From positions 62,001 through 126,000 of the forward strand of contig NZ_HG942077.1 in assembly GCF_000612665.1 (NCBI RefSeq): a stretch of DNA of 64,000 nt. Direction: 5' to 3'. Below the pieces are notes generated by a model. That model searched no databases. It saw only the letters and a program-made list of their open reading frames with translations, and had not been told where the DNA came from. The translations under genes and the position numbers were made by a program. Origin of the DNA: Neobacillus dielmonensis. Its GTDB lineage: Bacteria; Bacillota; Bacilli; Bacillales; Cytobacillaceae. Shown here piece after piece: positions 1 through 64,000 of this stretch; position 1 is the stretch's first letter, and the number at the start of each line of letters is the position of its first letter.

Positions 1-211
1 TTATAGCTCTTGTCATTTCCAGACCATCCATAAATGGCATTTGGATATCAGAGATAACTATTTGTGGATCGGTTTTCTTAATCACATCTAAACCCTCCAC
101 TCCATCGGCTGCCAGGCCAGCTAATTCAAACCCATGTTTGGCCCAGGGAATCACCTTCGATAACCCTTTGCGGATAATTCGGTCGTCATCCACAATCACC
201 ACCTTATGCAT
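1..211 (-). CDS. Response regulator receiver domain, partial (YesN-like)
   Basis: The gene begins at the ATG at 211 and runs off the left edge, leaving about 70 codons. The translation opens with MHKVVIVDDD, whose acidic cluster binds Mg2+ in receiver domains. The phosphoacceptor aspartate lies in the later segment IVISDIQMPFMDG. A strong AGGAGG-type ribosome binding site lies just upstream. Receivers of this kind in Bacillaceae are often followed by an AraC-type DNA-binding domain (YesN class, partner of a YesM kinase), and such pairs often control pectin or other polysaccharide genes. That output domain is outside the window, so the YesN assignment is an inference. Confidence 0.85.
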   Translation of the reverse strand, partial: MHKVVIVDDDRIIRKGLSKVIPWAKHGFELAGLAADGVEGLDVIKKTDPQIVISDIQMPFMDGLEMTRAI

Positions 212-400
212 CAATCAAACTCCTCCTTTGGTATGTCGAATGATGGTGGAACAATGGGTACCACTATTTCACCTCACACCATCAATCGGAAACGGTTACA
301 TTCAAAGCATTTCTCCTTTCTAATATTTTCTATCTATTACTAAAAATAACCTACTCGTCCCTAATGATAAATGGGTCTTAACGTTTATATTTTTGGAAAT

Positions 401-436
401 AAAAAACCAAGGCTATCAGGAAATTCATAGCCTTGG
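401..436 (-). terminator. Rho-independent terminator of the pectate lyase gene
   Basis: A perfect 10-bp stem (CCAAGGCTAT with ATAGCCTTGG) closes a 10-nt loop. Read on the - strand it is followed by a run of six T residues. It lies 12 bp past the stop codon of the PL1 gene. Confidence 0.9.
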
Positions 437-447
437 CGTACATCCAA

Positions 448-1758
448 TTAATCAATCTTTCCAGTTCCTGCCTTTGCTTTTACAAGTGCTGGGACTGATT
501 GTGTCGGATAAACTTTGGTAAATAAAGTTGGCTGCCAGCCGACATTTTCATCTAACTGTATATCACTGATTTTGTTATGGGCTGCCACTAAATCCACCTG
601 GCTCCCAGAGCTTTTGCCATTGACAAAAGATCCGTCTTCATAAATGGAAGTTCCCTTCCAATCTTTAATGATTTTCCCTGGATCGACATCTGTGTCAAAA
701 TCAAAGTAGTTATTTTCCGCATAAATTTTTGATTTGACCCCAACCCCAAGGGCATAATCAAATTCATAATCTGAATTGCTATTAAACTCATAGTAGTTGT
801 TGTAAACATGGACTTGACCATAACGTACCCTTGGCAGACGCTGCGTTAGGTTCTTGTAATAGTTGTGATGGATGGTGACCTTTAAGTGGCCCTCGTCAGT
901 AGATTTGCTGTCACTTGAACCAATCAGCGATGTCTTGTCATGGTCCTCTAAGACGTTATAAGAGATGGTTACGTAATCAGCACCGTTAGTCACATCGAGT
1001 AAGCCATCATGCTGCTGGTAGGTCCGTCCAAACACTTTTCCAAAGTCCTCATCATGATGTTTGCCATCGGTAAATTTATTATGATCGATCCACACATTAT
1101 GAGTATTATTGGTCACGGTCAAATTGTCATATTCGGAGTTCCACTCACCATAATCACCGTCTGTTGGATCCCATTGCGGGAAGAAATCAACAGGTGCTTC
1201 AAATTCAATGTTGCGGATAATGATATTTTCTGACTTGTTTAATACAAAGCTGCCGCCGATAATTTTAGCATCATCGCCTATTCCGATGATGGTGGTGTTA
1301 GAGCCAATATTAACGGTTATCTGCTGCTTTTGTCTTTGGGCAGAACGTGCACGAGCATCCTCAAGCGGACCGCTTACTTCGTTATCAAGTCCCCATTTCT
1401 CAGGTTTATAGGCTTCCAGGTAAGCATTAAAATCATAGGCTGGATCTGCGTAAAATTCAGGGCCAATTGGCTGATTATTCTCGTCTACATTAAAATCAAT
1501 CGTGCCCTTAATATAAATAATTTTGGGGGTGTTTAAATTTGCACCGCCAAGGGCCTGTAACAGCTCACTTTTATTAGTTACAGTAAAAATATGATTCACA
1601 TCTGCTTTTGCCCCGCCTGTGGTTCCCTCACCAGAGGCCGCCCAGCCATCGTTTGGTTTAAGGACTTCTGTACCTAAATCAGATGATGCGGCTGAAACCG
1701 AGGATACACTCATTGCTAGTAGAGAGGTTGCTAAAACACTGCTGAATACCTTTTTCAT
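448..1758 (-). CDS. Secreted pectate lyase, polysaccharide lyase family 1
   Basis: A 436-residue secreted enzyme that cleaves polygalacturonate by Ca2+-dependent beta-elimination outside the cell. Residues 1-23 form a signal peptide ending in VSA-A. The rest reads as a parallel beta-helix like B. subtilis Pel. The PL1 hallmarks are present: VWIDH at 222-226, acidic Ca2+-site residues near 199-211, and RLPRVRYG at 307-314, whose R307 corresponds to the catalytic arginine of the family. Length matches the family. The gene stands alone, with a good terminator behind it and a cre-like site about 100 bp upstream, which suggests glucose repression through CcpA. Nothing appears damaged. Confidence 0.95.
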   Translation of the reverse strand: MKKVFSSVLATSLLAMSVSSVSAASSDLGTEVLKPNDGWAASGEGTTGGAKADVNHIFTVTNKSELLQALGGANLNTPKIIYIKGTIDFNVDENNQPIGPEFYADPAYDFNAYLEAYKPEKWGLDNEVSGPLEDARARSAQRQKQQITVNIGSNTTIIGIGDDAKIIGGSFVLNKSENIIIRNIEFEAPVDFFPQWDPTDGDYGEWNSEYDNLTVTNNTHNVWIDHNKFTDGKHHDEDFGKVFGRTYQQHDGLLDVTNGADYVTISYNVLEDHDKTSLIGSSDSKSTDEGHLKVTIHHNYYKNLTQRLPRVRYGQVHVYNNYYEFNSNSDYEFDYALGVGVKSKIYAENNYFDFDTDVDPGKIIKDWKGTSIYEDGSFVNGKSSGSQVDLVAAHNKISDIQLDENVGWQPTLFTKVYPTQSVPALVKAKAGTGKID

Positions 1759-1853
1759 ACGCTACACTCCTTTTTCCTTTTTGATAGATTAGCCGGATGG
1801 TTATACGCCATGGCCGCTACTTGCTTATGTATCTAACTACTGAATATTTTAAC

Positions 1854-1867
1854 GGAAAACGTTTTCA
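1854..1867 (-). promoter_or_regulatory. Probable CcpA cre site upstream of the pectate lyase
   Basis: On the - strand the 14-mer reads TGAAAACGTTTTCC, which matches the cre consensus WTGNAANCGNWNNCW except at the last base. It lies about 100 bp upstream of the PL1 start, where a promoter is expected. Carbon catabolite repression of pectate lyase genes is well established in Bacillus; binding here is inferred. Confidence 0.7.
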
Positions 1868-1977
1868 TTAAGAATTTAATATTTTTCGAAAAACCTTTGA
1901 TATTTTTATTGTTTTATCCTTTTATAATCAAAATGGTAGAAAAACAGCCAATTGCTACAGCTGTTTTTCTACCCTAC

Positions 1978-2660
1978 TCATATTTTTTTGATGTGGTTGC
2001 GTAGCTGGACAAGATTCAATTCTTCTGTGCAGCCAATTACTAAACGGGCAATTTGTTTGGCCCCTGCTTCTTGGAAATGGGTGTTATCCTGCCTCAATCT
2101 GGATAATTACCAATTTCCCCTGCATCCAACCAAAGGAAGACATCTTTTGCTGCTTCTCGAGCCCAAGTTCTTGAAATAACGCCTTGCTTTTAGCCAAAAA
2201 ATTAATAACAGGCACATTTTCTTCCAATGCAAGTTCCTTCATGGCCACGGGATCATCACCATGAGAATTACGGGCTTCTGTAAACGACGGCGTTCCACTG
2301 GAGTTACAAGCACCGAAATGGCTTTTTTGGCACGTGCTCCGTCGATGTACTGTTTTACATAATTCTTGTATGTTGTAAACGGCTCTGTGTACCAGGTGGG
2401 ATCGTCGGCATTTTCGTCGTTATGTCCGAATTGGATGAAGTGATAATCGCCTTTTTCAATTTGATTAAGAATCGTCTCGAGCCTGCCTTCATCAATGGCA
2501 CTCTTAATCTTCTGCCAGACGGGGCTTCATTTTTAACAACTATTTTATCATCGAAAACACATCAAACACTTGACCCAACCTTTTCGTGGTGCCAAATCAT
2601 CGCTCTGATCACTGAGTGAACCCGCGGCCATGCAGGGGAGTCGAGCGCCGTCCGCTCCAA
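1978..2660 (-). pseudogene. Decayed rhamnogalacturonan acetylesterase (SGNH/GDSL family)
   Basis: No long frame is open, but pieces in different - strand frames reconstruct the second half of an RG acetylesterase of the YesT/RhgT type. In order they give DDKIVVKNEAPSGRR, then (after a frame change) KSAIDEGRLETIL and HFIQFGHNDENADDP, which carries the family GHND block. Then comes KKAISVLVTPVERRRF, and finally DNTHFQEAGAKQIARL with the catalytic Asp/His block, ending at a TGA at 1978-1980. The N-terminal GDS nucleophile block is missing, and the 5' end runs into an intergenic repeat. Several frameshifts and stops make a functional product implausible. It is a remnant of the same enzyme class as the intact esterase domain at about 37 kb. 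Confidence 0.85.
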
Positions 2661-2703
2661 TCAACAGAGATATTAAAATTAACGGCATCGTTTAACGGAG
2701 TCA
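2622..2703. repeat. Fragment of a Bacillus-type intergenic repeat
   Basis: Reverse-complemented, this stretch reads GTTAAACGATGCCGTTAAT, then TTGATTGGAGCGGACGGCG. It aligns with the same strand of the element at 55307-55402 (GTTAAACGATTATGTTAT, then TGATTGGAGCGG). It abuts the truncated 5' end of the esterase remnant, so the insertion or a deletion beside it may have broken that gene. Confidence 0.65.
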
Positions 2704-2760
2704 ATAAACAAGAATACCTTTTTAAGCACATCTTCGTTTTCTAATTTTCAGAAAATAGTA

Positions 2761-2790
2761 TTGACACAGAATGGTATAACTGCTTATACT
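2761..2790 (+). promoter_or_regulatory. Sigma-A promoter of bioY
   Basis: A perfect -35 hexamer TTGACA (2761-2766) is followed after 17 bp by the -10 TTATAC (2784-2789). Transcription would start around 2796, inside the BirA-type operator. Confidence 0.85.
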
Positions 2791-2793
2791 TTA

Positions 2794-2826
2794 TTTGTTA
2801 ACCATTACATGAAATAAGTTAACAAA
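2794..2826 (+). promoter_or_regulatory. BirA operator (biotin box) in front of bioY
   Basis: The half sites TTTGTTAAC (2794-2802) and GTTAACAAA (2818-2826) are perfect inverted repeats separated by 15 bp. This is the TTGTTAAC-N15-GTTAACAA form of BirA operators in Bacillus. The box covers the predicted transcription start, so biotin-loaded BirA should block bioY transcription. Confidence 0.93.
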
Positions 2827-2846
2827 TAACCAGGGGGTATATTGTT

Positions 2847-3416
2847 ATGCTTCAATCACACAATCAATTAAAAATGTGGATTTTTAGTGCATTGTTTGCT
2901 GCCATCATCGGAATTTTGGCACAGGTTACGATTCCACTGCCGCTTGTCCCAATTACTGGGCAAACACTTGCAGTCGGGCTGGCAGCGACCATTTTGGGGT
3001 CTCGGTATGGCACTCTTTCTGTTATTATATATGCGCTGTTAGGAGCAATCGGCGTTCCTGTTTTTAGTGGTATGTCAGGAGGATTTGGGGTCATTGTTGG
3101 TCCTACTGGCGGTTTCATTGTCGGATTCATTCCTGCAGCATTTTTGACGGGGGTTATTCTTGAAAAAACAAGTTTCACAATCCTGAAAGGGATGATTGCT
3201 AATACAGTTGGCATGCTTGTTACCTTAGCATTTGGAACAGTATGGCTCAAGTTTGCTGCGAGTCTTACTTGGACAGCTGCCTTAACTTCAGGGTTTTACC
3301 CATTTATCGTCGTTGGCTTAATAAAAGCATTTCTGGCATCATGGATTGGCATTACACTTTATAAAAGATTAGTATCGGCAAAGCTGTTAACGTCTCCGCA
3401 ACAGGTATCGAGTTAA
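2847..3416 (+). CDS. bioY: Biotin transporter BioY (ECF S component)
   Basis: A 189-residue integral membrane protein that binds biotin and imports it, normally with the shared EcfA/A'/T energizing module encoded elsewhere. The sequence shows about six hydrophobic helices and BioY hallmarks such as the early segment TIPLPLVPITGQTLAVGLA and a glycine-rich stretch near residue 75 (GMSGGFGVIVGPTGG). The start has a strong AGGGGG ribosome binding site. The gene is monocistronic, with its own promoter, BirA-type operator and terminator. It is unrelated in function to the pectin genes around it. Confidence 0.95.
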   Translation: MLQSHNQLKMWIFSALFAAIIGILAQVTIPLPLVPITGQTLAVGLAATILGSRYGTLSVIIYALLGAIGVPVFSGMSGGFGVIVGPTGGFIVGFIPAAFLTGVILEKTSFTILKGMIANTVGMLVTLAFGTVWLKFAASLTWTAALTSGFYPFIVVGLIKAFLASWIGITLYKRLVSAKLLTSPQQVSS

Positions 3417-3437
3417 TGCTTTTCACACAAAAAGAAA

Positions 3438-3470
3438 CCCGCCAAAGTGAAGTTCACTTGGCGGATTTCC
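3438..3470. terminator. Bidirectional terminator between bioY and araA
   Basis: A GC-rich stem (CCGCCAAAGTGAA paired with TTCACTTGGCGG, one bulge) is flanked by T-rich DNA on the + strand side and A-rich DNA on the other. It can therefore end the convergent bioY and araBDA transcripts. Confidence 0.85.
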
Positions 3471-3506
3471 TTTTCTTGCCTTTAAGAAGGCACATTTATT
3501 TAACAA

Positions 3507-4991
3507 TTAACGGTAAATTACTTCGTTCCAGCGCAATTCATTTATAAAGGCTTGACTGTCAGTGTTCTTATTAATGACTACCATTTCAATTCCAGCAAGT
3601 TCGGCAAAGTCTCGCAGTTGTTCCGTTGTCACTACATAAGAGAAACAAGTGTGATGAGCGCCGCCAGCTTGAATCCAATTCTCCACTGCCTGACTTAAAG
3701 ATGGCTGTGTCTTCCATAAAACCCGTGCTACCGGAAGTTGCGGCATATCTTTCTCAGGCTGCAATGCATCGACTTCATTCACCACTAAGCGAAAACGATG
3801 ACCCAGGTCAACAATGGAAGCATTTAGGGCACAACCGCCTCTTCCATCAAACACAATTCTAGCAGGATCTTCCTTACCGCCAATACCAAGCGGATGAACT
3901 TCAATTCTCGGTTTAACAGCTGAAATGGTCGGACACACCTCGAGCATATGTGCACCAAGAACCATTTCATTGCCTGGTTCTAAGTGATAAGTATAGTCCT
4001 CCATAAAGGAAGTACCTTGATTTCCAGCGAGAGTTTTCATTAAGCGAACAAGAGCTGCTGTTTTCCAGTCTCCTTCTCCACCGAAACCATAGCCTTGTTC
4101 CATCAACCGCTGAACGGCGAGACCAGGCAGTTGCCTCATTCCATGTAAATCCTCAAAAGTAGTTGTGAAAGCAGTGTACCCGCCTTCCTCTAGGAAAGCT
4201 TTCAAGCCAAGTTCAATTCTTGCCTGATAGCGGATTGCTTCTCGAACTGGGCCGTCAGTCAATCCTTCCGAAGCAATATCATATTGTTCCTCATATTCAG
4301 CCATTAGCTGGTCGACTTCTTGTTCCGTTACATCATTCATGCGCTGGACCAAGTCGCCTACGCCATACCCATCGACAGTCCAGCCGAACTTGATTTGCGC
4401 TTCTACCTTATCACCTTCTGTTACCGCAACTTGACGCATATTGTCACCAAATCTAGCAACCTTTAAGTTTTGGCTATCCACAAAAGCAACGGCCGTTCTC
4501 ATCCAGCCGCCAATTCGCTCCCTAATTTCAGCGTTTTCCCAATGGCCGACGATCACTTTTCTTTTCACTTTCAAGCGGCTAGCGATGAAACCATGCTCAC
4601 GGTCACCGTGTGCGGCTTGGTTTAAGTTCATGAAATCCATGTCAATTGAATTCCATGGGATATCCCGATTAAATTGGGTTGCAAAATGAAGATACGGCTT
4701 TTGTAATACAGATAGCCCAGCAATCCACATTTTAGAAGGTGAAAAAGTGTGCATCCAGGTAATAATACCAGCACAGTCCTCATTAGCATTTGCTTCTAAA
4801 ATCAACTTACGGATCGAGTCTGGATCCTTAACGACTGATTTAAAAACCAATTTAAACGGTGTGTTAGTATCCTCATCCAGACCTTTAACTATAGCTCTTG
4901 AGTTTTCTTCTACTTGACGGAGCGCATCTTCTCCATAAAGCAATTGGCTTCCTGTTACAAACCAAAATTCATAGGCTTTTGTTGCTAACAC
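3507..4991 (-). CDS. araA: L-arabinose isomerase
   Basis: AraA converts L-arabinose to L-ribulose in the cytoplasm, the first step of arabinose use. The 494 residues match the usual length. Family motifs are present: [14 protein letters not shown] and [19 protein letters not shown], which carry the metal-binding glutamates and histidine, and [10 protein letters not shown] with the last histidine ligand. It is the last gene of an araB-araD-araA operon, separated from araD by about 95 bp that hold a cre-like palindrome. The start follows an AGGGGGAG ribosome binding site. Its substrate is presumably arabinose released from the arabinan side chains of RG-I. Confidence 0.97.
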
Positions 4992-5079
4992 AATAACTCC
5001 CCCTCAATAATAATTTTTTAAAATTGAACCTGCTATGTTTAAGTGATACGAGCTAATTACATTTAGATGCTCTCCTGCC

Positions 5080-5089
5080 TAAGCGCTTA
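5080..5089 (-). promoter_or_regulatory. Possible cre-like palindrome at the araD end
   Basis: The palindrome TAAGCGCTTA overlaps the araD stop codon and lies about 90 bp upstream of the araA start. It has the cre core but lacks the flanking TG. A cre in the B. subtilis ara operon is known, but this copy is a weak match. Confidence 0.35.
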
Positions 5090-5782
5090 CTTTTGTCCGT
5101 AATAGGCATTCACCCCGTGCTTTCGAAGATAATGCTTATCTAATAAAAATTGGTCAATCGGTTTCACTTTCGAATTGAGCTGGACCGTATGGAAGGCCAT
5201 TTTAGCCACTTCCTCCAGCACGACCGCATTGTGAAGTGCTTGGTTGGCATTTTTCCCCCAGCAAAACGGTGCATGTCCAGCTAATACCACACCCGGCATT
5301 GCCACAGGATCCAAACCCTGTTTTTCAAATAACTCAATAATCACATTGCCCGTTTCTAGTTCATAGCCGCTGTCAATTTCCTCTTGGGTCAAGGGGCGGG
5401 TACATGGAATCTCACCATAAAAGTAATCCGCATGAGTTGTACCTAGCGCTGGAATAGGAAGATGTGCTTGCGCCCAAGTCGTGGCCCATGGAGAATGGGT
5501 GTGGACAATCCCGCCTAATTGCGGAAAGGCACGGTATAAAGCAAGATGCGTTGGCGTATCAGATGACGGCCTTAAGTTTCCTTCCACGACCCTGCCTTGC
5601 AAGTCTAATACCACTAAATTATCGATTTCCAACTCATCATAGGGAACGCCGCTTGGCTTAATGACCACCAGCCCTTGTTCACGGTCAATCCCGCTGACAT
5701 TTCCCCATGTAAAGGTAACTAAACCATGCTTTGGCAGTTGTAAATTAGCATCTAGTACCTCTCGTTTTAATCGCTCTAACAT
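5087..5782 (-). CDS. araD: L-ribulose-5-phosphate 4-epimerase
   Basis: AraD interconverts L-ribulose 5-phosphate and D-xylulose 5-phosphate, linking arabinose to the pentose phosphate pathway. The 231-residue protein belongs to the class II aldolase/epimerase fold. Zn2+-binding histidines are visible in HTHSPWA and in GHAPFCWGK, and [18 protein letters not shown] is typical of AraD. Its start codon overlaps the end of araB by 7 bp, which indicates translational coupling. It is intact and of normal length. Confidence 0.96.
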
Positions 5783-7470
5783 ACGGTTTCCCCCTTACCA
5801 GCCAAGGAGCTTTCTTTCTTAATTTGTTTCAAGATTTTCATGACATTGTTTTCACCGCGGCCAAAATATTCATAAAGTCGAGCATACTCATGATAGAGTT
5901 TGTCATATGCCTCAGCATTTGTTTTGATAGGTTGATAGATATGCTTCTTCACTCGTCCCATATCTTTTGCGGCGTCGGTGATGCTGTCATAACCGCCGTG
6001 TTCTACTCCGGCAGCGACTGCCCCAAACATTGCAGCGCCAAGGGCTGGGGCCTGCGAGGAGGCAGCAATTTTAATATCCATATTTAATACATCTGAATAG
6101 ATTTGCATCATCAATGTATTCTTTTCCGCAATTCCCCCTGCGGCATACACTTCATTCACTGGCACGCCATTGTTTCGGAACGTTTCCACAATCATTCGTG
6201 TCCCATAGGCAGTGGCTTCGATCAATGCTCGGTAAATTTCTTCCGGTTTTGTTAGTAATGTGGCCCCCAGAAGCAAACCAGTCAAGTCCACATCTACCAG
6301 CGTGGACCGATTGCCATTCCACCAATCAAGCGCTAAGAGACCGCTTTCACCGACCTGTAATTGACTTGCCTTCTCCGTTAACAGCTGATGAATGGTAACG
6401 CCTTTCTCTTTCGCTTCTTCTTGGTAACTTGCCGGGACGCAGTTTTCAGTAAACCATTCAAAATGGTCTCCCACACAGGATTGGCCTGCTTCATAACCCA
6501 TAAATCCAGGGATTACGCCATCCTCTACCACACCACACATGCCTGGGACTACTTTCTCTTCTTCCCCAAGTAAAATATGACAAGTAGATGTTCCCATGAT
6601 CATCAATAATTTGCCAGGTTCGGTAATCCCCACTGCTGGAATCGATACATGTGCATCCACATTGGCGATGGCTACCGCAGTACCTGGATTTAGCCCTGTC
6701 AGCTTTGCTGCTTTTTCGGTAATTTCCCCAGCTTTCGAGCCAACCGAGTAAATTCTAGTGGATAATTTATCTTGAACAACGTTCTCCAAACGTGGGTCTA
6801 ATGCTTTGAAAAACTCAGGTGATGGATACCCATCATGTTTATGCCAAATGGCTTTGTACCCGGCTGTGCAACTGTTCCGTTTGATATCTCCTGTTAACTG
6901 AGAGATAACCCAATCGGTTGCTTCTAGGATTTGATCGGCAGCATCATAAATTTCGGGTGCTTCATTTAAAATTTGCCATATTTTTGGAATCATCCATTCG
7001 GAAGAAATTTTACCGCCGTAACGCAGCAAAAACTTTTCTCCCCGCTGTTCGGCGATCTCGTTCAGTCGGTTCGCTTCATCTTGGGCAGCATGATGTTTCC
7101 AAAGTTTCACATAGCTATGAGGATGGTGTTTAAATTCTTCTTTTAAACATAGTGGTGTTCCATATGCATCAATGGGCAGGACCGTACAAGCTGTAAAATC
7201 AATTCCTAAACCAATCACATCATCAGCCGTGACTTGTGCTTTAGTTAATATTTCAGGAATTGTTATCTGCAGCACTTCGAGATAATCCGCTGGATGCTGC
7301 AATGCCCAGTCATGCTCTAACTTTGTCTTGCCGTCTGGCAAAAATTCATCCATAACACCATGGGTGTACTCCTTTATAGCTGTAGCTACCTCTTTACCAG
7401 TACCAACTTCCACTAAAACTGCCCTGCCAGATTGTGTCCCATAGTCTACGCCTATTGAATATTTAGCCAT
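5776..7470 (-). CDS. araB: Ribulokinase
   Basis: AraB phosphorylates L-ribulose with ATP to give L-ribulose 5-phosphate. The 564-residue protein is an FGGY-family sugar kinase. It opens with the phosphate-binding segment [16 protein letters not shown] and later shows [11 protein letters not shown] and the C-terminal nucleotide-binding stretch [14 protein letters not shown]. It is the first gene of the araBDA operon, transcribed from a promoter overlapped by AraR-type boxes. No arabinose transporter (araE or araNPQ) is visible beside it, so arabinose uptake must be encoded elsewhere. Confidence 0.96.
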
Positions 7471-7538
7471 AAAATACGCCCTTTCTTAAGATCTTCAGCA
7501 AAAACATTTGTAAGCTCTTCGAAAACACATACTGTAAA

Positions 7539-7566
7539 ATTTTAACTATATATAAGTACAAGTCAA
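7539..7566 (-). promoter_or_regulatory. Promoter of the araBDA operon
   Basis: Read on the - strand, TTGACT (7566-7561) and TAAAAT (7544-7539) are separated by 16 bp. The upstream half is covered by an AraR-type box, as expected for a repressed promoter. It lies about 70 bp in front of araB. Confidence 0.6.
7548..7563 (-). promoter_or_regulatory. AraR operator 1 (imperfect)
   Basis: On the - strand the box reads ACTTGTACTTATATAT, matching the AraR consensus ATTTGTACGTACAAAT at 11 of 16 positions, with one intact half. It sits between the -35 and -10 of the araB promoter. A second, better box lies 29 bp away centre to centre, allowing cooperative binding. Confidence 0.65.
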
Positions 7567-7576
7567 TATTAATTCT

Positions 7577-7592
7577 ACTTGTACGTATAAGT
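7577..7592. promoter_or_regulatory. AraR operator 2
   Basis: The box ACTTGTACGTATAAGT is close to the AraR consensus, with the central TTGTACGTA intact. It lies just upstream of the araB -35 region. Confidence 0.85.
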
Positions 7593-7744
7593 TAATACCA
7601 TCTTATCATTTCTTTATCTTTTTTCAATATTAAAAATTTAAAATTACTCGCATCCACATATACTTATATATATATATTTAAGAAGGAAAAATAAATTGGA
7701 GATATTTCATATTTTTTGTTAAGATAAAGCTTAAAGATATATCC

Positions 7745-7760
7745 ATTTGTACGTACAAGT
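7745..7760. promoter_or_regulatory. AraR operator 3 (autoregulation of araR)
   Basis: ATTTGTACGTACAAGT differs from the AraR consensus at one position. It lies about 35 bp upstream of the araR start and downstream of its likely promoter, a good place for self-repression. Confidence 0.88.
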
Positions 7761-7793
7761 AATTGCAACGAAGGTAATGGAAGTGGTGATACA

Positions 7794-8918
7794 TTGGCAC
7801 AGCAAGCTAAATATATGGTGATAAAGGATCAGATAAAGACTTGGATTATCAGTGGAGAGATTAAACCTGGTGATAAAATTTACTCCGAAAATGAATTAAT
7901 GAAAATGTTCGCGGTGAGTCGGCATACGATACGGCAGGCGGTCGGGGATTTGGTACATGAAGGTTGGTTATATAGAGAACAAGGCGCTGGTACTTTTTGT
8001 TCCAACAAAGTTACTTCAAATACTCTATCTGGACAACAGACCGTGGAGCCAAAGCCTGGAAAAAATATTGGAGTCATTACTACCTATATCTCGGATTATA
8101 TTTTTCCATCAATTATTCGAGGAATTGAATCCTATTTAACAGAAAAGGGGTATACCTTAACACTTGCCTGTACAAACAACGATACAGACAAAGAGAAGCA
8201 GTGTTTACAAATGATGTTAAACAGGAATATTGATGGACTTATCGTAGAACCAACTAAGAGCAGCAATTACAACCCTAACATCCAGTATTATCTTGAGCTG
8301 GAGCAAAACAACATTCCCTACTTGATGATTAATCAATTTTATTCACAGCTAATTCCACCCCACATTATTGTTAATGATGAACACGGTGGATACTTGGCAA
8401 CCGAACATTTAATTCATTTGGGGCATGAAAAATTTCTTGGTTTGTTTAAAACCGATGACCTCCAAGGAGTCAATCGAATGAGAGGATTTATCCGAGCCTT
8501 TCGGGAAAACGGTTTGACGGCTTCTCCTGAAGCAATCCTTACCTATAACACTGAAGAACGTTATGATCCGTTAATGGATCGACTACTAAATTTATTTAAA
8601 ACCGGTACAAGACCAACAGCTATTGTTTGCTATAATGACGAACTAGCTATTCACGTATTGGAAGTCCTTAGAAACCTAGGAATCCGTGTTCCGGATGAGA
8701 TTTCTATTGTTGGTTATGACGATTCCTTCTTAGCAGAGGCTTCGGATATAAAGCTTACAACTGTTGCCCATCCAAAAATGAATATGGGAATGGATGCAGC
8801 GAGATGGATTGTTTCAGCAGTTGAAAACAATAGCATAAAATCTCCATCGATTGTATATGATCCGGAATTGGTGGTTCGAACATCCACGGCTCCTGTTATA
8901 AAAGAGCAATGTGAATAA
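7794..8918 (+). CDS. araR: Arabinose-responsive repressor AraR
   Basis: AraR represses arabinose genes and releases DNA when it binds L-arabinose. Residues 1 to about 70 form a GntR-type winged helix (IKPGDKIYSENELMKMFAVSRHT is typical). The remaining 300 residues are a LacI/GalR-type sugar-binding domain. The protein has 374 residues, close to the 362 of B. subtilis AraR. The start is a TTG behind a GGAAGTGGTGA ribosome binding site. It is divergent from araBDA, and three AraR-type boxes lie between them. A GntR DNA-binding domain on a LacI-type sensor is the diagnostic AraR arrangement. Confidence 0.96.
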   Translation: MAQQAKYMVIKDQIKTWIISGEIKPGDKIYSENELMKMFAVSRHTIRQAVGDLVHEGWLYREQGAGTFCSNKVTSNTLSGQQTVEPKPGKNIGVITTYISDYIFPSIIRGIESYLTEKGYTLTLACTNNDTDKEKQCLQMMLNRNIDGLIVEPTKSSNYNPNIQYYLELEQNNIPYLMINQFYSQLIPPHIIVNDEHGGYLATEHLIHLGHEKFLGLFKTDDLQGVNRMRGFIRAFRENGLTASPEAILTYNTEERYDPLMDRLLNLFKTGTRPTAIVCYNDELAIHVLEVLRNLGIRVPDEISIVGYDDSFLAEASDIKLTTVAHPKMNMGMDAARWIVSAVENNSIKSPSIVYDPELVVRTSTAPVIKEQCE

Positions 8919-8953
8919 GTAGGAGTATAGATACATCCCGTCATATCCAACAT

Positions 8954-8983
8954 AAAAGTCGGAGGAATCCCCCCGACTTTTAT
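8954..8983 (+). terminator. Terminator of araR
   Basis: AAAAGTCGG pairs with CCGACTTTT around a short loop, about 35 bp after the araR stop, and ends in a T-rich tail. Confidence 0.85.
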
Positions 8984-9144
8984 TAATAAATAGCGATACC
9001 GCTGTGTTGTCCTACATAGCCAATCCAATGTTTTTCCATAACAGTTCGGTCATAATACGATATCAAAGGCAATATTTTTATTTTAGGCTTGTTTTCTTAT
9101 GGATTGTTCTTTTTACCAAATGAAAATAACAGACCGATTATATA

Positions 9145-9205
9145 TTAACGACCAAACTCCCAGAAAAATAGCCTGCGCAGTCGTTAATAGCGCTTGTGGA
9201 TAGGA
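9145..9205. repeat. Intergenic repeat-like segment
   Basis: This part of the 389-bp gap between araR and the next gene carries AGTCGTTAATAGCGCTT, which resembles the inverted copy near 61270-61295. The match is partial and judged by eye. I see nothing else in 8984-9307. Confidence 0.4.
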
Positions 9206-9307
9206 TAGTCAAACATTACTATTTTACTACTATAGAAGGGACAAGATTTTGAAACAACTAATTAACCAGAAGTTGAGCAATCCCATCTTTCCAACCAGCC
9301 TAGAATG

Positions 9308-9514
9308 TCATTTCTCAATAATCTCAATAGAAGAAATCCGGGTTGGATTAACCAAGATTTTGCTTTCTCCATCCAAATAAACCAGATTATTGTTCAAGCT
9401 TCTTGAGCCATCTGGCAAATCTGCAAAAAAAGGACGAGTAAAGTCATTAACAGAATAATCGTTCTCGCACATTACATATTCTTTCCCAGAATCCATAACA
9501 ACCTTTATTTTCAA
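9308..9514 (-). CDS. Small conserved-type hypothetical protein
   Basis: A 68-residue soluble protein of unknown function, rich in beta-strand-like segments (KIKVVMDSGKEYVM and ILVNPTRISSIEIIE). The frame extends to a GTG at 9523, but that codon overlaps the AAGGAG ribosome binding site. The TTG at 9514 lies 8 nt behind the site and is the better start. Short proteins of this pattern occur in Bacillaceae, but I cannot name a function. It stands alone, upstream of nothing obvious. Confidence 0.65.
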   Translation of the reverse strand: MKIKVVMDSGKEYVMCENDYSVNDFTRPFFADLPDGSRSLNNNLVYLDGESKILVNPTRISSIEIIEK

Positions 9515-9640
9515 CTTCACCACTCCTTGTCAAAAGTATTTTCACTTTTCAGAATTCGATAGCCGTATCTGTAAATCCTTCTTGAATAGTAATACAATTT
9601 TTCCTATATCTAAATATAATTAGACATTAAAAAGGGAAAA

Positions 9641-9670
9641 AGGGAATACCAAGCTATAATGGTATCCCCT
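9641..9670 (-). terminator. Terminator of the amidase gene
   Basis: AGGGAATACC pairs with GGTATCCCCT (one mismatch). On the - strand it is followed by a T-rich stretch a few bases beyond the amidase stop codon. Confidence 0.8.
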
Positions 9671-9675
9671 TCTTT

Positions 9676-11577
9676 TTATTTTGGTTCAACAACCTCAACA
9701 TCGCTTTTCTTTACAAATCCTACACGATGATTGAAAGTAATTTGGTAGTATTCTTCTTGCCCTTTGACAACTTTGTTGGTCGATGGATCATTGAAATACT
9801 TAGCATGATAATAATCGGATTGAACTGGTCCAGTTGCAACATAACTTTGTCCTTTTGGCAGTTGGTATAATACTTCGGCAACTCCTCTAGCCGAGCTGGC
9901 AATCCCTGTACCATCATAGGCGGCGTTTTCCGGATAAGCTGCCCCGTAAACAGGTATTGAAGTAAGCCCCTCTTTTGGAGTAATCACGATTCCATTTCCT
10001 TGTACCGTGTTCTTATTATTAGGATTGTAGAACCACGCCTTTTTCCCACCAAAGTAAATGGCCGACCAATCACCCTGCTGATCTGCTTTTACATAACTTT
10101 GACCGATTGCTGCTTTATTGCCCCAATCATTGATGTTAATCGTTCCTGGTGCCCCGTTACTCTGAAGGACAGAATCACTGATGAGCGGTGCGCTAAAGTA
10201 AGGTTCTGTACGCAGTTGGATAAAACTAGATGATAATGGTTCAAGGACACTGCCTCCATAGGTATAACTTTCGAGATTAGTATTGTAATTTGGACGAATG
10301 GTGACAATCGAGCTGTTTCCAGCATTACTTGGATTAATTGATTCTCCTAAGACATTAAAGAAATGAGACCAGTTCCAGTAGGCACCTGGATCCCAGTGCA
10401 TGGCTTTCTGTTTTGCCACGGTCAATCCAGGAATTTCGTCATGGCCAAGGATGTGCTGCCGGTCGATTGGAATATTATATTCTGCAGATAAGTATTTTAC
10501 AAGTTTAGCAGTGGAACGATACATTTGCTCGCTGTACCAATCTGCTCCTGTTGCAGCAAAACCTTCATGTTCGATCCCAATTGAGTGCATATTGAAATAC
10601 CAGTTTCCTGCATGCCAAGGTACGTCATTTGGTCGGACCATTTCTGTGACCGCACCTGTTTTTGAAATAATGTAATGGGAACTTACAAACGAATTTCCTA
10701 GGAAGGTATTAATCGCAGACTGTACACTACCTTCTATATCATGGATGACGATATAGCGGATATCTAGTCCATCCTGCGGACGGTTGGCAATATCATAATT
10801 CCCATAATTTGTCTTGCTAGCAGAAAACTGTTTATAGGCAGCCGGTATATAAGTGCATTCCAATCCATTCGGACAATCATTACCCGTGAATTTCGCATTG
10901 CGTAAAGGAATGTTTTTGGCTGTATCTTTATTTGGGACAATATTCTCAGCATTTAGTGTAAGCTTATTTCCGTTACTTGTTGTATTTTCGACCCCAGTTT
11001 GGATGGTCGCGTATACATCGTCGGCAAATTCTGTTGCTGTCTCCTCGATATCGGAACCAGTATATTTTACAACTGCCCCGTACCAATCTGCGGAATTAGA
11101 TGGAAGTTCACCTGTGGTTTGTTTGGCATATTCAGCTAGCAGGGCCGCACCTCCGCGGATATTTTGTTCAGTGTCAGTCTTTAAAAGATTAGAATCGACA
11201 TTTAGAAGCTCCGCAGCCTGTCCAATCATATCTTGTGTCTTCTCCTCGGACGAGGAGGAAGCGCCTGAAACGGTTTGATCCCCTTTTGCGTTTCGACCAT
11301 GGTCACTCTCTACTAAATTCATGACCCCATATCCACCGATTTCACTTTTGCCCTCATGCTGCTGCCAACGAGATTCATTATAAGCAACAGACATAAGAAC
11401 ATTCACCGGCACTCCAAATTCTTTTGCAGCATTTTCAAATACCGCTTGGGATACTTCTGTTTTTGTTACTGTTTCTGCGTAGGCTTTAACATCTCTTTTT
11501 AAAAAATCGCCAGTAGGAACAGTAAATAAAGAAGCTGTTAGTACAGAAGTCAAAACTAATTTCGTTACCTTTCTCAC
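9676..11577 (-). CDS. Secreted N-acetylmuramoyl-L-alanine amidase with lysozyme-like domain
   Basis: A 633-residue exported peptidoglycan hydrolase. A signal peptide covers about residues 1-33. Residues 40-175 resemble a transglycosylase/lysozyme-like fold (VNVLMSVAYNESRWQQHEG, GYGVMNLVES). Residues 240-390 are an Amidase_2 domain with zinc-site features: IRYIVIHDIEG, then HSIGIEHEGF, GHDEIPG and MHWDPG. The C-terminal 230 residues contain SH3-like or repeat modules (QLRTEPYFSAPLISD) that may bind the wall. The two catalytic-type domains suggest cleavage of both glycan and peptide bonds, but glycan activity is an inference. It is monocistronic, with its own terminator. Confidence 0.88.
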   Translation of the reverse strand: MRKVTKLVLTSVLTASLFTVPTGDFLKRDVKAYAETVTKTEVSQAVFENAAKEFGVPVNVLMSVAYNESRWQQHEGKSEIGGYGVMNLVESDHGRNAKGDQTVSGASSSSEEKTQDMIGQAAELLNVDSNLLKTDTEQNIRGGAALLAEYAKQTTGELPSNSADWYGAVVKYTGSDIEETATEFADDVYATIQTGVENTTSNGNKLTLNAENIVPNKDTAKNIPLRNAKFTGNDCPNGLECTYIPAAYKQFSASKTNYGNYDIANRPQDGLDIRYIVIHDIEGSVQSAINTFLGNSFVSSHYIISKTGAVTEMVRPNDVPWHAGNWYFNMHSIGIEHEGFAATGADWYSEQMYRSTAKLVKYLSAEYNIPIDRQHILGHDEIPGLTVAKQKAMHWDPGAYWNWSHFFNVLGESINPSNAGNSSIVTIRPNYNTNLESYTYGGSVLEPLSSSFIQLRTEPYFSAPLISDSVLQSNGAPGTININDWGNKAAIGQSYVKADQQGDWSAIYFGGKKAWFYNPNNKNTVQGNGIVITPKEGLTSIPVYGAAYPENAAYDGTGIASSARGVAEVLYQLPKGQSYVATGPVQSDYYHAKYFNDPSTNKVVKGQEEYYQITFNHRVGFVKKSDVEVVEPK

Positions 11578-11768
11578 ATCAGATCCCCCTTTTACTGAAT
11601 TATTAAAATTTATTATTCTCTCATAAAGGAGGGACTTCCTGCAGGTTGTCTAATAAATGATTCTAAATACATAGGGAAAAATGCAATATTATGAAATATT
11701 AGGAATAATTAACTAATATTTTCCACCGAGTTCAGCATCATGATTAAGAGCCAAAATCATAGAACAAA

Positions 11769-11793
11769 AAGGTCACCCCAAATTGGTTACCTT
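11769..11793 (-). terminator. Terminator of the DUF4865 gene
   Basis: AAGGTCACC pairs with GGTTACCTT (one mismatch) and is followed on the - strand by TTTTTG. It lies about 30 bp past the stop. Confidence 0.65.
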
Positions 11794-11824
11794 CTTATCA
11801 TTCCACTTCCCCCTTTCAATGTGC

Positions 11825-12370
11825 CTATTGAGAAATGTGCAGTATTTGATAGACTGTAAGCTGTTTACCGGTCTGGATCTCTGGTTTTTCATGATAAAAA
11901 CTATAGTGACTATATTCCCACTTGTCTGGATTATAGATAATTAACTCTCCAAAAGATTCCACGTTACTGACGTATTGATTGGCAGTTTGAAACTTGGGAT
12001 CCAGTAATGATTTCCGTTCCGGTAAGGTTCCGGTAATTTCCACTACATATCTACTTTTATCAAAATCTTCGTTTAAGTGAATGGAATATGGAACACCGAT
12101 ATTGATTTGCTGCCATCCAAATGAAGCCAGGATATTATCATAGAATCCTTCAAAGATAAATCGATTCATTCCCTCTGAAGCATTCCAAATATATAACGGG
12201 GCATACGAATTGTATAAATTCCGATTTTTCTCCGCTTCGGTAATTAAATATGCTTTAAACAAAAGCCCTGGAAAACCATCCGTTTTATGTCCATTGTCCC
12301 GAACCCTTTGTCTGATAATGTCCATGTTATAGTCTCTTGGCAGATTAATCTTATACTGCATTCCGATCAT
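11825..12370 (-). CDS. DUF4865 family protein
   Basis: A 181-residue soluble protein of unknown function. It opens with MIGMQYKINLPRDYNMDIIR, and DGFPGLLFKAYLI, YAPLYIWNASEGMNRFIFEGFYDNI follow in the order typical of the DUF4865 family. The family has no established role; its relatives often sit near LysR or thioredoxin-type genes, but no such partner is present here. A GGAGGGAT ribosome binding site precedes the start. It is single, with a terminator behind it. Confidence 0.8.
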   Translation of the reverse strand: MIGMQYKINLPRDYNMDIIRQRVRDNGHKTDGFPGLLFKAYLITEAEKNRNLYNSYAPLYIWNASEGMNRFIFEGFYDNILASFGWQQINIGVPYSIHLNEDFDKSRYVVEITGTLPERKSLLDPKFQTANQYVSNVESFGELIIYNPDKWEYSHYSFYHEKPEIQTGKQLTVYQILHISQ

Positions 12371-12496
12371 ACTTATCCCTCCTTCAAACTATCTCTATAA
12401 CTGATGATAGCTTGGAGCAGGTTATGTGTAAAGTTCCATCATTTTGATTCAATTGCTTGTCATGCCAAGGGGTTTAATAAATTGTCGATATAAAGA

Positions 12497-12524
12497 AAAG
12501 ACATTACATTGCTGCAATGTCTTT
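12497..12524 (-). terminator. Terminator of the Ser-rich small protein gene
   Basis: AAAGACATT pairs perfectly with AATGTCTTT about 25 bp past the stop codon of the gene at 12550. The - strand tail is only moderately T-rich. Confidence 0.7.
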
Positions 12525-12549
12525 GAATTTTCACCTGTGATATAACTCT

Positions 12550-12822
12550 TTAATACTGGTTTTCGTGGTTCGAGCTCGAGCTCGAGCTTGAACTTGATTC
12601 GGGAGACTCATTATGGTGTCTTTCATGTTCGTGTTCTTCTTCTCTTGGTGGCGGTCCCCAAAAAAATCCCCAAGGGTCTCTCCTTGGAAAATGGTCTTCC
12701 ATGTTATTTTCCTCGTGTCTTCCATGATTTATTTTAACGCTTTCAGGGTCAACAATTTCAACATTTTTGGCGTGAATAATTAAATTGTCAACGTGGATCA
12801 CTTTGCCTTTTTTCTCGGACAT
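12550..12822 (-). CDS. Small protein with polyserine tail, unknown function
   Basis: A 90-residue protein beginning MSEKKGKVIHVDNLIIHAKN. The frame extends to 12891, but a strong AGAGGAGGTG site lies directly before the ATG at 12822, which fixes the start. The first 45 residues look folded. A central part is rich in His, Glu and Pro (DPWGFFWGPP), and the end is a run of nine serines encoded by a TCGAGC repeat. The neighbouring YjcZ-type genes and this composition hint at a spore-associated protein, but I do not recognise the family. Confidence 0.7.
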   Translation of the reverse strand: MSEKKGKVIHVDNLIIHAKNVEIVDPESVKINHGRHEENNMEDHFPRRDPWGFFWGPPPREEEHEHERHHNESPESSSSSSSSSNHENQY

Positions 12823-12907
12823 ATTTACACCTCCTCTAAATATCTGCTTTATCCTATTCCTTTGAAACTCTAATGTATAGGCGTATACCAAGGAATTTGC
12901 TAAAAAG

Positions 12908-12931
12908 AAAAAGCCCAGTATCGGGCTTTTT
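12908..12931 (-). terminator. Terminator of the YjcZ-type gene
   Basis: AAAAAGCCC pairs with GGGCTTTTT around a 6-nt loop, giving a T-tail on both strands. It lies about 30 bp beyond the stop of the small gene at 12960. Confidence 0.88.
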
Positions 12932-12959
12932 CAAGAAAACTTATGTTTATTGGGAAATA

Positions 12960-13103
12960 TTAATACCAGCAAACTGCTCCAACGATGATTAAGAGGATAA
13001 ATAATACAACGATTAATGCAAATCCACCACCGTAACCGAATCCACCATAACCAAAACCGCCGCAACCACAGCCGCCGTATCCAAAGCCGCCATAACCAAA
13101 CAT
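12960..13103 (-). CDS. YjcZ-family small sporulation-type protein
   Basis: A 47-residue peptide. The first 27 residues are Gly/Tyr/Phe repeats (GFGYGG type, with two Cys). The last 20 form a hydrophobic helix ([17 protein letters not shown]). This is the YjcZ/YubF-like pattern, which in Bacillus is linked to sporulation and to the inner spore membrane or coat. An AAAGGAGG ribosome binding site precedes the ATG. A frameshifted relative lies immediately upstream on the same strand. Confidence 0.88.
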
Positions 13104-13141
13104 GGTCCATCCTCCTTTCAAACAAGTATCAATTTATTTCT

Positions 13142-13245
13142 TTAATAAAACCATCCGCCAACGAAAGACGCTCCTACGATAATCAGCAGAATAAACAACA
13201 CAACAATCAAAGCAAAGCCTCCACCGTATGCTCCATCTGCCATAT
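13142..13245 (-). pseudogene. Frameshifted YjcZ-family protein
   Basis: The frame opens [15 protein letters not shown] after an excellent AAAGGAGG site. It then leaves the expected frame at a CACACA tract near 13198-13203 and stops after 20 codons. Removing two bases of that repeat restores a 33-residue protein ending VGASFVGGWFY, closely matching the intact neighbour. The change is either a slippage mutation or a sequencing error. Confidence 0.8.
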
Positions 13246-13350
13246 TCGCCCGCCTCCTTTCTGATTGTCATAACAAGATATGTAAAAATAACCTAAAGTG
13301 GATGGGCTATCTCAATGGATCAATAAAAAATTTATTTATTTGTAAAAAAA

Positions 13351-13387
13351 AGTGACTGTTTTTGAAAAAAATCCAAAAACAGTCACT
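13351..13387 (-). terminator. Terminator of the reductase gene
   Basis: A perfect 14-bp stem AGTGACTGTTTTTG / CAAAAACAGTCACT is flanked by A and T runs, so it works on the - strand about 30 bp after the stop. Confidence 0.92.
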
Positions 13388-13414
13388 CTTTTTAAAACAA
13401 TTTATAATTAAAAT

Positions 13415-14584
13415 TTAATACACATCACGTTGATAACGTCCTTGATCTTTCATCGTGTTTAAGTACTGTTCCGCAGCTTCACGGGACATGTTGCCTTCTT
13501 TTTCAATCACATCTATTAGTGTGTTGTGAACATCTTTCGCCATATGTTGCTTATCTCCACAAACATAGAAGTAAGCGCCATTTTCTAGCCATGCAAACAA
13601 TTCTTTACTATTATCAGACATTTTGTGCTGAACATATACCTTTTGCTCAGAATCGCGTGAGAAGGCTGCATCTAATCTAGTCAGCACACCCTCTTTTAGA
13701 TAATTCTCGAGCTCTTCTTGATAAAGAAAATCCGTTGCTGAATGCTGGTCGCCAAAAAATAACCAGGCCCTTCCGGTTGCTTTGGTTACTGCACGTTCTT
13801 CGATATAGGAACGGAATGGGGCAATGCCTGTCCCTGGACCGACCATAATAATATCACTTTCTAATGATTCTGGAAGATGAAAATGTTTATTTGGCTGAAT
13901 AAAAACAGGAAGCGTATCTCCTTCTTGCACACGTTCCGCACATTGAACAGAACATACTCCTTTTCGGTCACGTCCGTTTGCGGTATAACGAACTGCACCA
14001 ATGGTTAAGTGGACTTCATCAGGATGTGCGGTCAAGCTGCTTGCAATAGAATACAATCTTGGCGGCATTTTTCTTAGAAGTGACACAATATCCTGAGCTG
14101 AAGCGTTCCATGGTCCAAAATCACGTAACACATCTAATAAATCCCGACCTTCCATATATTCTTTCAGCTCGTTAACATTTTCATTCAGCACAAGCCTTTG
14201 TAGTTCATTATTAGATGTAAAACCCGTTGCTTGCTGCATGATCTTTTTGGTCAATAGAGTAATCTCGAAATAGGTCAATAACGCTTCTCTTAACGGCAGC
14301 GTATCACCTTGCTTGTTAATGGTCACTGCAGTTTCGGGATCCCACTGCATTTCCTCTAATAAAGTATCCACAAGTTCTGGGTCATTTTCAGGAACAATAC
14401 CTAATGCGTCACCCGGAACATAGGAAAGTCCAGACCCTTTTAAAGATAATTCAATATGCCTTGTTTCCTTACTTGAACCATTATTATTTAAATTACTATT
14501 TTTCAAAACTTTTGCTTGAAATGGATTTGTTCTTGAAAATGTTGCTGAAACCTTTTTATTAGAGTGATCTATCGTAAGTTGCAT
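13415..14584 (-). CDS. CysJ-like NADPH flavoprotein reductase lacking the flavodoxin domain
   Basis: About 389 residues with the FAD- and NADPH-binding half of sulfite reductase flavoprotein/P450 reductase. Visible motifs are an FAD-site RLYSIASS, GVCSVQCAERV for FAD phosphate binding, GPGTGIAPFRS for NADP, and the terminal YQRDVY typical of CysJ. The N-terminal FMN flavodoxin domain of full CysJ (about 600 residues) is absent and no flavodoxin gene lies beside it. Family members usually pass electrons to a hemoprotein (CysI); no partner is visible here. The frame extends to 14605, but the GAGGTG site best suits the ATG at 14584. Confidence 0.85.
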   Translation of the reverse strand: MQLTIDHSNKKVSATFSRTNPFQAKVLKNSNLNNNGSSKETRHIELSLKGSGLSYVPGDALGIVPENDPELVDTLLEEMQWDPETAVTINKQGDTLPLREALLTYFEITLLTKKIMQQATGFTSNNELQRLVLNENVNELKEYMEGRDLLDVLRDFGPWNASAQDIVSLLRKMPPRLYSIASSLTAHPDEVHLTIGAVRYTANGRDRKGVCSVQCAERVQEGDTLPVFIQPNKHFHLPESLESDIIMVGPGTGIAPFRSYIEERAVTKATGRAWLFFGDQHSATDFLYQEELENYLKEGVLTRLDAAFSRDSEQKVYVQHKMSDNSKELFAWLENGAYFYVCGDKQHMAKDVHNTLIDVIEKEGNMSREAAEQYLNTMKDQGRYQRDVY

Positions 14585-14773
14585 CATATTCACCTCAAAC
14601 ATCATCTTGTAAAAAAAATTATCACTTAATTATAATTCATTATTGAACGAGTCACAATAATAGTGTTGTTAAATAATTTTTTATTAAACATACTCATATC
14701 ATTATCCCCTGTATGCATACTTACTTTACCACTGAAATCTTAAGAAAGTATTAACAATTTTATAGATAAAAAA

Positions 14774-14804
14774 AGACGCAACCTTTTATATCTAGGTCAC
14801 GCCT
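14774..14804 (-). terminator. Possible terminator of the cupin gene
   Basis: AGACGCAACCT pairs with AGGTCACGCCT with two mismatches. On the - strand it runs into TTTTTTTT. It lies about 20 bp past the cupin stop. Confidence 0.6.
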
Positions 14805-14824
14805 CTCTCTTATCACTTACTATT

Positions 14825-15151
14825 TTAGAGGAGAAAATCTTCCCGTTGAGGTGTAAAAATGTCCAAAATAACGGAATTTTCTTCTAAAGCTTTTACACCA
14901 TGCAAAGTATTGGAGGGGATGTAGATGCTGTCCCCCTTCTCGACCTTTTGTTTCTTGCCATTCAAATCAAATTCAAAACTTCCCTGAACAATATAACTGA
15001 TTTGTTCATGCGGGTGGGAATGAATGGCACCGACAGCCCCCAATTTAAAAGTAACTTCGGTCATCATCATGCTACCACCACGGCCTAAAAGTTTTCTTTC
15101 TGCACCTTCACCAGCATTTACTGCTTCCGTTTCTTTTCCAAAAACAAACAA
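14825..15151 (-). CDS. Single-domain cupin protein
   Basis: A 108-residue beta-barrel protein. Cupin motif 1 is GAIHSHPHEQISYIVQGSFEF, split between metal-ligand histidines and glutamate, and motif 2 is GDSIYIPSNTLHGVKAL. Family members bind a metal and act as small isomerases, dioxygenases or sugar-binding regulators; relatives beside pectin genes include KdgF-type proteins, which linearize unsaturated uronates. The open frame continues upstream into an HtrA fragment, but an AAAGGTGG site supports a TTG start at 15151 (an ATG at 15178 lacks a site). KdgF-like activity would suit this locus but is only a suggestion. Confidence 0.8.
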   Translation of the reverse strand: MFVFGKETEAVNAGEGAERKLLGRGGSMMMTEVTFKLGAVGAIHSHPHEQISYIVQGSFEFDLNGKKQKVEKGDSIYIPSNTLHGVKALEENSVILDIFTPQREDFLL

Positions 15152-15239
15152 CCCATTTCCCACCTTTCCGAAAATCATAATTACATTGTATCTTAAAAAA
15201 CATTTGGGAGAGGATGGATTCTTTTTATATTTTTTTATA

Positions 15240-15465
15240 CTTTTTTTAGGTATTTTGATAAATAGGTTTGTCCTAATTACTCGGGCAAGCTCTATAGTAA
15301 GAGCCATTTGTTTTCCACCACGGTAAACTTCAAACTCAATTTGGTCTCCGTTATTTACCTTTGTGTATAAATATTTTCTTAAATCGGATGAACTAGCAAT
15401 CACTGTTCCGTTCATGGAAACAATCACATCCCCTTCCTCGAGCCCTCCTTTTGCTGCAGTGAGAC
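15240..15465 (-). pseudogene. C-terminal remnant of an HtrA-type protease (PDZ domain)
   Basis: Read in the cupin frame but upstream of it, the translation gives AAKGGLEEGDVIVSMNGT, then DLRKYLYTKVNNGDQIEF and the strand ALTIEL. This is the end of a PDZ domain as found in HtrA/DegP proteases. No trypsin-like domain precedes it, and the frame is closed further upstream. It is a 5'-truncated gene relic, fused in frame to the cupin by chance or by deletion. Confidence 0.75.
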
Positions 15466-15572
15466 AAAAGGACTAAGAAGATAGTCTCGAAATGGGTAAT
15501 TTGGAAAATAAATCCTCTGTTTTTTAGAAAAAGATGACGGTTTATTAAATTTTTCAGGCTGGACGTTTCAAC

Positions 15573-15578
15573 TATAAT
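15573..15578 (+). promoter_or_regulatory. Possible -10 of the RG endolyase gene
   Basis: A consensus TATAAT lies 97 bp upstream of the TTG start, but no clear -35 sits 17 bp before it. An activator may be needed. Confidence 0.45.
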
Positions 15579-15617
15579 AGACTAGTAATTTCAAACGGGG
15601 GTGTTCTCACCACCTTT

Positions 15618-15631
15618 TGTAAGCGCATTCA
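15618..15631 (+). promoter_or_regulatory. CcpA cre site upstream of the RG endolyase
   Basis: TGTAAGCGCATTCA with its flanking T matches WTGNAANCGNWNNCW completely. It lies about 35 bp downstream of the likely transcription start, a typical roadblock position. Confidence 0.8.
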
Positions 15632-15674
15632 ATTAATATTTTTCGCGGAACAATTTATAGAGGAGGGTAACATT

Positions 15675-18239
15675 TTGAAGAGACGTTCTATAAAAACTAA
15701 AGTAATAACTTCGGCATTAGCATTGCCTCTGCTGTTAAGCGGTGTTTCAAGTGCATCGGCAATTGACGTTCAGAAACATAAACCTGTTAGTAAGGCAGGA
15801 ATCCAACTAGAATACCTTGATAGAGGTTTGGTCGCTGCCCAAACTTCCGAGGGTATATTCTTAAGCTGGAGATTATTAGCCAATGAAGTAAAAGGTTCTT
15901 CGGAAACTGGACTAACAGGCGTTAATTTTAAAGTTTACCGTGACGGCAAATATGTCGCGACGGTCGAGGACAGTACGAACTTTTTAGATAAAGAAGGTAC
16001 TTCCGCTTCCAACTATTATGTCAGGTCATTTTTGGATGGGAAAGAACTCGACCAAAGCGCCACCATTAAACCTTGGCAACAATCTTATGTGGATTTAAAA
16101 CTGAATAAGCCTGCCGACGGGGTAACCCCTAAAGGTGAGGCCTATACTTACTCTGCCAATGATATGAGTGTCGGTGATGTTGACGGGGACGGACAATATG
16201 AATTTTTTGTCAAATGGGATCCTTCCAATTCTAAAGATGTATCACAAAAAGGTTATACCGGGAACACCTATATTGATTGCTATAAAATAGATGGCACTCT
16301 ATTATATCGAATTGACCTTGGCGTCAATATCCGTTCCGGTGCCCACTACACGGAATATTTAGTTTATGATTTCAATGCTGACGGAAAGTCTGAAGTGATG
16401 TTCAAAACGGCCCCAGGTACAAAAGTTATCAAATATGATCAGGACGGAAAAGTTATCTCTGAAAAGTTTATTACCATGCCGCAAAAAGATATTGATGCAG
16501 GATACAGCAATCAAGATGATTATCGGATGAGTACAGAAGATTATTATAATCATGTCGTCAACATGTTTATGAATTGGCACAAACAAGAAGAGGTGGTAAA
16601 AGGAAATTGGCCAAGTTCGCTAGAAGAAGCGTTCGGTATTGAACCCAAATATAAGTATCCTCTATCGGAACAGGATGCCAAAAGCTTAGCCGATTACTTT
16701 ATGGACGTATATGCCCCAAGCCGAAGCGGCAACAATAAATTAAGAGAGTTTGAAGGTTTTATTTTAGAAGGTCCGGAATATTTAACGGTTTTCAATGGTG
16801 AAACAGGCGAGGAAATGGATACGATCGATTACAAACCTGGCAGATATGATGACGGTCTGATGTGGGGCGACTATGCCATGGCAAGAATTGAACCAGGCAA
16901 CCGTGTCGACCGCTACCTTGCTAGTGTTGCCTATCTTGATGGTGAGAAACCATATGCTGTTTTTGCGCGCGGCTATTATACCAGGGCCAATGTGGTTTCC
17001 TATAGCTGGGACGGAAAACATTTGAAAGAACATTGGGCAGTGGACAGTGGCTGGACTCCAATGAGCAATCCTTTTAACGACGGACCGCACGGCAAAGATG
17101 GCACCAATCCGGTATTTGGAACGCTGACTACGCAAGGGGCTCACTCCTTGAGTGCAGCAGACGTCGATGGTGACGGTAAACAAGAGATTGTCTATGGTGC
17201 GGCAACCATTGACAATGACGGTAAAAGTTTATTATACAGTTCCATGGATACCATGCCTCCGCAAAGTGCCGCACCTGGCACCACTGCAAGATTGGGCCAT
17301 GGGGATGCGTTGCATGTAACCGATATCGACCCGAACCGGCCTGGGTTGGAAATCTTTATGGTACACGAAGGAGCTGCGTACGCACCCTACGGCTACTCCC
17401 TGCGTGATGCTAAAACAGGTGAAGTCATTTATGGCGGCTATACCGGAAAAGATACCGGCCGCGGTATGATTGGAGACGTGGACCCTTCACATCCTGGTTT
17501 AGAAACATGGGCGGTTGGACTTTGGACGGCCGATGGCACTAAAATCAGTGATAAGGCCCCCGGGTCCAACATGAACATTAAATGGGCTGCCGACATGACG
17601 ACGCAAATTGTCAATGGATCAGGGAATTCAACTCCTACGATTGATGACTGGAAAAAAGGCACAGTGCTTAAAGCAGAAGGAACAAGGACCAATAACAGCA
17701 CAAAGGGAAATCCAAGTTTAGTGGCTGACGTGTTTGGGGATTGGCGTGAAGAATTGCTGGTAAGAACGGCCGATAGTTCCGCCATTCGGATGTATTTCAG
17801 CACAGATGTCACCAATCACAAATTATACACACTGATGCATGATCCTCAATACCGTGCTGAAGTGGCAAGGCAAAATACAACCTATAACCAACCTTCCTAT
17901 ACAAGTTTTTATTTTGGAAGTGATATGGACTTTTCAAAAGTTCCTGTGCCGACTTACTGGACACCAGGCTTATTATCCTACTTAGAGAACGAAATGAGTA
18001 AGTATAAAGATAGTGGCGAATTATCAGGGCCTCTTTGCAGCCAGCTTGAAAATTCTCTCAAACAAGCCGAGCACCACGTAGAAAAAGGTTCCGTTACACA
18101 AGCTGTTAAGTTTGTCGAGAAGTTCATATCGGAGCTTGAGCAGAAAAACAATCAAGAATATATATCATCTGAAGCGAAGCTTAACTTGACACATAAAGCC
18201 CAACTAGTAATCGATTTACTCAGCAAAACGAACCAATAA
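15675..18239 (+). CDS. yesW: Secreted rhamnogalacturonan endolyase, PL11 (YesW-like) with FIMAH-like tail
   Basis: An 854-residue exported enzyme that cuts the RG-I backbone by beta-elimination. Residues 1-29 are a signal peptide. The catalytic part shows the PL11 pattern: EYLDRGLVAA, SVGDVDGDGQYEFFVKWDPSN, the repeated D.DGD Ca2+-binding loops of an eight-bladed propeller, and DVFGDWREELLVRT. B. subtilis YesW has about 620 residues. The excess comes from insertions (near residues 250-330) and a helical C-terminal stretch, residues ~768-854, that resembles the FIMAH domain of Bacillus exoenzymes (SGPLCSQLENSLKQAEHH). The start is a TTG behind GAGGAGGG. It has a cre site and its own terminator. 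Confidence 0.93.
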   Translation: MKRRSIKTKVITSALALPLLLSGVSSASAIDVQKHKPVSKAGIQLEYLDRGLVAAQTSEGIFLSWRLLANEVKGSSETGLTGVNFKVYRDGKYVATVEDSTNFLDKEGTSASNYYVRSFLDGKELDQSATIKPWQQSYVDLKLNKPADGVTPKGEAYTYSANDMSVGDVDGDGQYEFFVKWDPSNSKDVSQKGYTGNTYIDCYKIDGTLLYRIDLGVNIRSGAHYTEYLVYDFNADGKSEVMFKTAPGTKVIKYDQDGKVISEKFITMPQKDIDAGYSNQDDYRMSTEDYYNHVVNMFMNWHKQEEVVKGNWPSSLEEAFGIEPKYKYPLSEQDAKSLADYFMDVYAPSRSGNNKLREFEGFILEGPEYLTVFNGETGEEMDTIDYKPGRYDDGLMWGDYAMARIEPGNRVDRYLASVAYLDGEKPYAVFARGYYTRANVVSYSWDGKHLKEHWAVDSGWTPMSNPFNDGPHGKDGTNPVFGTLTTQGAHSLSAADVDGDGKQEIVYGAATIDNDGKSLLYSSMDTMPPQSAAPGTTARLGHGDALHVTDIDPNRPGLEIFMVHEGAAYAPYGYSLRDAKTGEVIYGGYTGKDTGRGMIGDVDPSHPGLETWAVGLWTADGTKISDKAPGSNMNIKWAADMTTQIVNGSGNSTPTIDDWKKGTVLKAEGTRTNNSTKGNPSLVADVFGDWREELLVRTADSSAIRMYFSTDVTNHKLYTLMHDPQYRAEVARQNTTYNQPSYTSFYFGSDMDFSKVPVPTYWTPGLLSYLENEMSKYKDSGELSGPLCSQLENSLKQAEHHVEKGSVTQAVKFVEKFISELEQKNNQEYISSEAKLNLTHKAQLVIDLLSKTNQ

Positions 18240-18253
18240 GGAATGTACTAAAA

Positions 18254-18293
18254 AACCAAACAGGGTACCCGCTCGAGGGTGCCCTGTTTGGTT
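18254..18293. terminator. Strong bidirectional terminator
   Basis: A 17-bp stem (AACCAAACAGGGTACCC with GGGTGCCCTGTTTGGTT, one G-T pair) lies between the convergent endolyase and oxidoreductase genes. An A run stands on one side. Confidence 0.9.
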
Positions 18294-18344
18294 ATAATTA
18301 ATGGTCGGCAAAGAAAGCTCACCTCATATACTAAGTCCGCCAGA

Positions 18345-19427
18345 TTAAATTATTTCTTCCGAGACTATTACGGCTTCTTCCTGTGCACGAAGACACAGTT
18401 CAGCTGCTTTAAAGGCATGGGCCTGAGTCATAGCATTTTCTGTTCGATTCAAACAATCTAAAATGAATTGTCCGAAAAATGGGTAACCCACTTTGCCGGA
18501 AACGTTGAAATACTGCTCTCCGTCCCGATTGACTAAGAAGACATGATTCCCCTTCCTGTCCCTTGAAAGATCTACGTATTTACGGATTTCAATCGTTCCT
18601 TCTGTTCCAATAATAAAGGTTCTTCCGTCTCCCCATGTACTTAATCCTTCCGGTGTAAACCAATCCACCCGGAAATAATTTGTTGCACCATTGTCTCCAA
18701 GCAGTGTAGCATCTCCATAATCATCCAACTCAGGGTATTGTGGATGATGATAGTTGGCTATTTTACTATGCAGTACTTTCGCATCCTTACAGCCAGCATA
18801 AAATAAGAATTGTTCAATTTGATGACTGCCTATATCACATAAGATCCCGCCATAATGTTCTCGCTTAAAAAACCACTCCGGCCGGACGGCTGGGTTCAAT
18901 CGGTGCGGGCCAAATCCAGTAACTTGTATCACACGGCCGATGGCTCCGCTCCTAATTAATTCACCGGCAAAAACAGCCCCTTCTACATGGAGACGCTCAC
19001 TATAGTAAACCATGTACTTTTGTCCAGTTTGCTCAACCACTTTCTTTGCTTCTTCCAACTGTTTTAACGAGGTAAAGGGAGTTTTATCTGTGAAATAATC
19101 TTTCCCTGCTTTCATGACTTGAACACCAAGCTCACTTCTTTTAGAAGGAATCGCTGCTCCTGCTACAAGCCTAATATCTTGATCCGATACTATCTGCTCT
19201 AAAGACTTGGCAAACTTAACTTCAGGAAAAGCTTTCATAAATTTGGCCACTTTTTGAGGATCAGGATCATACACCCATTTTAACGTTGCTCCCGCTTCTT
19301 TTAGTCCATTGCACATCCCGTATATATGTCCATAGTCAAGATGGACTGCGGCAAATTGAAATTCCCCTTGTTCCACTACAGGTTGGGGCTTCCCTGTTGG
19401 AGCATAGTTCATACCATCCTTTGTCAT
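18345..19427 (-). CDS. Gfo/Idh/MocA family oxidoreductase
   Basis: A 360-residue NAD(P)-dependent sugar or inositol dehydrogenase-like protein. After an unusual 25-residue lead comes a modified Rossmann start (FQFAAVHLDYGHIYGMCNGL). The usual EKP catalytic motif is replaced by DKTPF near residue 123. The C-terminal half contains HYGGILCDIGSHQIEQFLFYAG, typical of the substrate domain. The family oxidizes a hydroxyl of sugars or their derivatives; the substrate here is unknown, but the position between two RG lyases suggests a pectin sugar. It is separated from the lyase operon by a hairpin, so it may have its own promoter. Confidence 0.85.
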   Translation of the reverse strand: MTKDGMNYAPTGKPQPVVEQGEFQFAAVHLDYGHIYGMCNGLKEAGATLKWVYDPDPQKVAKFMKAFPEVKFAKSLEQIVSDQDIRLVAGAAIPSKRSELGVQVMKAGKDYFTDKTPFTSLKQLEEAKKVVEQTGQKYMVYYSERLHVEGAVFAGELIRSGAIGRVIQVTGFGPHRLNPAVRPEWFFKREHYGGILCDIGSHQIEQFLFYAGCKDAKVLHSKIANYHHPQYPELDDYGDATLLGDNGATNYFRVDWFTPEGLSTWGDGRTFIIGTEGTIEIRKYVDLSRDRKGNHVFLVNRDGEQYFNVSGKVGYPFFGQFILDCLNRTENAMTQAHAFKAAELCLRAQEEAVIVSEEII

Positions 19428-19588
19428 ACTAGTCTCCCTCTCTTAGTGCGTTCCTGAAACATAATAGTTAACCTTATATTCTTCCAATTTATTCAACAAA
19501 AACAAAAGGGAATTATACAAAATTGTGAAATATTCTACGAAGATCACCATTTATTCTACAAATATTGGTATATATTTCAAAATAATTC

Positions 19589-19615
19589 AGAGAACAGCAC
19601 ATGCCACTGTTCTCT
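19589..19615 (-). terminator. Terminator at the end of the RG operon
   Basis: AGAGAACAG pairs perfectly with CTGTTCTCT about 45 bp past the YesX-type stop. The T tail on the - strand is interrupted. Confidence 0.7.
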
Positions 19616-19660
19616 ATCATTTCATATCGTTCTTCTAAGCAATCTCTCTTAACCTAGACA

Positions 19661-21490
19661 TTATTCCTGGTTTTTCTTCACTTCAACTATTTTGGGTGCC
19701 GGTGGCTTTTCCATATTGTGGCCGAGGAAGAATCCCGGGTGAGGCGGCTGGTTATAGGCTACATTCTGCCAGGCAATTGCTAATCGATAATTTGGGTCAT
19801 GCATGAGTGTATAAATTCGATGGTCCGTAACATCTGTCGTGGTATAGATTCTTAAGGCCGTACTATCATCGGTACGCCAAATAACTTCCTCTCTCCAGTC
19901 TCCAAAGATATCGGCTTGTAAACATGGGTTTCCCTTTGTACCGTTGTTTGACCTCGTGCCATCAGCCGTCAGTATGTTCACAAGTCTTCCATTCTCATGA
20001 TCCCATTTATCAATTTTTCCTACACCAATACCCGTTTTTGGATCGTACTCATGGTCCAGGAGTTCTCTTAACAAATCCCCGTCCCACCAGATGGCAAAAT
20101 TAAACGACTGCGGATTGGAATCAGAGATCTTCTCACCAGAACTGTTATAAAGACCCGCTCCTCCTGTCTTCCAGTGAGTCGATGACCAAACTTCCACCCC
20201 TTCATACCGCGGGTCAATATCTGCGGCCATTCCTCTTCCAACATCGTCAACCGAAGGAATTCCCCATAAAATTTCCCCTGTTCTGGCATCATGGATTTCT
20301 GTTCCTTTTTCTTGAGGCACCTCATGGACTTGAAAGATTTCCAAACCTGGTCTGCTTGGAATCAAATTCCCCACATGGATGGCGTCCCCGTGGCCTAAAC
20401 CGGTTGTATACAGTCCTGTCCCATCATGGTCAATCACACAAGATCCATAAATTATTTCGTCTTTTCCATCTTCGTCGACATCCGCCACACTGACACTATG
20501 ATTTCCCTGTCCGGAATATCCTTCATTACCAGGCTCGAGACTATCAAACTTCCAAACTTTCGTCAGCTCTCCATCACGCCAATTATAAGCAACTAAGACA
20601 GCCCTGGTGTAGTAACCACGGCACATGACCAGACTTGGTCTTACTCCATCAAGATAGGCAATACATGCCAGAAAACGGTCGACCCGGTTGCCTTCATCAT
20701 CACCCCAGTCAGAACCCTTTCCCCGTGGAGGGTCGTACTCTGTTGTCATTAGTTCTCTTCCAGACAATCCGTCAAATATCGTTAGAAATTCCGGACCTTC
20801 CAAAATAAAGCCATCTTTATTTCGGTAATCGGCATCCCTATCACCAATCACCTTTCCTTCCCCGTCAATGGTTCCATCCGCCGTCTTACAGGCAATTTCA
20901 GCCTTCCCATCTCCATCAAGGTCATAAACCATGAACTGGGTATAATGTGCCCCTGCCCGAATATTCTTTCCTAAGTCAATTCTCCACAAATGCCTTCCAT
21001 CTAATTTATATGCATCTAGGTAGACGTTTCCGGTATACCCCTTATGGGCATTATCATGGGAATTGGAAGGATCCCATTTTAGGATGATTTCGTATTCCCC
21101 ATCCCCATCCACGTCTCCTACACTGGCATCATTCGCACTATAGGTATAGGAAACACCATCAGGGGAAATGCCTCCCTCCGGTTTTTTTAGAGGAATGGTC
21201 AAATAGTTTGTATCCCACACTTCCGCATTCTCTGATGGGGGCTGTTCCTCCCCCTTTAATACTGCACAAACCCAATATGTAGAATCTTCATTTCCCTCAC
21301 CGTCCAAATAATTGGTACTGGTTGTTATAGGGAAAAGATTGACTTTAACCCCATCACGATAAAGATTAAAGGAAATCTCATCAGGGTCGGTTCCGAACAG
21401 GCGCCATCCGAGATAGACCCCATTTTTAACCTTTACGGCAATCAAGCCACGATTAAGATATTCCATTTGACGTAATGTACCTGATTCCAT
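19661..21490 (-). CDS. yesX: Cytoplasmic rhamnogalacturonan lyase, PL11 (YesX-like)
   Basis: A 609-residue PL11 enzyme without a signal peptide, close in length to B. subtilis YesX, an exo-acting RG lyase that removes disaccharides inside the cell. It shares with the secreted endolyase EYLNRGLIAV, SVGDVDGDGEYEIILKWDPSN, the D.DGDGK Ca2+-binding loops and DIFGDWREEVIWRT. The absence of the secreted enzyme's inserts and tail fits an intracellular exolyase. It is the last gene of the long - strand operon, 39 bp behind YesL, with a GGAGGAT ribosome binding site. Confidence 0.93.
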   Translation of the reverse strand: MESGTLRQMEYLNRGLIAVKVKNGVYLGWRLFGTDPDEISFNLYRDGVKVNLFPITTSTNYLDGEGNEDSTYWVCAVLKGEEQPPSENAEVWDTNYLTIPLKKPEGGISPDGVSYTYSANDASVGDVDGDGEYEIILKWDPSNSHDNAHKGYTGNVYLDAYKLDGRHLWRIDLGKNIRAGAHYTQFMVYDLDGDGKAEIACKTADGTIDGEGKVIGDRDADYRNKDGFILEGPEFLTIFDGLSGRELMTTEYDPPRGKGSDWGDDEGNRVDRFLACIAYLDGVRPSLVMCRGYYTRAVLVAYNWRDGELTKVWKFDSLEPGNEGYSGQGNHSVSVADVDEDGKDEIIYGSCVIDHDGTGLYTTGLGHGDAIHVGNLIPSRPGLEIFQVHEVPQEKGTEIHDARTGEILWGIPSVDDVGRGMAADIDPRYEGVEVWSSTHWKTGGAGLYNSSGEKISDSNPQSFNFAIWWDGDLLRELLDHEYDPKTGIGVGKIDKWDHENGRLVNILTADGTRSNNGTKGNPCLQADIFGDWREEVIWRTDDSTALRIYTTTDVTDHRIYTLMHDPNYRLAIAWQNVAYNQPPHPGFFLGHNMEKPPAPKIVEVKKNQE

Positions 21491-21529
21491 TTAACAATCC
21501 TCCGGAAATTCAATATTTATTAGTAAAAT

Positions 21530-22171
21530 TTATTTATTGAGATTGCTGTCATTTTCAGCCGATTTAAGTACTTTTACAAACCCTAGATTAGCAGCCCACA
21601 TGAAAACAATCGCCACAAGACTCACACTGAAAAAAGGCAGAATGGCGGGAAAAGCCCAAACGATAAAGCACATGGCGAATAGTACACCAACCATGATAAT
21701 GGTTCCGGTTACATTCGTAAGTCCAAACAGGAGCGCATATTTAAAATATTGTGGGATCTTTAAATCGTAATGGACGAAAATCGGAAAAATGTACATAAGC
21801 AAAAGAAGATAAAAGAAACAAGTGACAATAAATGCCAGTAAAAGGGCAATGGAATGAAATCCATGACTGGCTGTTAAGTAAACAAAATCGATATAAATGA
21901 TAAAGCCTATAACAAACAAAACGACCCCAATGAGATTAGTTTTTGCAAAACTCTTTCGATAATTTCCCCAAAAGTTTTGAAATATCGGAATTTCCGGCTC
22001 TCCTCTGATCCATTTGCGGACAACCACAAATACAGAAGTAGTTGCAGGCATAATTCCAAACACAATCGCCCCCATCAGTGTAAACACTAACCAAAGTATA
22101 TTTAAGTAGGCAAATCGCATAATCCATTCCGAGATACGGTAGATTCCATTTGTCATTCCACTAAGTTGCAT
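21530..22171 (-). CDS. yesL: YesL family membrane protein (DUF624)
   Basis: A 213-residue protein with about five hydrophobic helices. It opens MQLSGMTNGIYRISEWIMRFAYLN and continues LWLVFTLMGAIVFGIMPATTSVFVV, the conserved start of DUF624 proteins such as B. subtilis YesL. The family accompanies oligosaccharide ABC transporters; its role is unknown but is assumed to be in uptake or membrane assembly. It lies inside the RG operon between the propeller protein and YesX. A GGAGGTGA site precedes the ATG. Confidence 0.9.
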   Translation of the reverse strand: MQLSGMTNGIYRISEWIMRFAYLNILWLVFTLMGAIVFGIMPATTSVFVVVRKWIRGEPEIPIFQNFWGNYRKSFAKTNLIGVVLFVIGFIIYIDFVYLTASHGFHSIALLLAFIVTCFFYLLLLMYIFPIFVHYDLKIPQYFKYALLFGLTNVTGTIIMVGVLFAMCFIVWAFPAILPFFSVSLVAIVFMWAANLGFVKVLKSAENDSNLNK

Positions 22172-22276
22172 CGTTCATCACCTCCGCCCCACATTGTTTT
22201 TATGTGTGATATTTAAGCTAAGCTGCTAACCTCATTAGAAATGAGTTTTCAATACCAATCTCCATTAAAAACTGCC

Positions 22277-23575
22277 TCAGTTATATTCCCCACCTGGATA
22301 AAGTGTGGAACTGTACAGTCTTTTCGTTTGAAGTAAACTCCTGTTAGATACCTTTTCAGTATTTTGGCTATGAGAAAAAATAAAGGCATGGTGATCATCA
22401 TAAATAATGATTTGTTCTTTTCCCATACCATATAAATCGCCGTGAACAACGTAGCCATCGACAGGAAAAGTGAAGACTGGCTGTAAATATCCATCATATA
22501 GACCTGGCAGCACTCCATCTCCTCTGCGATAGGCCAAAATATAATCCAAATCACTGTCGTCCCAGTTGGTGACCGTATCGATAATCGTCAGCCAGCCTTC
22601 TGATTGGCGATTTTCTTTGCAAATTTCGTTGCCATGGGCATCTAAGAGAAACATCCCATCTTTTCCATTTTTATTTCCGCCACGGCCACGGATGATCCGG
22701 TCCAATCCGGCAATCTGTAAGCCCGGAATATCCTTTCTGAACTTGCCGACGCACACATGCTGTGACTCAATCGACCCTTCATAACGCCAGATTTCATTCC
22801 CTGTATGGTCATACATAACCGTCACACTGCCGCCGATAATGAGCTGTTTATTTTCTGAAGGAGTTTCATACACGTCAGCAACCCAAATACAGTCCGCATG
22901 GTCCTCGAGATTGTGACAAGCCCATTGCTTCTGGCCTTTATGGTTAAGAAAGTCATAACCCGCCATAACTTCGTCGTAACCATCGCCATCAAAATCATAC
23001 ACCCAAGGAAAATGCCCAACATTTCCGGAGTGAGTCCACAGCAAGTTGAAGTCGTTGTCAAAAGCCCACAGTTTGTTGTAACGATTTTTTAAGATAATAT
23101 CCTGCGGGTATGGGTTTCTAGATAAATTGGCGATGATGATACAATCATGTGCTTCGGGATCAGGCAAGTCATACTGTTTTTTGACAGTCCCCGCTGCCCC
23201 ATCCAATATGGTAAATTTCTTATCCATGACACATAGCACTTCATTTTTTCCATCACCATCAATATCATAAATCTGAGCAGGATAGTCAGAACCAGGTCCC
23301 CCTGCGTCAAGGTCGGGAACCCCTGTCTGCCAAAGCAGGTTCCCCTCTAAATCAAAAGAGGTTAAACATTGTACTTGATGGGGAACATAACGGTCATCAA
23401 TTCCCCCATCCGCTTGCACCATTAGCATTTCCATACGGCCATCTCCGTTCAAATCGCCAATGAGCATCTTGCTGCGAAAACCAGCTTCGCTAATATCAAT
23501 TTTCGTTAACAATACAGGCTCGTTTTTTCCCCTTTTGGAGTGCGCAATTCCATCTGTCATTTGGTCTTTCTCCAT
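22277..23575 (-). CDS. Cytoplasmic FG-GAP/beta-propeller protein, possible polysaccharide lyase
   Basis: A 432-residue soluble protein without signal peptide. It contains repeated blades with Asp-rich loops (IGDLNGDGRMEMLMV, YDIDGDGKNEVLCV, YDFDGDGYDEVMAG) that normally bind Ca2+. Such blades occur in PL11 RG lyases and in propeller-fold lyases acting on rhamnose-glucuronate bonds. It is not a simple PL11: length and motif order differ. Its place between YesU and YesL in an RG operon points to a role in cytoplasmic breakdown of imported oligosaccharides. Catalysis is inferred only from context. Confidence 0.75.
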   Translation of the reverse strand: MEKDQMTDGIAHSKRGKNEPVLLTKIDISEAGFRSKMLIGDLNGDGRMEMLMVQADGGIDDRYVPHQVQCLTSFDLEGNLLWQTGVPDLDAGGPGSDYPAQIYDIDGDGKNEVLCVMDKKFTILDGAAGTVKKQYDLPDPEAHDCIIIANLSRNPYPQDIILKNRYNKLWAFDNDFNLLWTHSGNVGHFPWVYDFDGDGYDEVMAGYDFLNHKGQKQWACHNLEDHADCIWVADVYETPSENKQLIIGGSVTVMYDHTGNEIWRYEGSIESQHVCVGKFRKDIPGLQIAGLDRIIRGRGGNKNGKDGMFLLDAHGNEICKENRQSEGWLTIIDTVTNWDDSDLDYILAYRRGDGVLPGLYDGYLQPVFTFPVDGYVVHGDLYGMGKEQIIIYDDHHAFIFSHSQNTEKVSNRSLLQTKRLYSSTLYPGGEYN

Positions 23576-23595
23576 GTGCGGATGTCCCCCGTAGA

Positions 23596-24285
23596 TTATT
23601 TTTGTTTGATTTCATAGACTTTCAGATTGGCATATTCAGCAATTAGTGGCGAGGTTTGCCGGAATCCAATTTTTCCGCCTGATAATAATGACCCATAGCT
23701 TTTTCCATCGTCCTCCCAGCTAAAGACAACTAGTTCGTTAATGGAGAATTGAATTTTTTCTTCATATTTTTCCAGTTTGATTTGATAGGGCCCTTTTGCA
23801 TCCGCAACGGAAGGGATGGGGTCTGCCCCTTGTGCTACTAAGTGAAAACCGTAGCTTTTTCTAAGATTACACGTGTGAAAAATGCGTTCATCCGGTTCTT
23901 TTCTACGGAAATACGATACATGAAAGGCATTGATATCACCATGATGATACTGATCATAAACGCCATTCCTAGCTTGTAAGGATGAGTCAAAAAGGTCTTT
24001 GCCATCCTTACCTTTGGCAGCAAAAAATAATATACAAAGCCCGGGTTCTGCAATCGGCCAAAAATCCCAGGTAACCGCGATATTGGAAGGGAATTCTTCA
24101 GGGCACCAATAGACAAAATTAGACTTTTGTCCTTCTTTTGGATCCCGCTTATTTTCCATCCTCATTCGGTTTAAAGGAAAAGTAATGGCCGAATCCCCTT
24201 CCATTCTAAAATCGGCAACGTCCTGCTCGGATTGCAATGCATTTTCATAGATCAATGAGTATTCAAAGTTATCCCTGTTGAGCAT
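23596..24285 (-). CDS. yesU: YesU-like protein (DUF1961)
   Basis: A 229-residue soluble protein with a concanavalin-like beta-sandwich pattern and no signal peptide. It carries the DUF1961 features of B. subtilis YesU: NFVYWCPEEFPSNIAVTWDFWP, GLCILFFAAKG and GKIGFRQTSPLIAEYANLKV at the end. The fold suggests sugar binding or a glycoside-acting enzyme, but no activity is established. The ribosome binding site AAAGGAGTT lies inside the end of the upstream PL26 gene, so translation is closely coupled. The Trp- and Tyr-rich surface supports carbohydrate contact. Confidence 0.9.
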   Translation of the reverse strand: MLNRDNFEYSLIYENALQSEQDVADFRMEGDSAITFPLNRMRMENKRDPKEGQKSNFVYWCPEEFPSNIAVTWDFWPIAEPGLCILFFAAKGKDGKDLFDSSLQARNGVYDQYHHGDINAFHVSYFRRKEPDERIFHTCNLRKSYGFHLVAQGADPIPSVADAKGPYQIKLEKYEEKIQFSINELVVFSWEDDGKSYGSLLSGGKIGFRQTSPLIAEYANLKVYEIKQK

Positions 24286-24293
24286 TTAATCTA

Positions 24294-26900
24294 TTAAACT
24301 CCTTTCGGAAATGATTCAACCTGTTTCACAGTTCTATTTTGTAGTAGAGTGTCCCCAATAAATTCAATACACATAATCGCATTTAACGACCATTGTGAAA
24401 TCGTATTAGTGGTTACCCATGGTAGTTCATGGATTGGTCGAATCACTTCATCTTCTTTTACTAATACTGTTTCTTCATTAATAGATGATTTTCCTACTCT
24501 ATCATTCAATAATATGGACCATGCTAATTCTGAAAGCTCTTGGTTATTTTTTTTCATGGCAGCATAAGCAGTAATACCAGTTGAGAACATGGGCCAACCA
24601 TAACTGCCGCGTTTAAATTCTACGGACGTAGAACGAACCTTTTCTTCCCACGGAAGATTATAAAACTCGCCTATTTCGATTAACATCTCTTCCCATTCAG
24701 GATCATCGATTAATGGTGAAAGCTCGAACCATACCTGTGGCTCACCCATACAAATTGCTAAGTGTCCCCCAGCAAAATTCCCTATATCATAAATTTTTCC
24801 GGTTTTAGGATCATAACCATAGGCAGCTAATGCCTTCATTTTAAGTGGCATCTTTTTTAAACAGTCAATACCCGTCAAAATTTTGTCTCGATACTCCGTA
24901 TCCTCATATCGCTCCCAGCGGGTCATCCAATTCGATACAAAAGCAGCCCAATCCGGTCCAATTCGAGTGTGCGTCGGATGATCGTCTTTCGGAAAATAAG
25001 CCCGCATCGGATCAAGATTAACAGTGGTGTAATCGGCGTTCACCACTTCATCCATAATGTCGCCAATGCGCTCATCAGCTGTCAAATAATAATAGAATCG
25101 GTGGAGGCCAGCCATCGCAATCCTTGCTTCTTTACAGCCACAGCCCCAGTGGATAACATTATGCCTCGACCCGAGACCGGCGTATTCACCCATATGATAG
25201 ACATCCACCTCGCTTGTATGACGGGTCATTGCTTCCGCCATACGGAAGATATCGGATCTTCCTGACCGTAAGAACATGTACCAAAGCCACATGTTCGGCA
25301 CCAATTCGGTATTTTGCCATGCATAGCCGCCAATATCATAACGCCACGTGTGCCTTACATGATCATAGGTATGCATGACATCCCCATAGTTCCAGAATCC
25401 ATACCACCGTCTTTGTTCCACCTCTTTTTGGTAGAAATCAATCGTCTGATCCAGTTTTTCTTCTATTTCTTGTAGTGCTGGTGTACAGTGGTCTTCCAAA
25501 CTCCATTCACCAAAAGCCTTTACCTCATGGTAATATTGCGGTTCGCACACTAATAATGCCGGGTTCTCTTTATCACTGTTCCATTGCAGCAGTTCGCCAT
25601 GTGCTGGTGTACGATCGAAGCAATGAATAACAAGCTCACTAGTATTGGCAATCCCATAAGGCGTGCTGCGCATTTCTTCAAATCCTTCATAAGAGGATTT
25701 CAAATGCGTTTCTGTATCATAATGGCGAAGATCCATTGTCTCTCCATCCGGTGACCAAAACCATGCCTTTAATTCTGCTGTATCTTCTGCCATACCGCTG
25801 ACTTCCAGAGAAGAAGGATATCTTTTCCAGAAATTCCTAACTCCTGTTGCAAGCCCTCCACTTTCACTGCCTACAAAGATGGTTCCACCAGCACGATGGC
25901 CAACAGCCGCATGCAGCCAGCTACACCCTGTTTTCGTTTGTTTGGACAGACAATAGCTGTCCGCTGACTGCTGCACCAGTTTAAACCGGTCCCAAACGGC
26001 GGCATCATCCAAGATGTCGAGAAACTTCTCATCCTGATTTTCATCAAAGGTAATAAAGGTACCAGACTGTTGCTTTTTAAATAACTCTTCATATTTTCCT
26101 ACTGTCCGCATGGTTGCCAGATTCTTAGGCGTCTCGCTAAACAAACCGGTATCACCGACTAAACGGACATGACGATTATATAAAGGACCTTTCATCGGTA
26201 TAGAAAAGGACATGCCCAATCCTTTAATGTAATCTTCATGCGGATTGCCGTTGTAGATAATGGTATGATTGATTTTAATCGATGCTTGATTCACATAGAA
26301 ATAGAATCGTAATGTAAAAGGAATCCAGAGTCTTCCCCCATTTACTCGCTCATGTCTGCCCTCTACCTTTACTGTACAGCGGATCGGGCCATCTTGTTCA
26401 ACCGCTACTCGAGAAATATGACTGACAAAGTCCTCCTCTTTCTTGATGCGGTAACCCGTCGTTTGACTTCTTTCTTCCCGAATCAGGTTTAAGTGGCTTC
26501 CTGTGCATATGACTCTATTTTCCCGGGTGATTTGTTTAATAATGGTATTACCGTGTTTATTCAATTGGCACATGATACTGCCAGTATCAATTTCTATGTA
26601 TTCTTCGGATTCTTTAACGGTCAGGGTGCAATCCGAAACTTCGCATATTCCTAGTTTCATTTTGTATTGGTCTTCCACTTTTCCATCAAAAGACGCAGCA
26701 TGCGCTGTCCACTTAACACTTCCATCCGGCCAAAATGCAGTGGGCCATGTTTGGATTGGCTGCGGCTTCCCTTGTTCGTTGACCAACACCAGCTGATCCT
26801 GTCGTGAAAGAAAACCCCGTTTCCATGGGACTCCCCATGTTACCCCCGTTATTCCTGACGATTGTTGATCCAGCCATTTCAGATTGATATGAGATGTCAT
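24294..26900 (-). CDS. yetA: Exo-rhamnogalacturonan lyase-type protein, PL26 (YetA-like)
   Basis: An 868-residue cytoplasmic protein matching B. subtilis YetA in length. The N-terminus (about 1-90) is the RIFT-barrel part (GVTWGVPWKRGFLS, WPDGSVKWTAHAASF). The middle and C-terminal parts form an alpha/alpha-barrel with conserved aromatic clusters (RRWYGFWNYGDVMHTYDH, WLWYMFLRSGRSD, HNVIHWGCGC). This arrangement is that of PL26 enzymes such as the Penicillium exo-RG lyase, which remove unsaturated galacturonosyl-rhamnose from the reducing end. It follows the LplABC-type transporter genes in the operon, as expected for processing of imported oligosaccharides. Confidence 0.88.
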   Translation of the reverse strand: MTSHINLKWLDQQSSGITGVTWGVPWKRGFLSRQDQLVLVNEQGKPQPIQTWPTAFWPDGSVKWTAHAASFDGKVEDQYKMKLGICEVSDCTLTVKESEEYIEIDTGSIMCQLNKHGNTIIKQITRENRVICTGSHLNLIREERSQTTGYRIKKEEDFVSHISRVAVEQDGPIRCTVKVEGRHERVNGGRLWIPFTLRFYFYVNQASIKINHTIIYNGNPHEDYIKGLGMSFSIPMKGPLYNRHVRLVGDTGLFSETPKNLATMRTVGKYEELFKKQQSGTFITFDENQDEKFLDILDDAAVWDRFKLVQQSADSYCLSKQTKTGCSWLHAAVGHRAGGTIFVGSESGGLATGVRNFWKRYPSSLEVSGMAEDTAELKAWFWSPDGETMDLRHYDTETHLKSSYEGFEEMRSTPYGIANTSELVIHCFDRTPAHGELLQWNSDKENPALLVCEPQYYHEVKAFGEWSLEDHCTPALQEIEEKLDQTIDFYQKEVEQRRWYGFWNYGDVMHTYDHVRHTWRYDIGGYAWQNTELVPNMWLWYMFLRSGRSDIFRMAEAMTRHTSEVDVYHMGEYAGLGSRHNVIHWGCGCKEARIAMAGLHRFYYYLTADERIGDIMDEVVNADYTTVNLDPMRAYFPKDDHPTHTRIGPDWAAFVSNWMTRWERYEDTEYRDKILTGIDCLKKMPLKMKALAAYGYDPKTGKIYDIGNFAGGHLAICMGEPQVWFELSPLIDDPEWEEMLIEIGEFYNLPWEEKVRSTSVEFKRGSYGWPMFSTGITAYAAMKKNNQELSELAWSILLNDRVGKSSINEETVLVKEDEVIRPIHELPWVTTNTISQWSLNAIMCIEFIGDTLLQNRTVKQVESFPKGV

Positions 26901-26932
26901 GAAACCGCCCCTCTTCCCAATAGTTAAATGAA

Positions 26933-26963
26933 GAATCGAGCTATGCTAAACAAAGCCCGATTC
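26933..26963 (-). promoter_or_regulatory. Intercistronic stem-loop after the solute-binding gene
   Basis: GAATCGAGCT pairs with AGCCCGATTC (one G-T pair) in the 97-bp gap between the LplA-type gene and the PL26 gene. No T run follows on the - strand. Such hairpins often stabilize the upstream binding-protein mRNA or reduce downstream expression. Confidence 0.6.
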
Positions 26964-26997
26964 GATTCAGTTAAAATCATCCCTTAAATTATAACGC

Positions 26998-28539
26998 TTA
27001 CTTTTTCGTTTTGGAGTATAGTTGATTCATTTCTTTTGTCACTTGGTCTCCACCTTGGGATTTCCACTGCTCGATTGCGGCTTTTAGGCCGGCCTTGTCG
27101 ATTTGTCCGGAAATGTACTTAATTCTTGCGTCGTCAATAATTTGATCAAGTTGGGCTCCCATACGGCTATATGTCTCTGAAATCAATCCTGCAGCCGGGT
27201 TGCCCACTACATATTTTTCGTTTTCCTTTTGAATTTCTGCCTCTTTTTCTCTTAATGGTGTTTGTTGTGGTTTAATTGTTAAATCCTCAGGGATAAACGT
27301 TTGAAACTGGTTCAAATCCTGCAGGTCCTTCAGCACCGTCTTATCAGTAGTTGCAACAACATAGCCATTACCATCTAATGTGTACTGTTTGCCTTCAATC
27401 CCATGGAATAATAATCTTTGATTTTCTTGATTATTGGTTTGGTCGATGAATTTAAGAACTCTTTTCAATTCTGCTTCTGTTTTAACGGCAGGTTTCGGAA
27501 TTAACAAAAGATTACTAAATCCCGATGTTGGCAGATAATGCTTTTTCCCATCCGGATCAGCCACTCCTCCAAGAGCCGTCATAAAAGTTTTTTGTTCTTG
27601 CTGTTCGGCAGTTGAATTTTCACCAAATTCAAGCTTATCGAGCTCTTTTTCGATTCTGTGCGCGGAATCCACAACGTCCACAATGACCCCTGCTTTATTA
27701 TTTTGAATATCGTCGTACCATTTCGACGGAGGCATGGCGGCAAAATCTTTGTTGATGAGACCTTCATCAAATAGCTTTTTGAAGTAATCCAGTGCTTCTT
27801 GATATTCAGGGAATTCAAAATACGGTTTTAATTTCCCCTTTTCCACTCCCCATTCGTTCGGGACACCAAACCAAGTTTGGATGTTATCCCATGGACCACT
27901 GAATTGAGAAACCGTCATGCCATACGTATCATCTTTACCATTTCCATCTGGGTCATCATTTTTAAACGCAACGAGTATCTTGTATAAGTCATCAGTGGTT
28001 TTCGGTTCTTGTAATCCTAGTTTGTCTAACCAGTCTTTTCGGATCATGATACCGTTTCTTCCCAGTGCTCTTATTCTTGGAATCCCGTATAATGTTCCGT
28101 TTATGGAAGCATTCTGCCTAATAATCGGGTTCAATTTCTTTAAATTAGGGTAATCATCTATGTATTTGCCTACATCCCAGAATTCCCCGGATTGTGCAGC
28201 TTTCACGTAGCTACTTGCCGAAACCATGATGTCAGGCAAATCTCCGGAAGCCAGCGTAATGCTAAATTTGTCGGGATAGGTGTCATTCGGGGTCCATCTT
28301 AAATGGATATCTGTATTCGTTTCCTCTTCCAGTTTCTTCACAACCGTACTATTTTCGTCTGCTAGTTCTTGATCAAAGGAAGGCATCATAATCGTAATAT
28401 CGAGTGGTTTGTTACTATCACTTTCACCACCCTTTTTACTTTTAGTACTTGCTGCTTCGTTGTTAGAACAGCCAGCAGTAATTCCAGCGACCAATAGACT
28501 TGAGACAACCACCGGTAATGCGCGTTTCATTAACTTCAT
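26998..28539 (-). CDS. lplA: LplA-type solute-binding lipoprotein of an oligosaccharide ABC transporter
   Basis: A lipoprotein of about 513 residues that captures RG oligosaccharides at the membrane. A lipobox (VAGITAGC) follows a Lys-rich signal sequence. The ligand domain resembles B. subtilis LplA/YtcQ (GIPRIRALGRNGIMIRKDWLDKLG, DPDGNGKDDTYGMT). The open frame begins at 28587, but the ATG at 28539 lies behind the GGGGGAA site and starts the signal peptide correctly. The permeases LplC and LplB lie directly upstream. No ATPase is nearby, so a shared MsmX-type ATPase must energize it. Confidence 0.92.
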   Translation of the reverse strand: MKLMKRALPVVVSSLLVAGITAGCSNNEAASTKSKKGGESDSNKPLDITIMMPSFDQELADENSTVVKKLEEETNTDIHLRWTPNDTYPDKFSITLASGDLPDIMVSASSYVKAAQSGEFWDVGKYIDDYPNLKKLNPIIRQNASINGTLYGIPRIRALGRNGIMIRKDWLDKLGLQEPKTTDDLYKILVAFKNDDPDGNGKDDTYGMTVSQFSGPWDNIQTWFGVPNEWGVEKGKLKPYFEFPEYQEALDYFKKLFDEGLINKDFAAMPPSKWYDDIQNNKAGVIVDVVDSAHRIEKELDKLEFGENSTAEQQEQKTFMTALGGVADPDGKKHYLPTSGFSNLLLIPKPAVKTEAELKRVLKFIDQTNNQENQRLLFHGIEGKQYTLDGNGYVVATTDKTVLKDLQDLNQFQTFIPEDLTIKPQQTPLREKEAEIQKENEKYVVGNPAAGLISETYSRMGAQLDQIIDDARIKYISGQIDKAGLKAAIEQWKSQGGDQVTKEMNQLYSKTKK

Positions 28540-28593
28540 TCCATTTTCCCCCTTTGTTTTTTGAAAAGAAATAAATCCAACTGCCATGTCCCC

Positions 28594-29475
28594 TTAGCTT
28601 TTAACCGATCCTAGCAACACCCCCTTAGTGAAGTACTTTTGTAAGAACGGATAGACTAAGAGAATTGGGACAGTTCCTACGGCAATCGTTGCCATTTTAA
28701 CGGTTTGTGCTGGCGGTTCTACAAAGTTAGGATCCAAACGATCCCCAGCAGCCACAACATTTTGGGACAATGCCACCACTTGCCTTAAAATAACTTGCAG
28801 CGGCCATTTTTCCGGACTATTAATATAGAGCAGCGCTGCCGTAAAGTCGTTCCAGTGCCCTACTGCATAGAATAGGGAAAAGGTTGCGAGAATGGGCTTG
28901 GATAAAGGCAAATAAATTCTCCAGAGAACCCCCAATTCATTACATCCATCAATACGTGCTGCATCTTCGAGCTCCTTAGGCAGTTCTTGAAAGAAGTTTT
29001 TGACAATGATCAGGTTAAACGCACTGATGGCACCTGGGATCATCAATGCCCAATAAGTGTCTAGCAAGCCAAGGCCTTTTACGACCATATAGGTTGGAAT
29101 CATGCCGCCACCAAACAACATCGAAAAGATCACTAAGCCAAGAATTTTATTTCTGCCTCTTAAATCTCTCCTGGACAGTGGATAAGCCATTGTCATGGTA
29201 AAAAACATATTCACCAGTGTACCAATTATGGTTACATAGACTGAAACACCAAGGCTTCTAACCAAGGAACCATTAGAGAAAATATACTCGTAGGCATCCA
29301 TTGAAATCGTCTTTGGTATAATAAAAAAGGCTCTTGACCTTAATTCCGCATCTGTTGCAAACGAACCCGCGATAATATAGATAAATGGCAGCACCGTACA
29401 TACTGCAAACAAAATCAAGATGACGTAATTTAAACAATCAAAAATTTTGCCGCCTGTTGAATTCCACTTCCTCAT
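28594..29475 (-). CDS. lplC: ABC transporter permease, LplC/YtcP type
   Basis: A 293-residue inner membrane permease with about six transmembrane helices. The EAA loop, which docks to the ATPase, is visible as ELEDAARIDGCNELGVLWRIYLPL. Residues 1-30 contain the lead typical of carbohydrate (CUT1) permeases. It lies between LplB and LplA with short gaps (12 bp to LplB), and a strong AAGGGGG site precedes it. It forms a heterodimer with LplB. Confidence 0.93.
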   Translation of the reverse strand: MRKWNSTGGKIFDCLNYVILILFAVCTVLPFIYIIAGSFATDAELRSRAFFIIPKTISMDAYEYIFSNGSLVRSLGVSVYVTIIGTLVNMFFTMTMAYPLSRRDLRGRNKILGLVIFSMLFGGGMIPTYMVVKGLGLLDTYWALMIPGAISAFNLIIVKNFFQELPKELEDAARIDGCNELGVLWRIYLPLSKPILATFSLFYAVGHWNDFTAALLYINSPEKWPLQVILRQVVALSQNVVAAGDRLDPNFVEPPAQTVKMATIAVGTVPILLVYPFLQKYFTKGVLLGSVKS

Positions 29476-29487
29476 GTTTGATCCCCC

Positions 29488-30459
29488 TTAGTAAAGTCCC
29501 TCTTCGCCAAATTTCTTGGCCAGTTTATTCGCACCCAATACAAGAATGATAGAAATGATTGACTTAAATAATCCAACCGCCGTTGCAAAGCTGAATTGCC
29601 CGCTAGTTAAACCTATGTAGTAAACGTAGGTATCGAAAACATCCGCAACCGAACGGTTTAACGAGTTACTCATCAGATAAATGTGTTCAAAGCCATTGTC
29701 CAAGAAATGTCCCAGTTTAAGAATTAACAAGATGACAATCGTACTTCGAATAGCTGGCAAGGTAATATGCCAGAGCTGCCGCCATCTTCCGGCACCATCC
29801 ATCATAGCCGCTTCATACAATTCTGCATTCACACCTGTCAAAGCAGCCAAGATGATAATGGTGCTCCATCCGGTTGTCTGCCAAACGGTTTGAATAATAA
29901 TTAAGGGTCTAAACCATTGGGGATCCGTTAAAAATGGAATCGTATGACCGGTTACATTTTTGACAATTTCATTGATATAACCGCCGCTTGTCGTAAAAAA
30001 CACATAGGTCATACTGGTAACTACTACCATCGATATAAAGTGTGGAACATATATTAACGTTTGAATGCCTCTTTTTACGAGTGCGTTTTTCAATTCATTT
30101 AGCATCAAGGCAACGATAATCGGTAATGGAAAGACAAGGACCAAATTTAAAAACGATAAAATTAAGGTATTTTTAAATAACCGCAAGAAATCAGGGCTTT
30201 GGAAAAAGAATTTGAAATTATCGAGTCCTACCCATTCACTATGCCAGAAACCCAGAAACGGCTGATAGTCTTGAAAGGCGATCAACACACCCCACATGGG
30301 CAAATACTTAAAAAGCAGAAAGTAAAGTAGACCTGGAGCAACTAAGAGATACAACCACTTATCTCTTTTTAAACTTTGAAACAATGCTGACCTTTTGTTT
30401 GGTTTTACAATCAATGCCGGTTCACTCATTGCTTCTAGTGAAGAACTTGCATCTTTCAC
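29488..30459 (-). CDS. lplB: ABC transporter permease, LplB type
   Basis: A 323-residue membrane permease that starts at a GTG behind AGGGGGAG. After a 35-residue cytoplasmic lead come about six helices and the EAA loop ELYEAAMMDGAGRWRQLWHITLPAI. The phrase LPMWGVLIAFQDYQPF is typical of LplB/YtcP-linked transporters for complex plant sugars. It works with LplC and the lipoprotein in uptake of RG-derived oligosaccharides. It follows the GH2 gene in the same operon. Confidence 0.93.
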   Translation of the reverse strand: MKDASSSLEAMSEPALIVKPNKRSALFQSLKRDKWLYLLVAPGLLYFLLFKYLPMWGVLIAFQDYQPFLGFWHSEWVGLDNFKFFFQSPDFLRLFKNTLILSFLNLVLVFPLPIIVALMLNELKNALVKRGIQTLIYVPHFISMVVVTSMTYVFFTTSGGYINEIVKNVTGHTIPFLTDPQWFRPLIIIQTVWQTTGWSTIIILAALTGVNAELYEAAMMDGAGRWRQLWHITLPAIRSTIVILLILKLGHFLDNGFEHIYLMSNSLNRSVADVFDTYVYYIGLTSGQFSFATAVGLFKSIISIILVLGANKLAKKFGEEGLY

Positions 30460-30586
30460 TATAATCTCCCCCTTTTATCGATGTATCTTGATTTACAGCA
30501 TCAATGTGTGCTTGATTATTTTGGATTTCATTATTATCGAAATTTTTAAAATATTTATAGCCTGCTCGTTCCATTGATTTATTCAA

Positions 30587-33500
30587 TCATGGAAGCTCAA
30601 TCCTGAATAAATTTGCCTTCTCATCATAATAGGAGATTACTCCTTTTATATAAGACACAAATGCATTTATTTCTAGGATAAGGACCCCTAAATCATTTAT
30701 ATATGGTTCAGCATTTAATAGATTTTCTTCCCCATCTACCATAAGATGTGTCCGTCCTTTTTCTGCTATGATGGTTTTGCCGTCTGACGTCAAAGTAAGG
30801 AGACCTTTTTCCACATCATAATCATAGTCAAATAGATGAGGTTGTGTATTTTTCATTCTTTCTAAAATGAATAGAATTGGACTGTAGATGCTTCCGTGTT
30901 CATAAGAACTATATATCCCCCGTGTATCCGGCTCTTGGCCATTTACGACGATCTTGCAATACACCTTATCATCAGGCTTGTACTTTACAGCGTCTGCCTC
31001 AAAGATCGCTTCGAATGGATAAAAGCTTTTAGGCGGGAACTCAGCATAAGTAGGAGCCAGAATCTGCGGGAAATATAGTGACAATGCCCCTGTATCAACC
31101 GGTTTGCTTTCAATCGTAACGGAAGTTTCCTGAAGCCCCATCATTTTTGCAATCAATCGAATATTTCCAGCATTTCTAGTTGAACGGATGAACACTCTAT
31201 TATTCCCGCATTCCGCATACACATGATTTTGATGAATCACGCTATCCTCTTTTCCGTAACCATTAAACCGACCGCTATTATAGCCACCAAGAAAAATTCC
31301 CTCACCTTCGATGGTAAAATCAATTCTGTTATTGGCTATTGGATGCAGGCGGCCTTTTTCATCCAGGACCTCCACATCTACATAGGCAATGTCCGTTCCG
31401 TCGGCTAAAAGTCCTTGATCACCGACATGTGCGGTCAGTCTCAATTTGGATGGTTCTGCTGCCGTTTCAATGGTATTGCCCGCTACCTGATTCCCGCTAT
31501 AATCATAGCCCCTGGCAGTAATGGAACCCGATTGTGTGATATCAATATGATAAAAAGGGAAAACAAAGGTATTTACCGGTTTGTCACATATACCAGCCAA
31601 TTTTCCGTTGATGAAAAGCTCGATCTTGGCAATGGAATAGCTGCCAATCACGTAAACTGTTTTGTCCTTAGGATTCCGTAACCTATATTCGCCTGTTTTT
31701 CTCCAGTGAGTGCCATCAAATTCCTTCACCGCATAACGATAATTCGTATCTCCCTCGGGAGGATAATTCCAGTGTCCTACTATTTTTATCATTGGAACAG
31801 GTGATTGCATGGTTCGAAAAACCTCAAAGTTTTGCTTCTTTATTCGTAAAGGATCTACACGTCCACTCATTCTGGCATTTTCACTGGCTGCCTGTCTTCC
31901 ATGCTGGGCAGAGTCAGTCCAGCATAACGCTGCCGCTGCAGAATAATAATGTTTCCCAGAGGCCCCGCCGATACGGTCATTGAAAAATTCCGCATATCCT
32001 TTGGCTGCCTGAAGGGCATGATCCTCTGCAGTCAGATCGTGACAGTCACCACCAATTTGTTTCCTTCCGCCTCGCCCAAGCCAAAAATTATCATAATCAA
32101 AATCTGGCGGTGTGAAATCATCCCAAACACGTCTTGGTGCTTCCTCGCGCAAATATTCAGTTTCCATTACTGGCATTTTTTCTGATTGGTAGCGTCCCGC
32201 ATGACGATTTAACATCGTGCCTGCATATTCTGCCTCAGCCAAAACCTCTTCCGTATTTAAGGTACGGCAACCCATATATCTGCCGCCATAAGGGTCAAGC
32301 TTCTCTTTTAATAAGCGCATTTCACGCATATGTTGCTTATTAATTGCGTTATTACCCGCCTCCCAAAAAAGAATCGACGGATTGTTTTTAAAATAGATGA
32401 TAATATCCCGCATTAATTCAACACGCTGATCCCATTGTCTTCCGAAGTTTTCCTTTTCCTTGTCGCCTGCTGGCTGTGTACAAACCACTCCATAACGGTC
32501 AAAAGATCGAATGTCAGCGGGGGAACCCGCAACATGCATAAATCGGATATGATTGGCATTACTTTCCCGGATTAATTTTGCATCCATATCTTTGAGCCAA
32601 TCTGGAGCCGTACCAATTGCAGCCCATTCATTGGCTGCACGCTGGGCATACCCCGTAAGCCATACTTTTGTTTCATTAATAACCAATCCATCTTTGAAAT
32701 CATAAGAAAGCTTCCTAAAGCCTGTCACAGTCGTTACTGAATCTATAACCTCTCCATTGTGAATAAGGTAGGTTTGTACGGTGTAGAGATAAGGATCGTC
32801 TGGTGACCAAAAACGCAGGTTGGAAATTGGGTTGGAAGCCTTTACAATTGTAACCTCAACTGAGTCTGTTACGGTGGGTTGGACTTTCTCTTCAGACAGT
32901 GGTATGTAGCTATTTCCTTCTTTTCTGTAGGCGTCTCGTGGAGTAATCGATAATGGTGGGTAATCAGGGAGATTCTTCGCTGCTGGAATAAAGACTTGGT
33001 CAGAAGATATACGTCCTAATTCTTTTCCTTTATGGTCAAAAATAATCGATTCTAGTGTAATGGATTCATCCGAGCCAGTCTCATTTCGGATTTCCGCTTG
33101 CGAATGGATCGTGGCTTGTTCGTGTTTTATATTAAAATCAGTCCCATAAATATAAACGCCTTTTGTTTGTAGATTGCTATAAATGGGAAGTGTAATATAC
33201 AACTTTGGCTTTACATGTAACTTGATATTCTTAGAGAGTCCTCCAATACATGGATTAAAGTCATTGCAATTCCAAAAGAAGCCAACCCCTCGTACAGATT
33301 CGGGTATACTATCTGGAATTTGCGAGGCCATGAAGAAGCCTGGTTTTGCTCCCGGCATATTTGGTGTCTCCGCTGCAAAGGCATCCAAATTTCTAGAGGA
33401 AGTATTGTCTGTTGCAACGGCAATTAAGTTCTCGTGGTCATAATCAACATATGGAGTTAAGTCAAAAGCAAAAGGTGCTACCCCTGCCTCATAATATCCT

Positions 33501-33892
33501 GCCATTTTTCCATTTACATAGAGGTAACAGGTTTGACGGATCCCTTCGAATTCGATGAAAACTTTTTTACCATGATGAATGGCAGGAAGGTTAAACCATT
33601 TTCGGTAGAATGCAAACGTTCTTTTTTGTCCACTTCCAGCATCTTCAATGCGAGAAACGAATAAATCCTTGTCATTATAGGTGTGCGGAACCCCAACCGC
33701 TTCCCAATCCTTTTCTGCATACTCCTTTTCAAAAAAATATCTTCCTGCGTCATCCTTCCATTTATCCAATGCCTTGTTCAGAGGAAAGGCGTCCGCAAGC
33801 ATAAACTTCCACTCATAATTAAAGTTATAAACCTGTGCCTGACTTTCAACTGATGGTATGACGGTCTCGTTTGCTTTACTGTTAACTCGCAT
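30587..33892 (-). CDS. Glycoside hydrolase family 2 protein with altered acid/base motif
   Basis: An 1101-residue cytoplasmic protein with GH2 architecture: sugar-binding jelly roll (about 20-230), Ig-like domain (230-400), TIM barrel (400-700) and C-terminal beta domains (700-1101). Family members are beta-galactosidases, beta-glucuronidases and related enzymes; here a role in removing a terminal sugar from imported RG oligosaccharides is likely. The nucleophile segment METEY (E579) is present, but the acid/base motif reads NNPSILFWEAGNN at 503-515, with Asn515 where GH2 enzymes carry Glu. E511 might substitute. It is the second gene of the operon, behind the AraC-type regulator. Confidence 0.85.
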   Translation of the reverse strand: MRVNSKANETVIPSVESQAQVYNFNYEWKFMLADAFPLNKALDKWKDDAGRYFFEKEYAEKDWEAVGVPHTYNDKDLFVSRIEDAGSGQKRTFAFYRKWFNLPAIHHGKKVFIEFEGIRQTCYLYVNGKMAGYYEAGVAPFAFDLTPYVDYDHENLIAVATDNTSSRNLDAFAAETPNMPGAKPGFFMASQIPDSIPESVRGVGFFWNCNDFNPCIGGLSKNIKLHVKPKLYITLPIYSNLQTKGVYIYGTDFNIKHEQATIHSQAEIRNETGSDESITLESIIFDHKGKELGRISSDQVFIPAAKNLPDYPPLSITPRDAYRKEGNSYIPLSEEKVQPTVTDSVEVTIVKASNPISNLRFWSPDDPYLYTVQTYLIHNGEVIDSVTTVTGFRKLSYDFKDGLVINETKVWLTGYAQRAANEWAAIGTAPDWLKDMDAKLIRESNANHIRFMHVAGSPADIRSFDRYGVVCTQPAGDKEKENFGRQWDQRVELMRDIIIYFKNNPSILFWEAGNNAINKQHMREMRLLKEKLDPYGGRYMGCRTLNTEEVLAEAEYAGTMLNRHAGRYQSEKMPVMETEYLREEAPRRVWDDFTPPDFDYDNFWLGRGGRKQIGGDCHDLTAEDHALQAAKGYAEFFNDRIGGASGKHYYSAAAALCWTDSAQHGRQAASENARMSGRVDPLRIKKQNFEVFRTMQSPVPMIKIVGHWNYPPEGDTNYRYAVKEFDGTHWRKTGEYRLRNPKDKTVYVIGSYSIAKIELFINGKLAGICDKPVNTFVFPFYHIDITQSGSITARGYDYSGNQVAGNTIETAAEPSKLRLTAHVGDQGLLADGTDIAYVDVEVLDEKGRLHPIANNRIDFTIEGEGIFLGGYNSGRFNGYGKEDSVIHQNHVYAECGNNRVFIRSTRNAGNIRLIAKMMGLQETSVTIESKPVDTGALSLYFPQILAPTYAEFPPKSFYPFEAIFEADAVKYKPDDKVYCKIVVNGQEPDTRGIYSSYEHGSIYSPILFILERMKNTQPHLFDYDYDVEKGLLTLTSDGKTIIAEKGRTHLMVDGEENLLNAEPYINDLGVLILEINAFVSYIKGVISYYDEKANLFRIELP

Positions 33893-33969
33893 TTTGATCC
33901 CCCTGTATAAAATACCTTTCTCCTTGAAAAGGCTTTAAACAACATTTACTGAATGACCATCCTTTTTCC

Positions 33970-34821
33970 TCAACTATGAAGTCTTAAACGTGAACGTTGA
34001 TATTCTTTCGCCGTAACACCTACTTTTAATTTAAAATACCGGCTAAAATGTGAAACGCTTTCAAATCCACTTTCGAAAGCTACGTCTTTTATTGGCTTAC
34101 TTGGTTCCATCTCAAGCAAAAACTTCGCTTGATTTAACCGGCACCCCATTAAATATTCCATAACAGTAAACCCTGTCATTTCTTTAAAAACATGGGAGGT
34201 ATACGATTTACTTATATTGAGGTTCTCGGATATCTGATCTAAAGTAAGACGTTCTTTATAATTATTTTGAATATATCCTGCAATATTCTCGGCGTGCTCT
34301 TCCTTTTCAATCTTACTCGTTGTCAGTTTCCTCGAATCCATCTGACCAAGACGATTGACCGTAAATAATATCTCTACCAACAATACTTTCATCTCTGGTA
34401 CCACGCTGTGATCATCTAAGTTATATTTATCTCTTAATATAGCAAGCCGCTTAAATAGCTGTTCTAAGAGCTTCGATTCTTCGTTTTCACTGCTGCGAAT
34501 TAAACAATGATGCAACTTCTCAAACACTTCTAATAGGTGAAAAGCTTTTAATTCGGATAAAACACCATAAATCCATTCCGGGGAAAAATGACAAGTGCTC
34601 CGTATATATTCTTTATCTTGCTGGACATTTGCTCTGTGCAGAGTTTTGCCATCCATCAATAATATATCCCCAGGCTCTAGGTCGTATATTTGGTTATGGA
34701 TCAAATATCGACATGATCCCTCATGAAAAAAATAAATTTCGTAGTGTTCTAAATGGGCATGATAATCAAGCTGCTCCCAAATTCCCTTTGATCGATACCT
34801 TACTAATAACGGTTCAACCAC
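33970..34821 (-). CDS. AraC-family transcriptional regulator of the RG operon
   Basis: About 283 residues. The N-terminal half is a cupin-like sensor (HAHLEHYEIYFFHEGSCRY, DLEPGDILLMDGKTLH). The C-terminal 100 residues contain two helix-turn-helix motifs of AraC type (ISKSYTSHVFKEMTGFTV, VAFESGFESVSHFSRYFK). It is the first gene of the long operon and presumably activates it when an RG sugar binds. The frame opens with an ATG at 34839 that has no ribosome site; AAAGGATGG lies inside the coding frame and supports a GTG start at 34821. It may also act at the duplicated block near 40.5 and 46.4 kb. Confidence 0.88.
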   Translation of the reverse strand: MVEPLLVRYRSKGIWEQLDYHAHLEHYEIYFFHEGSCRYLIHNQIYDLEPGDILLMDGKTLHRANVQQDKEYIRSTCHFSPEWIYGVLSELKAFHLLEVFEKLHHCLIRSSENEESKLLEQLFKRLAILRDKYNLDDHSVVPEMKVLLVEILFTVNRLGQMDSRKLTTSKIEKEEHAENIAGYIQNNYKERLTLDQISENLNISKSYTSHVFKEMTGFTVMEYLMGCRLNQAKFLLEMEPSKPIKDVAFESGFESVSHFSRYFKLKVGVTAKEYQRSRLRLHS

Positions 34822-35016
34822 ATGAACCCATCCTTTCATGAAATTATTTATAGTATATAATCCTCGTCATTTTAAGTCATTGCATTAAAGTGTTAAATTT
34901 TCCAATAAATTTTACCAGAAATGCTTTTTATAAACCATTTTGAGTCAAGAAAGTTTTTGAAACATAACTTAATACTTACAAGGGATTAAGCCAAAAGCAG
35001 GCCCACAGTACTAATA

Positions 35017-35044
35017 GACTAGTAGTTTTTATATTCTACTAGTC
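35017..35044. repeat. Inverted repeat in the regulator upstream region
   Basis: GACTAGTAG and CTACTAGTC are perfect inverted repeats around a 10-bp AT spacer, in the 334-bp gap between the AraC-type gene and the first PL9 gene. It could be an operator or a weak terminator. Close to it, TTTAATAGAGCC (35098-35109) matches the end of the MITE-like repeat found elsewhere in the window. Confidence 0.5.
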
Positions 35045-35120
35045 CATTTTACATATATCAAAATGTTCTGTTTTCAGATATTTAAAACTCCTCGTTTGTT
35101 TAATAGAGCCTATTAAAAAA

Positions 35121-35161
35121 GAGAGAAACACCCACATAGTTAAATTGGGTGTTTATCTCTC
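35121..35161 (-). terminator. Terminator of the PL9 genes
   Basis: GAGAGAAACACCC pairs with GGGTGTTTATCTCTC (one bulge). On the - strand it is followed by TTTTTTAATA. It lies 13 bp past the stop of the PL9 gene. Confidence 0.88.
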
Positions 35162-35173
35162 ATTAGTTATTCC

Positions 35174-36679
35174 TTATTTGGTGATTAATGCATACGCTTC
35201 TTGTAGAAGAATTTCTGCTGTATCCTGATCAATATGCTTTCCTGATTGTGCCTCTATTTCATGGATAAAAGAAGTTAGGTTGTGATCTTTTAGTTTCATC
35301 TGGAGGCTGTTGGCGATTCCATCATTATCTATTTTTCCGTCTTGGTCGAAGTATGTCACTAGTTCCTGTAAGGAAATAATGGGATCTTGGTCAGCAAGGT
35401 AGCCTAATCCGTATTTAGAAAGAGGACTAGTTGGTACAGCACGCATAAATGAAACTTCAGGTAAGCTGCCGTCCGCTTTTCTAGGTGAAGATAATTGGGC
35501 CACATCCAGACTTACAACATCTTTTGCAGTAATTGGAAGACCACCATCGATGGTCCATGAATTATTCGCTAGATTTTCTGCCGGTGTTTTATCATAGTCT
35601 ATATTATCGGTTAATGTACCGATATAAGAGATATTATTGTGTAAAACCTCTCTGTAACCTGGGATGTTGTTTATATCAGTCGGGTCAACGCGCTCTAGCA
35701 TATTGAAGTTCGCACCATAAGAAAGGCCATTGTTATAGGCCGTGTTATTCGTCCAGTTAGCTGATTGCCCTGGCATATGGTTCGCATAAAAGCCATTGGC
35801 CCCGTTATTAACAGCCAAGCAATATCTAACGGTATGAAGTGGCATGGGGTCTGGAATTCCAGTTGTCCGATATGTATATCCGCCGACCTTGAACCCATTT
35901 TTGTCTCCGATGCCATTCTGATTACCTTGATTATTAAAAGACCAGTCATGGTCATAAGTTACTGGACCATTTGAACTGAGACTTTCAAATCCATCATCAC
36001 TGTTATTCCATGCACGGGAGTTAATGAACCAAACGGCATCTCCATGTGCTCCAAAACCATCTGTATTGGAGGCTGACACATCTGTTGGCCCAATGTTGTT
36101 ATAAGCATCAGAATTTAGAACAATTCCCGTTCCATGTCCAGTAAAGTTAAAGCCATTCGCTTCATTATCATGGGCAGCCATATTCTCGAAATCAGCTTGA
36201 CCCCTAATTCTAAAAGCTTCCGATTGCTTTTGGTTCCCTACTTTAACGCCTGTCACCTCAAAACCTTTAAATTTGATACCGGTTACGCGATCTTCCACAA
36301 AAAAGGCAGCGACCCGTAAATTAGTGGGTACATTTCTGAAGTCAAAGACAGGTCTTTCTCCAGGATAAGCTTCATAGGTGATTCCACTTTTTTTAATATC
36401 ATGTACGTAATTATAATCTTTATCTGTCTTTGCAATTTTGAAATCATCATAAATTCCACCACGAATATATACGGTATCCCCAGAGGAGGCTGCTTCTTGC
36501 GCTTTCATCACACTTTTAAATAGAGCTTCTTTCGTTCCTGGATTGCTATCATTACCAGTCGGCGAAATGTAGTAGGCATCCTGAACATCTGATGTGATTT
36601 CATCTGCGTTAACTGCGGTGGTCATAAACAACGAGGCCAACATACAACCGCTCAAAAACATGCTCCCTATTTTTTTCAA
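35174..36679 (-). CDS. Secreted pectate lyase, PL9, with FIMAH-like tail
   Basis: About 501 residues, exported by a signal peptide ending near VNA-D. The main part is a PL9 parallel beta-helix that starts YYISPTGNDSNPGTKEA and carries NGFKVGG (the catalytic lysine of PL9, K271 counted from the frame's first ATG) and the Ca2+-site segments DGFGAHGD and NNSDDGFES. The last 70 residues form a short helical tail resembling the FIMAH domain. The TTG at 36679 follows GAGGAG and gives a proper signal sequence. The catalytic part is nearly the same as in the larger gene upstream, indicating a tandem duplication. Confidence 0.9.
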   Translation of the reverse strand: MKKIGSMFLSGCMLASLFMTTAVNADEITSDVQDAYYISPTGNDSNPGTKEALFKSVMKAQEAASSGDTVYIRGGIYDDFKIAKTDKDYNYVHDIKKSGITYEAYPGERPVFDFRNVPTNLRVAAFFVEDRVTGIKFKGFEVTGVKVGNQKQSEAFRIRGQADFENMAAHDNEANGFNFTGHGTGIVLNSDAYNNIGPTDVSASNTDGFGAHGDAVWFINSRAWNNSDDGFESLSSNGPVTYDHDWSFNNQGNQNGIGDKNGFKVGGYTYRTTGIPDPMPLHTVRYCLAVNNGANGFYANHMPGQSANWTNNTAYNNGLSYGANFNMLERVDPTDINNIPGYREVLHNNISYIGTLTDNIDYDKTPAENLANNSWTIDGGLPITAKDVVSLDVAQLSSPRKADGSLPEVSFMRAVPTSPLSKYGLGYLADQDPIISLQELVTYFDQDGKIDNDGIANSLQMKLKDHNLTSFIHEIEAQSGKHIDQDTAEILLQEAYALITK

Positions 36680-36718
36680 AAAAATTTCTCCTCTCGTCAA
36701 TCGATTTTATTCAAGCTG

Positions 36719-36768
36719 ATTTTCCCTTCCTTTAAACGTTTCAAAAGTGAAAGTTTAATAGGAAGGAA
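36719..36768 (-). terminator. Stem-loop between the two PL9 genes
   Basis: TTTTCCCTTCCTTTAAAC can pair with GTTTAATAGGAAGGAAAA with small bulges, in the gap after the PL9-esterase stop. It may be a terminator or a processing site; the strand's T tail is weak. Confidence 0.5.
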
Positions 36769-36790
36769 AAATCCGCACATTATAAGATAT

Positions 36791-39700
36791 CTAACGGGTA
36801 TAAAATTCAGAAAGCTGTTCGTCTGTCAGTGGATATCCCGGTTTATCTTCAAATCCCATGACATATGCCTTCAAAGTTTCCTTTTGCTGCACATCCACCG
36901 TTAAGTCCGTTGTGAATGTAACAGTTTGTGTACCTTCTATTGTGTTATCAATTTGCTCATTTGCATAGGCAGTGCCTTTTAACTCGCCATTGGCCTTATG
37001 GATTTCGACAATTCCCCGCCCATAGGTGGATAAGTCACCTTGTTTTGTCACAGTCATCGATACTATTTTTCCATTTGCATCCAAAACTACGTTTTCGATG
37101 GCTAGCGGATATTTATGAGTAACTCCAGGTACATATGGCTTGGGGTACGCACTATTTGGTGCCGGTCCTAAACTTGTGATGGAATCAGGAACCGTATAGG
37201 GAAGTTCATCTCTTACACCCTCCAATAGACCTGCTAATACTTTTGCTTGCGGTGTTTCAGGATGATCATTCACGATAGCTTTAACACCATCAAAAAACAG
37301 TTTCGCAAAATTGTCCGCACCTGCATCATTCGGATGAGTGCCGTCTACCTTCTCGCCTTGCATTCCCCTAAAATAGTAATCTGTACTCTTGGCTGTTTTC
37401 CCCAAAGCTTCACAAAGCTGCGAATACCATGAGAGTGTTGGTGCATTTAGGTCAACAAAGGCAATATCTGTTGCGCCTGCAGCCACTTTCTCTTCCACAT
37501 ATTGTTTTCCAATCGTAGAAAAACCGTCTAAAGTAGAAGACCATGTGTTTGCTGCCGCATTGTATTGATAGGCATTATGCCGATCTACTGGGCCTACAAT
37601 AATGAAATTAGCTCCCTTACTGTGAACATAATCATAGTAATAGGAAATGCCATTATAGTAACCTGTTGGACCGTCCGTTTTATGATTGTGTCCAAACTCA
37701 AAGTAGATAAAATCGCCAGGCTTAATCCGATCTTTAAACTGATTAAAATGTTTGATACTACTATAGTTATTCAATCCGCTTTCTGCATGATTAGATACGG
37801 CAATATCTTGGCCAATATATTTAGACAGCGCTTGCCCTACACCTGAATAGTTTTGAAGCCTAAAATAAGGAAGTGGAGCTAATTGGTCATTCACGGTAGA
37901 GTCACCAAGAACCCAAAGAGTTTTACCTTGCTTCATCTGCATAATTTTAGCAGAAGAAATGGCGGCATTTTCCCCGCTTACGGCAATATTCAGCATCGTA
38001 TCTACATATGTCCCCGTTACCTTGGAATACACATCTTGAACATTTACATTAAATTCATAGGTCAAACTAGTACCTGCAGGAATCACCTTTTCGGTTAAAA
38101 GAAAATGCCTTTTTTCAGAAAACAAATTGACTTTAGCATCCTTGCTTTGATCAGCACCCGTTAAAGTAACTTTAACTTTATAATAGGTATTTGGTGTAAC
38201 ATTAACGGCAAATCGAATTGGCATATCCGGGTCTGTAACAGCCACTGCATCCTCATCGGCAGTTTTCGGATTTGGTTTTGAAACGTCTTGAAGCTTAATC
38301 TCTTGTCCTTCTTGCATGACAAATCCGTCACTTCGATTATCCTCTTTGTAGCCATCGGGTCCCAATCCTAAAAAGCCATACCCTCTATCCGCTGTGTAGG
38401 CTAAATTGGAAGGTACACCTGTATAACCATTTGCCACATTTTTAGCAGAGCCGAAGTCGAACCTCCAGATTTTGGATTCCTTGTTGAGCTGGTCAGCAAG
38501 GTAACCTAAGCCTTCTTTGTAAGGTTGACTGGAAGTGACTGGACGCATAAAGGAAACATCAGGTAAACTGCCATCTTCTTTTCTAGGTGCAGATAATTGG
38601 GTGATATCCAGACTTTCAAAATCTTGATCTTTAATGTTAAGACCCCCATTGATGTTCCAAGAATTGTTCGTCATATTTTCTGCCGGCGTCTGAGCATTGT
38701 CGATGTTTTCGATTAATGTCCCCTTATACGAGATGTTATTGTGCAAAACTTCTCTGTAACCAGGGATGTTGTTTATGTCCGTTGGACTAACACGTTCTAG
38801 CATATTAAAGTTGGCACCATAGGAGAGACCATTATTATAGGCCGTGTTATTGGTCCAGTTTGCTGATTGCCCTGGCATATGATTTGCATAAAAGCCATTG
38901 GCGCCATTGTTTGCAGCTAAACAATATTGAACCGTATGGAGTGGCAGTGGATCTGGGATTCCAGTAGTGCGATAAGCATACCCGCCGACTTTAAACCCAT
39001 TTTGGTCGCCTATTCCATTTTGATTACCCCGGTTATTAAAGGACCAGTCATGGTCATAGATTACCGGACCTTGTGAACTGATACTGTCAAATCCATCATC
39101 GCTGTTATTCCATGCACGGGAGTTAATGAACGAAACAGCCTCCCCATGTGCTCCAAAACCATCTGTATTGGAGGCTGATACATCGGTTGGTCCAATATTG
39201 TTATAAGAATCCGTATTTAGAACCGTTCCTGTCCCGTGGCCGGTATAGTAAAAACCGATTGCTTCATTATCATGGGCAGCCATATTTTCAAAATCGGCTT
39301 GCCCCCTAATTCTAAAGGCTTCGGATTGCTTTTGGTTTCCTACTTTAACACCAGTGACATCGAACCCTTTAAATTTGATACCGGTTACACCATCTTCCAC
39401 AAAAAAAGCCGCCACACGTAAATTAGTGGGTACATTTTTGAAGTCAAAGACCGGTCTTTCACCAGGATAAGCTTCATAGGTGATCCCGCTTTTATAAATA
39501 TCATTTACATAATTATAATTACTATCGTTTTTTGCAATTTCAAACTCATCATACACTCCACCGCGAATATATACGGTATCCCCGGAAGAAGCCGCTTCCT
39601 GCGCTTTCTTCATACTTTTGAATGGCGCTTCTTTCGTTCCTGGATTGGTATCACTGCCGGTTGGAGAAATGTAATAACTTGTTGGACCTGTTGGAACAGT

Positions 39701-40285
39701 TGGCGTATCTGAACCTGGTGACGTAATCCAATTCGTATAATCACTCGGGTTCTGGCTGCCTGTGGTTAAGTATATTTGCTTAATGGCAAAGCCATCTTCT
39801 CTCACCCATAGATTGAGGTCATGCAATCCCGCTTTGTCGACAACTAATGGCCCTAACTGGTTCCAAGTAAAATTACTCGTGCCTTTGAGCCCTTTCCAAA
39901 CTTTCCACCCTCCATCCAGACCAAGATGAATGGAATCACTGGATGTATCCGGCGCCTGGGCTAGCACCCACACATTATAAGTTCCCGGAGTGTCAAAATT
40001 GATTTTATAAGTGAGTCCAGGTGCATTCCCATTGAGGTTGTTGGTATCTGTCCAATATTTACCATTATTAGGGCTTTGTAAGGCTCCATCTTCCTCTGTC
40101 CAAGTATGTCCAGACACATTCGTGACTTTCGCGATATTCGAATTTTGTAGTGCTATATTGCTATCAAATCCAATCTGTCCATCCTTCACATTTAGTGTAA
40201 TTTCATCATCTGCATAAATGGCTTTTGGCATAAACATAGAAATAAGCATACAACCAATCAGAAACAAACTCCCTATTTTTTTCAA
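36791..40285 (-). CDS. Secreted PL9 pectate lyase fused to a CE12-type GDSL acetylesterase
   Basis: About 1164 residues. Numbering from the frame's first ATG (40339): signal peptide 19-43, a carbohydrate-binding-like beta-sandwich at 46-195 (FDTPGTYNVWVLAQAPDTSS), a Thr/Pro linker at 207-221, PL9 at 221-616 with NGFKVGG (K450), then a beta domain at 625-800 as found before RG acetylesterases. An SGNH esterase follows at 805-1025 with GDST at 813, GHNH at 883 and DGTH at 999, then a C-terminal beta domain. The enzyme would cut de-esterified homogalacturonan and remove acetyl groups from RG-I on one chain. The TTG at 40285 suits the ribosome site GGGAGGGG. Confidence 0.9.
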   Translation of the reverse strand: MKKIGSLFLIGCMLISMFMPKAIYADDEITLNVKDGQIGFDSNIALQNSNIAKVTNVSGHTWTEEDGALQSPNNGKYWTDTNNLNGNAPGLTYKINFDTPGTYNVWVLAQAPDTSSDSIHLGLDGGWKVWKGLKGTSNFTWNQLGPLVVDKAGLHDLNLWVREDGFAIKQIYLTTGSQNPSDYTNWITSPGSDTPTVPTGPTSYYISPTGSDTNPGTKEAPFKSMKKAQEAASSGDTVYIRGGVYDEFEIAKNDSNYNYVNDIYKSGITYEAYPGERPVFDFKNVPTNLRVAAFFVEDGVTGIKFKGFDVTGVKVGNQKQSEAFRIRGQADFENMAAHDNEAIGFYYTGHGTGTVLNTDSYNNIGPTDVSASNTDGFGAHGEAVSFINSRAWNNSDDGFDSISSQGPVIYDHDWSFNNRGNQNGIGDQNGFKVGGYAYRTTGIPDPLPLHTVQYCLAANNGANGFYANHMPGQSANWTNNTAYNNGLSYGANFNMLERVSPTDINNIPGYREVLHNNISYKGTLIENIDNAQTPAENMTNNSWNINGGLNIKDQDFESLDITQLSAPRKEDGSLPDVSFMRPVTSSQPYKEGLGYLADQLNKESKIWRFDFGSAKNVANGYTGVPSNLAYTADRGYGFLGLGPDGYKEDNRSDGFVMQEGQEIKLQDVSKPNPKTADEDAVAVTDPDMPIRFAVNVTPNTYYKVKVTLTGADQSKDAKVNLFSEKRHFLLTEKVIPAGTSLTYEFNVNVQDVYSKVTGTYVDTMLNIAVSGENAAISSAKIMQMKQGKTLWVLGDSTVNDQLAPLPYFRLQNYSGVGQALSKYIGQDIAVSNHAESGLNNYSSIKHFNQFKDRIKPGDFIYFEFGHNHKTDGPTGYYNGISYYYDYVHSKGANFIIVGPVDRHNAYQYNAAANTWSSTLDGFSTIGKQYVEEKVAAGATDIAFVDLNAPTLSWYSQLCEALGKTAKSTDYYFRGMQGEKVDGTHPNDAGADNFAKLFFDGVKAIVNDHPETPQAKVLAGLLEGVRDELPYTVPDSITSLGPAPNSAYPKPYVPGVTHKYPLAIENVVLDANGKIVSMTVTKQGDLSTYGRGIVEIHKANGELKGTAYANEQIDNTIEGTQTVTFTTDLTVDVQQKETLKAYVMGFEDKPGYPLTDEQLSEFYTR

Positions 40286-40437
40286 GTATGATTTCCCCTC
40301 CCGTGAGTAGTGGATCAGAGCTGACCCATCCTCGCTCAAAAAGTTTCATAGTTTCCATGGAATTAATAAGTATGAATAATTTCACCTCCTTAAAGGACAC
40401 CAGTAAATCCAATTAATGGTAATAATACAATAATAGA

Positions 40438-40575
40438 ATTATAGTCCAAACATTCAGTTATTTCATGGCCTGATAATATCTAGTTTTCCTTCAAAATTAT
40501 CTGAGAGTCCTTTCGATAACCTCTTCACTTTTAAAATCACAACAAAAAACTTGGCAGCCACAAGCCTACCAAGTT
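40438..40575 (-). promoter_or_regulatory. Duplicated terminator/promoter block, copy 1
   Basis: On the - strand this block starts with a hairpin terminator (AACTTGG with CCAAGTT, then TTTTTT; 40549-40575) that ends the upstream esterase transcript. It then holds CTCTCAGATAATTTT and ends with a -10 TATAAT (40438-40443). No good -35 is present (ATGAAA at 40461-40466), which suggests an activator. Nearly the same block lies at 46330-46463. Confidence 0.75.
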
Positions 40576-40603
40576 AGTTATTAGTGATTTGTTAACTATC
40601 AAT

Positions 40604-41376
40604 CTAAAGTATTGACTGTTTTTTTAAATAATCTACCGTGTTTTGTGCTGCTTCTTCGCCACATTCATTATATGCTGCTTGATGATAATGAAATGGATCC
40701 TTCATTAAGCCTCTTTCCGCCATCGTTTTTAGACATGTAGAAACGAGAGTCATGTCGCCAAAGTCTGAATCCATATTGGTTTGTGCTTCTTGGATAGGTA
40801 AATACAAGGCTTGATCATCGCGGTGATGGCCGATTTGGAGCAGGAAGATATGTTCAACACCATGTTTTTTGATTTCATCAAAGGTTATTCTTATCATCGA
40901 AGCGTATTTTTCAGGCGGCGTTTTGAAATCGCCATCCGATTCGCCTTGGAGCCAAAGCAAATAAATATGGCCAACCCGAATATTATTTTCCATTAGCCAA
41001 GACTTGGCTTTATCCAAACGATTAAGCAAATCTATTAATAATGGTTGACCTGGCTGCCACTGCGCGATCATTGATCCGCCTTTGCTAGCTGAAACACCAA
41101 TTATTTTTCTCCTGCTTAGCTCGTAATACTTTTAACAAAGCTCGAAACAAGACTTTCCGTTTTCTTGTTGGGCTCGTAGATACCCTCAGAATTATTTTCA
41201 GCAGCGCCAAACGGTTCAACCATTTTGTACAGTCTAGTTGGATCAGAGATGGCACGAAATTCAAAAACCATATTTCCGCAGATATAAGGTGCCTTTTCTG
41301 CTTCGCCCCGGCCTGCCATATTGGATTGACCCCCAAAAACAAACAGATCATAACTTTCCATGTAATGCTCCCTCAT
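40604..41376 (-). pseudogene. Frameshifted SASA-type (sialate O-acetylesterase-like) esterase
   Basis: Two frames make up one carbohydrate acetylesterase of about 250 residues. The first part (41376-41116) carries the nucleophile motif FGGQSNMAGRG. The second (to 40604) carries GVSASKGGSMIAQWQPG, WLQGESDG and the catalytic Asp/His segment DPFHYHQAAYNE. A single-base loss near 41130 (in the codons after SSFVKS) shifts the frame. Restoring one base gives a continuous YYELSRRKIIGVSASKGGS. It follows DUF2264 and GH88 in one operon. It is either a recent mutation or a sequencing error. The rest of both parts appears undamaged. Confidence 0.82.
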
Positions 41377-41383
41377 AACGAAA

Positions 41384-43261
41384 CTATTTCATTGAAAAAA
41401 CGAGTTCTTCATTGGCTAGAATGACTTTTAGATTATCTTCATTATATCGAACAACAGGTTTTTGTTCCCATTTTCCCCTGGCATATTGCAAATCTGGATG
41501 TGCATAGACACCCGTTAAGAGCCAATGAGTTCCTTCAGTCAATGTAACCTCTAAACCTGGCAAAGCGGTCATTTCTGGCGTCATCAAATTGGTATTGGGC
41601 AGGCAATTCACTAATGCCGCATGGCGCTTTTTCACCCATGACAAATCCACGATACCGGTAAGGCCTTTTGGACCCATATAATAATTCTCATTGTCTTGAA
41701 CGGTAGATGTGCCCGGTAAATCAGGATTATTCTCCACAGCAAAACCCGTTTCGTATAAAACAGCTGGCTCCTTTAATTCCACTTTATGAATCCGAATTTG
41801 CCAGCCAGATATACTTGTCAGCCAAGTACGAACAGAAATCGTTTGGGACGCTTTCCAAGTTGAAGCCACAATGCCTTTGCTGACCTTGACGTCTGTTATT
41901 TTATTACGGACTAAAAATTGCCCCGTTTCTTCAATGGTTTCCCCGCTACGATTTGTTAAAATGGTCAGGTCTGGGGTTTGCACCCCAAGCATTGAATCCA
42001 TCGCGTGTTCTTCTTTGAGTTGATTCGTGCGTGGGATAGAAAAGCCAAAGTAACTGGAATAAGCAAACTTCAAATATTTCTCATTTGTTAATGTTTGATA
42101 GTTAGCCCCGGGTTGACCAGCATTTAAAAGTTGCGCATGTCCATTGTCATGCACGGCCAGCATGTTTGCCCTATTCAATACTTTCAGTGCTTCCACTTCT
42201 GGGTACGCACTTTCCTCGACTGTCCAGTATTCATGATCATCAGGTAAAGCCAATAGTAGAAATACCTTGTTTGACCAATAGGGTGACAACGAACTGTTGT
42301 ATGGTTCCGTCAGCGTCAATTGCGGGTAAGTATATCCAAGAGATAATATTCCATTATCATCAAAAATCGGTTTTTCCATCCACCAACGAAGATGTCGGTT
42401 GATAATTCCTTTTAACGCACTTAGAGGAAAAGCTTGAACATCAGCGTAAACTAACGCAGACCAGAATGATGCTGCCGCATAGCGATAGATCATGCTTCGG
42501 CCAAAGGCGATATTCGCTCCATCTTCCGCAAAGAAATGAATATATTGCTGCGCAAACTCCTTTGCACGCACACGGAACTCGTCACTATGCCAATCTTCTG
42601 GAACTAACGTACTGTAGATCAAACCATAATAATGAAAAGCAAACGGTGTGTAATAATCTTGACGTCCTCGAGTGCTGTCTTGATACCAGCCATCAGCCAA
42701 ATAGCATTTATCAATTTTAGTAAGAGGCACGTCAATGCATACGTCCGGAATTTTATAGCCTAAAGCTCTTAACACTAGACTCACAATGACTTTAAAGAAT
42801 TGCCAATTTCCATCCGCACATTCATGCTCGTTAATTTGGAAAAGCCAGTTATAGACATTTTGTTTTTCGTATTCTGTTAACCTTTTCCAAATTAATTGGT
42901 TATTATATAAAAGCGATAAGGCAACAGCCGGCATCTCTACCATGCGTTGGTCGCGATCATGAAGTTGGCCCCAGTATTCTTCATGATTTGGGTTCGTCCC
43001 ATTGCTAATCCCATGAATAATCGGATGCACTAGGTCCTCTACTTCCGCATTTCCTATCGCTGGACCTAAGCCCCACAACAAACGGGAGAACCCCTCAAAG
43101 CTGGCGATGCGGCTTCCGTACCCAACCCCGTTTGCACCGTACTTGATACTCGCGTTTCCCTTTGAAAAGTAGGTTGTCAGCGGACGATTGATTCTATTAA
43201 ATAAGTCGAGATACTCTTTTTTATTGGTTAATCCTAACTCCTTATGATTCATTATTAACAC
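41384..43261 (-). CDS. DUF2264 family protein
   Basis: About 625 cytoplasmic residues of the DUF2264 family. Signature segments include YGANGVGYGSRIASFEGFSRLLWGLGPA, split here over residues ~37-63, then HDRDQRMVEMPAVALSLLY and HECADGNWQFFKVIVSLVLRALG. The N-terminal half looks like an alpha/alpha barrel. Members accompany GH88 and GH105 genes in plant and algal polysaccharide loci; activity is not established, but a lyase or hydrolase on a uronic acid sugar is suspected. The frame opens at 43327, overlapping GH88, but a GGAGTGA site favours the GTG at 43261. Confidence 0.85.
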   Translation of the reverse strand: MLIMNHKELGLTNKKEYLDLFNRINRPLTTYFSKGNASIKYGANGVGYGSRIASFEGFSRLLWGLGPAIGNAEVEDLVHPIIHGISNGTNPNHEEYWGQLHDRDQRMVEMPAVALSLLYNNQLIWKRLTEYEKQNVYNWLFQINEHECADGNWQFFKVIVSLVLRALGYKIPDVCIDVPLTKIDKCYLADGWYQDSTRGRQDYYTPFAFHYYGLIYSTLVPEDWHSDEFRVRAKEFAQQYIHFFAEDGANIAFGRSMIYRYAAASFWSALVYADVQAFPLSALKGIINRHLRWWMEKPIFDDNGILSLGYTYPQLTLTEPYNSSLSPYWSNKVFLLLALPDDHEYWTVEESAYPEVEALKVLNRANMLAVHDNGHAQLLNAGQPGANYQTLTNEKYLKFAYSSYFGFSIPRTNQLKEEHAMDSMLGVQTPDLTILTNRSGETIEETGQFLVRNKITDVKVSKGIVASTWKASQTISVRTWLTSISGWQIRIHKVELKEPAVLYETGFAVENNPDLPGTSTVQDNENYYMGPKGLTGIVDLSWVKKRHAALVNCLPNTNLMTPEMTALPGLEVTLTEGTHWLLTGVYAHPDLQYARGKWEQKPVVRYNEDNLKVILANEELVFSMK

Positions 43262-43320
43262 TAATTTCACTCCAATGTCTGACGTCTCAAGTTCATCGCA
43301 GAGGTAACGAAAGTAACGTT

Positions 43321-44448
43321 CTACCAAATAAAAAGTTCTTTTTCCAATAAGCGAAGCAGTGCTTCTGTAAAGAAATAATCCGAATAGATGAGTGGCACTT
43401 CGTAAGTGGCAGGACGATGGTAGGCTTCCGTTCCGCCCCCAATAATTCCGTCTTCCTCTTCATTCCAATTCGCATATTTTTCTTCAATCGCTTTGAGCAT
43501 TCTGATGGCTGCTCTTTCATAATGGTCTTGTTCATCTATCAGCACCCATTTGGCGATTTCTAACAGGCCACAGGCGGCACAAAGTCCGGCACTTGTATCG
43601 TAGATTACCGGCATTTTTGGTGCACGAAAATCTACTAATGGGATATTATCGGTTTCATAGATATGTGCCATAAAGTAATTGGCAACACGTTTGGCAATGG
43701 AAAGGTAATATGGATCTTTCGTGTGATGATAACTTAAAGCAAAGCCGTAAATGGCCCAAGCGTTACCACGACTCCAAGCTGAGTCAGAGGAATACCCTTG
43801 ACCACCTATTAGCCCGATAAACTCACCAGAATTCGCATCAAAGCTTGCGATATGTCCGACTGACCCATCTTCACGAACGAGGTATTTAGCAACTGTGTTC
43901 GCATGTCGACGTGCTATTTTTTCGAAACGTGGATCCTTCGTTTGGGCTGTTGCCCAATAAAGCAAAGGGATGTTCATCATGCTATCGATAATGACCCAGC
44001 CAGGTTTCTGGTCATTCCAGGCAACCAAATAGTTTCCGTCCACATTAAAGCGGCCAGCTAATAAGTTCGCTGCATGCAACCCCGTTCGAAAGGCTTGTTC
44101 ATTGCCAGTTTCACGGTAATGGGCGACAGCCGTGTGAAGCCACATAAACCCAACGTCATGTTGAATATCACGAAACAGGTACAGCGCCTCATCTAAACGT
44201 TTTTCTTGGGCAATCGCGGCTTCCACAAATACATCATCACCTGTAGCATGCGCTAATTGCCAAAGAAGTCCGCCCCAAAAGCCATTGGTCCACCATTCAA
44301 TTCCGCGCTCTTTTGAAACATCTGTGTAACTTTCATTAAAGGGAATATAGGGAATGGCATTACCCAGCCGTTCAAGTTCCTTTTTTACTTTATTACTGAC
44401 AAGCTGAAGCTTCTCTTCAGCCCATCGCTTTGTATCTTCTGTTGCCAT
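43321..44448 (-). CDS. GH88 family unsaturated uronyl hydrolase
   Basis: A 375-residue cytoplasmic alpha/alpha-barrel enzyme. GH88 hydrolases remove the unsaturated uronic acid left by lyases, through hydration of its double bond. Motifs are IEWWTNGFWGGLLWQLA, IQHDVGFMW and WVIIDSMMNIPLLYWA (the two conserved Asp positions), and GYSSDSAWSRGNAWAIYGFALSY. It resembles unsaturated glucuronyl hydrolases more than the GH105 YteR/YesR type usual in pectin loci, so the substrate could be a glucuronate-containing side chain. It is the first gene of the operon with DUF2264 and the SASA esterase. Confidence 0.88.
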   Translation of the reverse strand: MATEDTKRWAEEKLQLVSNKVKKELERLGNAIPYIPFNESYTDVSKERGIEWWTNGFWGGLLWQLAHATGDDVFVEAAIAQEKRLDEALYLFRDIQHDVGFMWLHTAVAHYRETGNEQAFRTGLHAANLLAGRFNVDGNYLVAWNDQKPGWVIIDSMMNIPLLYWATAQTKDPRFEKIARRHANTVAKYLVREDGSVGHIASFDANSGEFIGLIGGQGYSSDSAWSRGNAWAIYGFALSYHHTKDPYYLSIAKRVANYFMAHIYETDNIPLVDFRAPKMPVIYDTSAGLCAACGLLEIAKWVLIDEQDHYERAAIRMLKAIEEKYANWNEEEDGIIGGGTEAYHRPATYEVPLIYSDYFFTEALLRLLEKELFIW

Positions 44449-44528
44449 TTCATTAACTCCTCTTTTAATTTATAACTCTTTTATGAAGGATCTATTTTAT
44501 ATTAGCTGTTGATATACGCTTCAGACAC

Positions 44529-44632
44529 TCAGGCCAGGGGAGCCTCCTAACCCATATACTGCCGCAGAAGTCTAGCTTATCCGCTTCATCGCAGAGAGTA
44601 TTAATAAATCAACAATATCGTTTAATAGAGCA
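44529..44632. repeat. Degenerate copy of the MITE-like intergenic repeat
   Basis: The end AACAATATCGTTTAATAGAGC resembles AACATAATCGTTTAACAGTGCC of the intact element at 55307-55402, and CCGCTTCATCGCAGAGAG resembles the corresponding part of the copy near 2.65 kb. The other end is degraded. It occupies most of the gap between GH88 and the next lipoprotein gene. Confidence 0.55.
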
Positions 44633-44724
44633 TTTTTTTATAAAACGAGACACCTAGACTCCTCTTTCTCATATGCCCTTTATGAATGGTCGCTCATTCA
44701 CCATTAGTTTAAACTATATCTAAT

Positions 44725-44752
44725 GCTTGGAGATTGATTACAATCTCCAAGC
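44725..44752. terminator. Terminator hairpin after the second LplA-like gene
   Basis: GCTTGGAGATTG pairs perfectly with CAATCTCCAAGC (12 bp) 8 bp past the stop codon. The T run lies on the + strand side, so on the - strand it would act mainly as an mRNA-stabilizing hairpin. Confidence 0.75.
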
Positions 44753-44760
44753 TTTTTGGG

Positions 44761-46287
44761 TTATTTCTTTGCTTTTTTGTACAGTTTATTTATTTCTTTG
44801 ATATAGTCATCTCCGCCGGAGCTGCGCCATAATGCAATAGCATCTTTAAAGCCAGCTTCATCAATTTGACCAACGATAAATTTAATTCGCGCATCATTAA
44901 TAATGTTGTCTAATTGCTGGCCTTTTTGAGCATAAACCTCAGAGACCAAAGATTCAGCCGGGTTGGGAACGACAATTTCTTCATTTTCTTTTTTTACTTC
45001 TGCTTCCTTTTCTAATAACGGTGTTTGTGCCTTTTTATAGAATCGCTCCTCAGGGATGAACGTTTGAAATTTATCTAAGCCCTGCCCCTCACCAATAAGC
45101 GCTTGATCTTCTCCCTTTAGGTCTATCGAATTGCCGTCTTTCAGTTCAAAGTGGCGCCCCTCAATACCATTACTAGCCAGTATTTGGGCTTCCTCATCAT
45201 TTAGTTTATCAATAAACGTTAGTACTTTTTTCAATTCTTCTTTGGTTTTTACGCTGGTTTTAGGTATTGCTAGCATGCCCTCATATCCTGAGGTTGGAAG
45301 GTTATGCAGTCCTTCAGGTCCTTCCACGGCACCCATCACATCAATTGGATCTTTTGCATTTGGATTGATTGCTTTGATTTTATCTTCCGCCCGATGAGCT
45401 TGGTCCACCACATCAACAACTACACCCGTTTGCCCATTATATAGAGGGTCTAGCCATTTTTGTGAATCCATTACGGCAAAGTCTTTATTAATTAATCCTT
45501 CATCATAAAGCTTTTTAAAGAATTTTAACGCATTCACATATTCCTTAGTCATAAAATCAGGCTGCAAATTTCCATCAGCGTCTTCGCCCCACTTATTTGG
45601 GGCTCCGAACCATACTTGCATAATATCCCATGGACCGGTATATTTTGATATCACCATACCGAATGTATCGTCTTTTCCATTTCCATCTGGGTCTTCCTCT
45701 TTAAATGCCTTTAGCATGTTGTAGAAATCATCAATGGTTTCTGGCAACTGCAACCTAACTTTTTCTAACCAATCTTTTCGATAAGTTATTCCCATTCTTC
45801 CTAGGGGCCGGGCACGATAAATACCGTAAATTTTGCCATCAATTGAGCTATTTTTTAAAGTAATTTCATTTGCTTGGCTTAAATTAGGATAATCCTTTAA
45901 ATAGGGGCCGAGTTCCCAGAAAGCACCATCCCTTACAGCGCTGATGAAACTAGGAAGCTTTTTAGGGATTAACATAATGTCTGGTAATTTTCCAGATGCT
46001 AGGGTAACGTTTAGTTTTTCCTGGTAGGTACTGTCAGGAACCCAAGTTATTTTTATATCGGTATTCGTATATTTTTCGAGTGCTTTCAAAACAGGGCTTT
46101 CATCAGTAGGATTATTGGTAGTGAATGTGGTAGTCATAATACTTATGGTGTGGTCAGAGTTGGCTGCTTCTTTTACTTTTCCCGATGTTTCTGAATTGCT
46201 GCATGCTGCCAAAGGCGAAGATAGGAGTACTGTAGACAATAATGGAAGGACCATTTTTTTTGTTAATTCACTTTTGCTTTTCCCCAT
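44761..46287 (-). CDS. Second LplA/YtcQ-like solute-binding lipoprotein
   Basis: A 508-residue lipoprotein with a lipobox (SSPLAAC) after a hydrophobic signal sequence. It is a clear paralogue of the lipoprotein at 27 kb: the two share SIDGKIYGIYRARPLGRMGITYRKDWLEKV-type segments, DPDGNGKDDTFGM and KKENEEIVVPNPAESLVSE near the end. It should bind a related oligosaccharide. No permease gene adjoins it, so it may feed LplBC or be an extra specificity for that transporter. It is transcribed from the second copy of the duplicated block. Confidence 0.9.
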   Translation of the reverse strand: MGKSKSELTKKMVLPLLSTVLLSSPLAACSNSETSGKVKEAANSDHTISIMTTTFTTNNPTDESPVLKALEKYTNTDIKITWVPDSTYQEKLNVTLASGKLPDIMLIPKKLPSFISAVRDGAFWELGPYLKDYPNLSQANEITLKNSSIDGKIYGIYRARPLGRMGITYRKDWLEKVRLQLPETIDDFYNMLKAFKEEDPDGNGKDDTFGMVISKYTGPWDIMQVWFGAPNKWGEDADGNLQPDFMTKEYVNALKFFKKLYDEGLINKDFAVMDSQKWLDPLYNGQTGVVVDVVDQAHRAEDKIKAINPNAKDPIDVMGAVEGPEGLHNLPTSGYEGMLAIPKTSVKTKEELKKVLTFIDKLNDEEAQILASNGIEGRHFELKDGNSIDLKGEDQALIGEGQGLDKFQTFIPEERFYKKAQTPLLEKEAEVKKENEEIVVPNPAESLVSEVYAQKGQQLDNIINDARIKFIVGQIDEAGFKDAIALWRSSGGDDYIKEINKLYKKAKK

Positions 46288-46329
46288 ATAAAAACACTCC
46301 AGTTTTATTATTTCTATGAAACTGACTTT

Positions 46330-46463
46330 ATTATAGATTAAACACTCAGTTAATTCATGGTCTGATATTATTGAGTTTTCATGAAAAATTATCTGAGAGT
46401 CTTTCTAAACCTCTTAATTTTCATAAACGCCAAAAAACTTGGTAGCTTATAAGCATACCAAGT
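46330..46463 (-). promoter_or_regulatory. Duplicated terminator/promoter block, copy 2
   Basis: The block aligns along its length with 40438-40575. On the - strand it has the hairpin ACTTGGTAGC / GCATACCAAGT plus TTTTTTGG, the shared ACTCTCAGATAATTTTTC, the shared TAACTGAGTGTTT and a -10 TATAAT at 46330-46335. The -35 position reads ATGAAT, which is poor, so an activator is likely. Confidence 0.75.
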
Positions 46464-46549
46464 TCATTATGATTGACTTCTTAAAACGGCAGATTTGTTG
46501 TGCCATCTGTCAAATCGATACCTGTAAATATTTTTAAAACTGAAAAACG

Positions 46550-46578
46550 ACGCCCAAGCATTTTAAGTGCTTGGGCGT
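46550..46578. terminator. Terminator after the family-1 solute-binding gene
   Basis: ACGCCCAAGCA pairs perfectly with TGCTTGGGCGT. On the - strand it ends in GTTTTTCA. It lies 77 bp past the stop codon at 46655. Confidence 0.85.
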
Positions 46579-46654
46579 TTGGTTTTTATTCAATTGTAAA
46601 TGTCTTATACAATAGATTTCTCACTTACAATCAGCCTCTTTAGTCAGTTATAGC

Positions 46655-47980
46655 TTATTTTTTATTTTTTGCCAAAATAGCCTCTGCCTGCTGTCTGAAT
46701 TGTTTTGCTGCATCTTCCGGCTTCATTGTTCCATAAGCCATTTGATCTGTAAAGCCTTTTAAGGTATTAATAACTTCGCCAGCTCCAATTGGATCTGGAC
46801 CACTAAATGCAGAACTGTTTTCCCCAGCCCAAGCCACATAATCAAATACTTGCTGCTGTGATGGTGAAAGCAATGGTTTTAATGCATCTTGAACCTTTGG
46901 AGAACCCGGAACACCGCGGTCACCGAGCATTAATTTATTAGCTTCAATATTATTAGTCATGAAGTCTATAAATTTAGCTGCTTCTTCTTTTTGTTTAGAA
47001 TTATTAGCAATTGACCAAATCATACTTGGTTTTAGGAACAAGCCCTTATCACCATTTGGCCCAGGCATGCCAACCATTTCTAGCGGACGGTTTGCCACTT
47101 GCTGGATTCCTATAAATTGGTTGGACCATTGGAAAATACCGATGGATTTTTGTTTTACAACAGGGTCATCTTCAAGTCCTTTTACTTGAGCAGCTGCATC
47201 CGGTGATTGGACTGCTTTCTCTTTTACTAAGTCAGCGTACATTTTAAAATAGGTAACAAATAATTTATCATCCGTGTAGCCTAATTTTGTGCCATCTTTG
47301 CTATAAAGGCTTTTCCCTTGTGACCTTAAATAGTAGTTAAAAAATACGTCTGGAGCGGTTCCCGGTCCATTATCAATATACAGTCCGGCTTTGCTTGCCT
47401 TTTGCGCCATTTCTTGGTAATCATCCCATGTCCAATCTTCAGATACCTTATCAACGCCGATTTTCTTTAGCAATGCAGGATCATATTGATAACCAATTGC
47501 GTTTACTCCTGTGCTAAGACCAAAGTATTTATCACCAATTTTTCCACCCTCAAGGAAATTATCACTAAGGTCTTTCGTGTCTATTTCCTTGCCAAAGTAT
47601 GGTTTTAAATCTGTTAACTGTTTATTAGTAGAGTACTGTGTAATGTAAGAAAGGTCCATCTGAATAATATCCGGAAGCTCATTAGCTGCTGCTTGCGGGG
47701 CTAATTTCTTCCAATAATCATCCCAGCTGGCATACTCCGGTTCAATTTTTACATTTGGATGTTCTTTCTCATACATTTCAATAATTTTTAACGTATAATC
47801 ATGTCTTGGCTGTGATCCCCACCATGCCATACGCAGTGTTACATTTTCTTCTTTACTGGAGGTTTTTTCTTTCTCCGGCTTGTCTTCACTTTTGCTTGTC
47901 GTACTACTTCCGCTGCAGGCTGCAAGTGAAAAAACCATTAGCAATGAAAGCGATGATACCATGAACTTTTTCAACAACAT
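46655..47980 (-). CDS. Family 1 sugar-binding lipoprotein without adjacent permeases
   Basis: A lipoprotein of about 441 residues with lipobox FSLAAC followed by a Ser/Lys/Glu-rich linker. The rest is a family 1 (MalE/MsmE-like) sugar-binding fold: VTLRMAWWGSQPRHDYTLKI, PDIIQMDLSYITQYS and EEAAKFIDFMTNN. It differs from the two LplA-like proteins and should bind a shorter oligosaccharide or sugar. No permease or ATPase gene lies next to it. The frame opens at 47995, but the ATG at 47980 follows the G-rich ribosome site. A cre-like palindrome overlaps its leader. Confidence 0.88.
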   Translation of the reverse strand: MLLKKFMVSSLSLLMVFSLAACSGSSTTSKSEDKPEKEKTSSKEENVTLRMAWWGSQPRHDYTLKIIEMYEKEHPNVKIEPEYASWDDYWKKLAPQAAANELPDIIQMDLSYITQYSTNKQLTDLKPYFGKEIDTKDLSDNFLEGGKIGDKYFGLSTGVNAIGYQYDPALLKKIGVDKVSEDWTWDDYQEMAQKASKAGLYIDNGPGTAPDVFFNYYLRSQGKSLYSKDGTKLGYTDDKLFVTYFKMYADLVKEKAVQSPDAAAQVKGLEDDPVVKQKSIGIFQWSNQFIGIQQVANRPLEMVGMPGPNGDKGLFLKPSMIWSIANNSKQKEEAAKFIDFMTNNIEANKLMLGDRGVPGSPKVQDALKPLLSPSQQQVFDYVAWAGENSSAFSGPDPIGAGEVINTLKGFTDQMAYGTMKPEDAAKQFRQQAEAILAKNKK

Positions 47981-47997
47981 AATCCCCCCAAACAAAC

Positions 47998-48011
47998 TGT
48001 AAGTGCTTACA
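47998..48011 (-). promoter_or_regulatory. Probable cre site in front of the sugar-binding gene
   Basis: TGTAAGTGCTTACA is palindromic outside the centre and has cre spacing. The centre reads TG in place of CG, one mismatch to the consensus. It lies 18 bp upstream of the start codon. Confidence 0.55.
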
Positions 48012-48209
48012 TTCAGAATTATACAACTTTTCTCGAGATTGTCTGGTAGAAAAGCCGACTATTTTGTTTAAAAAACAGACTTTATTCCTAGAAACGGCCC
48101 AATCAGCCTTGTTAGGGGCAACTCAATAATTGATTCCCATTTTCACTATTAAATAGAAACTCTATTAGTAGGGTTATCTTGTTGTAATCCCCTTGAGTGT
48201 ACAAGTAGA

Positions 48210-48241
48210 TAAAAAAACGGCTATCATGAACTAGATAGCCG
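48210..48241 (-). terminator. Terminator of the MMPL gene
   Basis: CGGCTATC pairs with GATAGCCG, and an A run at 48210-48217 gives a T run of eight on the - strand. It lies 15 bp past the stop. Confidence 0.9.
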
Positions 48242-48255
48242 CATTTTATGGTGAA

Positions 48256-51200
48256 TTAGATTACATTTTCCTCATAACTTATTTGCTCTTCCTTTTTGCG
48301 TGATGACAACTTTGCAAGCGCGTTTGGCAGGGCAATCATCGCCGGTAAAAAGACAGGAAGCAAAACAAAGCACAAAACAATTAGTCCTGTTATAACCGCT
48401 ATGGCCAATTCAGCTAATAATAACATTCCAGAAGGCATTAATGTTGCAAAGGTGCCTCCAAGGATGATAACTGCTGCTATGATAACACCACCGATATGCC
48501 TTGATGCCAACACGATGGCCTCTTTCTGTGGCATATGAGGGTATTCCTTAAAGCGCATCATCAAGAATATACTATAGTCTACTCCTAAGGCTACAATAAT
48601 GATAAAGGAGAAGAATGGAACGAAGGAGGATATTCCTTCAAGACCCAGCCAATCTATGAAAATATAGTTGATGATGAACATCGCGGCATAATAAGCTCCT
48701 AACAGGGATGCAGTAATGAAAACTGGTGTCCAGAAAGAGCGGATGACAAAGAACAACACTAGCAATACACCAATAATGACGATAGTGGTCGTTCTATTCA
48801 AATCCCGGCTTAAGATATCATTCATATCATTCGTGGTTGCACTTGGTCCGGATGTACCATACTTGGCATCGGATAGGTTGGAACCTTTAAGTCCATTGGA
48901 AACCGCTGCATTCATTTTATTGATTGTACTTAACACTTCCTTTGAATAAGGATCGGCTTTTAAAACGACAATCATTTTGGTAATTTTACGATCATTGGAC
49001 ATAAACGCATCTAATGATTTTTCAAAGTTCTTGTCCGTTAAGGCTTCCTTCGGAATATAGAAAGTTTTATTGGTCTTGTACTGCGTTAAAAATCCGTTCG
49101 ATTGACCTAGTCCATCAGAAATTTTCGTCAGCCCGTCATTTACTGCTGAAAGCTGTTGGCCAAATTGTCCGAATCCATTAAGACCATCGACAAGCTGCTG
49201 CTGGCCTGATTTCATCTGTCCTAATCCATCCGACACACTATTCATATTGGTTACGATAGTGCCAATTCCCGAAGAGGCTTTATCAAGGCCGCTTTCAAGC
49301 TGTTTCAAACCATCCGCCATTTGGGCTAGACCGCTGCTCATAATTGTTAGGTTTTTATTCGCTTCTGCAAAGCCGGCAGTTGCTGCATTGTAATTTTGAT
49401 TTAATGTGTCTATTCCTTCAGGTGTAACTTGACTTAAAGAGGCGATTAGCCCATCCATTGTTTGCTTTAATGCCAGGTAATTCGTATCACTACTTACATC
49501 AGTATAGCTACCCAAAGCATTCACCATTGGCTGCATCTGAGAGAGTGCACCTTTTACACCCAGGAGTGCTTGCGCCGCATCTTGGTAATGGGTTCCCATT
49601 TCCGCATAACCCGCCTGCATCTTTCCAAAATTATCAGCTAACAAAGATACGCCGCTGCTCATCTTTGAAAGATTTGTTTCGATGGCCACTAAACCATTAC
49701 TTATCGTTTGGGAATTGTTGGCCCCATCATCTATACCATCTTGAATTTGCTTTAATCCGTTTGTTAAAGCATCCATACCCTCTTGGAGCTTGGCCGTACC
49801 GTCAACCATTTGGTTAACCTGGGAAAAGTCTGCGGATCCTAGCTTTTCTTGGGCCAGCTTCAATCCATCATTTATTTGGTCTACTCCACCTTGAGTTTGG
49901 CTAACTCCATCTGTAACAGATCCCATTTGATTGCTGATATAAAAATCCGCAATTTGCTCACCCTGAGGTTGCGTGACAGAAGATACCTGCTTTACACCAT
50001 CAATATTTTTAATGCTTTCGGTTATGTTATCAATGACAGTTAGAGATTCATTATTCGTTAACTCTTTACTATTTTCAATGACAACGGTAGCAGGCATAGC
50101 CTGACCCTTGCCAAAATGGTCTGCAACGATATTAAAACCTTTGGAAGATGGATATTTGTTTCCAAGTTCTCCCACGGTATCAAAATTCAGCTTTTCTTCG
50201 TGCAGATATACCATAGGCCCTAAGATTAACAGTATCACAACAACTGATATTATTGGACGCTTCGTTGCAAAGGAAGATGTTTTTCCCCAGTATTTGTTCT
50301 CCTTATGTCCATTTATACTCTTGGACGGCCAGAAAAGTTTTTTCCCCAATACTTTCATAATAAATGGAGTCAACGTCAAAATTTCCAGCAATAGCACGGT
50401 TACACCGATTGCTACCACAACTCCGGATTTATAAATTGGCGATTCGGCAAAGACAAGGCCAAGGAAAGCAATAAATACAGTCAATATACTGTAAGCAATT
50501 GTCTTACCAGCCGTTTTATACGTGTTTACGATTGCTTCATCTATCGAGTGGCCATGGGCCAATTCTTCCCTAAATCGATTAAACAACAGGATGTTGTAAT
50601 CCGTTCCTATGCCAAAGAGGATTAGCACTAGAAGCATCTGGGTAAGACTTGTGATTGGAAAACCGGCTTTATCAATTAATTGGGCCGCAATTCCCATAGA
50701 GACTAAATAGGAAAAGGCTACTGCAATTAAAGATACCAATGGCGTAACGACTGACCTAAAGGTGATAATCAATACTACCAAAATAAAGATGACAGTCAAC
50801 GCAGCACTCTTTTCCACTCCTGCCATCGACGCCCTCAGGTAATCATTATTGATAAAATCCTCGCCGCTTAAATAGTAATCTACTGGAACCTGGTCGAGCT
50901 TGCTGTCAAGTTCCTTTTGAATGTCATCCACTTCTCTGCCTTTTTTATCAAGCTTAAAGCTAACCATCACTGTGGTGCCATCTTTAGAAACCAAAGAACT
51001 TTTTGCATCGGGTATACTAAAAGGATCAATCATACTAGTAATCCCGAGCTCTTTGCTGTTGTCGCTGATGGCTTTTACGGCATCCCCGACTTTTTCCATT
51101 TCAGCGTTTGATATTTTATCTTTATCATAAAACACGATGATGTCGTTTGTTCCTTTTGTCGTATCCATCTTCTTTAGGATTTTGTCTGCAATGACGGATG

Positions 51201-51336
51201 GGCTGCTATCACTCGTCCCCTGCTGTCCTTTTTGCCTTAGTATGGCATTGATGTCCGGCTGAATGACAGTAAGCAGTATAGTGACAATCAACCATAAGGA
51301 AAAGATTGCCCAACGGCCTTTGATTATTTTTTTCAC
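48256..51336 (-). CDS. MMPL/RND-family transporter
   Basis: A 1026-residue membrane protein with about twelve helices in two halves. Each half begins with one helix and ends with a cluster carrying the MMPL signatures GIGTDYNILLFNRFREELAHG and GVDYSIFLMMRFKEYP. Between them, residues ~460-760 form a large extracytoplasmic domain full of GL.QM..GL repeats that predict a long coiled coil. It is like B. subtilis YdgH/YdfJ: proton-driven export of lipids, drugs or fatty compounds. A GTG start follows GGGGAGG. It is co-oriented with and downstream of a TetR gene that probably controls it. Confidence 0.92.
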   Translation of the reverse strand: MKKIIKGRWAIFSLWLIVTILLTVIQPDINAILRQKGQQGTSDSSPSVIADKILKKMDTTKGTNDIIVFYDKDKISNAEMEKVGDAVKAISDNSKELGITSMIDPFSIPDAKSSLVSKDGTTVMVSFKLDKKGREVDDIQKELDSKLDQVPVDYYLSGEDFINNDYLRASMAGVEKSAALTVIFILVVLIITFRSVVTPLVSLIAVAFSYLVSMGIAAQLIDKAGFPITSLTQMLLVLILFGIGTDYNILLFNRFREELAHGHSIDEAIVNTYKTAGKTIAYSILTVFIAFLGLVFAESPIYKSGVVVAIGVTVLLLEILTLTPFIMKVLGKKLFWPSKSINGHKENKYWGKTSSFATKRPIISVVVILLILGPMVYLHEEKLNFDTVGELGNKYPSSKGFNIVADHFGKGQAMPATVVIENSKELTNNESLTVIDNITESIKNIDGVKQVSSVTQPQGEQIADFYISNQMGSVTDGVSQTQGGVDQINDGLKLAQEKLGSADFSQVNQMVDGTAKLQEGMDALTNGLKQIQDGIDDGANNSQTISNGLVAIETNLSKMSSGVSLLADNFGKMQAGYAEMGTHYQDAAQALLGVKGALSQMQPMVNALGSYTDVSSDTNYLALKQTMDGLIASLSQVTPEGIDTLNQNYNAATAGFAEANKNLTIMSSGLAQMADGLKQLESGLDKASSGIGTIVTNMNSVSDGLGQMKSGQQQLVDGLNGFGQFGQQLSAVNDGLTKISDGLGQSNGFLTQYKTNKTFYIPKEALTDKNFEKSLDAFMSNDRKITKMIVVLKADPYSKEVLSTINKMNAAVSNGLKGSNLSDAKYGTSGPSATTNDMNDILSRDLNRTTTIVIIGVLLVLFFVIRSFWTPVFITASLLGAYYAAMFIINYIFIDWLGLEGISSFVPFFSFIIIVALGVDYSIFLMMRFKEYPHMPQKEAIVLASRHIGGVIIAAVIILGGTFATLMPSGMLLLAELAIAVITGLIVLCFVLLPVFLPAMIALPNALAKLSSRKKEEQISYEENVI

Positions 51337-51460
51337 ATTGTATCCTCCCCGTTATTCGTTATTTTTCTGTTGTTTTTTCTCCTGGAAGGAACAAAACATC
51401 AACGAAGTTTTTATAAACACAATAGTCACTATAACAGGGGACACGGAAGGGTTCAAAAAG

Positions 51461-51495
51461 CAAAAAAAAACAAGTGTATCAAAATGCTACACTTG
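51461..51495 (-). terminator. Terminator of the TetR gene
   Basis: CAAGTGTA pairs with TACACTTG, with nine A residues on the + strand side, which are the T run on the - strand. It lies about 15 bp past the stop and separates the regulator from the MMPL gene. Confidence 0.85.
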
Positions 51496-51507
51496 CGTTA
51501 ATTTGTA

Positions 51508-52050
51508 TTATCCAAACACAACCTGGTTGAAGATTTCGAACAGTTCTTCCTTCTGGTAATGATATTCTTTACTTATCCAATTTTGCAAAATGGTCATAAT
51601 GGACGTGGCATATAGCTCGCACATGACATCCGGATATTTGGACTGGTTAATTTTTTGAGAAATGAGATCACTTTCTGTTTTTGAATGTTCACGTAAGATA
51701 TTACTGGCGATTTTAACCAAGCTTTTAAAAAGTATATGCCCATCCGATCCTAACAAAGTATTTTCGAATAGCACGAAATTTCCCTCTATATAATCAACCA
51801 ATAATTTAAACGGGTCAGTATTGGAACTTTTATTCAGTTTAATCAGTTCCTCCGATAAATGATAAATAAAATCCTTCAGCAGACTGTATTTATCCTCATA
51901 ATATCGATAAAATGTAGTGCGATGAATCAATGCATCGTCACATATATCCTGGATGGTGATGGAGGAAAATCGTTTCGTTTGCAGGACATGCATAAAACTC
52001 TGGATGATTTGGCGTCGTGTGCGTTCGGTAGTATAGGTCATCATAAACAT
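51508..52050 (-). CDS. TetR/AcrR family transcriptional regulator
   Basis: About 180 residues. The N-terminal helix-turn-helix reads RRQIIQSFMHVLQTKRFSSITIQDICDDALIHRTTFYRYYEDKYSL in order, split as typical of TetR. The helical C-terminal half (TetR_C_7-like, YxxE...) is the ligand sensor. It lies 171 bp upstream of the MMPL gene and likely represses it. The ATG pair at 52044-52039 may be the true start because the first ATG overlaps the AAGGATG ribosome site. Confidence 0.9.
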   Translation of the reverse strand: MFMMTYTTERTRRQIIQSFMHVLQTKRFSSITIQDICDDALIHRTTFYRYYEDKYSLLKDFIYHLSEELIKLNKSSNTDPFKLLVDYIEGNFVLFENTLLGSDGHILFKSLVKIASNILREHSKTESDLISQKINQSKYPDVMCELYATSIMTILQNWISKEYHYQKEELFEIFNQVVFG

Positions 52051-52097
52051 CCTTGTATTATTTTTTATCTATAAATAAATTCCCGTCTATATAAAAA

Positions 52098-52130
52098 ATC
52101 ATAATTACCCTTACAAAGAGTAATTATGAT
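52098..52130 (-). terminator. Terminator of the discoidin-like gene
   Basis: ATCATAATTAC pairs with GTAATTATGAT, followed on the - strand by a T-rich stretch. It lies about 40 bp past the stop codon at 52170. Confidence 0.8.
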
Positions 52131-52169
52131 TCCTTAATCTTAACTCTTACTTACCATCCAACAGTTCCT

Positions 52170-53003
52170 CTAAAACTGGGTATTTTTTCCATAAAGTTCA
52201 ATCTGAGTTAAAGCAGGGAATGGTGAGTCATCCTCAGCCTTTTTCAGGTTGCAAAGGACTGCTGTAGACACTTTTCTTTTTTCAATAGAAAAAAACTGTG
52301 GTGTAGGTATTTTTTCTATTGAAAAGGTCTCACTGCTTCCATCGGAAAATTCAACAGTCACTTCCGTCCAATAACTGTCATGTGGAAAATCGTTTCGAAG
52401 TGTAAAACCAACTTGATCGATTTCCACTTCACGACCGAAATCAATCGTTAACGCTGCATCCTCCCGGCGATTGATTCCCCATGACTGATATGGATAGGAG
52501 CCATGGCTGTTGTTTGCATAAACGCCATCAATTGCATTGCATGCAAAGAAAGTGGCATCATTACGTGTCTCAACATTTGCGGAAGCATGAGGATATGCGC
52601 CCCTATATTCCTTTTGGTCATGTGGGTTTAACGCCCAATTGCGGTAAGAAGCAATCTCTTCTTCTTTCGCAAAACGCGCTTGAAGATAATGTCGTTTTCC
52701 TTTAAATGCTAAATCGCTGCGCGCTTCAAGAGCCGTTTCGTTCATCTCAATCATATAATCAAATGAACAGTTCGGTACAAAGAGAATCGTAGAATCTAAG
52801 GTTTCATCCAGCTTTACCACCAGATAAGCATCCTTTACATCTGTTTCAACACGAATTACATCACCTTCAACAAAGGTTAAATCTTGTGTTGAGAGGTAGC
52901 AATAATCATTACTCTCTTTGGTCATTGGTAAGACATATTCTTCATAATCATTCTTCCCATTTTTTATGTTTCCATCTTTATCTAAAATTGATAAACGAAT
53001 CAT
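52170..53003 (-). CDS. Discoidin-like (F5/8 type C) carbohydrate-binding protein, cytoplasmic
   Basis: A 277-residue protein without signal peptide or membrane segment. The first 110 residues are a beta-rich part of unknown fold (MIRLSILDKDGNIKNG). From about 130 to 277 the pattern matches a discoidin/F5-8C jelly roll: NAIDGVYANNSHGSYPYQSWGINRREDAALTIDFGREVEIDQVGF, split over residues ~165-210, and ALTQIELYG at the end. Such domains bind sugars, usually outside the cell; a cytoplasmic location is unusual. It stands alone between TetR and the DNA glycosylase. No function can be assigned beyond likely sugar binding. Confidence 0.72.
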   Translation of the reverse strand: MIRLSILDKDGNIKNGKNDYEEYVLPMTKESNDYCYLSTQDLTFVEGDVIRVETDVKDAYLVVKLDETLDSTILFVPNCSFDYMIEMNETALEARSDLAFKGKRHYLQARFAKEEEIASYRNWALNPHDQKEYRGAYPHASANVETRNDATFFACNAIDGVYANNSHGSYPYQSWGINRREDAALTIDFGREVEIDQVGFTLRNDFPHDSYWTEVTVEFSDGSSETFSIEKIPTPQFFSIEKRKVSTAVLCNLKKAEDDSPFPALTQIELYGKNTQF

Positions 53004-53100
53004 GCACTCTCTCCCCTATCTGCCTTTACAGTTCCTCTTTTTTAGCCAAGTCATCAATAGCCTAATTATATAATTTACTTGACTCATTTACTACCATCAA

Positions 53101-53715
53101 TCATCGAACCACATACAAAGCTGTTTGATGCCTTGAAACATATTTATTATTTGTGACCCAGAAACGCCATGGATAATCCTTGGCTTCGCCAGAATTATCT
53201 ATTCCAATCCTTTTTCCAGCTGATATACTTTCCGGATAGAATCCTTCAGCCACATATAAAGGTGGAATGATTAGTGAATGTCCATAGTCTTCCATGGTAA
53301 TTCTTAATGCTTTTGTCAGTTTGCCAGGTCCGTTAGTCAAATTTGTGAGATTTTCCATGCCTCGCCTCTTTTGCATCAGTTCAATGCCGTAAACCGGTTC
53401 CAGTGCTCGAATCAAAACTGCCTCAGGATGGTCTTCGTCACCACAGACGATATTGAAAAGGCAATGTGTATGCATTTTATATGTATAGGCAAGTCCGGAA
53501 CGATGAAACATGATTTCCGTTCTTGACGTACGTCTGTTGTTATAGCTATGTGCAGCCTTGTCACCAGGACCTTTGTAAGCTTCCGTTTCTACTATGTATC
53601 CTGCTGCCATCCCCTCTGGAGTTTCCTTTACAAGGAGGCATCCGAGCAATGCCTTTGCGAGGTCAAGAGTTGGCTGTTCGTAAAATGTCTCGGACATGAT
53701 CTTAAATTCTGTCAT
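53101..53715 (-). CDS. DNA-3-methyladenine glycosylase (AAG/MPG family)
   Basis: A 204-residue base-excision repair enzyme that removes alkylated purines. Family motifs: ALLGCLLVKE, the catalytic IVETEAYKGPGDKAAHS, RRTSRTEIMFHRSGLAYTYKMHTH and LIRALEPVYGIELM. The frame extends to 53730, but TGGAGGCAT fixes the ATG at 53715. It is the Aag-type, not AlkA. It is single and belongs to the genomic background rather than to the pectin genes. Confidence 0.95.
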   Translation of the reverse strand: MTEFKIMSETFYEQPTLDLAKALLGCLLVKETPEGMAAGYIVETEAYKGPGDKAAHSYNNRRTSRTEIMFHRSGLAYTYKMHTHCLFNIVCGDEDHPEAVLIRALEPVYGIELMQKRRGMENLTNLTNGPGKLTKALRITMEDYGHSLIIPPLYVAEGFYPESISAGKRIGIDNSGEAKDYPWRFWVTNNKYVSRHQTALYVVR

Positions 53716-53863
53716 TTTGTATGCCTCCAAAAAAAATTAATTCTTTAGTTCTATTTCTACAAATGATTAGGTATTACTTACAAAGTCCTCTTTCCTAATT
53801 TGGTACTAATAGAACCGTTATAGTCATATTTTTAATAAGAACGTCATACGAAGGAGTGCGAAG

Positions 53864-55282
53864 TTGGTGATAAAAGTGAAGGTTGGCTTGCGACCCTTGG
53901 TTACCAATTTAAATTTGCCCACTGTATTGAAAACCGCTATCCTTCCTGGGGACTCTATTGAAAGATTATTTATAGCAACCCAGACAGGAGAAATCTATTA
54001 CATGGGAAACGAAAGTATAAGAACTTTTTTAGATATTCGCTCACAAATCATAAAGCTTGGTGGTTCAGGTCGGGGTTATGATGAACGAGGATTGCTCGGG
54101 CTGGCTTTTCATCCCGAATTTTATCATAACGGTTTGTTTTACCTCCATTATTCAGCAGCAGGTACACAAGGGCCAAGTGCACTTTCTGAACCTTTCAAGC
54201 CTAACCCGTGTGATCCTAATACCCTGAATTTAAAATGGACCAATAGAGAAATTAGATATGATCATATTGATACCGTTGAGGAATGGATTCTACAATCGAA
54301 TGGACAGCCTCGTAAGCGGCGGACATTACTTCATTTAAGAAGGCCATTTTTTAATCATAATGGGGTCAATAGCTTAAACTTCTCACCGGAAACAAGAAAA
54401 CTTGTCTTAACCACCGGAGATGGCGGTTCAGGCTACGATCCCTTTAATTTAAGCCAGGATAACATGGAGATAGCCGGGAAAATCATTGAAATTGACATTG
54501 CAAAGAATACACATATTGATAACCCACCGGTAGTCACACGATTTAATGAACTACCCGTACCTATTCAGGAAACACTTACGGTCATTGCCAAGGGGATCCG
54601 AAATATACCAGGGATTTCCTATCAACGGTTTTATAATCAGTATATCAAATATATAGGAAACGTCGGACAGGATTTGGCAGAGGCGATTTTTTCATTTAGT
54701 TATTATCAGCCGATACCGGTCACTCAACTTGTTCAAGCCTCCATTAGTAATATAGAACCTGAACAAGAAGGTTTTATTAATCTTGGCTGGCGAGGATGGG
54801 AAGGTGCCTTTCCAACCCCGATTATAAATGGCTGTCCTGGGAATCCGACGTTGGATCAGAAAACAATTGCCTATTACGATGAAGCAGTGAGCACCTCTGT
54901 GAAGCGTCTTCAGCCGCTAACTAGTTACCTTCATAAAGATTTTCGCACTGATAAGTTTGGAGGAACTGCCCTTACAGGAGTGCAAGTTTATTCGGGGAAT
55001 GAAATACCTAATTTAACAGGAAGCGTTGTGTTTACCGACCTTACTCGGAAGGGAGATGCGGGGCGTCCGGTTAGAGGGGTTTTAGCTTATACCAGGGTAA
55101 GGACCGATGGAAAACTAAATGATTATTGTGTGATTGAAACCAATGATCATTGGGGGTCACAGTCAGCACATTATGTGAGTTTAGGAGCGAACCTCAATCA
55201 AACCAGACTTTATTTAGGGGTTTATGGCTCTACGAAAGTGACGGATCTTTATCAAGGCACTGTTTTTGAAATCGTCCCATGA
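53864..55282 (+). CDS. Glucose/sorbosone dehydrogenase-like propeller protein
   Basis: A 472-residue protein like the soluble aldose-sugar (PQQ) dehydrogenase family, with six-bladed propeller features: ERGLLGLAFHPEFYHNGLFYLHYSA, FNHNGVNSLNFSPETRKLVLTTGDGGSG and a later INLGWRGWEGAFPTP. Family enzymes are normally exported; this one has no signal peptide, so it could be a cytoplasmic or spore-associated relative. PQQ-dependent activity is not shown. The start is a TTG behind AAGGAG (7 nt spacing). It is single, on the + strand, divergent from the glycosylase. Confidence 0.82.
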   Translation: MVIKVKVGLRPLVTNLNLPTVLKTAILPGDSIERLFIATQTGEIYYMGNESIRTFLDIRSQIIKLGGSGRGYDERGLLGLAFHPEFYHNGLFYLHYSAAGTQGPSALSEPFKPNPCDPNTLNLKWTNREIRYDHIDTVEEWILQSNGQPRKRRTLLHLRRPFFNHNGVNSLNFSPETRKLVLTTGDGGSGYDPFNLSQDNMEIAGKIIEIDIAKNTHIDNPPVVTRFNELPVPIQETLTVIAKGIRNIPGISYQRFYNQYIKYIGNVGQDLAEAIFSFSYYQPIPVTQLVQASISNIEPEQEGFINLGWRGWEGAFPTPIINGCPGNPTLDQKTIAYYDEAVSTSVKRLQPLTSYLHKDFRTDKFGGTALTGVQVYSGNEIPNLTGSVVFTDLTRKGDAGRPVRGVLAYTRVRTDGKLNDYCVIETNDHWGSQSAHYVSLGANLNQTRLYLGVYGSTKVTDLYQGTVFEIVP

Positions 55283-55298
55283 AATCGAAAAATTATTT

Positions 55299-55410
55299 AA
55301 TAAGTAGGCTCTGTTAAATTGGGCTGTTGATTTCCGCTCCAGCCGTTCGCTTTCCCGCTCCAATCACATAGAAAAAAAATAACATAATCGTTTAACAGTG
55401 CCAATAAGTA
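55299..55410. mobile_element. MITE-like element with 8-bp target duplications
   Basis: A 96-bp element (55307-55402) has terminal inverted repeats GGCTCTGTTAAA and TTTAACAGTGCC (11 of 12 pairs). It is flanked on both sides by the direct repeat AATAAGTA (55299-55306 and 55403-55410). It encodes nothing and lies between a stop codon and a terminator. Related but degraded copies are at about 2.65 and 44.6 kb, and a lone end is at 35.1 kb. Confidence 0.85.
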
Positions 55411-55457
55411 AAAAGCCGATTTTTCTTCCAGGTATACGGAAAAGAAAATCGGCTTTT
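55411..55457. terminator. Terminator between the dehydrogenase-like and ABC genes
   Basis: AAAAGCCGATTTT and its complement AAAATCGGCTTTT form a long stem around a ~20-nt loop. Both strands carry T-rich ends, so it serves both convergent genes. Confidence 0.9.
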
Positions 55458-55464
55458 TGTTTAT

Positions 55465-57312
55465 TTATGAAGCTTGTTCAAACTGGCTGTTATACAACTC
55501 AGCATAGAAACCATTTTGTTTCAGCAATTCTTCATGAGTTCCTGTTTCGATGATGTCGCCATCCTTCATGACAAGAATCATGTCTGCATTTTTAATAGTA
55601 GATAGTCTGTGGGCAATGACAAAGGATGTTTTACCAACTGTCAATTTGTCCATTGCCTCTTGTATGAGCATTTCTGTCCGTGTATCAACTGAACTTGTTG
55701 CCTCATCCAGAATGAGCAATGGCGCGGTTTTCACCATGGCACGGGCAATGGTAATCAGCTGTTTTTGGCCTGCAGATAAACTTGCTTTATCGTCAAGGAT
55801 TGTATCATATCCATTAGGCAAGGTTTTAATAAAGTGATGCAATCCGACTGCTTTACAGGCCGCCTCGAGTTGTTCATCGCTTACTCCCTTGCTGGAATAA
55901 ACGATATTCTCACGGATGGTGCCTTCAAACAACCACGTATCCTGAAGTACCATACAGAACAAATCATGAAGGTTTTCCCGGGTTAGCTGGCTGGTTGGAA
56001 CACCGTCAATCAGGATTTCCCCATCATTCACTTCATAGAAGCGCATCAAAAGATTGACCAGGGTCGTCTTGCCAGCTCCAGTAGGCCCGACAATCGCAAC
56101 TTTTTGGCCTGCCTTGACGTTTACCGAGAAATTTTTGATGATTGGCTGATTTTCGTTATAACCAAAGCGTACATTCCTAAAACTTACTTCACCTTTAATG
56201 GTTTCAAGTTTAGTTTGCTTTTCACTTTCATCTGCAAGTTCTTTTTCATTCAGAAATTCGAAGACACGTCCACTGGCTGCGGCTGTTGACTGCAGCTGCG
56301 TCGCCCCCTGTGCAATCTGGGTGAGAGGCTGAGTGAACAGGCGAATGTATAACATAAAGGATACAATGACACCGAACGAAATGTGGCCGTTGACTGCGAG
56401 GGCCGCACCGACAATACAGACTACGACATAACCAAGATTACCGACAAACATCATAAATGGCATCATTAGACCGGATAGAAATTGTGATTTCCATGCACTA
56501 TCGTATAATCCTGTATTGATTTCATGAAAGGAGGCCTTCGCCAACTTTTCTCCATTATAAGCTTTCACTACATTGTGGCCTGAATAAGTCTCTTCTATAT
56601 ATCCATTTAGCTTACCAAGTTGTTTTTGCTGCCTTCCAAAGAAAACCTGTGACTTGGATATTAAGATAGACATCAATGCAAATCCAATAAATGTGGACAA
56701 CACCGCTGAAATTGCCATAATCCAATTCGTCCAAAACATCATGACCAATGAACCTAGGAATAAAGTGATGGCTGATGTCAATCCGCTTAAGCTCTGGTTC
56801 AGCGTCTGGCCAACCATATCGACATCATTGGTGACACGGCTTAATACATCGCCAGTACTGTTGGAGTCAAAGTATTTTAATGGAAGACGGTTCATCTTTT
56901 TTGAAAGATCTTTTCTCAAACTTTTAGAAATCCGCTGGGTGGCAGTTGCCATGATAAACCCCTGGATATATTGGAACACGAACATTAAAGCGTAAAGAAC
57001 TACAAGAATGGTTGTCACGTGGACAACAGCATCCATATCAATGCTTGTCATCAACCCTTTAGTTATGGTATCGGTTATATCACCAAGCAAATCTGGCCCA
57101 ATAATATTAAAAATCGACCCTGCCATGGAAAGAACTAGAGCAACAATAATGGCCGGAACATATGCACGAGAATAAGTGAATAATTGTTTGAAGCTTTTTG
57201 ATAAGTTCGCTCCTTGCCCCTTTTGGGAGCCTCTTTGGCGTCCTTTTGGACCACGCCTGTTAGGACGTTTTGCTTCTTCGTGACTACTATTAGCCATTTC
57301 ATTTTCAGCCAA
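55465..57312 (-). CDS. ABC exporter half-transporter 2 (permease-ATPase fusion)
   Basis: About 615 residues: a basic, Gly-rich cytoplasmic lead (RPNRRGPKGRQRGSQKG), six transmembrane helices (about 60-350) and an ATPase with Walker A GPTGAGKTT, signature LSAGQ and Walker B LLILDEATSSVD. It likely pairs with the upstream half-transporter as a heterodimer for drug or lipid efflux, as in YfiBC/LmrCD. The open frame begins at 57363, but the GGAGGAG site fits the TTG at 57312, which overlaps the end of the upstream gene. The operon begins with a MarR regulator. Confidence 0.92.
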   Translation of the reverse strand: MAENEMANSSHEEAKRPNRRGPKGRQRGSQKGQGANLSKSFKQLFTYSRAYVPAIIVALVLSMAGSIFNIIGPDLLGDITDTITKGLMTSIDMDAVVHVTTILVVLYALMFVFQYIQGFIMATATQRISKSLRKDLSKKMNRLPLKYFDSNSTGDVLSRVTNDVDMVGQTLNQSLSGLTSAITLFLGSLVMMFWTNWIMAISAVLSTFIGFALMSILISKSQVFFGRQQKQLGKLNGYIEETYSGHNVVKAYNGEKLAKASFHEINTGLYDSAWKSQFLSGLMMPFMMFVGNLGYVVVCIVGAALAVNGHISFGVIVSFMLYIRLFTQPLTQIAQGATQLQSTAAASGRVFEFLNEKELADESEKQTKLETIKGEVSFRNVRFGYNENQPIIKNFSVNVKAGQKVAIVGPTGAGKTTLVNLLMRFYEVNDGEILIDGVPTSQLTRENLHDLFCMVLQDTWLFEGTIRENIVYSSKGVSDEQLEAACKAVGLHHFIKTLPNGYDTILDDKASLSAGQKQLITIARAMVKTAPLLILDEATSSVDTRTEMLIQEAMDKLTVGKTSFVIAHRLSTIKNADMILVMKDGDIIETGTHEELLKQNGFYAELYNSQFEQAS

Positions 57313-59065
57313 CTTCAAGCTCCTCCTTTGACAATTGCGAGTAAGCAATTTCTTGATAGACATTACATGTTTTCATTAGTTCCTGGTGTGTACCAATGCC
57401 TACCACTTCGCCCTGATCAAGTACAATGATTCGGTCCGCATCGATAATCGTCCCAATCCGTTGGGCAACAATGATGGAGGTAGCATCTTTTATCTCTTTT
57501 TTGAGTTGTGAACGTAACACTCGGTCGGTCTTATAATCTAGCGCCGAAAATGAATCATCGAACAGATAGATTTCAGGATTTTTATAAATGGCACGTGCAA
57601 TGGATAGCCTTTGTTTCTGCCCACCGGAAATATTTGTTCCTCCCTGGGCGATAGCAGCCTCGTACTGGCCCTCCATCTTTTCCACAAACTCTTTGCCTTG
57701 TGCGATATCAACGGCTCTCTTAATTTCTTTGTCTGTCTTTTTTTCATTTTCACCGAACGCAACATTCGATGCAACGCTGCCGCTGAACAAAATGGCTTTC
57801 TGGGACACATATCCCAGTTTATTCCTTAATGCTTCCAGAGTGTAGTCTTTTACATCGGCCCCGTCAACGAGCACTACGCCTTCTGATGCTTCCATAAACC
57901 GCGGAATCAGGTTCAGAAGCGTGCTTTTTCCGCTGCCTGTTGAGCCGATGATGGCGACTGTTTCACCTTTGTGGGCTTTAAAACTGATATTTTTTAAAAC
58001 ATAGTCTTCTGCATCAGGATATTTAAAGCTCACATTACGGAATTCAACTTCTCCAGAGCTTTTACCTTTTTCGCTATTTTTCGCATTTCCATCTTCAATT
58101 TTGACTTCGGTATCTAATACCTCATTAATCCTTTTTGCAGATACGGCTGCGCGCGGCATCATGATAAATACCATCGACAGCATCATAAAGGACATGATGA
58201 TTTGCATCGCATAGGAGGAGAAGACGACCATGTCGGAAAAACGGGCTAACCGATCCTGCATCGGAGCATTGTTGATGATAACAGCCCCAATCCAATAGAT
58301 GGCAAGGTTCATACCGGACATCATCAGCCCGATGGACGGGAACAAAATGGCCATCGTCCTGCCGGTAAATAGATTGGTTTTAGTCAAATCATTATTCGCC
58401 TGTTCAAATTTTTCTTCCTGATACCCTTCTGCATTGTAGGCACGGACAACCCGTATACCAGACAAATTCTCTCTTGTCACACGGTTCAATTGGTCCGTCA
58501 AGGTTTGAATCACTCTAAATTTTGGCAATGCAATAAAGACAACAATGGCGATCAACACACATAGGAAGGCAACTGCAAATCCTGTAGCGGCAGTCCATTC
58601 CCACGCCTTACCGGTTATTTTTAAAATGGCCCATACTGCCATAATCGGTGCACGGATGACAATCTGCAATCCCATAATAATTAACATTTGGACTTGCATA
58701 ATGTCATTTGTGGAACGGGTGATTAGGCTGGCAGTGGAAAAACGACTGATTTCCTCCATCGAGAATGATAATGTTTTATCAAAAACCTTACCGCGCAAAC
58801 GAACCGAAAAGCCTGCTGCCACTTTTGCTGCCAGGAAAACCGTACACATGGAAACCAGCATACTGCCAACAGCGCATAACAACATGTAACCTCCTTGTAC
58901 GAGAACGTCGCCTATCTTACTACCTTCTGTCTGCACAAGCTTTGTGATTTCCGTCATAAAATCAGGAATTTTCAAATCAAGCCATACTTGTGTCACGATG
59001 AAAACCAGGCTGCATAAAATCAACAGCCAATCTTGTTTCTGAAAATACTTAAAGATTTTCAGCAT
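57305..59065 (-). CDS. ABC exporter half-transporter 1 (permease-ATPase fusion)
   Basis: A 586-residue protein with six transmembrane helices in the first 330 residues and a C-terminal ATPase. Walker A is GSTGSGKST, signature ISGGQ, Walker B IYLFDDSFSALD. The segment after Walker B has Asp where the partner has Glu (DDSFSALD against DEATSSVD), the usual sign of a degenerate site in heterodimeric exporters such as YfiB/LmrC. It overlaps the next gene and follows marR by about 56 bp. Drug export regulated by MarR is the likely role. Confidence 0.93.
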   Translation of the reverse strand: MLKIFKYFQKQDWLLILCSLVFIVTQVWLDLKIPDFMTEITKLVQTEGSKIGDVLVQGGYMLLCAVGSMLVSMCTVFLAAKVAAGFSVRLRGKVFDKTLSFSMEEISRFSTASLITRSTNDIMQVQMLIIMGLQIVIRAPIMAVWAILKITGKAWEWTAATGFAVAFLCVLIAIVVFIALPKFRVIQTLTDQLNRVTRENLSGIRVVRAYNAEGYQEEKFEQANNDLTKTNLFTGRTMAILFPSIGLMMSGMNLAIYWIGAVIINNAPMQDRLARFSDMVVFSSYAMQIIMSFMMLSMVFIMMPRAAVSAKRINEVLDTEVKIEDGNAKNSEKGKSSGEVEFRNVSFKYPDAEDYVLKNISFKAHKGETVAIIGSTGSGKSTLLNLIPRFMEASEGVVLVDGADVKDYTLEALRNKLGYVSQKAILFSGSVASNVAFGENEKKTDKEIKRAVDIAQGKEFVEKMEGQYEAAIAQGGTNISGGQKQRLSIARAIYKNPEIYLFDDSFSALDYKTDRVLRSQLKKEIKDATSIIVAQRIGTIIDADRIIVLDQGEVVGIGTHQELMKTCNVYQEIAYSQLSKEELEVG

Positions 59066-59121
59066 GCTCTAAAACCCCTCCTCAGGTATATGTTTGTAAA
59101 AGTCTGTGTACGAACTATTCC

Positions 59122-59604
59122 TTAATGGAAGGGCTCATCAAATGATTCCATTTGCCCCATACCATCTTTCTCCATTTTTTCTGTTACTGCCTTCATTAAT
59201 AAGCGCATGCCCTGCTCAACGGTCCCCTGCTCTTCTGGCGTTAACAGACTTAAAACATCTCTTACTGCCCGTTTCACTGGTTCATTTGAGTGATCTTTTA
59301 TCAGATTGAGAACTTCTTCACTCACGGAGATAATCACTGACCGTTTATCTTTTGGATTGGGTGTTTTCAATAGAATTCCCTTTGCAGACAATCGTTCAAC
59401 AATATCTGAAACCGTACTTTGGGTCATTCTAAGATTTTGAGTCAGGTGTTTTATGGTAATCTGTTTGTTAACCAATACTTGTGCAATGACCCTTAACTGA
59501 GGAACTGTTAGACCATGCTCCTCTGCATGTTTTTGAATACTTTTTACTAAAAAGCGATGTAAGAAATCAATTGATTCACGAATATAATCGGCCCGATCTT
59601 CCAA
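59122..59604 (-). CDS. MarR family transcriptional regulator
   Basis: A 160-residue dimeric repressor. The winged helix is LTVPQLRVIAQVLVNKQITIKHLTQNLRMTQSTVSDIVERLSAKG in order, and the wing DKRSVIISVSEEV follows. It is the first gene of the operon with the two exporter genes. Two CGATATATC repeats overlap the -10 of its promoter, so autorepression is likely. Confidence 0.93.
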   Translation of the reverse strand: MEDRADYIRESIDFLHRFLVKSIQKHAEEHGLTVPQLRVIAQVLVNKQITIKHLTQNLRMTQSTVSDIVERLSAKGILLKTPNPKDKRSVIISVSEEVLNLIKDHSNEPVKRAVRDVLSLLTPEEQGTVEQGMRLLMKAVTEKMEKDGMGQMESFDEPFH

Positions 59605-59650
59605 TGGTTACTCTCCCTTCCCAAAAACATCTTGTACGATAAATCGCACC

Positions 59651-59699
59651 CGATATATCTTATGCGATATATCATATTATCACACGTAACATTTGTCAA
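59651..59699 (-). promoter_or_regulatory. marR operon promoter with operator repeats
   Basis: On the - strand a consensus -35 TTGACA (59699-59694) and -10 TATGAT (59676-59671) are 17 bp apart. CGATATATC occurs at 59651-59659 and 59665-59673, the second copy overlapping the -10. A MarR-type repressor bound there would block RNA polymerase. Confidence 0.85.
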
Positions 59700-59759
59700 T
59701 GAGCTTCTTCCCATTAAACTAAGAGTCGAAGAAACTTAGTTTTCTAGACAAAATGAAAA

Positions 59760-59785
59760 AGATGTCCCGTGAATTAGAGACATCT
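59760..59785 (-). terminator. Terminator of uxuA
   Basis: AGATGTC pairs with GACATCT around a 12-nt loop, followed on the - strand by TTTTTCATTTTG. It lies about 80 bp past the stop. Confidence 0.8.
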
Positions 59786-59863
59786 GGAAATAGGAAATAC
59801 AGACCACATCTTTATTAGAACAGTTATTTGGTTAAAAAATTTATCATACGGCAATGATGAGTT

Positions 59864-60940
59864 TCAGTACTGAGAACTTTTCATTAATACGTTTGTATCC
59901 CATGCGCCTAGTAAATACATCAACCCTAAAGCTCGATCATATAGGCCATACCCTGGGCGGCATACTTCATCCCATATATGCCTGCCATGGTCTGGGCGGA
60001 TATATCCGTCAAAGCCATTGTCATATAGTGCCTTGATGATTCCGGTAATGGGGACGGAACCGTCTTCGGTTAGATGGGAGGATTCTATAAAACTGCCATC
60101 ACCAAAATGCTTTACATTTCGGATATGGGCAAACGGAATTCGGCTAGTATACGTGCTTGCAATATCTATTAAATCATTGCTAAGGCTGCCTCCTAATGAA
60201 CCGGAACAAAATGTTAAACCATTGGAAGGACTGTCTACAGCACTTAAAATACTGTGAATGTCCTGTTTGTTTTTTACAATCCTTGGTAATCCAAAAATAG
60301 AAAACGGCGGGTCGTCAGGATGGATCGCCATCTTAATGCCGCATTCTTCAGCTACAGGGCAAATCTCCTTCAAAAAATAGGTCAAGTTGGCAAGTAAATC
60401 TTCTTCGGTGACATGTTTATAAAGGTCAAATAGACGTTTTAAATCTTTTAATCTTTCAGGTTCCCAACCGGGAAGCGTTAAATCCTTCGTATTTTCTTCC
60501 ATATTTTTCACAACCTCTTCAGGTGTAAGGGAAAGGACTTTTTTCGCATCGAAATACAACGCCGTGCTGCCGTCTTCCGCTTCTTTATACAGGTCGGTAC
60601 GAAACCAATCAAATACAGGCATAAAATTATAGCAAACTACTTTCACGCCATATTGGCTTAAATTTTTCAATGTTTCTTTATAGGCTGCGATATAGTTATC
60701 TCTTGAAGGTAATCCTAGTTTGATATCCTCATGAATATTAACGCTTTCGACCACTTCCGTATTCAAGCCATATTGATTTGCTTGGCTGACGACTTCTTCA
60801 ATCCGTCCAACGGGCCATACTTCACCGGCCGGCACATCATGGAGTGCCCACACGACCCCCTTAACTCCCGGAATCTGGCGAATTTGTTTTAAGGTAATGG
60901 TATCATTTCCCTCTCCATACCATCTGAACGTCATCTGCAT
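59864..60940 (-). CDS. uxuA: D-mannonate dehydratase
   Basis: A 358-residue cytoplasmic enzyme that converts D-mannonate to 2-keto-3-deoxygluconate in glucuronate and related breakdown. Start MQMTFRWYGEGNDTITLKQI and later AIHPDDPPFSIFGLPRIVK, FCSGSLGG and GYIRPDHGRHIWDE, with metal-binding His, Cys and Asp residues, are diagnostic. Length matches B. subtilis UxuA. It is monocistronic; no uxaC, uxuB or kdgK/kdgA accompanies it, so the rest of the pathway lies elsewhere. A glucuronate route would fit the GH88 gene, which may release glucuronate-type sugars. Confidence 0.96.
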   Translation of the reverse strand: MQMTFRWYGEGNDTITLKQIRQIPGVKGVVWALHDVPAGEVWPVGRIEEVVSQANQYGLNTEVVESVNIHEDIKLGLPSRDNYIAAYKETLKNLSQYGVKVVCYNFMPVFDWFRTDLYKEAEDGSTALYFDAKKVLSLTPEEVVKNMEENTKDLTLPGWEPERLKDLKRLFDLYKHVTEEDLLANLTYFLKEICPVAEECGIKMAIHPDDPPFSIFGLPRIVKNKQDIHSILSAVDSPSNGLTFCSGSLGGSLSNDLIDIASTYTSRIPFAHIRNVKHFGDGSFIESSHLTEDGSVPITGIIKALYDNGFDGYIRPDHGRHIWDEVCRPGYGLYDRALGLMYLLGAWDTNVLMKSSQY

Positions 60941-61248
60941 TTGATAGCCCCCTTTGTATTGTTGGTGAAACCTAACTGAAAGACTCTTATAACTGTAATT
61001 ATAGTTCCTTTACTTACATTTTCTGAATCAAATAACCGATTAGTTTGTTTAGAAAACCGTTATTTCCCTAAGGTCCTTCTGAAAGCAAGCAGTTTCTGCT
61101 TTATTTCAAAATTGATTTGTACTGTTCTGACAATTGTCATTTCCAGTCATTGATGTTATGGAATTGATTATTTGTGATTCACATTAGTCACAAGGTGTGT
61201 CCCCCAATATTTGTTTTCCTATATGAAGTATAAGTGTCTGGTTTTGCG

Positions 61249-61320
61249 CATTTTCCATGTGTTCGGTCGTTTATAAGGGCTATTAACGACTGGTCTCCCC
61301 ATTTTTCCATGTGTTCAGTT
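61249..61320. repeat. Two imperfect ~51-bp direct repeats
   Basis: CATTTTCCATGTGTTCGGT (from 61249) recurs as CATTTTTCCATGTGTTCAGT (from 61300). Between them lies GTCGTTTATAAGGGCTATTAACGAC, an inverted repeat of which part resembles 9175-9195. I see no gene or other signal in the 527-bp gap 60941-61467. Confidence 0.55.
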
Positions 61321-61390
61321 TTTATTAATATGAAATTCGCTATTACTTCTTCAGGTAGTCTTTTAAAAATGTGACTTTCAAAAAGAAGTA

Positions 61391-61413
61391 AGATGACTCC
61401 CTTATTGAGCCAT
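61391..61413 (-). terminator. Terminator of the Gfo/Idh/MocA gene
   Basis: GATGACTC and GAGCCATC pair (one mismatch) around a 7-nt loop. On the - strand a T-rich sequence follows after a few bases. Confidence 0.6.
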
Positions 61414-61467
61414 CTTCACTACTTTCTATTCTATTAATCTCTACTTTCTTTTCAGCAAGCATAAAAT

Positions 61468-62706
61468 TTAATCGCAGGGATATACAACTCCCCATTCCGA
61501 CCGCAATCGATCCATAAGCTTCATTGTTTCAAGCGTTTCTTGAAGCTGCATGACTGGACTTTCTGATAAGCCCATATTGAGGCAGCGCATAACCTCTTCG
61601 ACCTCATATTCATATCCATTCACCCCGAAAGGGATAGAAATTTCCTTTACACCTTGAGAATGATGAAGTTGAATTACTTTTGCGCAATGAAACGGCGGAA
61701 ATACTTCAATATAGCCATCGGTCCCGATGACTTTTGCACTCATGGTTCCAAGGCGATCCATTCCAAAGCTCAGTTCTGCCTTCTCACCAGTTTTCCACTC
61801 GAAGGTGACAGAATCCGTACCGTCCACTCCTGCCGAAGTCCGTTTACAATCTGAGGTGATGGTATCAGGTGACCTTCCCACCATCCAATTTGCGAAGGTT
61901 ATTGGATAAATTCCCAAATCTAGAAGGGCCCCTCCTCCGAATTCTGGCAATCGGCGGTTTGAATCGGGTGGAAATACAACAGAGAAATCCGCTTCTATTT
62001 TTTTCAACCGTCCAATACTACCTTCATTTATTAAATCCTTTACCTTGTTTAAGATAGGGTTAAACTTCATCCACATTGCTTCCATAAAAAACACATTCTT
62101 TTTACGGGCAATCGAAATCAGCTCTTCAGCTTGAACTGCATTTATCGTAAGCGGCTTTTCACACAACACAGCTTTTCCTTTTTCAAGTGCCAGTTTAGCC
62201 GGCTCATAATGCTGGGAATGGAGATTAGCAATATAAACTACATCCACAGCAGGGTCATCGACTAACTCCTCATAGGAGCCATAAACTTTTTCAACATGAA
62301 ATTCCTCCGAAAAGGTTCTTGCCCGATCCAATGAACGTGATGCAATGGCATAAAGCTCCGAACCCTCCGTTCCATTTATCGCTTCTGCCAATTTTTTAGC
62401 AATGCTTCCCGGACCAATAATTCCCCATTTCAAAGCATTTTTGAAACCATCCCCATTGTAATGTTGGATACTTGTGATGTGCTCTATTTCTGATCCTTCT
62501 ATTTTTGCAAGATCCTCCACACATTCTTTCAGTTGCTCTGGTGTAATGCTTAATTGTGGAAACTGTGATATTGCCTTAAGAGTAAATCCCGTTGCTAATT
62601 CTATCGTCGTAGTTGAAGTAATACCTGGAAAGTGTTTTTCCAAAATAACCTTGGCATCTTCACTTTTTAATAATTCATCTATTCTAGTATTTTCTGAAAA
62701 TGACAT
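61468..62706 (-). CDS. Gfo/Idh/MocA oxidoreductase with extra N-terminal domain
   Basis: A 412-residue protein. The first ~80 residues form a small helical domain (IDELLKSEDAKVILEKHFPGIT, FTLKAISQFP) that is not part of the dehydrogenase fold. A similar sequence pattern occurs appended to other carbohydrate enzymes. From about residue 95 comes a standard Gfo/Idh/MocA enzyme: WGIIGPGSIAKKLAEAI (NAD-binding), CEKPLTINAVQAEEL (the EKP catalytic motif) and LLDLGIYPITFA. The substrate is unknown. The frame opens at 62754, but GAGGGAGTTGG fixes the ATG at 62706. Confidence 0.85.
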   Translation of the reverse strand: MSFSENTRIDELLKSEDAKVILEKHFPGITSTTTIELATGFTLKAISQFPQLSITPEQLKECVEDLAKIEGSEIEHITSIQHYNGDGFKNALKWGIIGPGSIAKKLAEAINGTEGSELYAIASRSLDRARTFSEEFHVEKVYGSYEELVDDPAVDVVYIANLHSQHYEPAKLALEKGKAVLCEKPLTINAVQAEELISIARKKNVFFMEAMWMKFNPILNKVKDLINEGSIGRLKKIEADFSVVFPPDSNRRLPEFGGGALLDLGIYPITFANWMVGRSPDTITSDCKRTSAGVDGTDSVTFEWKTGEKAELSFGMDRLGTMSAKVIGTDGYIEVFPPFHCAKVIQLHHSQGVKEISIPFGVNGYEYEVEEVMRCLNMGLSESPVMQLQETLETMKLMDRLRSEWGVVYPCD

Positions 62707-62972
62707 GTTTCCAACTCCCTCGTTATGTATCCGCTTTAAAAGGAATAAAATCATTTAACTATAAATAAGTATTTAGCCTTGTATATAAATCTATCATACT
62801 TAATATAAGTATATATTAGGATTACTTATAAAAAGCACCTATATATATTAAACATCTAATATTTTATGGCTGTTTTATCTGATGTATCAGGGAATTTATT
62901 CCTTAATACGCTTCAAATCCTAATATAATGGAAATCAGATCAATTAGTAAAATAAGCAAGAGGTGATCCGGA

Positions 62973-63041
62973 TTGTATTGGACCCCGTTATATGAAAATG
63001 ATGTACCAGCAGCACCCTTCTGCTCTAATGAGGGAAGGTGA
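62973..63041 (+). CDS. Possible 22-residue leader peptide upstream of the EamA gene
   Basis: A TTG codon 6 nt behind AAGAGGTGA opens a short frame reading MYWTPLYENDVPAAPFCSNEGR, split by me into MYWTPLYENDV and PAAPFCSNEGR, ending in TGA. It lies 56 bp before the EamA start. A hairpin that buries the EamA ribosome binding site follows directly. This order resembles translational attenuators. The peptide itself matches no leader I know, and the start is weak, so the call is tentative. Confidence 0.4.
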   Translation: MYWTPLYENDVPAAPFCSNEGR

Positions 63042-63047
63042 CTACAT

Positions 63048-63090
63048 CTCTCCGTTAGGGGCAATATCGACCTAAATAAAAGACGGAGGG
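63048..63090 (+). promoter_or_regulatory. Hairpin covering the EamA ribosome binding site
   Basis: CTCTCCGT (63048-63055) can pair with ACGGAGGG (63083-63090; one G-T pair). The second arm contains the ribosome binding site of the EamA gene at 63098. Confidence 0.5.
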
Positions 63091-63097
63091 AATAAAA

Positions 63098-63973
63098 ATG
63101 AAAAACACCGTATTAGGTTCCTTATTTTTAGCATCAGCCTCTAGTATTTGGGGTGGTATGTACGTTGTTGTTAAAATTGTAGTATCGGTCATACCTCCAT
63201 TGGAACTTGTGTGGATGCGATATGTAGTGGCTCTTGTGGCACTACTCTTGATCGGCTTGATTTCAAGACAAAAATGGCGAATCGATAAACGCCATTTCTT
63301 ACTCATCATAGCCATTGGAATAATTGGCAACACGATTTCAATTGTGACCCAAGAAACTGACACCATGCTGTCCTCTGCACAAATGGGAACGATAATAACT
63401 TCTTCAACGCCAGCTTTTATGGTTATTTTTGATCGGCTTATTCTAAAAGAACGACTAACATTAAAAAATGGACTCTCGGTTTCTTTAGCAACAGTTGGGG
63501 TATTGCTGATTGTTGGAGTCGGTCATGTGAATTTATCCAGTAAACTTGGAGGTATTTCACTGCTTATTGCTGCTTTAACATGGGCACTTATGTCTGTACT
63601 TTTAAAGCGTGTGCCAAGTGAATATTCACAGATTGTGGTAACAACCTATTCCATCCTGGTAGCGCTAATCGTGCTGACCCCTTTGGTTTTGCCACGGTTA
63701 CACGCGATTCCGATCTCGCAACTCACTCACCCGACCATTTGGGGAGGAGTATTGTATCTCGGCATTATCTCCACCGCATGTGGATTTCTCCTTTGGAATC
63801 GTGGATTACAAATGCTGAACGCCTCAAGTGGAGGGTTATTTTTCTTCTTCCAACCCGTGGTTGGGGCACTCCTCGGATGGCTTATACTTGGCGAGACCCT
63901 AGGTGTACCGTTTTGGATAGGCTCTATCCTGATTCTTGCTGGTGTTTTATTCGTTATCTTAGAGAAAAAATAG
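63098..63973 (+). CDS. EamA/DMT family transporter
   Basis: A 291-residue membrane protein of ten predicted helices arranged as two EamA repeats (about 5-135 and 150-290). Start VLGSLFLASASSIWGGMYVVVKI and the second-repeat end FFFFQPVVGALLGWLILGETLG are typical of the drug/metabolite transporter superfamily. Substrates include amino acids and metabolites; nothing here identifies one. The ribosome site GACGGAGGG is good but may be masked by a hairpin. The stop lies 27 bp before the right edge. Confidence 0.92.
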   Translation: MKNTVLGSLFLASASSIWGGMYVVVKIVVSVIPPLELVWMRYVVALVALLLIGLISRQKWRIDKRHFLLIIAIGIIGNTISIVTQETDTMLSSAQMGTIITSSTPAFMVIFDRLILKERLTLKNGLSVSLATVGVLLIVGVGHVNLSSKLGGISLLIAALTWALMSVLLKRVPSEYSQIVVTTYSILVALIVLTPLVLPRLHAIPISQLTHPTIWGGVLYLGIISTACGFLLWNRGLQMLNASSGGLFFFFQPVVGALLGWLILGETLGVPFWIGSILILAGVLFVILEKK

Positions 63974-64000
63974 CATGTAAAAACCCCTTCAACCATACTG

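Follow-up and report, generated by a model that had tools for sequence, protein, structure and literature searches.

The locus raises the question of whether one secreted protein of Neobacillus dielmonensis joins a PL9 lyase to an SGNH esterase, and on which part of pectin its two halves would act. The window, by which we mean the whole stretch of DNA analyzed (64,000 nucleotides), holds the PL9-esterase gene as a single uninterrupted frame on the minus strand, from a TTG codon at 40285 to the stop at 36791, encoding 1164 aa; the frame stays open over 40339-36791. We take the TTG at 40285 to be the probable start codon, because a GGGAGGGG box lies upstream and because the tandem PL9 paralog has the identical LKKIGS start, there preceded by AGGAG. 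The features of the protein, in order of translation, are as follows:

40211..40285, minus strand: signal peptide, residues 1-25, read by eye behind the TTG start and its GGGAGGGG box.
39728..40210, minus strand: CBM6/35-like module, residues 26-186, from a sub-threshold PF17829 match, an AF2 model and Foldseek.
38489..39682, minus strand: PL9 right-handed beta-helix lyase nearest BT4170, residues 202-599, from PF22842, the 5OLQ match and the tree.
37922..38476, minus strand: beta domain of the YxiM galactose-binding type, residues ~604-788, from sub-threshold PF21254 and the YxiM match.
37160..37921, minus strand: SGNH/CE12-like esterase domain, residues ~789-1042, from sub-threshold PF00657, the YxiM match and the block table.
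36794..37138, minus strand: C-terminal accessory beta domain, residues ~1050-1164, present in relatives L029 and L030 and seen in a low-confidence model.

An earlier note had read the same order of signal, CBM-like module, PL9, SGNH and accessory beta domain, and this order is supported, as are the secretion signal, from the N-terminal sequence, and the two full catalytic residue sets, from block and residue positions.

The PL9 module matched the Pfam model PF22842, Pel9A-like beta helix, at residues 202-520 (E 8e-44, 150.5 bits, cut-off 25.2). Its calcium-site aspartates (D375, D396, D397 and D400) and catalytic lysine (K432) align with those of 5OLQ and 1RU4, which, together with PF22842, bears out the beta-helix with its lysine that the note had described; the roles of these residues in PL9 are those given in PMC6627557. 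Among solved structures the best match was 5OLQ, BT4170 of Bacteroides thetaiotaomicron, described as an outer-membrane RG-I lyase (E 1.1e-54, vs 5.4e-25 for Pel9A). Identity was 41% over 383 columns to BT4170, a value that does not fix specificity, and 33% over 341 columns to Pel9A (1RU4). The tree placed the module together with 5OLQ on one side of a 100/100 split, with Pel9A opposite and a long-branch warning for both 5OLQ and 1RU4. Several blocks are shared with 5OLQ and not with 1RU4, namely the QSExFRI block, an insertion after GGY containing IPxxxPxHxV, and GFYANH. The active-site Asp/Asp/Lys spacing, however, is 21/25/57 in all 11 rows of the window type, compared with 31/35/70 in 5OLQ, 24/28/64 in 1RU4 and 24/28/64-69 in the rows on the Pel9A side. 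Because of this difference in spacing, we describe the module, from its sequence, as BT4170-like and not as a BT4170 orthologue; the chain also differs from BT4170 in adding the CBM-like module and the esterase. PF16380, the Pfam model for the BT_4170-like C-terminus, scored above cut-off on part of the L029 PL9 (32 vs 30) and below cut-off on the L030 chain and the tandem paralog; the PL9-esterase protein gave no match to it at 1e-3.

The surrounding genes bear on the substrate. Those of interest are:

35174..36700, minus strand: tandem PL9 paralog lacking an esterase, with a FIMAH-like tail, 84% identical over 203-599.
24294..26900, minus strand: PcRGLX-type RG lyase gene (PF21345/PF21346/PF19501), which we take to be PL26.
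19661..21490, minus strand: PL11 rhamnogalacturonan lyase gene (PF21348, PF18370).
15675..18239, plus strand: another PL11 gene, which starts like a signal peptide (by eye) and has a FIMAH tail (PF21348, PF18370, PF22888).
43321..44448, minus strand: GH88/GH105-type unsaturated uronidase gene (PF07470), presumably GH105.

A GH2 gene and a PL1 pectate lyase gene (448-1758) also lie in the window, a tRNA scan of which returned none, and L029 and L030 have PcRGLX genes close to their homologues too. Given the grouping of the PL9 module with BT4170 and the RG-I genes of the window, two of them PL11 and one PcRGLX, both halves of the protein probably act on RG-I and not at a junction of homogalacturonan and RG-I. 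We consider it reasonably likely that the gene product is a secreted bifunctional RG-I depolymerase.

The note had instead taken the PL9 half for a pectate lyase on de-esterified homogalacturonan, with the esterase on RG-I, so that the chain would attack the junction of the two. That the lyase acts on homogalacturonan was not supported, given the nearer relationship to BT4170 and the several RG-I genes in the window, and we regard the proposal as unlikely, although with a number of observations in its favor. The characterized Paenibacillus pectate lyases of the PL9 family are both reported to be homogalacturonan enzymes, PpPel9a preferring that substrate and PelC being limited to it; PpPel9a is itself reported to be nearer to 5OLQ (42.5%) than to 1RU4 (39.3%). 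The NCBIfam PelN pectate lyase model matches the window protein, at 198 bits and thus far below its cut-off of 740, the PL1 gene is present, and none of the 10 neighbors scanned near the Gracilibacillus genes and the G372 PL9 is an RG-I lyase. Against this, the PpPel9a spacing, as derived from its residue numbers, is 24/28/69, which falls on the Pel9A side; PpPel9a was therefore set aside as a proxy for specificity, having the spacing of another PL9 subgroup.

For an RG-I depolymerase of this kind, the activities, the substrate and the synergy between the halves are what we infer, in the following way. Attachment to the wall would fall to the CBM-like module, and the CE12-like SGNH domain would take acetyl groups off RG-I. 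With calcium, and with Lys432 serving as base, the BT4170-like PL9 helix would cleave the Rha-GalA backbone by beta-elimination, and the transporters of the locus, with the GH105-type enzyme, PcRGLX and PL11, may provide for oligosaccharide uptake and finishing.

The carbohydrate-binding-like module that the note had read near the N-terminus is a tentative assignment. PF17829 (GH115_C) matched residues 134-181 at 23.0 bits, below the curated cut-off of 24.1. The AF2 model is of moderate confidence (pLDDT 61, residues 1-41 below 50), and with it Foldseek returned CBM6 and CBM35 chains as the top matches (E 2e-5 to 1e-4). The list, which runs to E 1e-3 and has TM values of 0.34-0.51 over the query, includes other jelly-roll domains lower down. 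A counterpart with 49% identity lies within the L030 protein, as an insert in its C-terminal beta domain.

In the esterase half the SGNH blocks are complete, the GDST, GHN and DGTH blocks of the note among them: S796 (GDST), G837, N867 (GHN), and D981 with H984 (DGTH), all in columns invariant within the subfamily. PF00657 (Lipase_GDSL) matched residues 792-996 at 21.4 bits (cut-off 23.6), and PF21254 (AGA-YXIM_GBD) matched residues 607-638 at 22.8 bits (cut-off 27); in the relative L009 PF21254 is above cut-off, at 28.5. Because both matches are below cut-off and the Pfam and NCBIfam scans of the protein gave no CE12-specific profile match, the esterase is labelled CE12-like. YxiM (2o14), presumably from Bacillus subtilis, matched residues 4-397 of the esterase-half query P0002 (E 2.3e-6), with 1deo at E 0.083. 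In YxiM and the CE12 RG acetylesterases, too, an SGNH domain comes after a beta domain, but the similarity is weak, and the window protein adds the C-terminal beta domain, for which a low-confidence model gives beta strands, and has GHNH. The structure model of the esterase was poor (pLDDT 54); a fold search with it gave 19 matches at E <= 0.001, on which we place no weight. Most of them are chains of beta domains or glycosidases, at very low TM; E. coli thioesterase I (1j00) and a sialic acid esterase from rabbit (8f9r) are also among them.

The earlier remark that this esterase has GHNH where relatives have GHND is correct against distant relatives but not against close ones: GHNH is found in the window esterase and in all five close relatives that cover block III, free-standing esterases included. 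In this count L024 was scored from the alignment (its sequence, the same as in L032, stops where DxxH starts), L033 ends before block III, and the block-motif filter lacks rows for L006, L007, L014, L016, L024, L032 and L033. Judged by the aligned sequences, GHNH is no oddity within the close esterase group. This bears on the proposal that either the esterase (GHNH for GHND) or the lyase is an inactive passenger, with the fusion serving as a binding extension. The sub-threshold esterase profile scores, the block III residue unlike that of distant relatives and the independent PL9 supplied by the tandem paralog agree with it; the retention of all SGNH blocks and of the PL9 calcium and lysine positions, together with the conserved GHNH, makes it very improbable.

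A fused PL9-esterase chain of the same order, 75% identical over 202-1135, was found in Paenibacillus sp. HB172176, where the CBM-like module lies inside the C-terminal domain and not at the N-terminus. An assembly join or frameshift fusing two neighboring genes, which the note had placed at 38.4-38.5 kb as a test, is agreed with by P. phytohabitans, where esterase and PL9 are separate adjacent genes, but their order there is reversed (esterase, then PL9), the window frame is continuous across the join at ~38.48 kb with no stop, and the identical order in the separate HB172176 assembly contradicts an artefact and rules out a join of two genes, so that we give this explanation practically no weight. 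Phage origin was also rejected: when viral contigs were scanned with the esterase alignment, 0 of 168 pattern matches were confirmed. After its signal peptide, the esterase of Gracilibacillus orientalis starts with SYKEGQGYHADQ, which resembles PYKEGLGYLADQ, the PL9 tail of the window protein, so that its N-terminus looks like a leftover PL9 tail. Since the esterase tree, with 5 of 5 inner branches open, did not decide between one and repeated fusion, the evidence for an early fusion is this relic.

Chains that pair an RG-I lyase with a CE12-type esterase are known with PL11 in the lyase position. Pamy_4308 is PL11|CE12|CBM37 (PMC6339884), and R. flavefaciens ORF03451 is PL11-Doc-CBM35-CE12 (PMC2930009). 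The genome of the window itself encodes a 1687-aa SGNH-FN3-PL11 protein (L012), whose esterase has GHND, unlike the GHNH subfamily of the window esterase. A limited search of the open-access literature found no published PL9+CE12 chain, so the note's remark of knowing no described enzyme of this order stands within that search, but the kind, lyase plus CE12, is known. The PL9-CE12 chain is thus a real, rare new combination of known parts. A bolder proposal, which we consider doubtful, is that it represents an undescribed Bacillota class of PL9-CE12 RG-I enzymes that arose by early fusion and was later split and reshuffled, as the free-standing Gracilibacillus esterase with its PL9 relic, the separate genes of P. 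phytohabitans and the different place of the CBM-like module in HB172176 would reflect, its GHNH esterase having a shifted specificity (e.g. for another acetyl position) needed by the coupled lyase.

With a BT4170-like PL9 and an acetylesterase in one chain, RG-I deacetylation and backbone cutting could be examined together. The Bacillota PL9 subgroup of the window type was found in 13 of 394 Paenibacillaceae-type genomes, and our search returned no characterized member. Ordinarily read as pectate lyases, the enzymes of this subgroup may act on RG-I, and an assay of any one of them would be informative for the rest.

The frame running from 40339 to 36791 on the minus strand is open throughout, and the gene likely starts at the TTG at 40285, because GGGAGGGG precedes this codon and the start of the tandem paralog (a PL9 gene without esterase, 35174-36700, minus strand) matches it; the earlier note placed the start at the same codon. 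The same note's order of signal peptide, carbohydrate-binding-like module, PL9, SGNH and beta domain was recovered within one frame of 1164 aa, composed as follows:

Residues 1-25: signal peptide, judged by eye
Residues 26-186: beta-sandwich module
Between the beta-sandwich module and PL9: short, proline-containing linker
Residues 202-599: PL9 helix (PF22842, E 8e-44)
Residues about 604-788: YxiM-type beta domain
Residues about 789-1042: SGNH domain
Residues about 1050-1164: C-terminal beta domain

Besides PF22842, Pfam returned three matches to the protein, all below cut-offs. Comparison of the esterase half with solved structures by phmmer gave 2.3e-6 for YxiM (2o14) and only 0.083 for the rhamnogalacturonan acetylesterase 1deo.

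The fused gene is real and rare. At strict cut-offs, the only positive among 61 genomes of the genus was the window's own; counting that genome, positives amounted to 3 of 397 in the order, 2 of 398 in the class (esterase half) and 6 of 398 in the phylum, and the Paenibacillaceae-type family yielded 13 of 394, with just the best two or three candidates per genome scored in the larger samples. One of these 13 carried the fusion (G1528). In another (G1368) the esterase and PL9 genes are distinct and lie next to each other, and the other 11 had PL9 alone among the scored candidates, in one case in two pieces. An esterase-alignment scan of 84,980 species' genomes produced 62 pattern matches and six confirmed loci, of which one, from Paenibacillus sp. 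HB172176 (L030), was fused; since its frame is letter-for-letter identical to that of G1528 (L035), we treated the two as one organism. A family search with PF22842 was positive in 13 of 14 chosen genomes versus 0 of 14 controls.

Judged from its sequence, the fused protein is probably functional. The esterase retains S796, G837, N867, D981 and H984, which we presume to fill the SGNH block roles. In the PL9 half, D375, D396, D397, D400 and K432 are kept and align to the calcium and base positions of the RG-I lyase BT4170 (5OLQ) and the pectate lyase Pel9A (1RU4), roles described in the passages available from PMC6627557. The tandem paralog differs at a putative calcium ligand, reading DDGFE in contrast to the DDGFD of 5OLQ and of the remaining 10 window-type rows; its C-terminal tail scored 24.5 against the FIMAH domain (cut-off 24.8). 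The GHNH block, described earlier as departing from a GHND shared by relatives, does so with respect to five remoter esterases (L003, L004, L005, L008 of the own genome, and L025) but not to close ones: GHNH occurred in all five distinct close relatives spanning the block (L029, L030, L031, L023, L024). The remoter esterases are those passing the motif filter, which also returned GIND for two L034 esterases and no row for four further loci. Duplicates were counted once (L031 = L009, L030 = L035, L029 = L036; L024 lies inside L032), and a sixth close relative, L033, stops short of the block and was left out.

The substrate was examined through the PL9 subgroup. Searches with the window PL9 placed BT4170 (1.1e-54) far ahead of Pel9A (5.4e-25), and in a 16-row tree the window PL9 sided with 5OLQ, together with its paralog and nine relatives, opposite 1RU4 and three rows from two genomes of the phylum (split 100/100), a grouping that long branches, including 5OLQ and 1RU4, may distort according to the tool's warning. 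The window PL9 has in common with 5OLQ three features that 1RU4 lacks: the QSExFRI block, GFYANH and, following GGY, an insertion containing IPxxxPxHxV. Active-site spacing speaks against this placement: counted from the first Asp, it is 21/25/57 in every one of the 11 window-type rows, which resembles neither 5OLQ (31/35/70) nor 1RU4 (24/28/64). Two Paenibacillus PL9 enzymes are described, in the passages seen, as preferring homogalacturonan (PpPel9a, PMC6627557) or acting on it only (PelC, PMC7267202). From its active-site residues 202, 226, 230 and 271 (PMC6627557, in part), PpPel9a has a spacing of 24/28/69, which matches two Pel9A-side rows and therefore indicates a subgroup other than that of the window protein. 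As PpPel9a is reportedly 42.5% identical to 5OLQ versus 39.3% to 1RU4 (same passages), identity by itself is no guide to substrate. BT4170 is presented as an outer-membrane RG-I lyase in passages of PMC8787155 and PMC8002723. In place of the division first proposed, homogalacturonan for PL9 and RG-I for the esterase, we prefer RG-I for both halves, given the side of the tree shared with BT4170, and consider it moderately probable that both would act on this polymer.

The window has 40 frames of at least 150 aa, and a Pfam scan of 17 of them detected two PL11 genes, a PcRGLX-type gene (which we take to be PL26), GH88/105-type, GH2 and DUF2264 genes, a SASA esterase and an AraC regulator. Further features of the locus are:

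448-1758: PL1 pectate lyase gene
22277-24285, minus strand: PL11-like propeller protein (weak PF21348 match) and DUF1961 gene, flanked on one side by the PL11/DUF624 genes and on the other by the PcRGLX gene
26998-30459: frames resembling, by eye, an ABC sugar transporter and binding protein
40604-41384, minus strand: SASA-type acetylesterase gene just upstream of the fusion, apparently broken (profile covered at 95-224 of 226 only; N-terminal part in another frame, by eye)

A longer relative of the SASA-type gene occurs in P. phytohabitans (L029, 12081-12899). In both L029 and L030 a PcRGLX gene is found in the vicinity of the homologues, and FGE-sulfatase (formylglycine-generating-enzyme-like) genes directly adjoin the esterase or fusion gene there (L029:6921-7793, L030:10245-11075); no FGE-sulfatase was present among the 17 scanned window proteins. 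Genes for DUF2264 and a solute-binding protein are located beside the Gracilibacillus PL9, and no RG-I lyase was found in ten scanned neighbours of two Gracilibacillus genes and the G372 PL9 (five in L019, four in L018, one in L020).

In HB172176, a CBM-like module, 49% identical to the N-terminal one of the window protein, lies within the C-terminal domain. In P. phytohabitans, esterase and PL9 are adjacent genes, esterase first, each with its own signal-peptide-like start. The Gracilibacillus orientalis esterase has SYKEGQGYHADQLNKESK after its signal peptide, close to the window's PYKEGLGYLADQLNKESK, and another frame past its end resembles a remnant of a CBM-carrying C-terminal domain. From these sequences we infer that the fusion predates this lineage and that Gracilibacillus lost PL9; the esterase tree resolved neither the age of the fusion nor this loss. 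At L030:9585-10092, a CBM6/35-like module inside the C-terminal beta domain is followed by the apparent first residues of a second copy.

Lyase-esterase chains are known as PL11+CE12 proteins, namely Pamy_4308 (PMC6339884, in part) and R. flavefaciens ORF03451 (PMC2930009, in part). Outside the window, the same contig (C65) of the own genome encodes an SGNH-FN3-PL11 protein of 1687 aa (L012:1109-6172, minus strand); it also has a galactose-binding domain, and a GH106-type gene lies nearby. No PL9+CE12 chain was found in the open-access literature searched, including passages of PMC6339884, PMC7267202, PMC12037645, PMC2930009, PMC3413522, PMC7480376, PMC7235092 and PMC10440823, although one may still be in print. 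The lyase of Pamy_4308, ORF03451 and the L012 protein is PL11, that of the window protein PL9. The window protein thus combines its domains in a new way, within the known type of chain in which a (here probable) RG-I lyase is linked to an acetylesterase.
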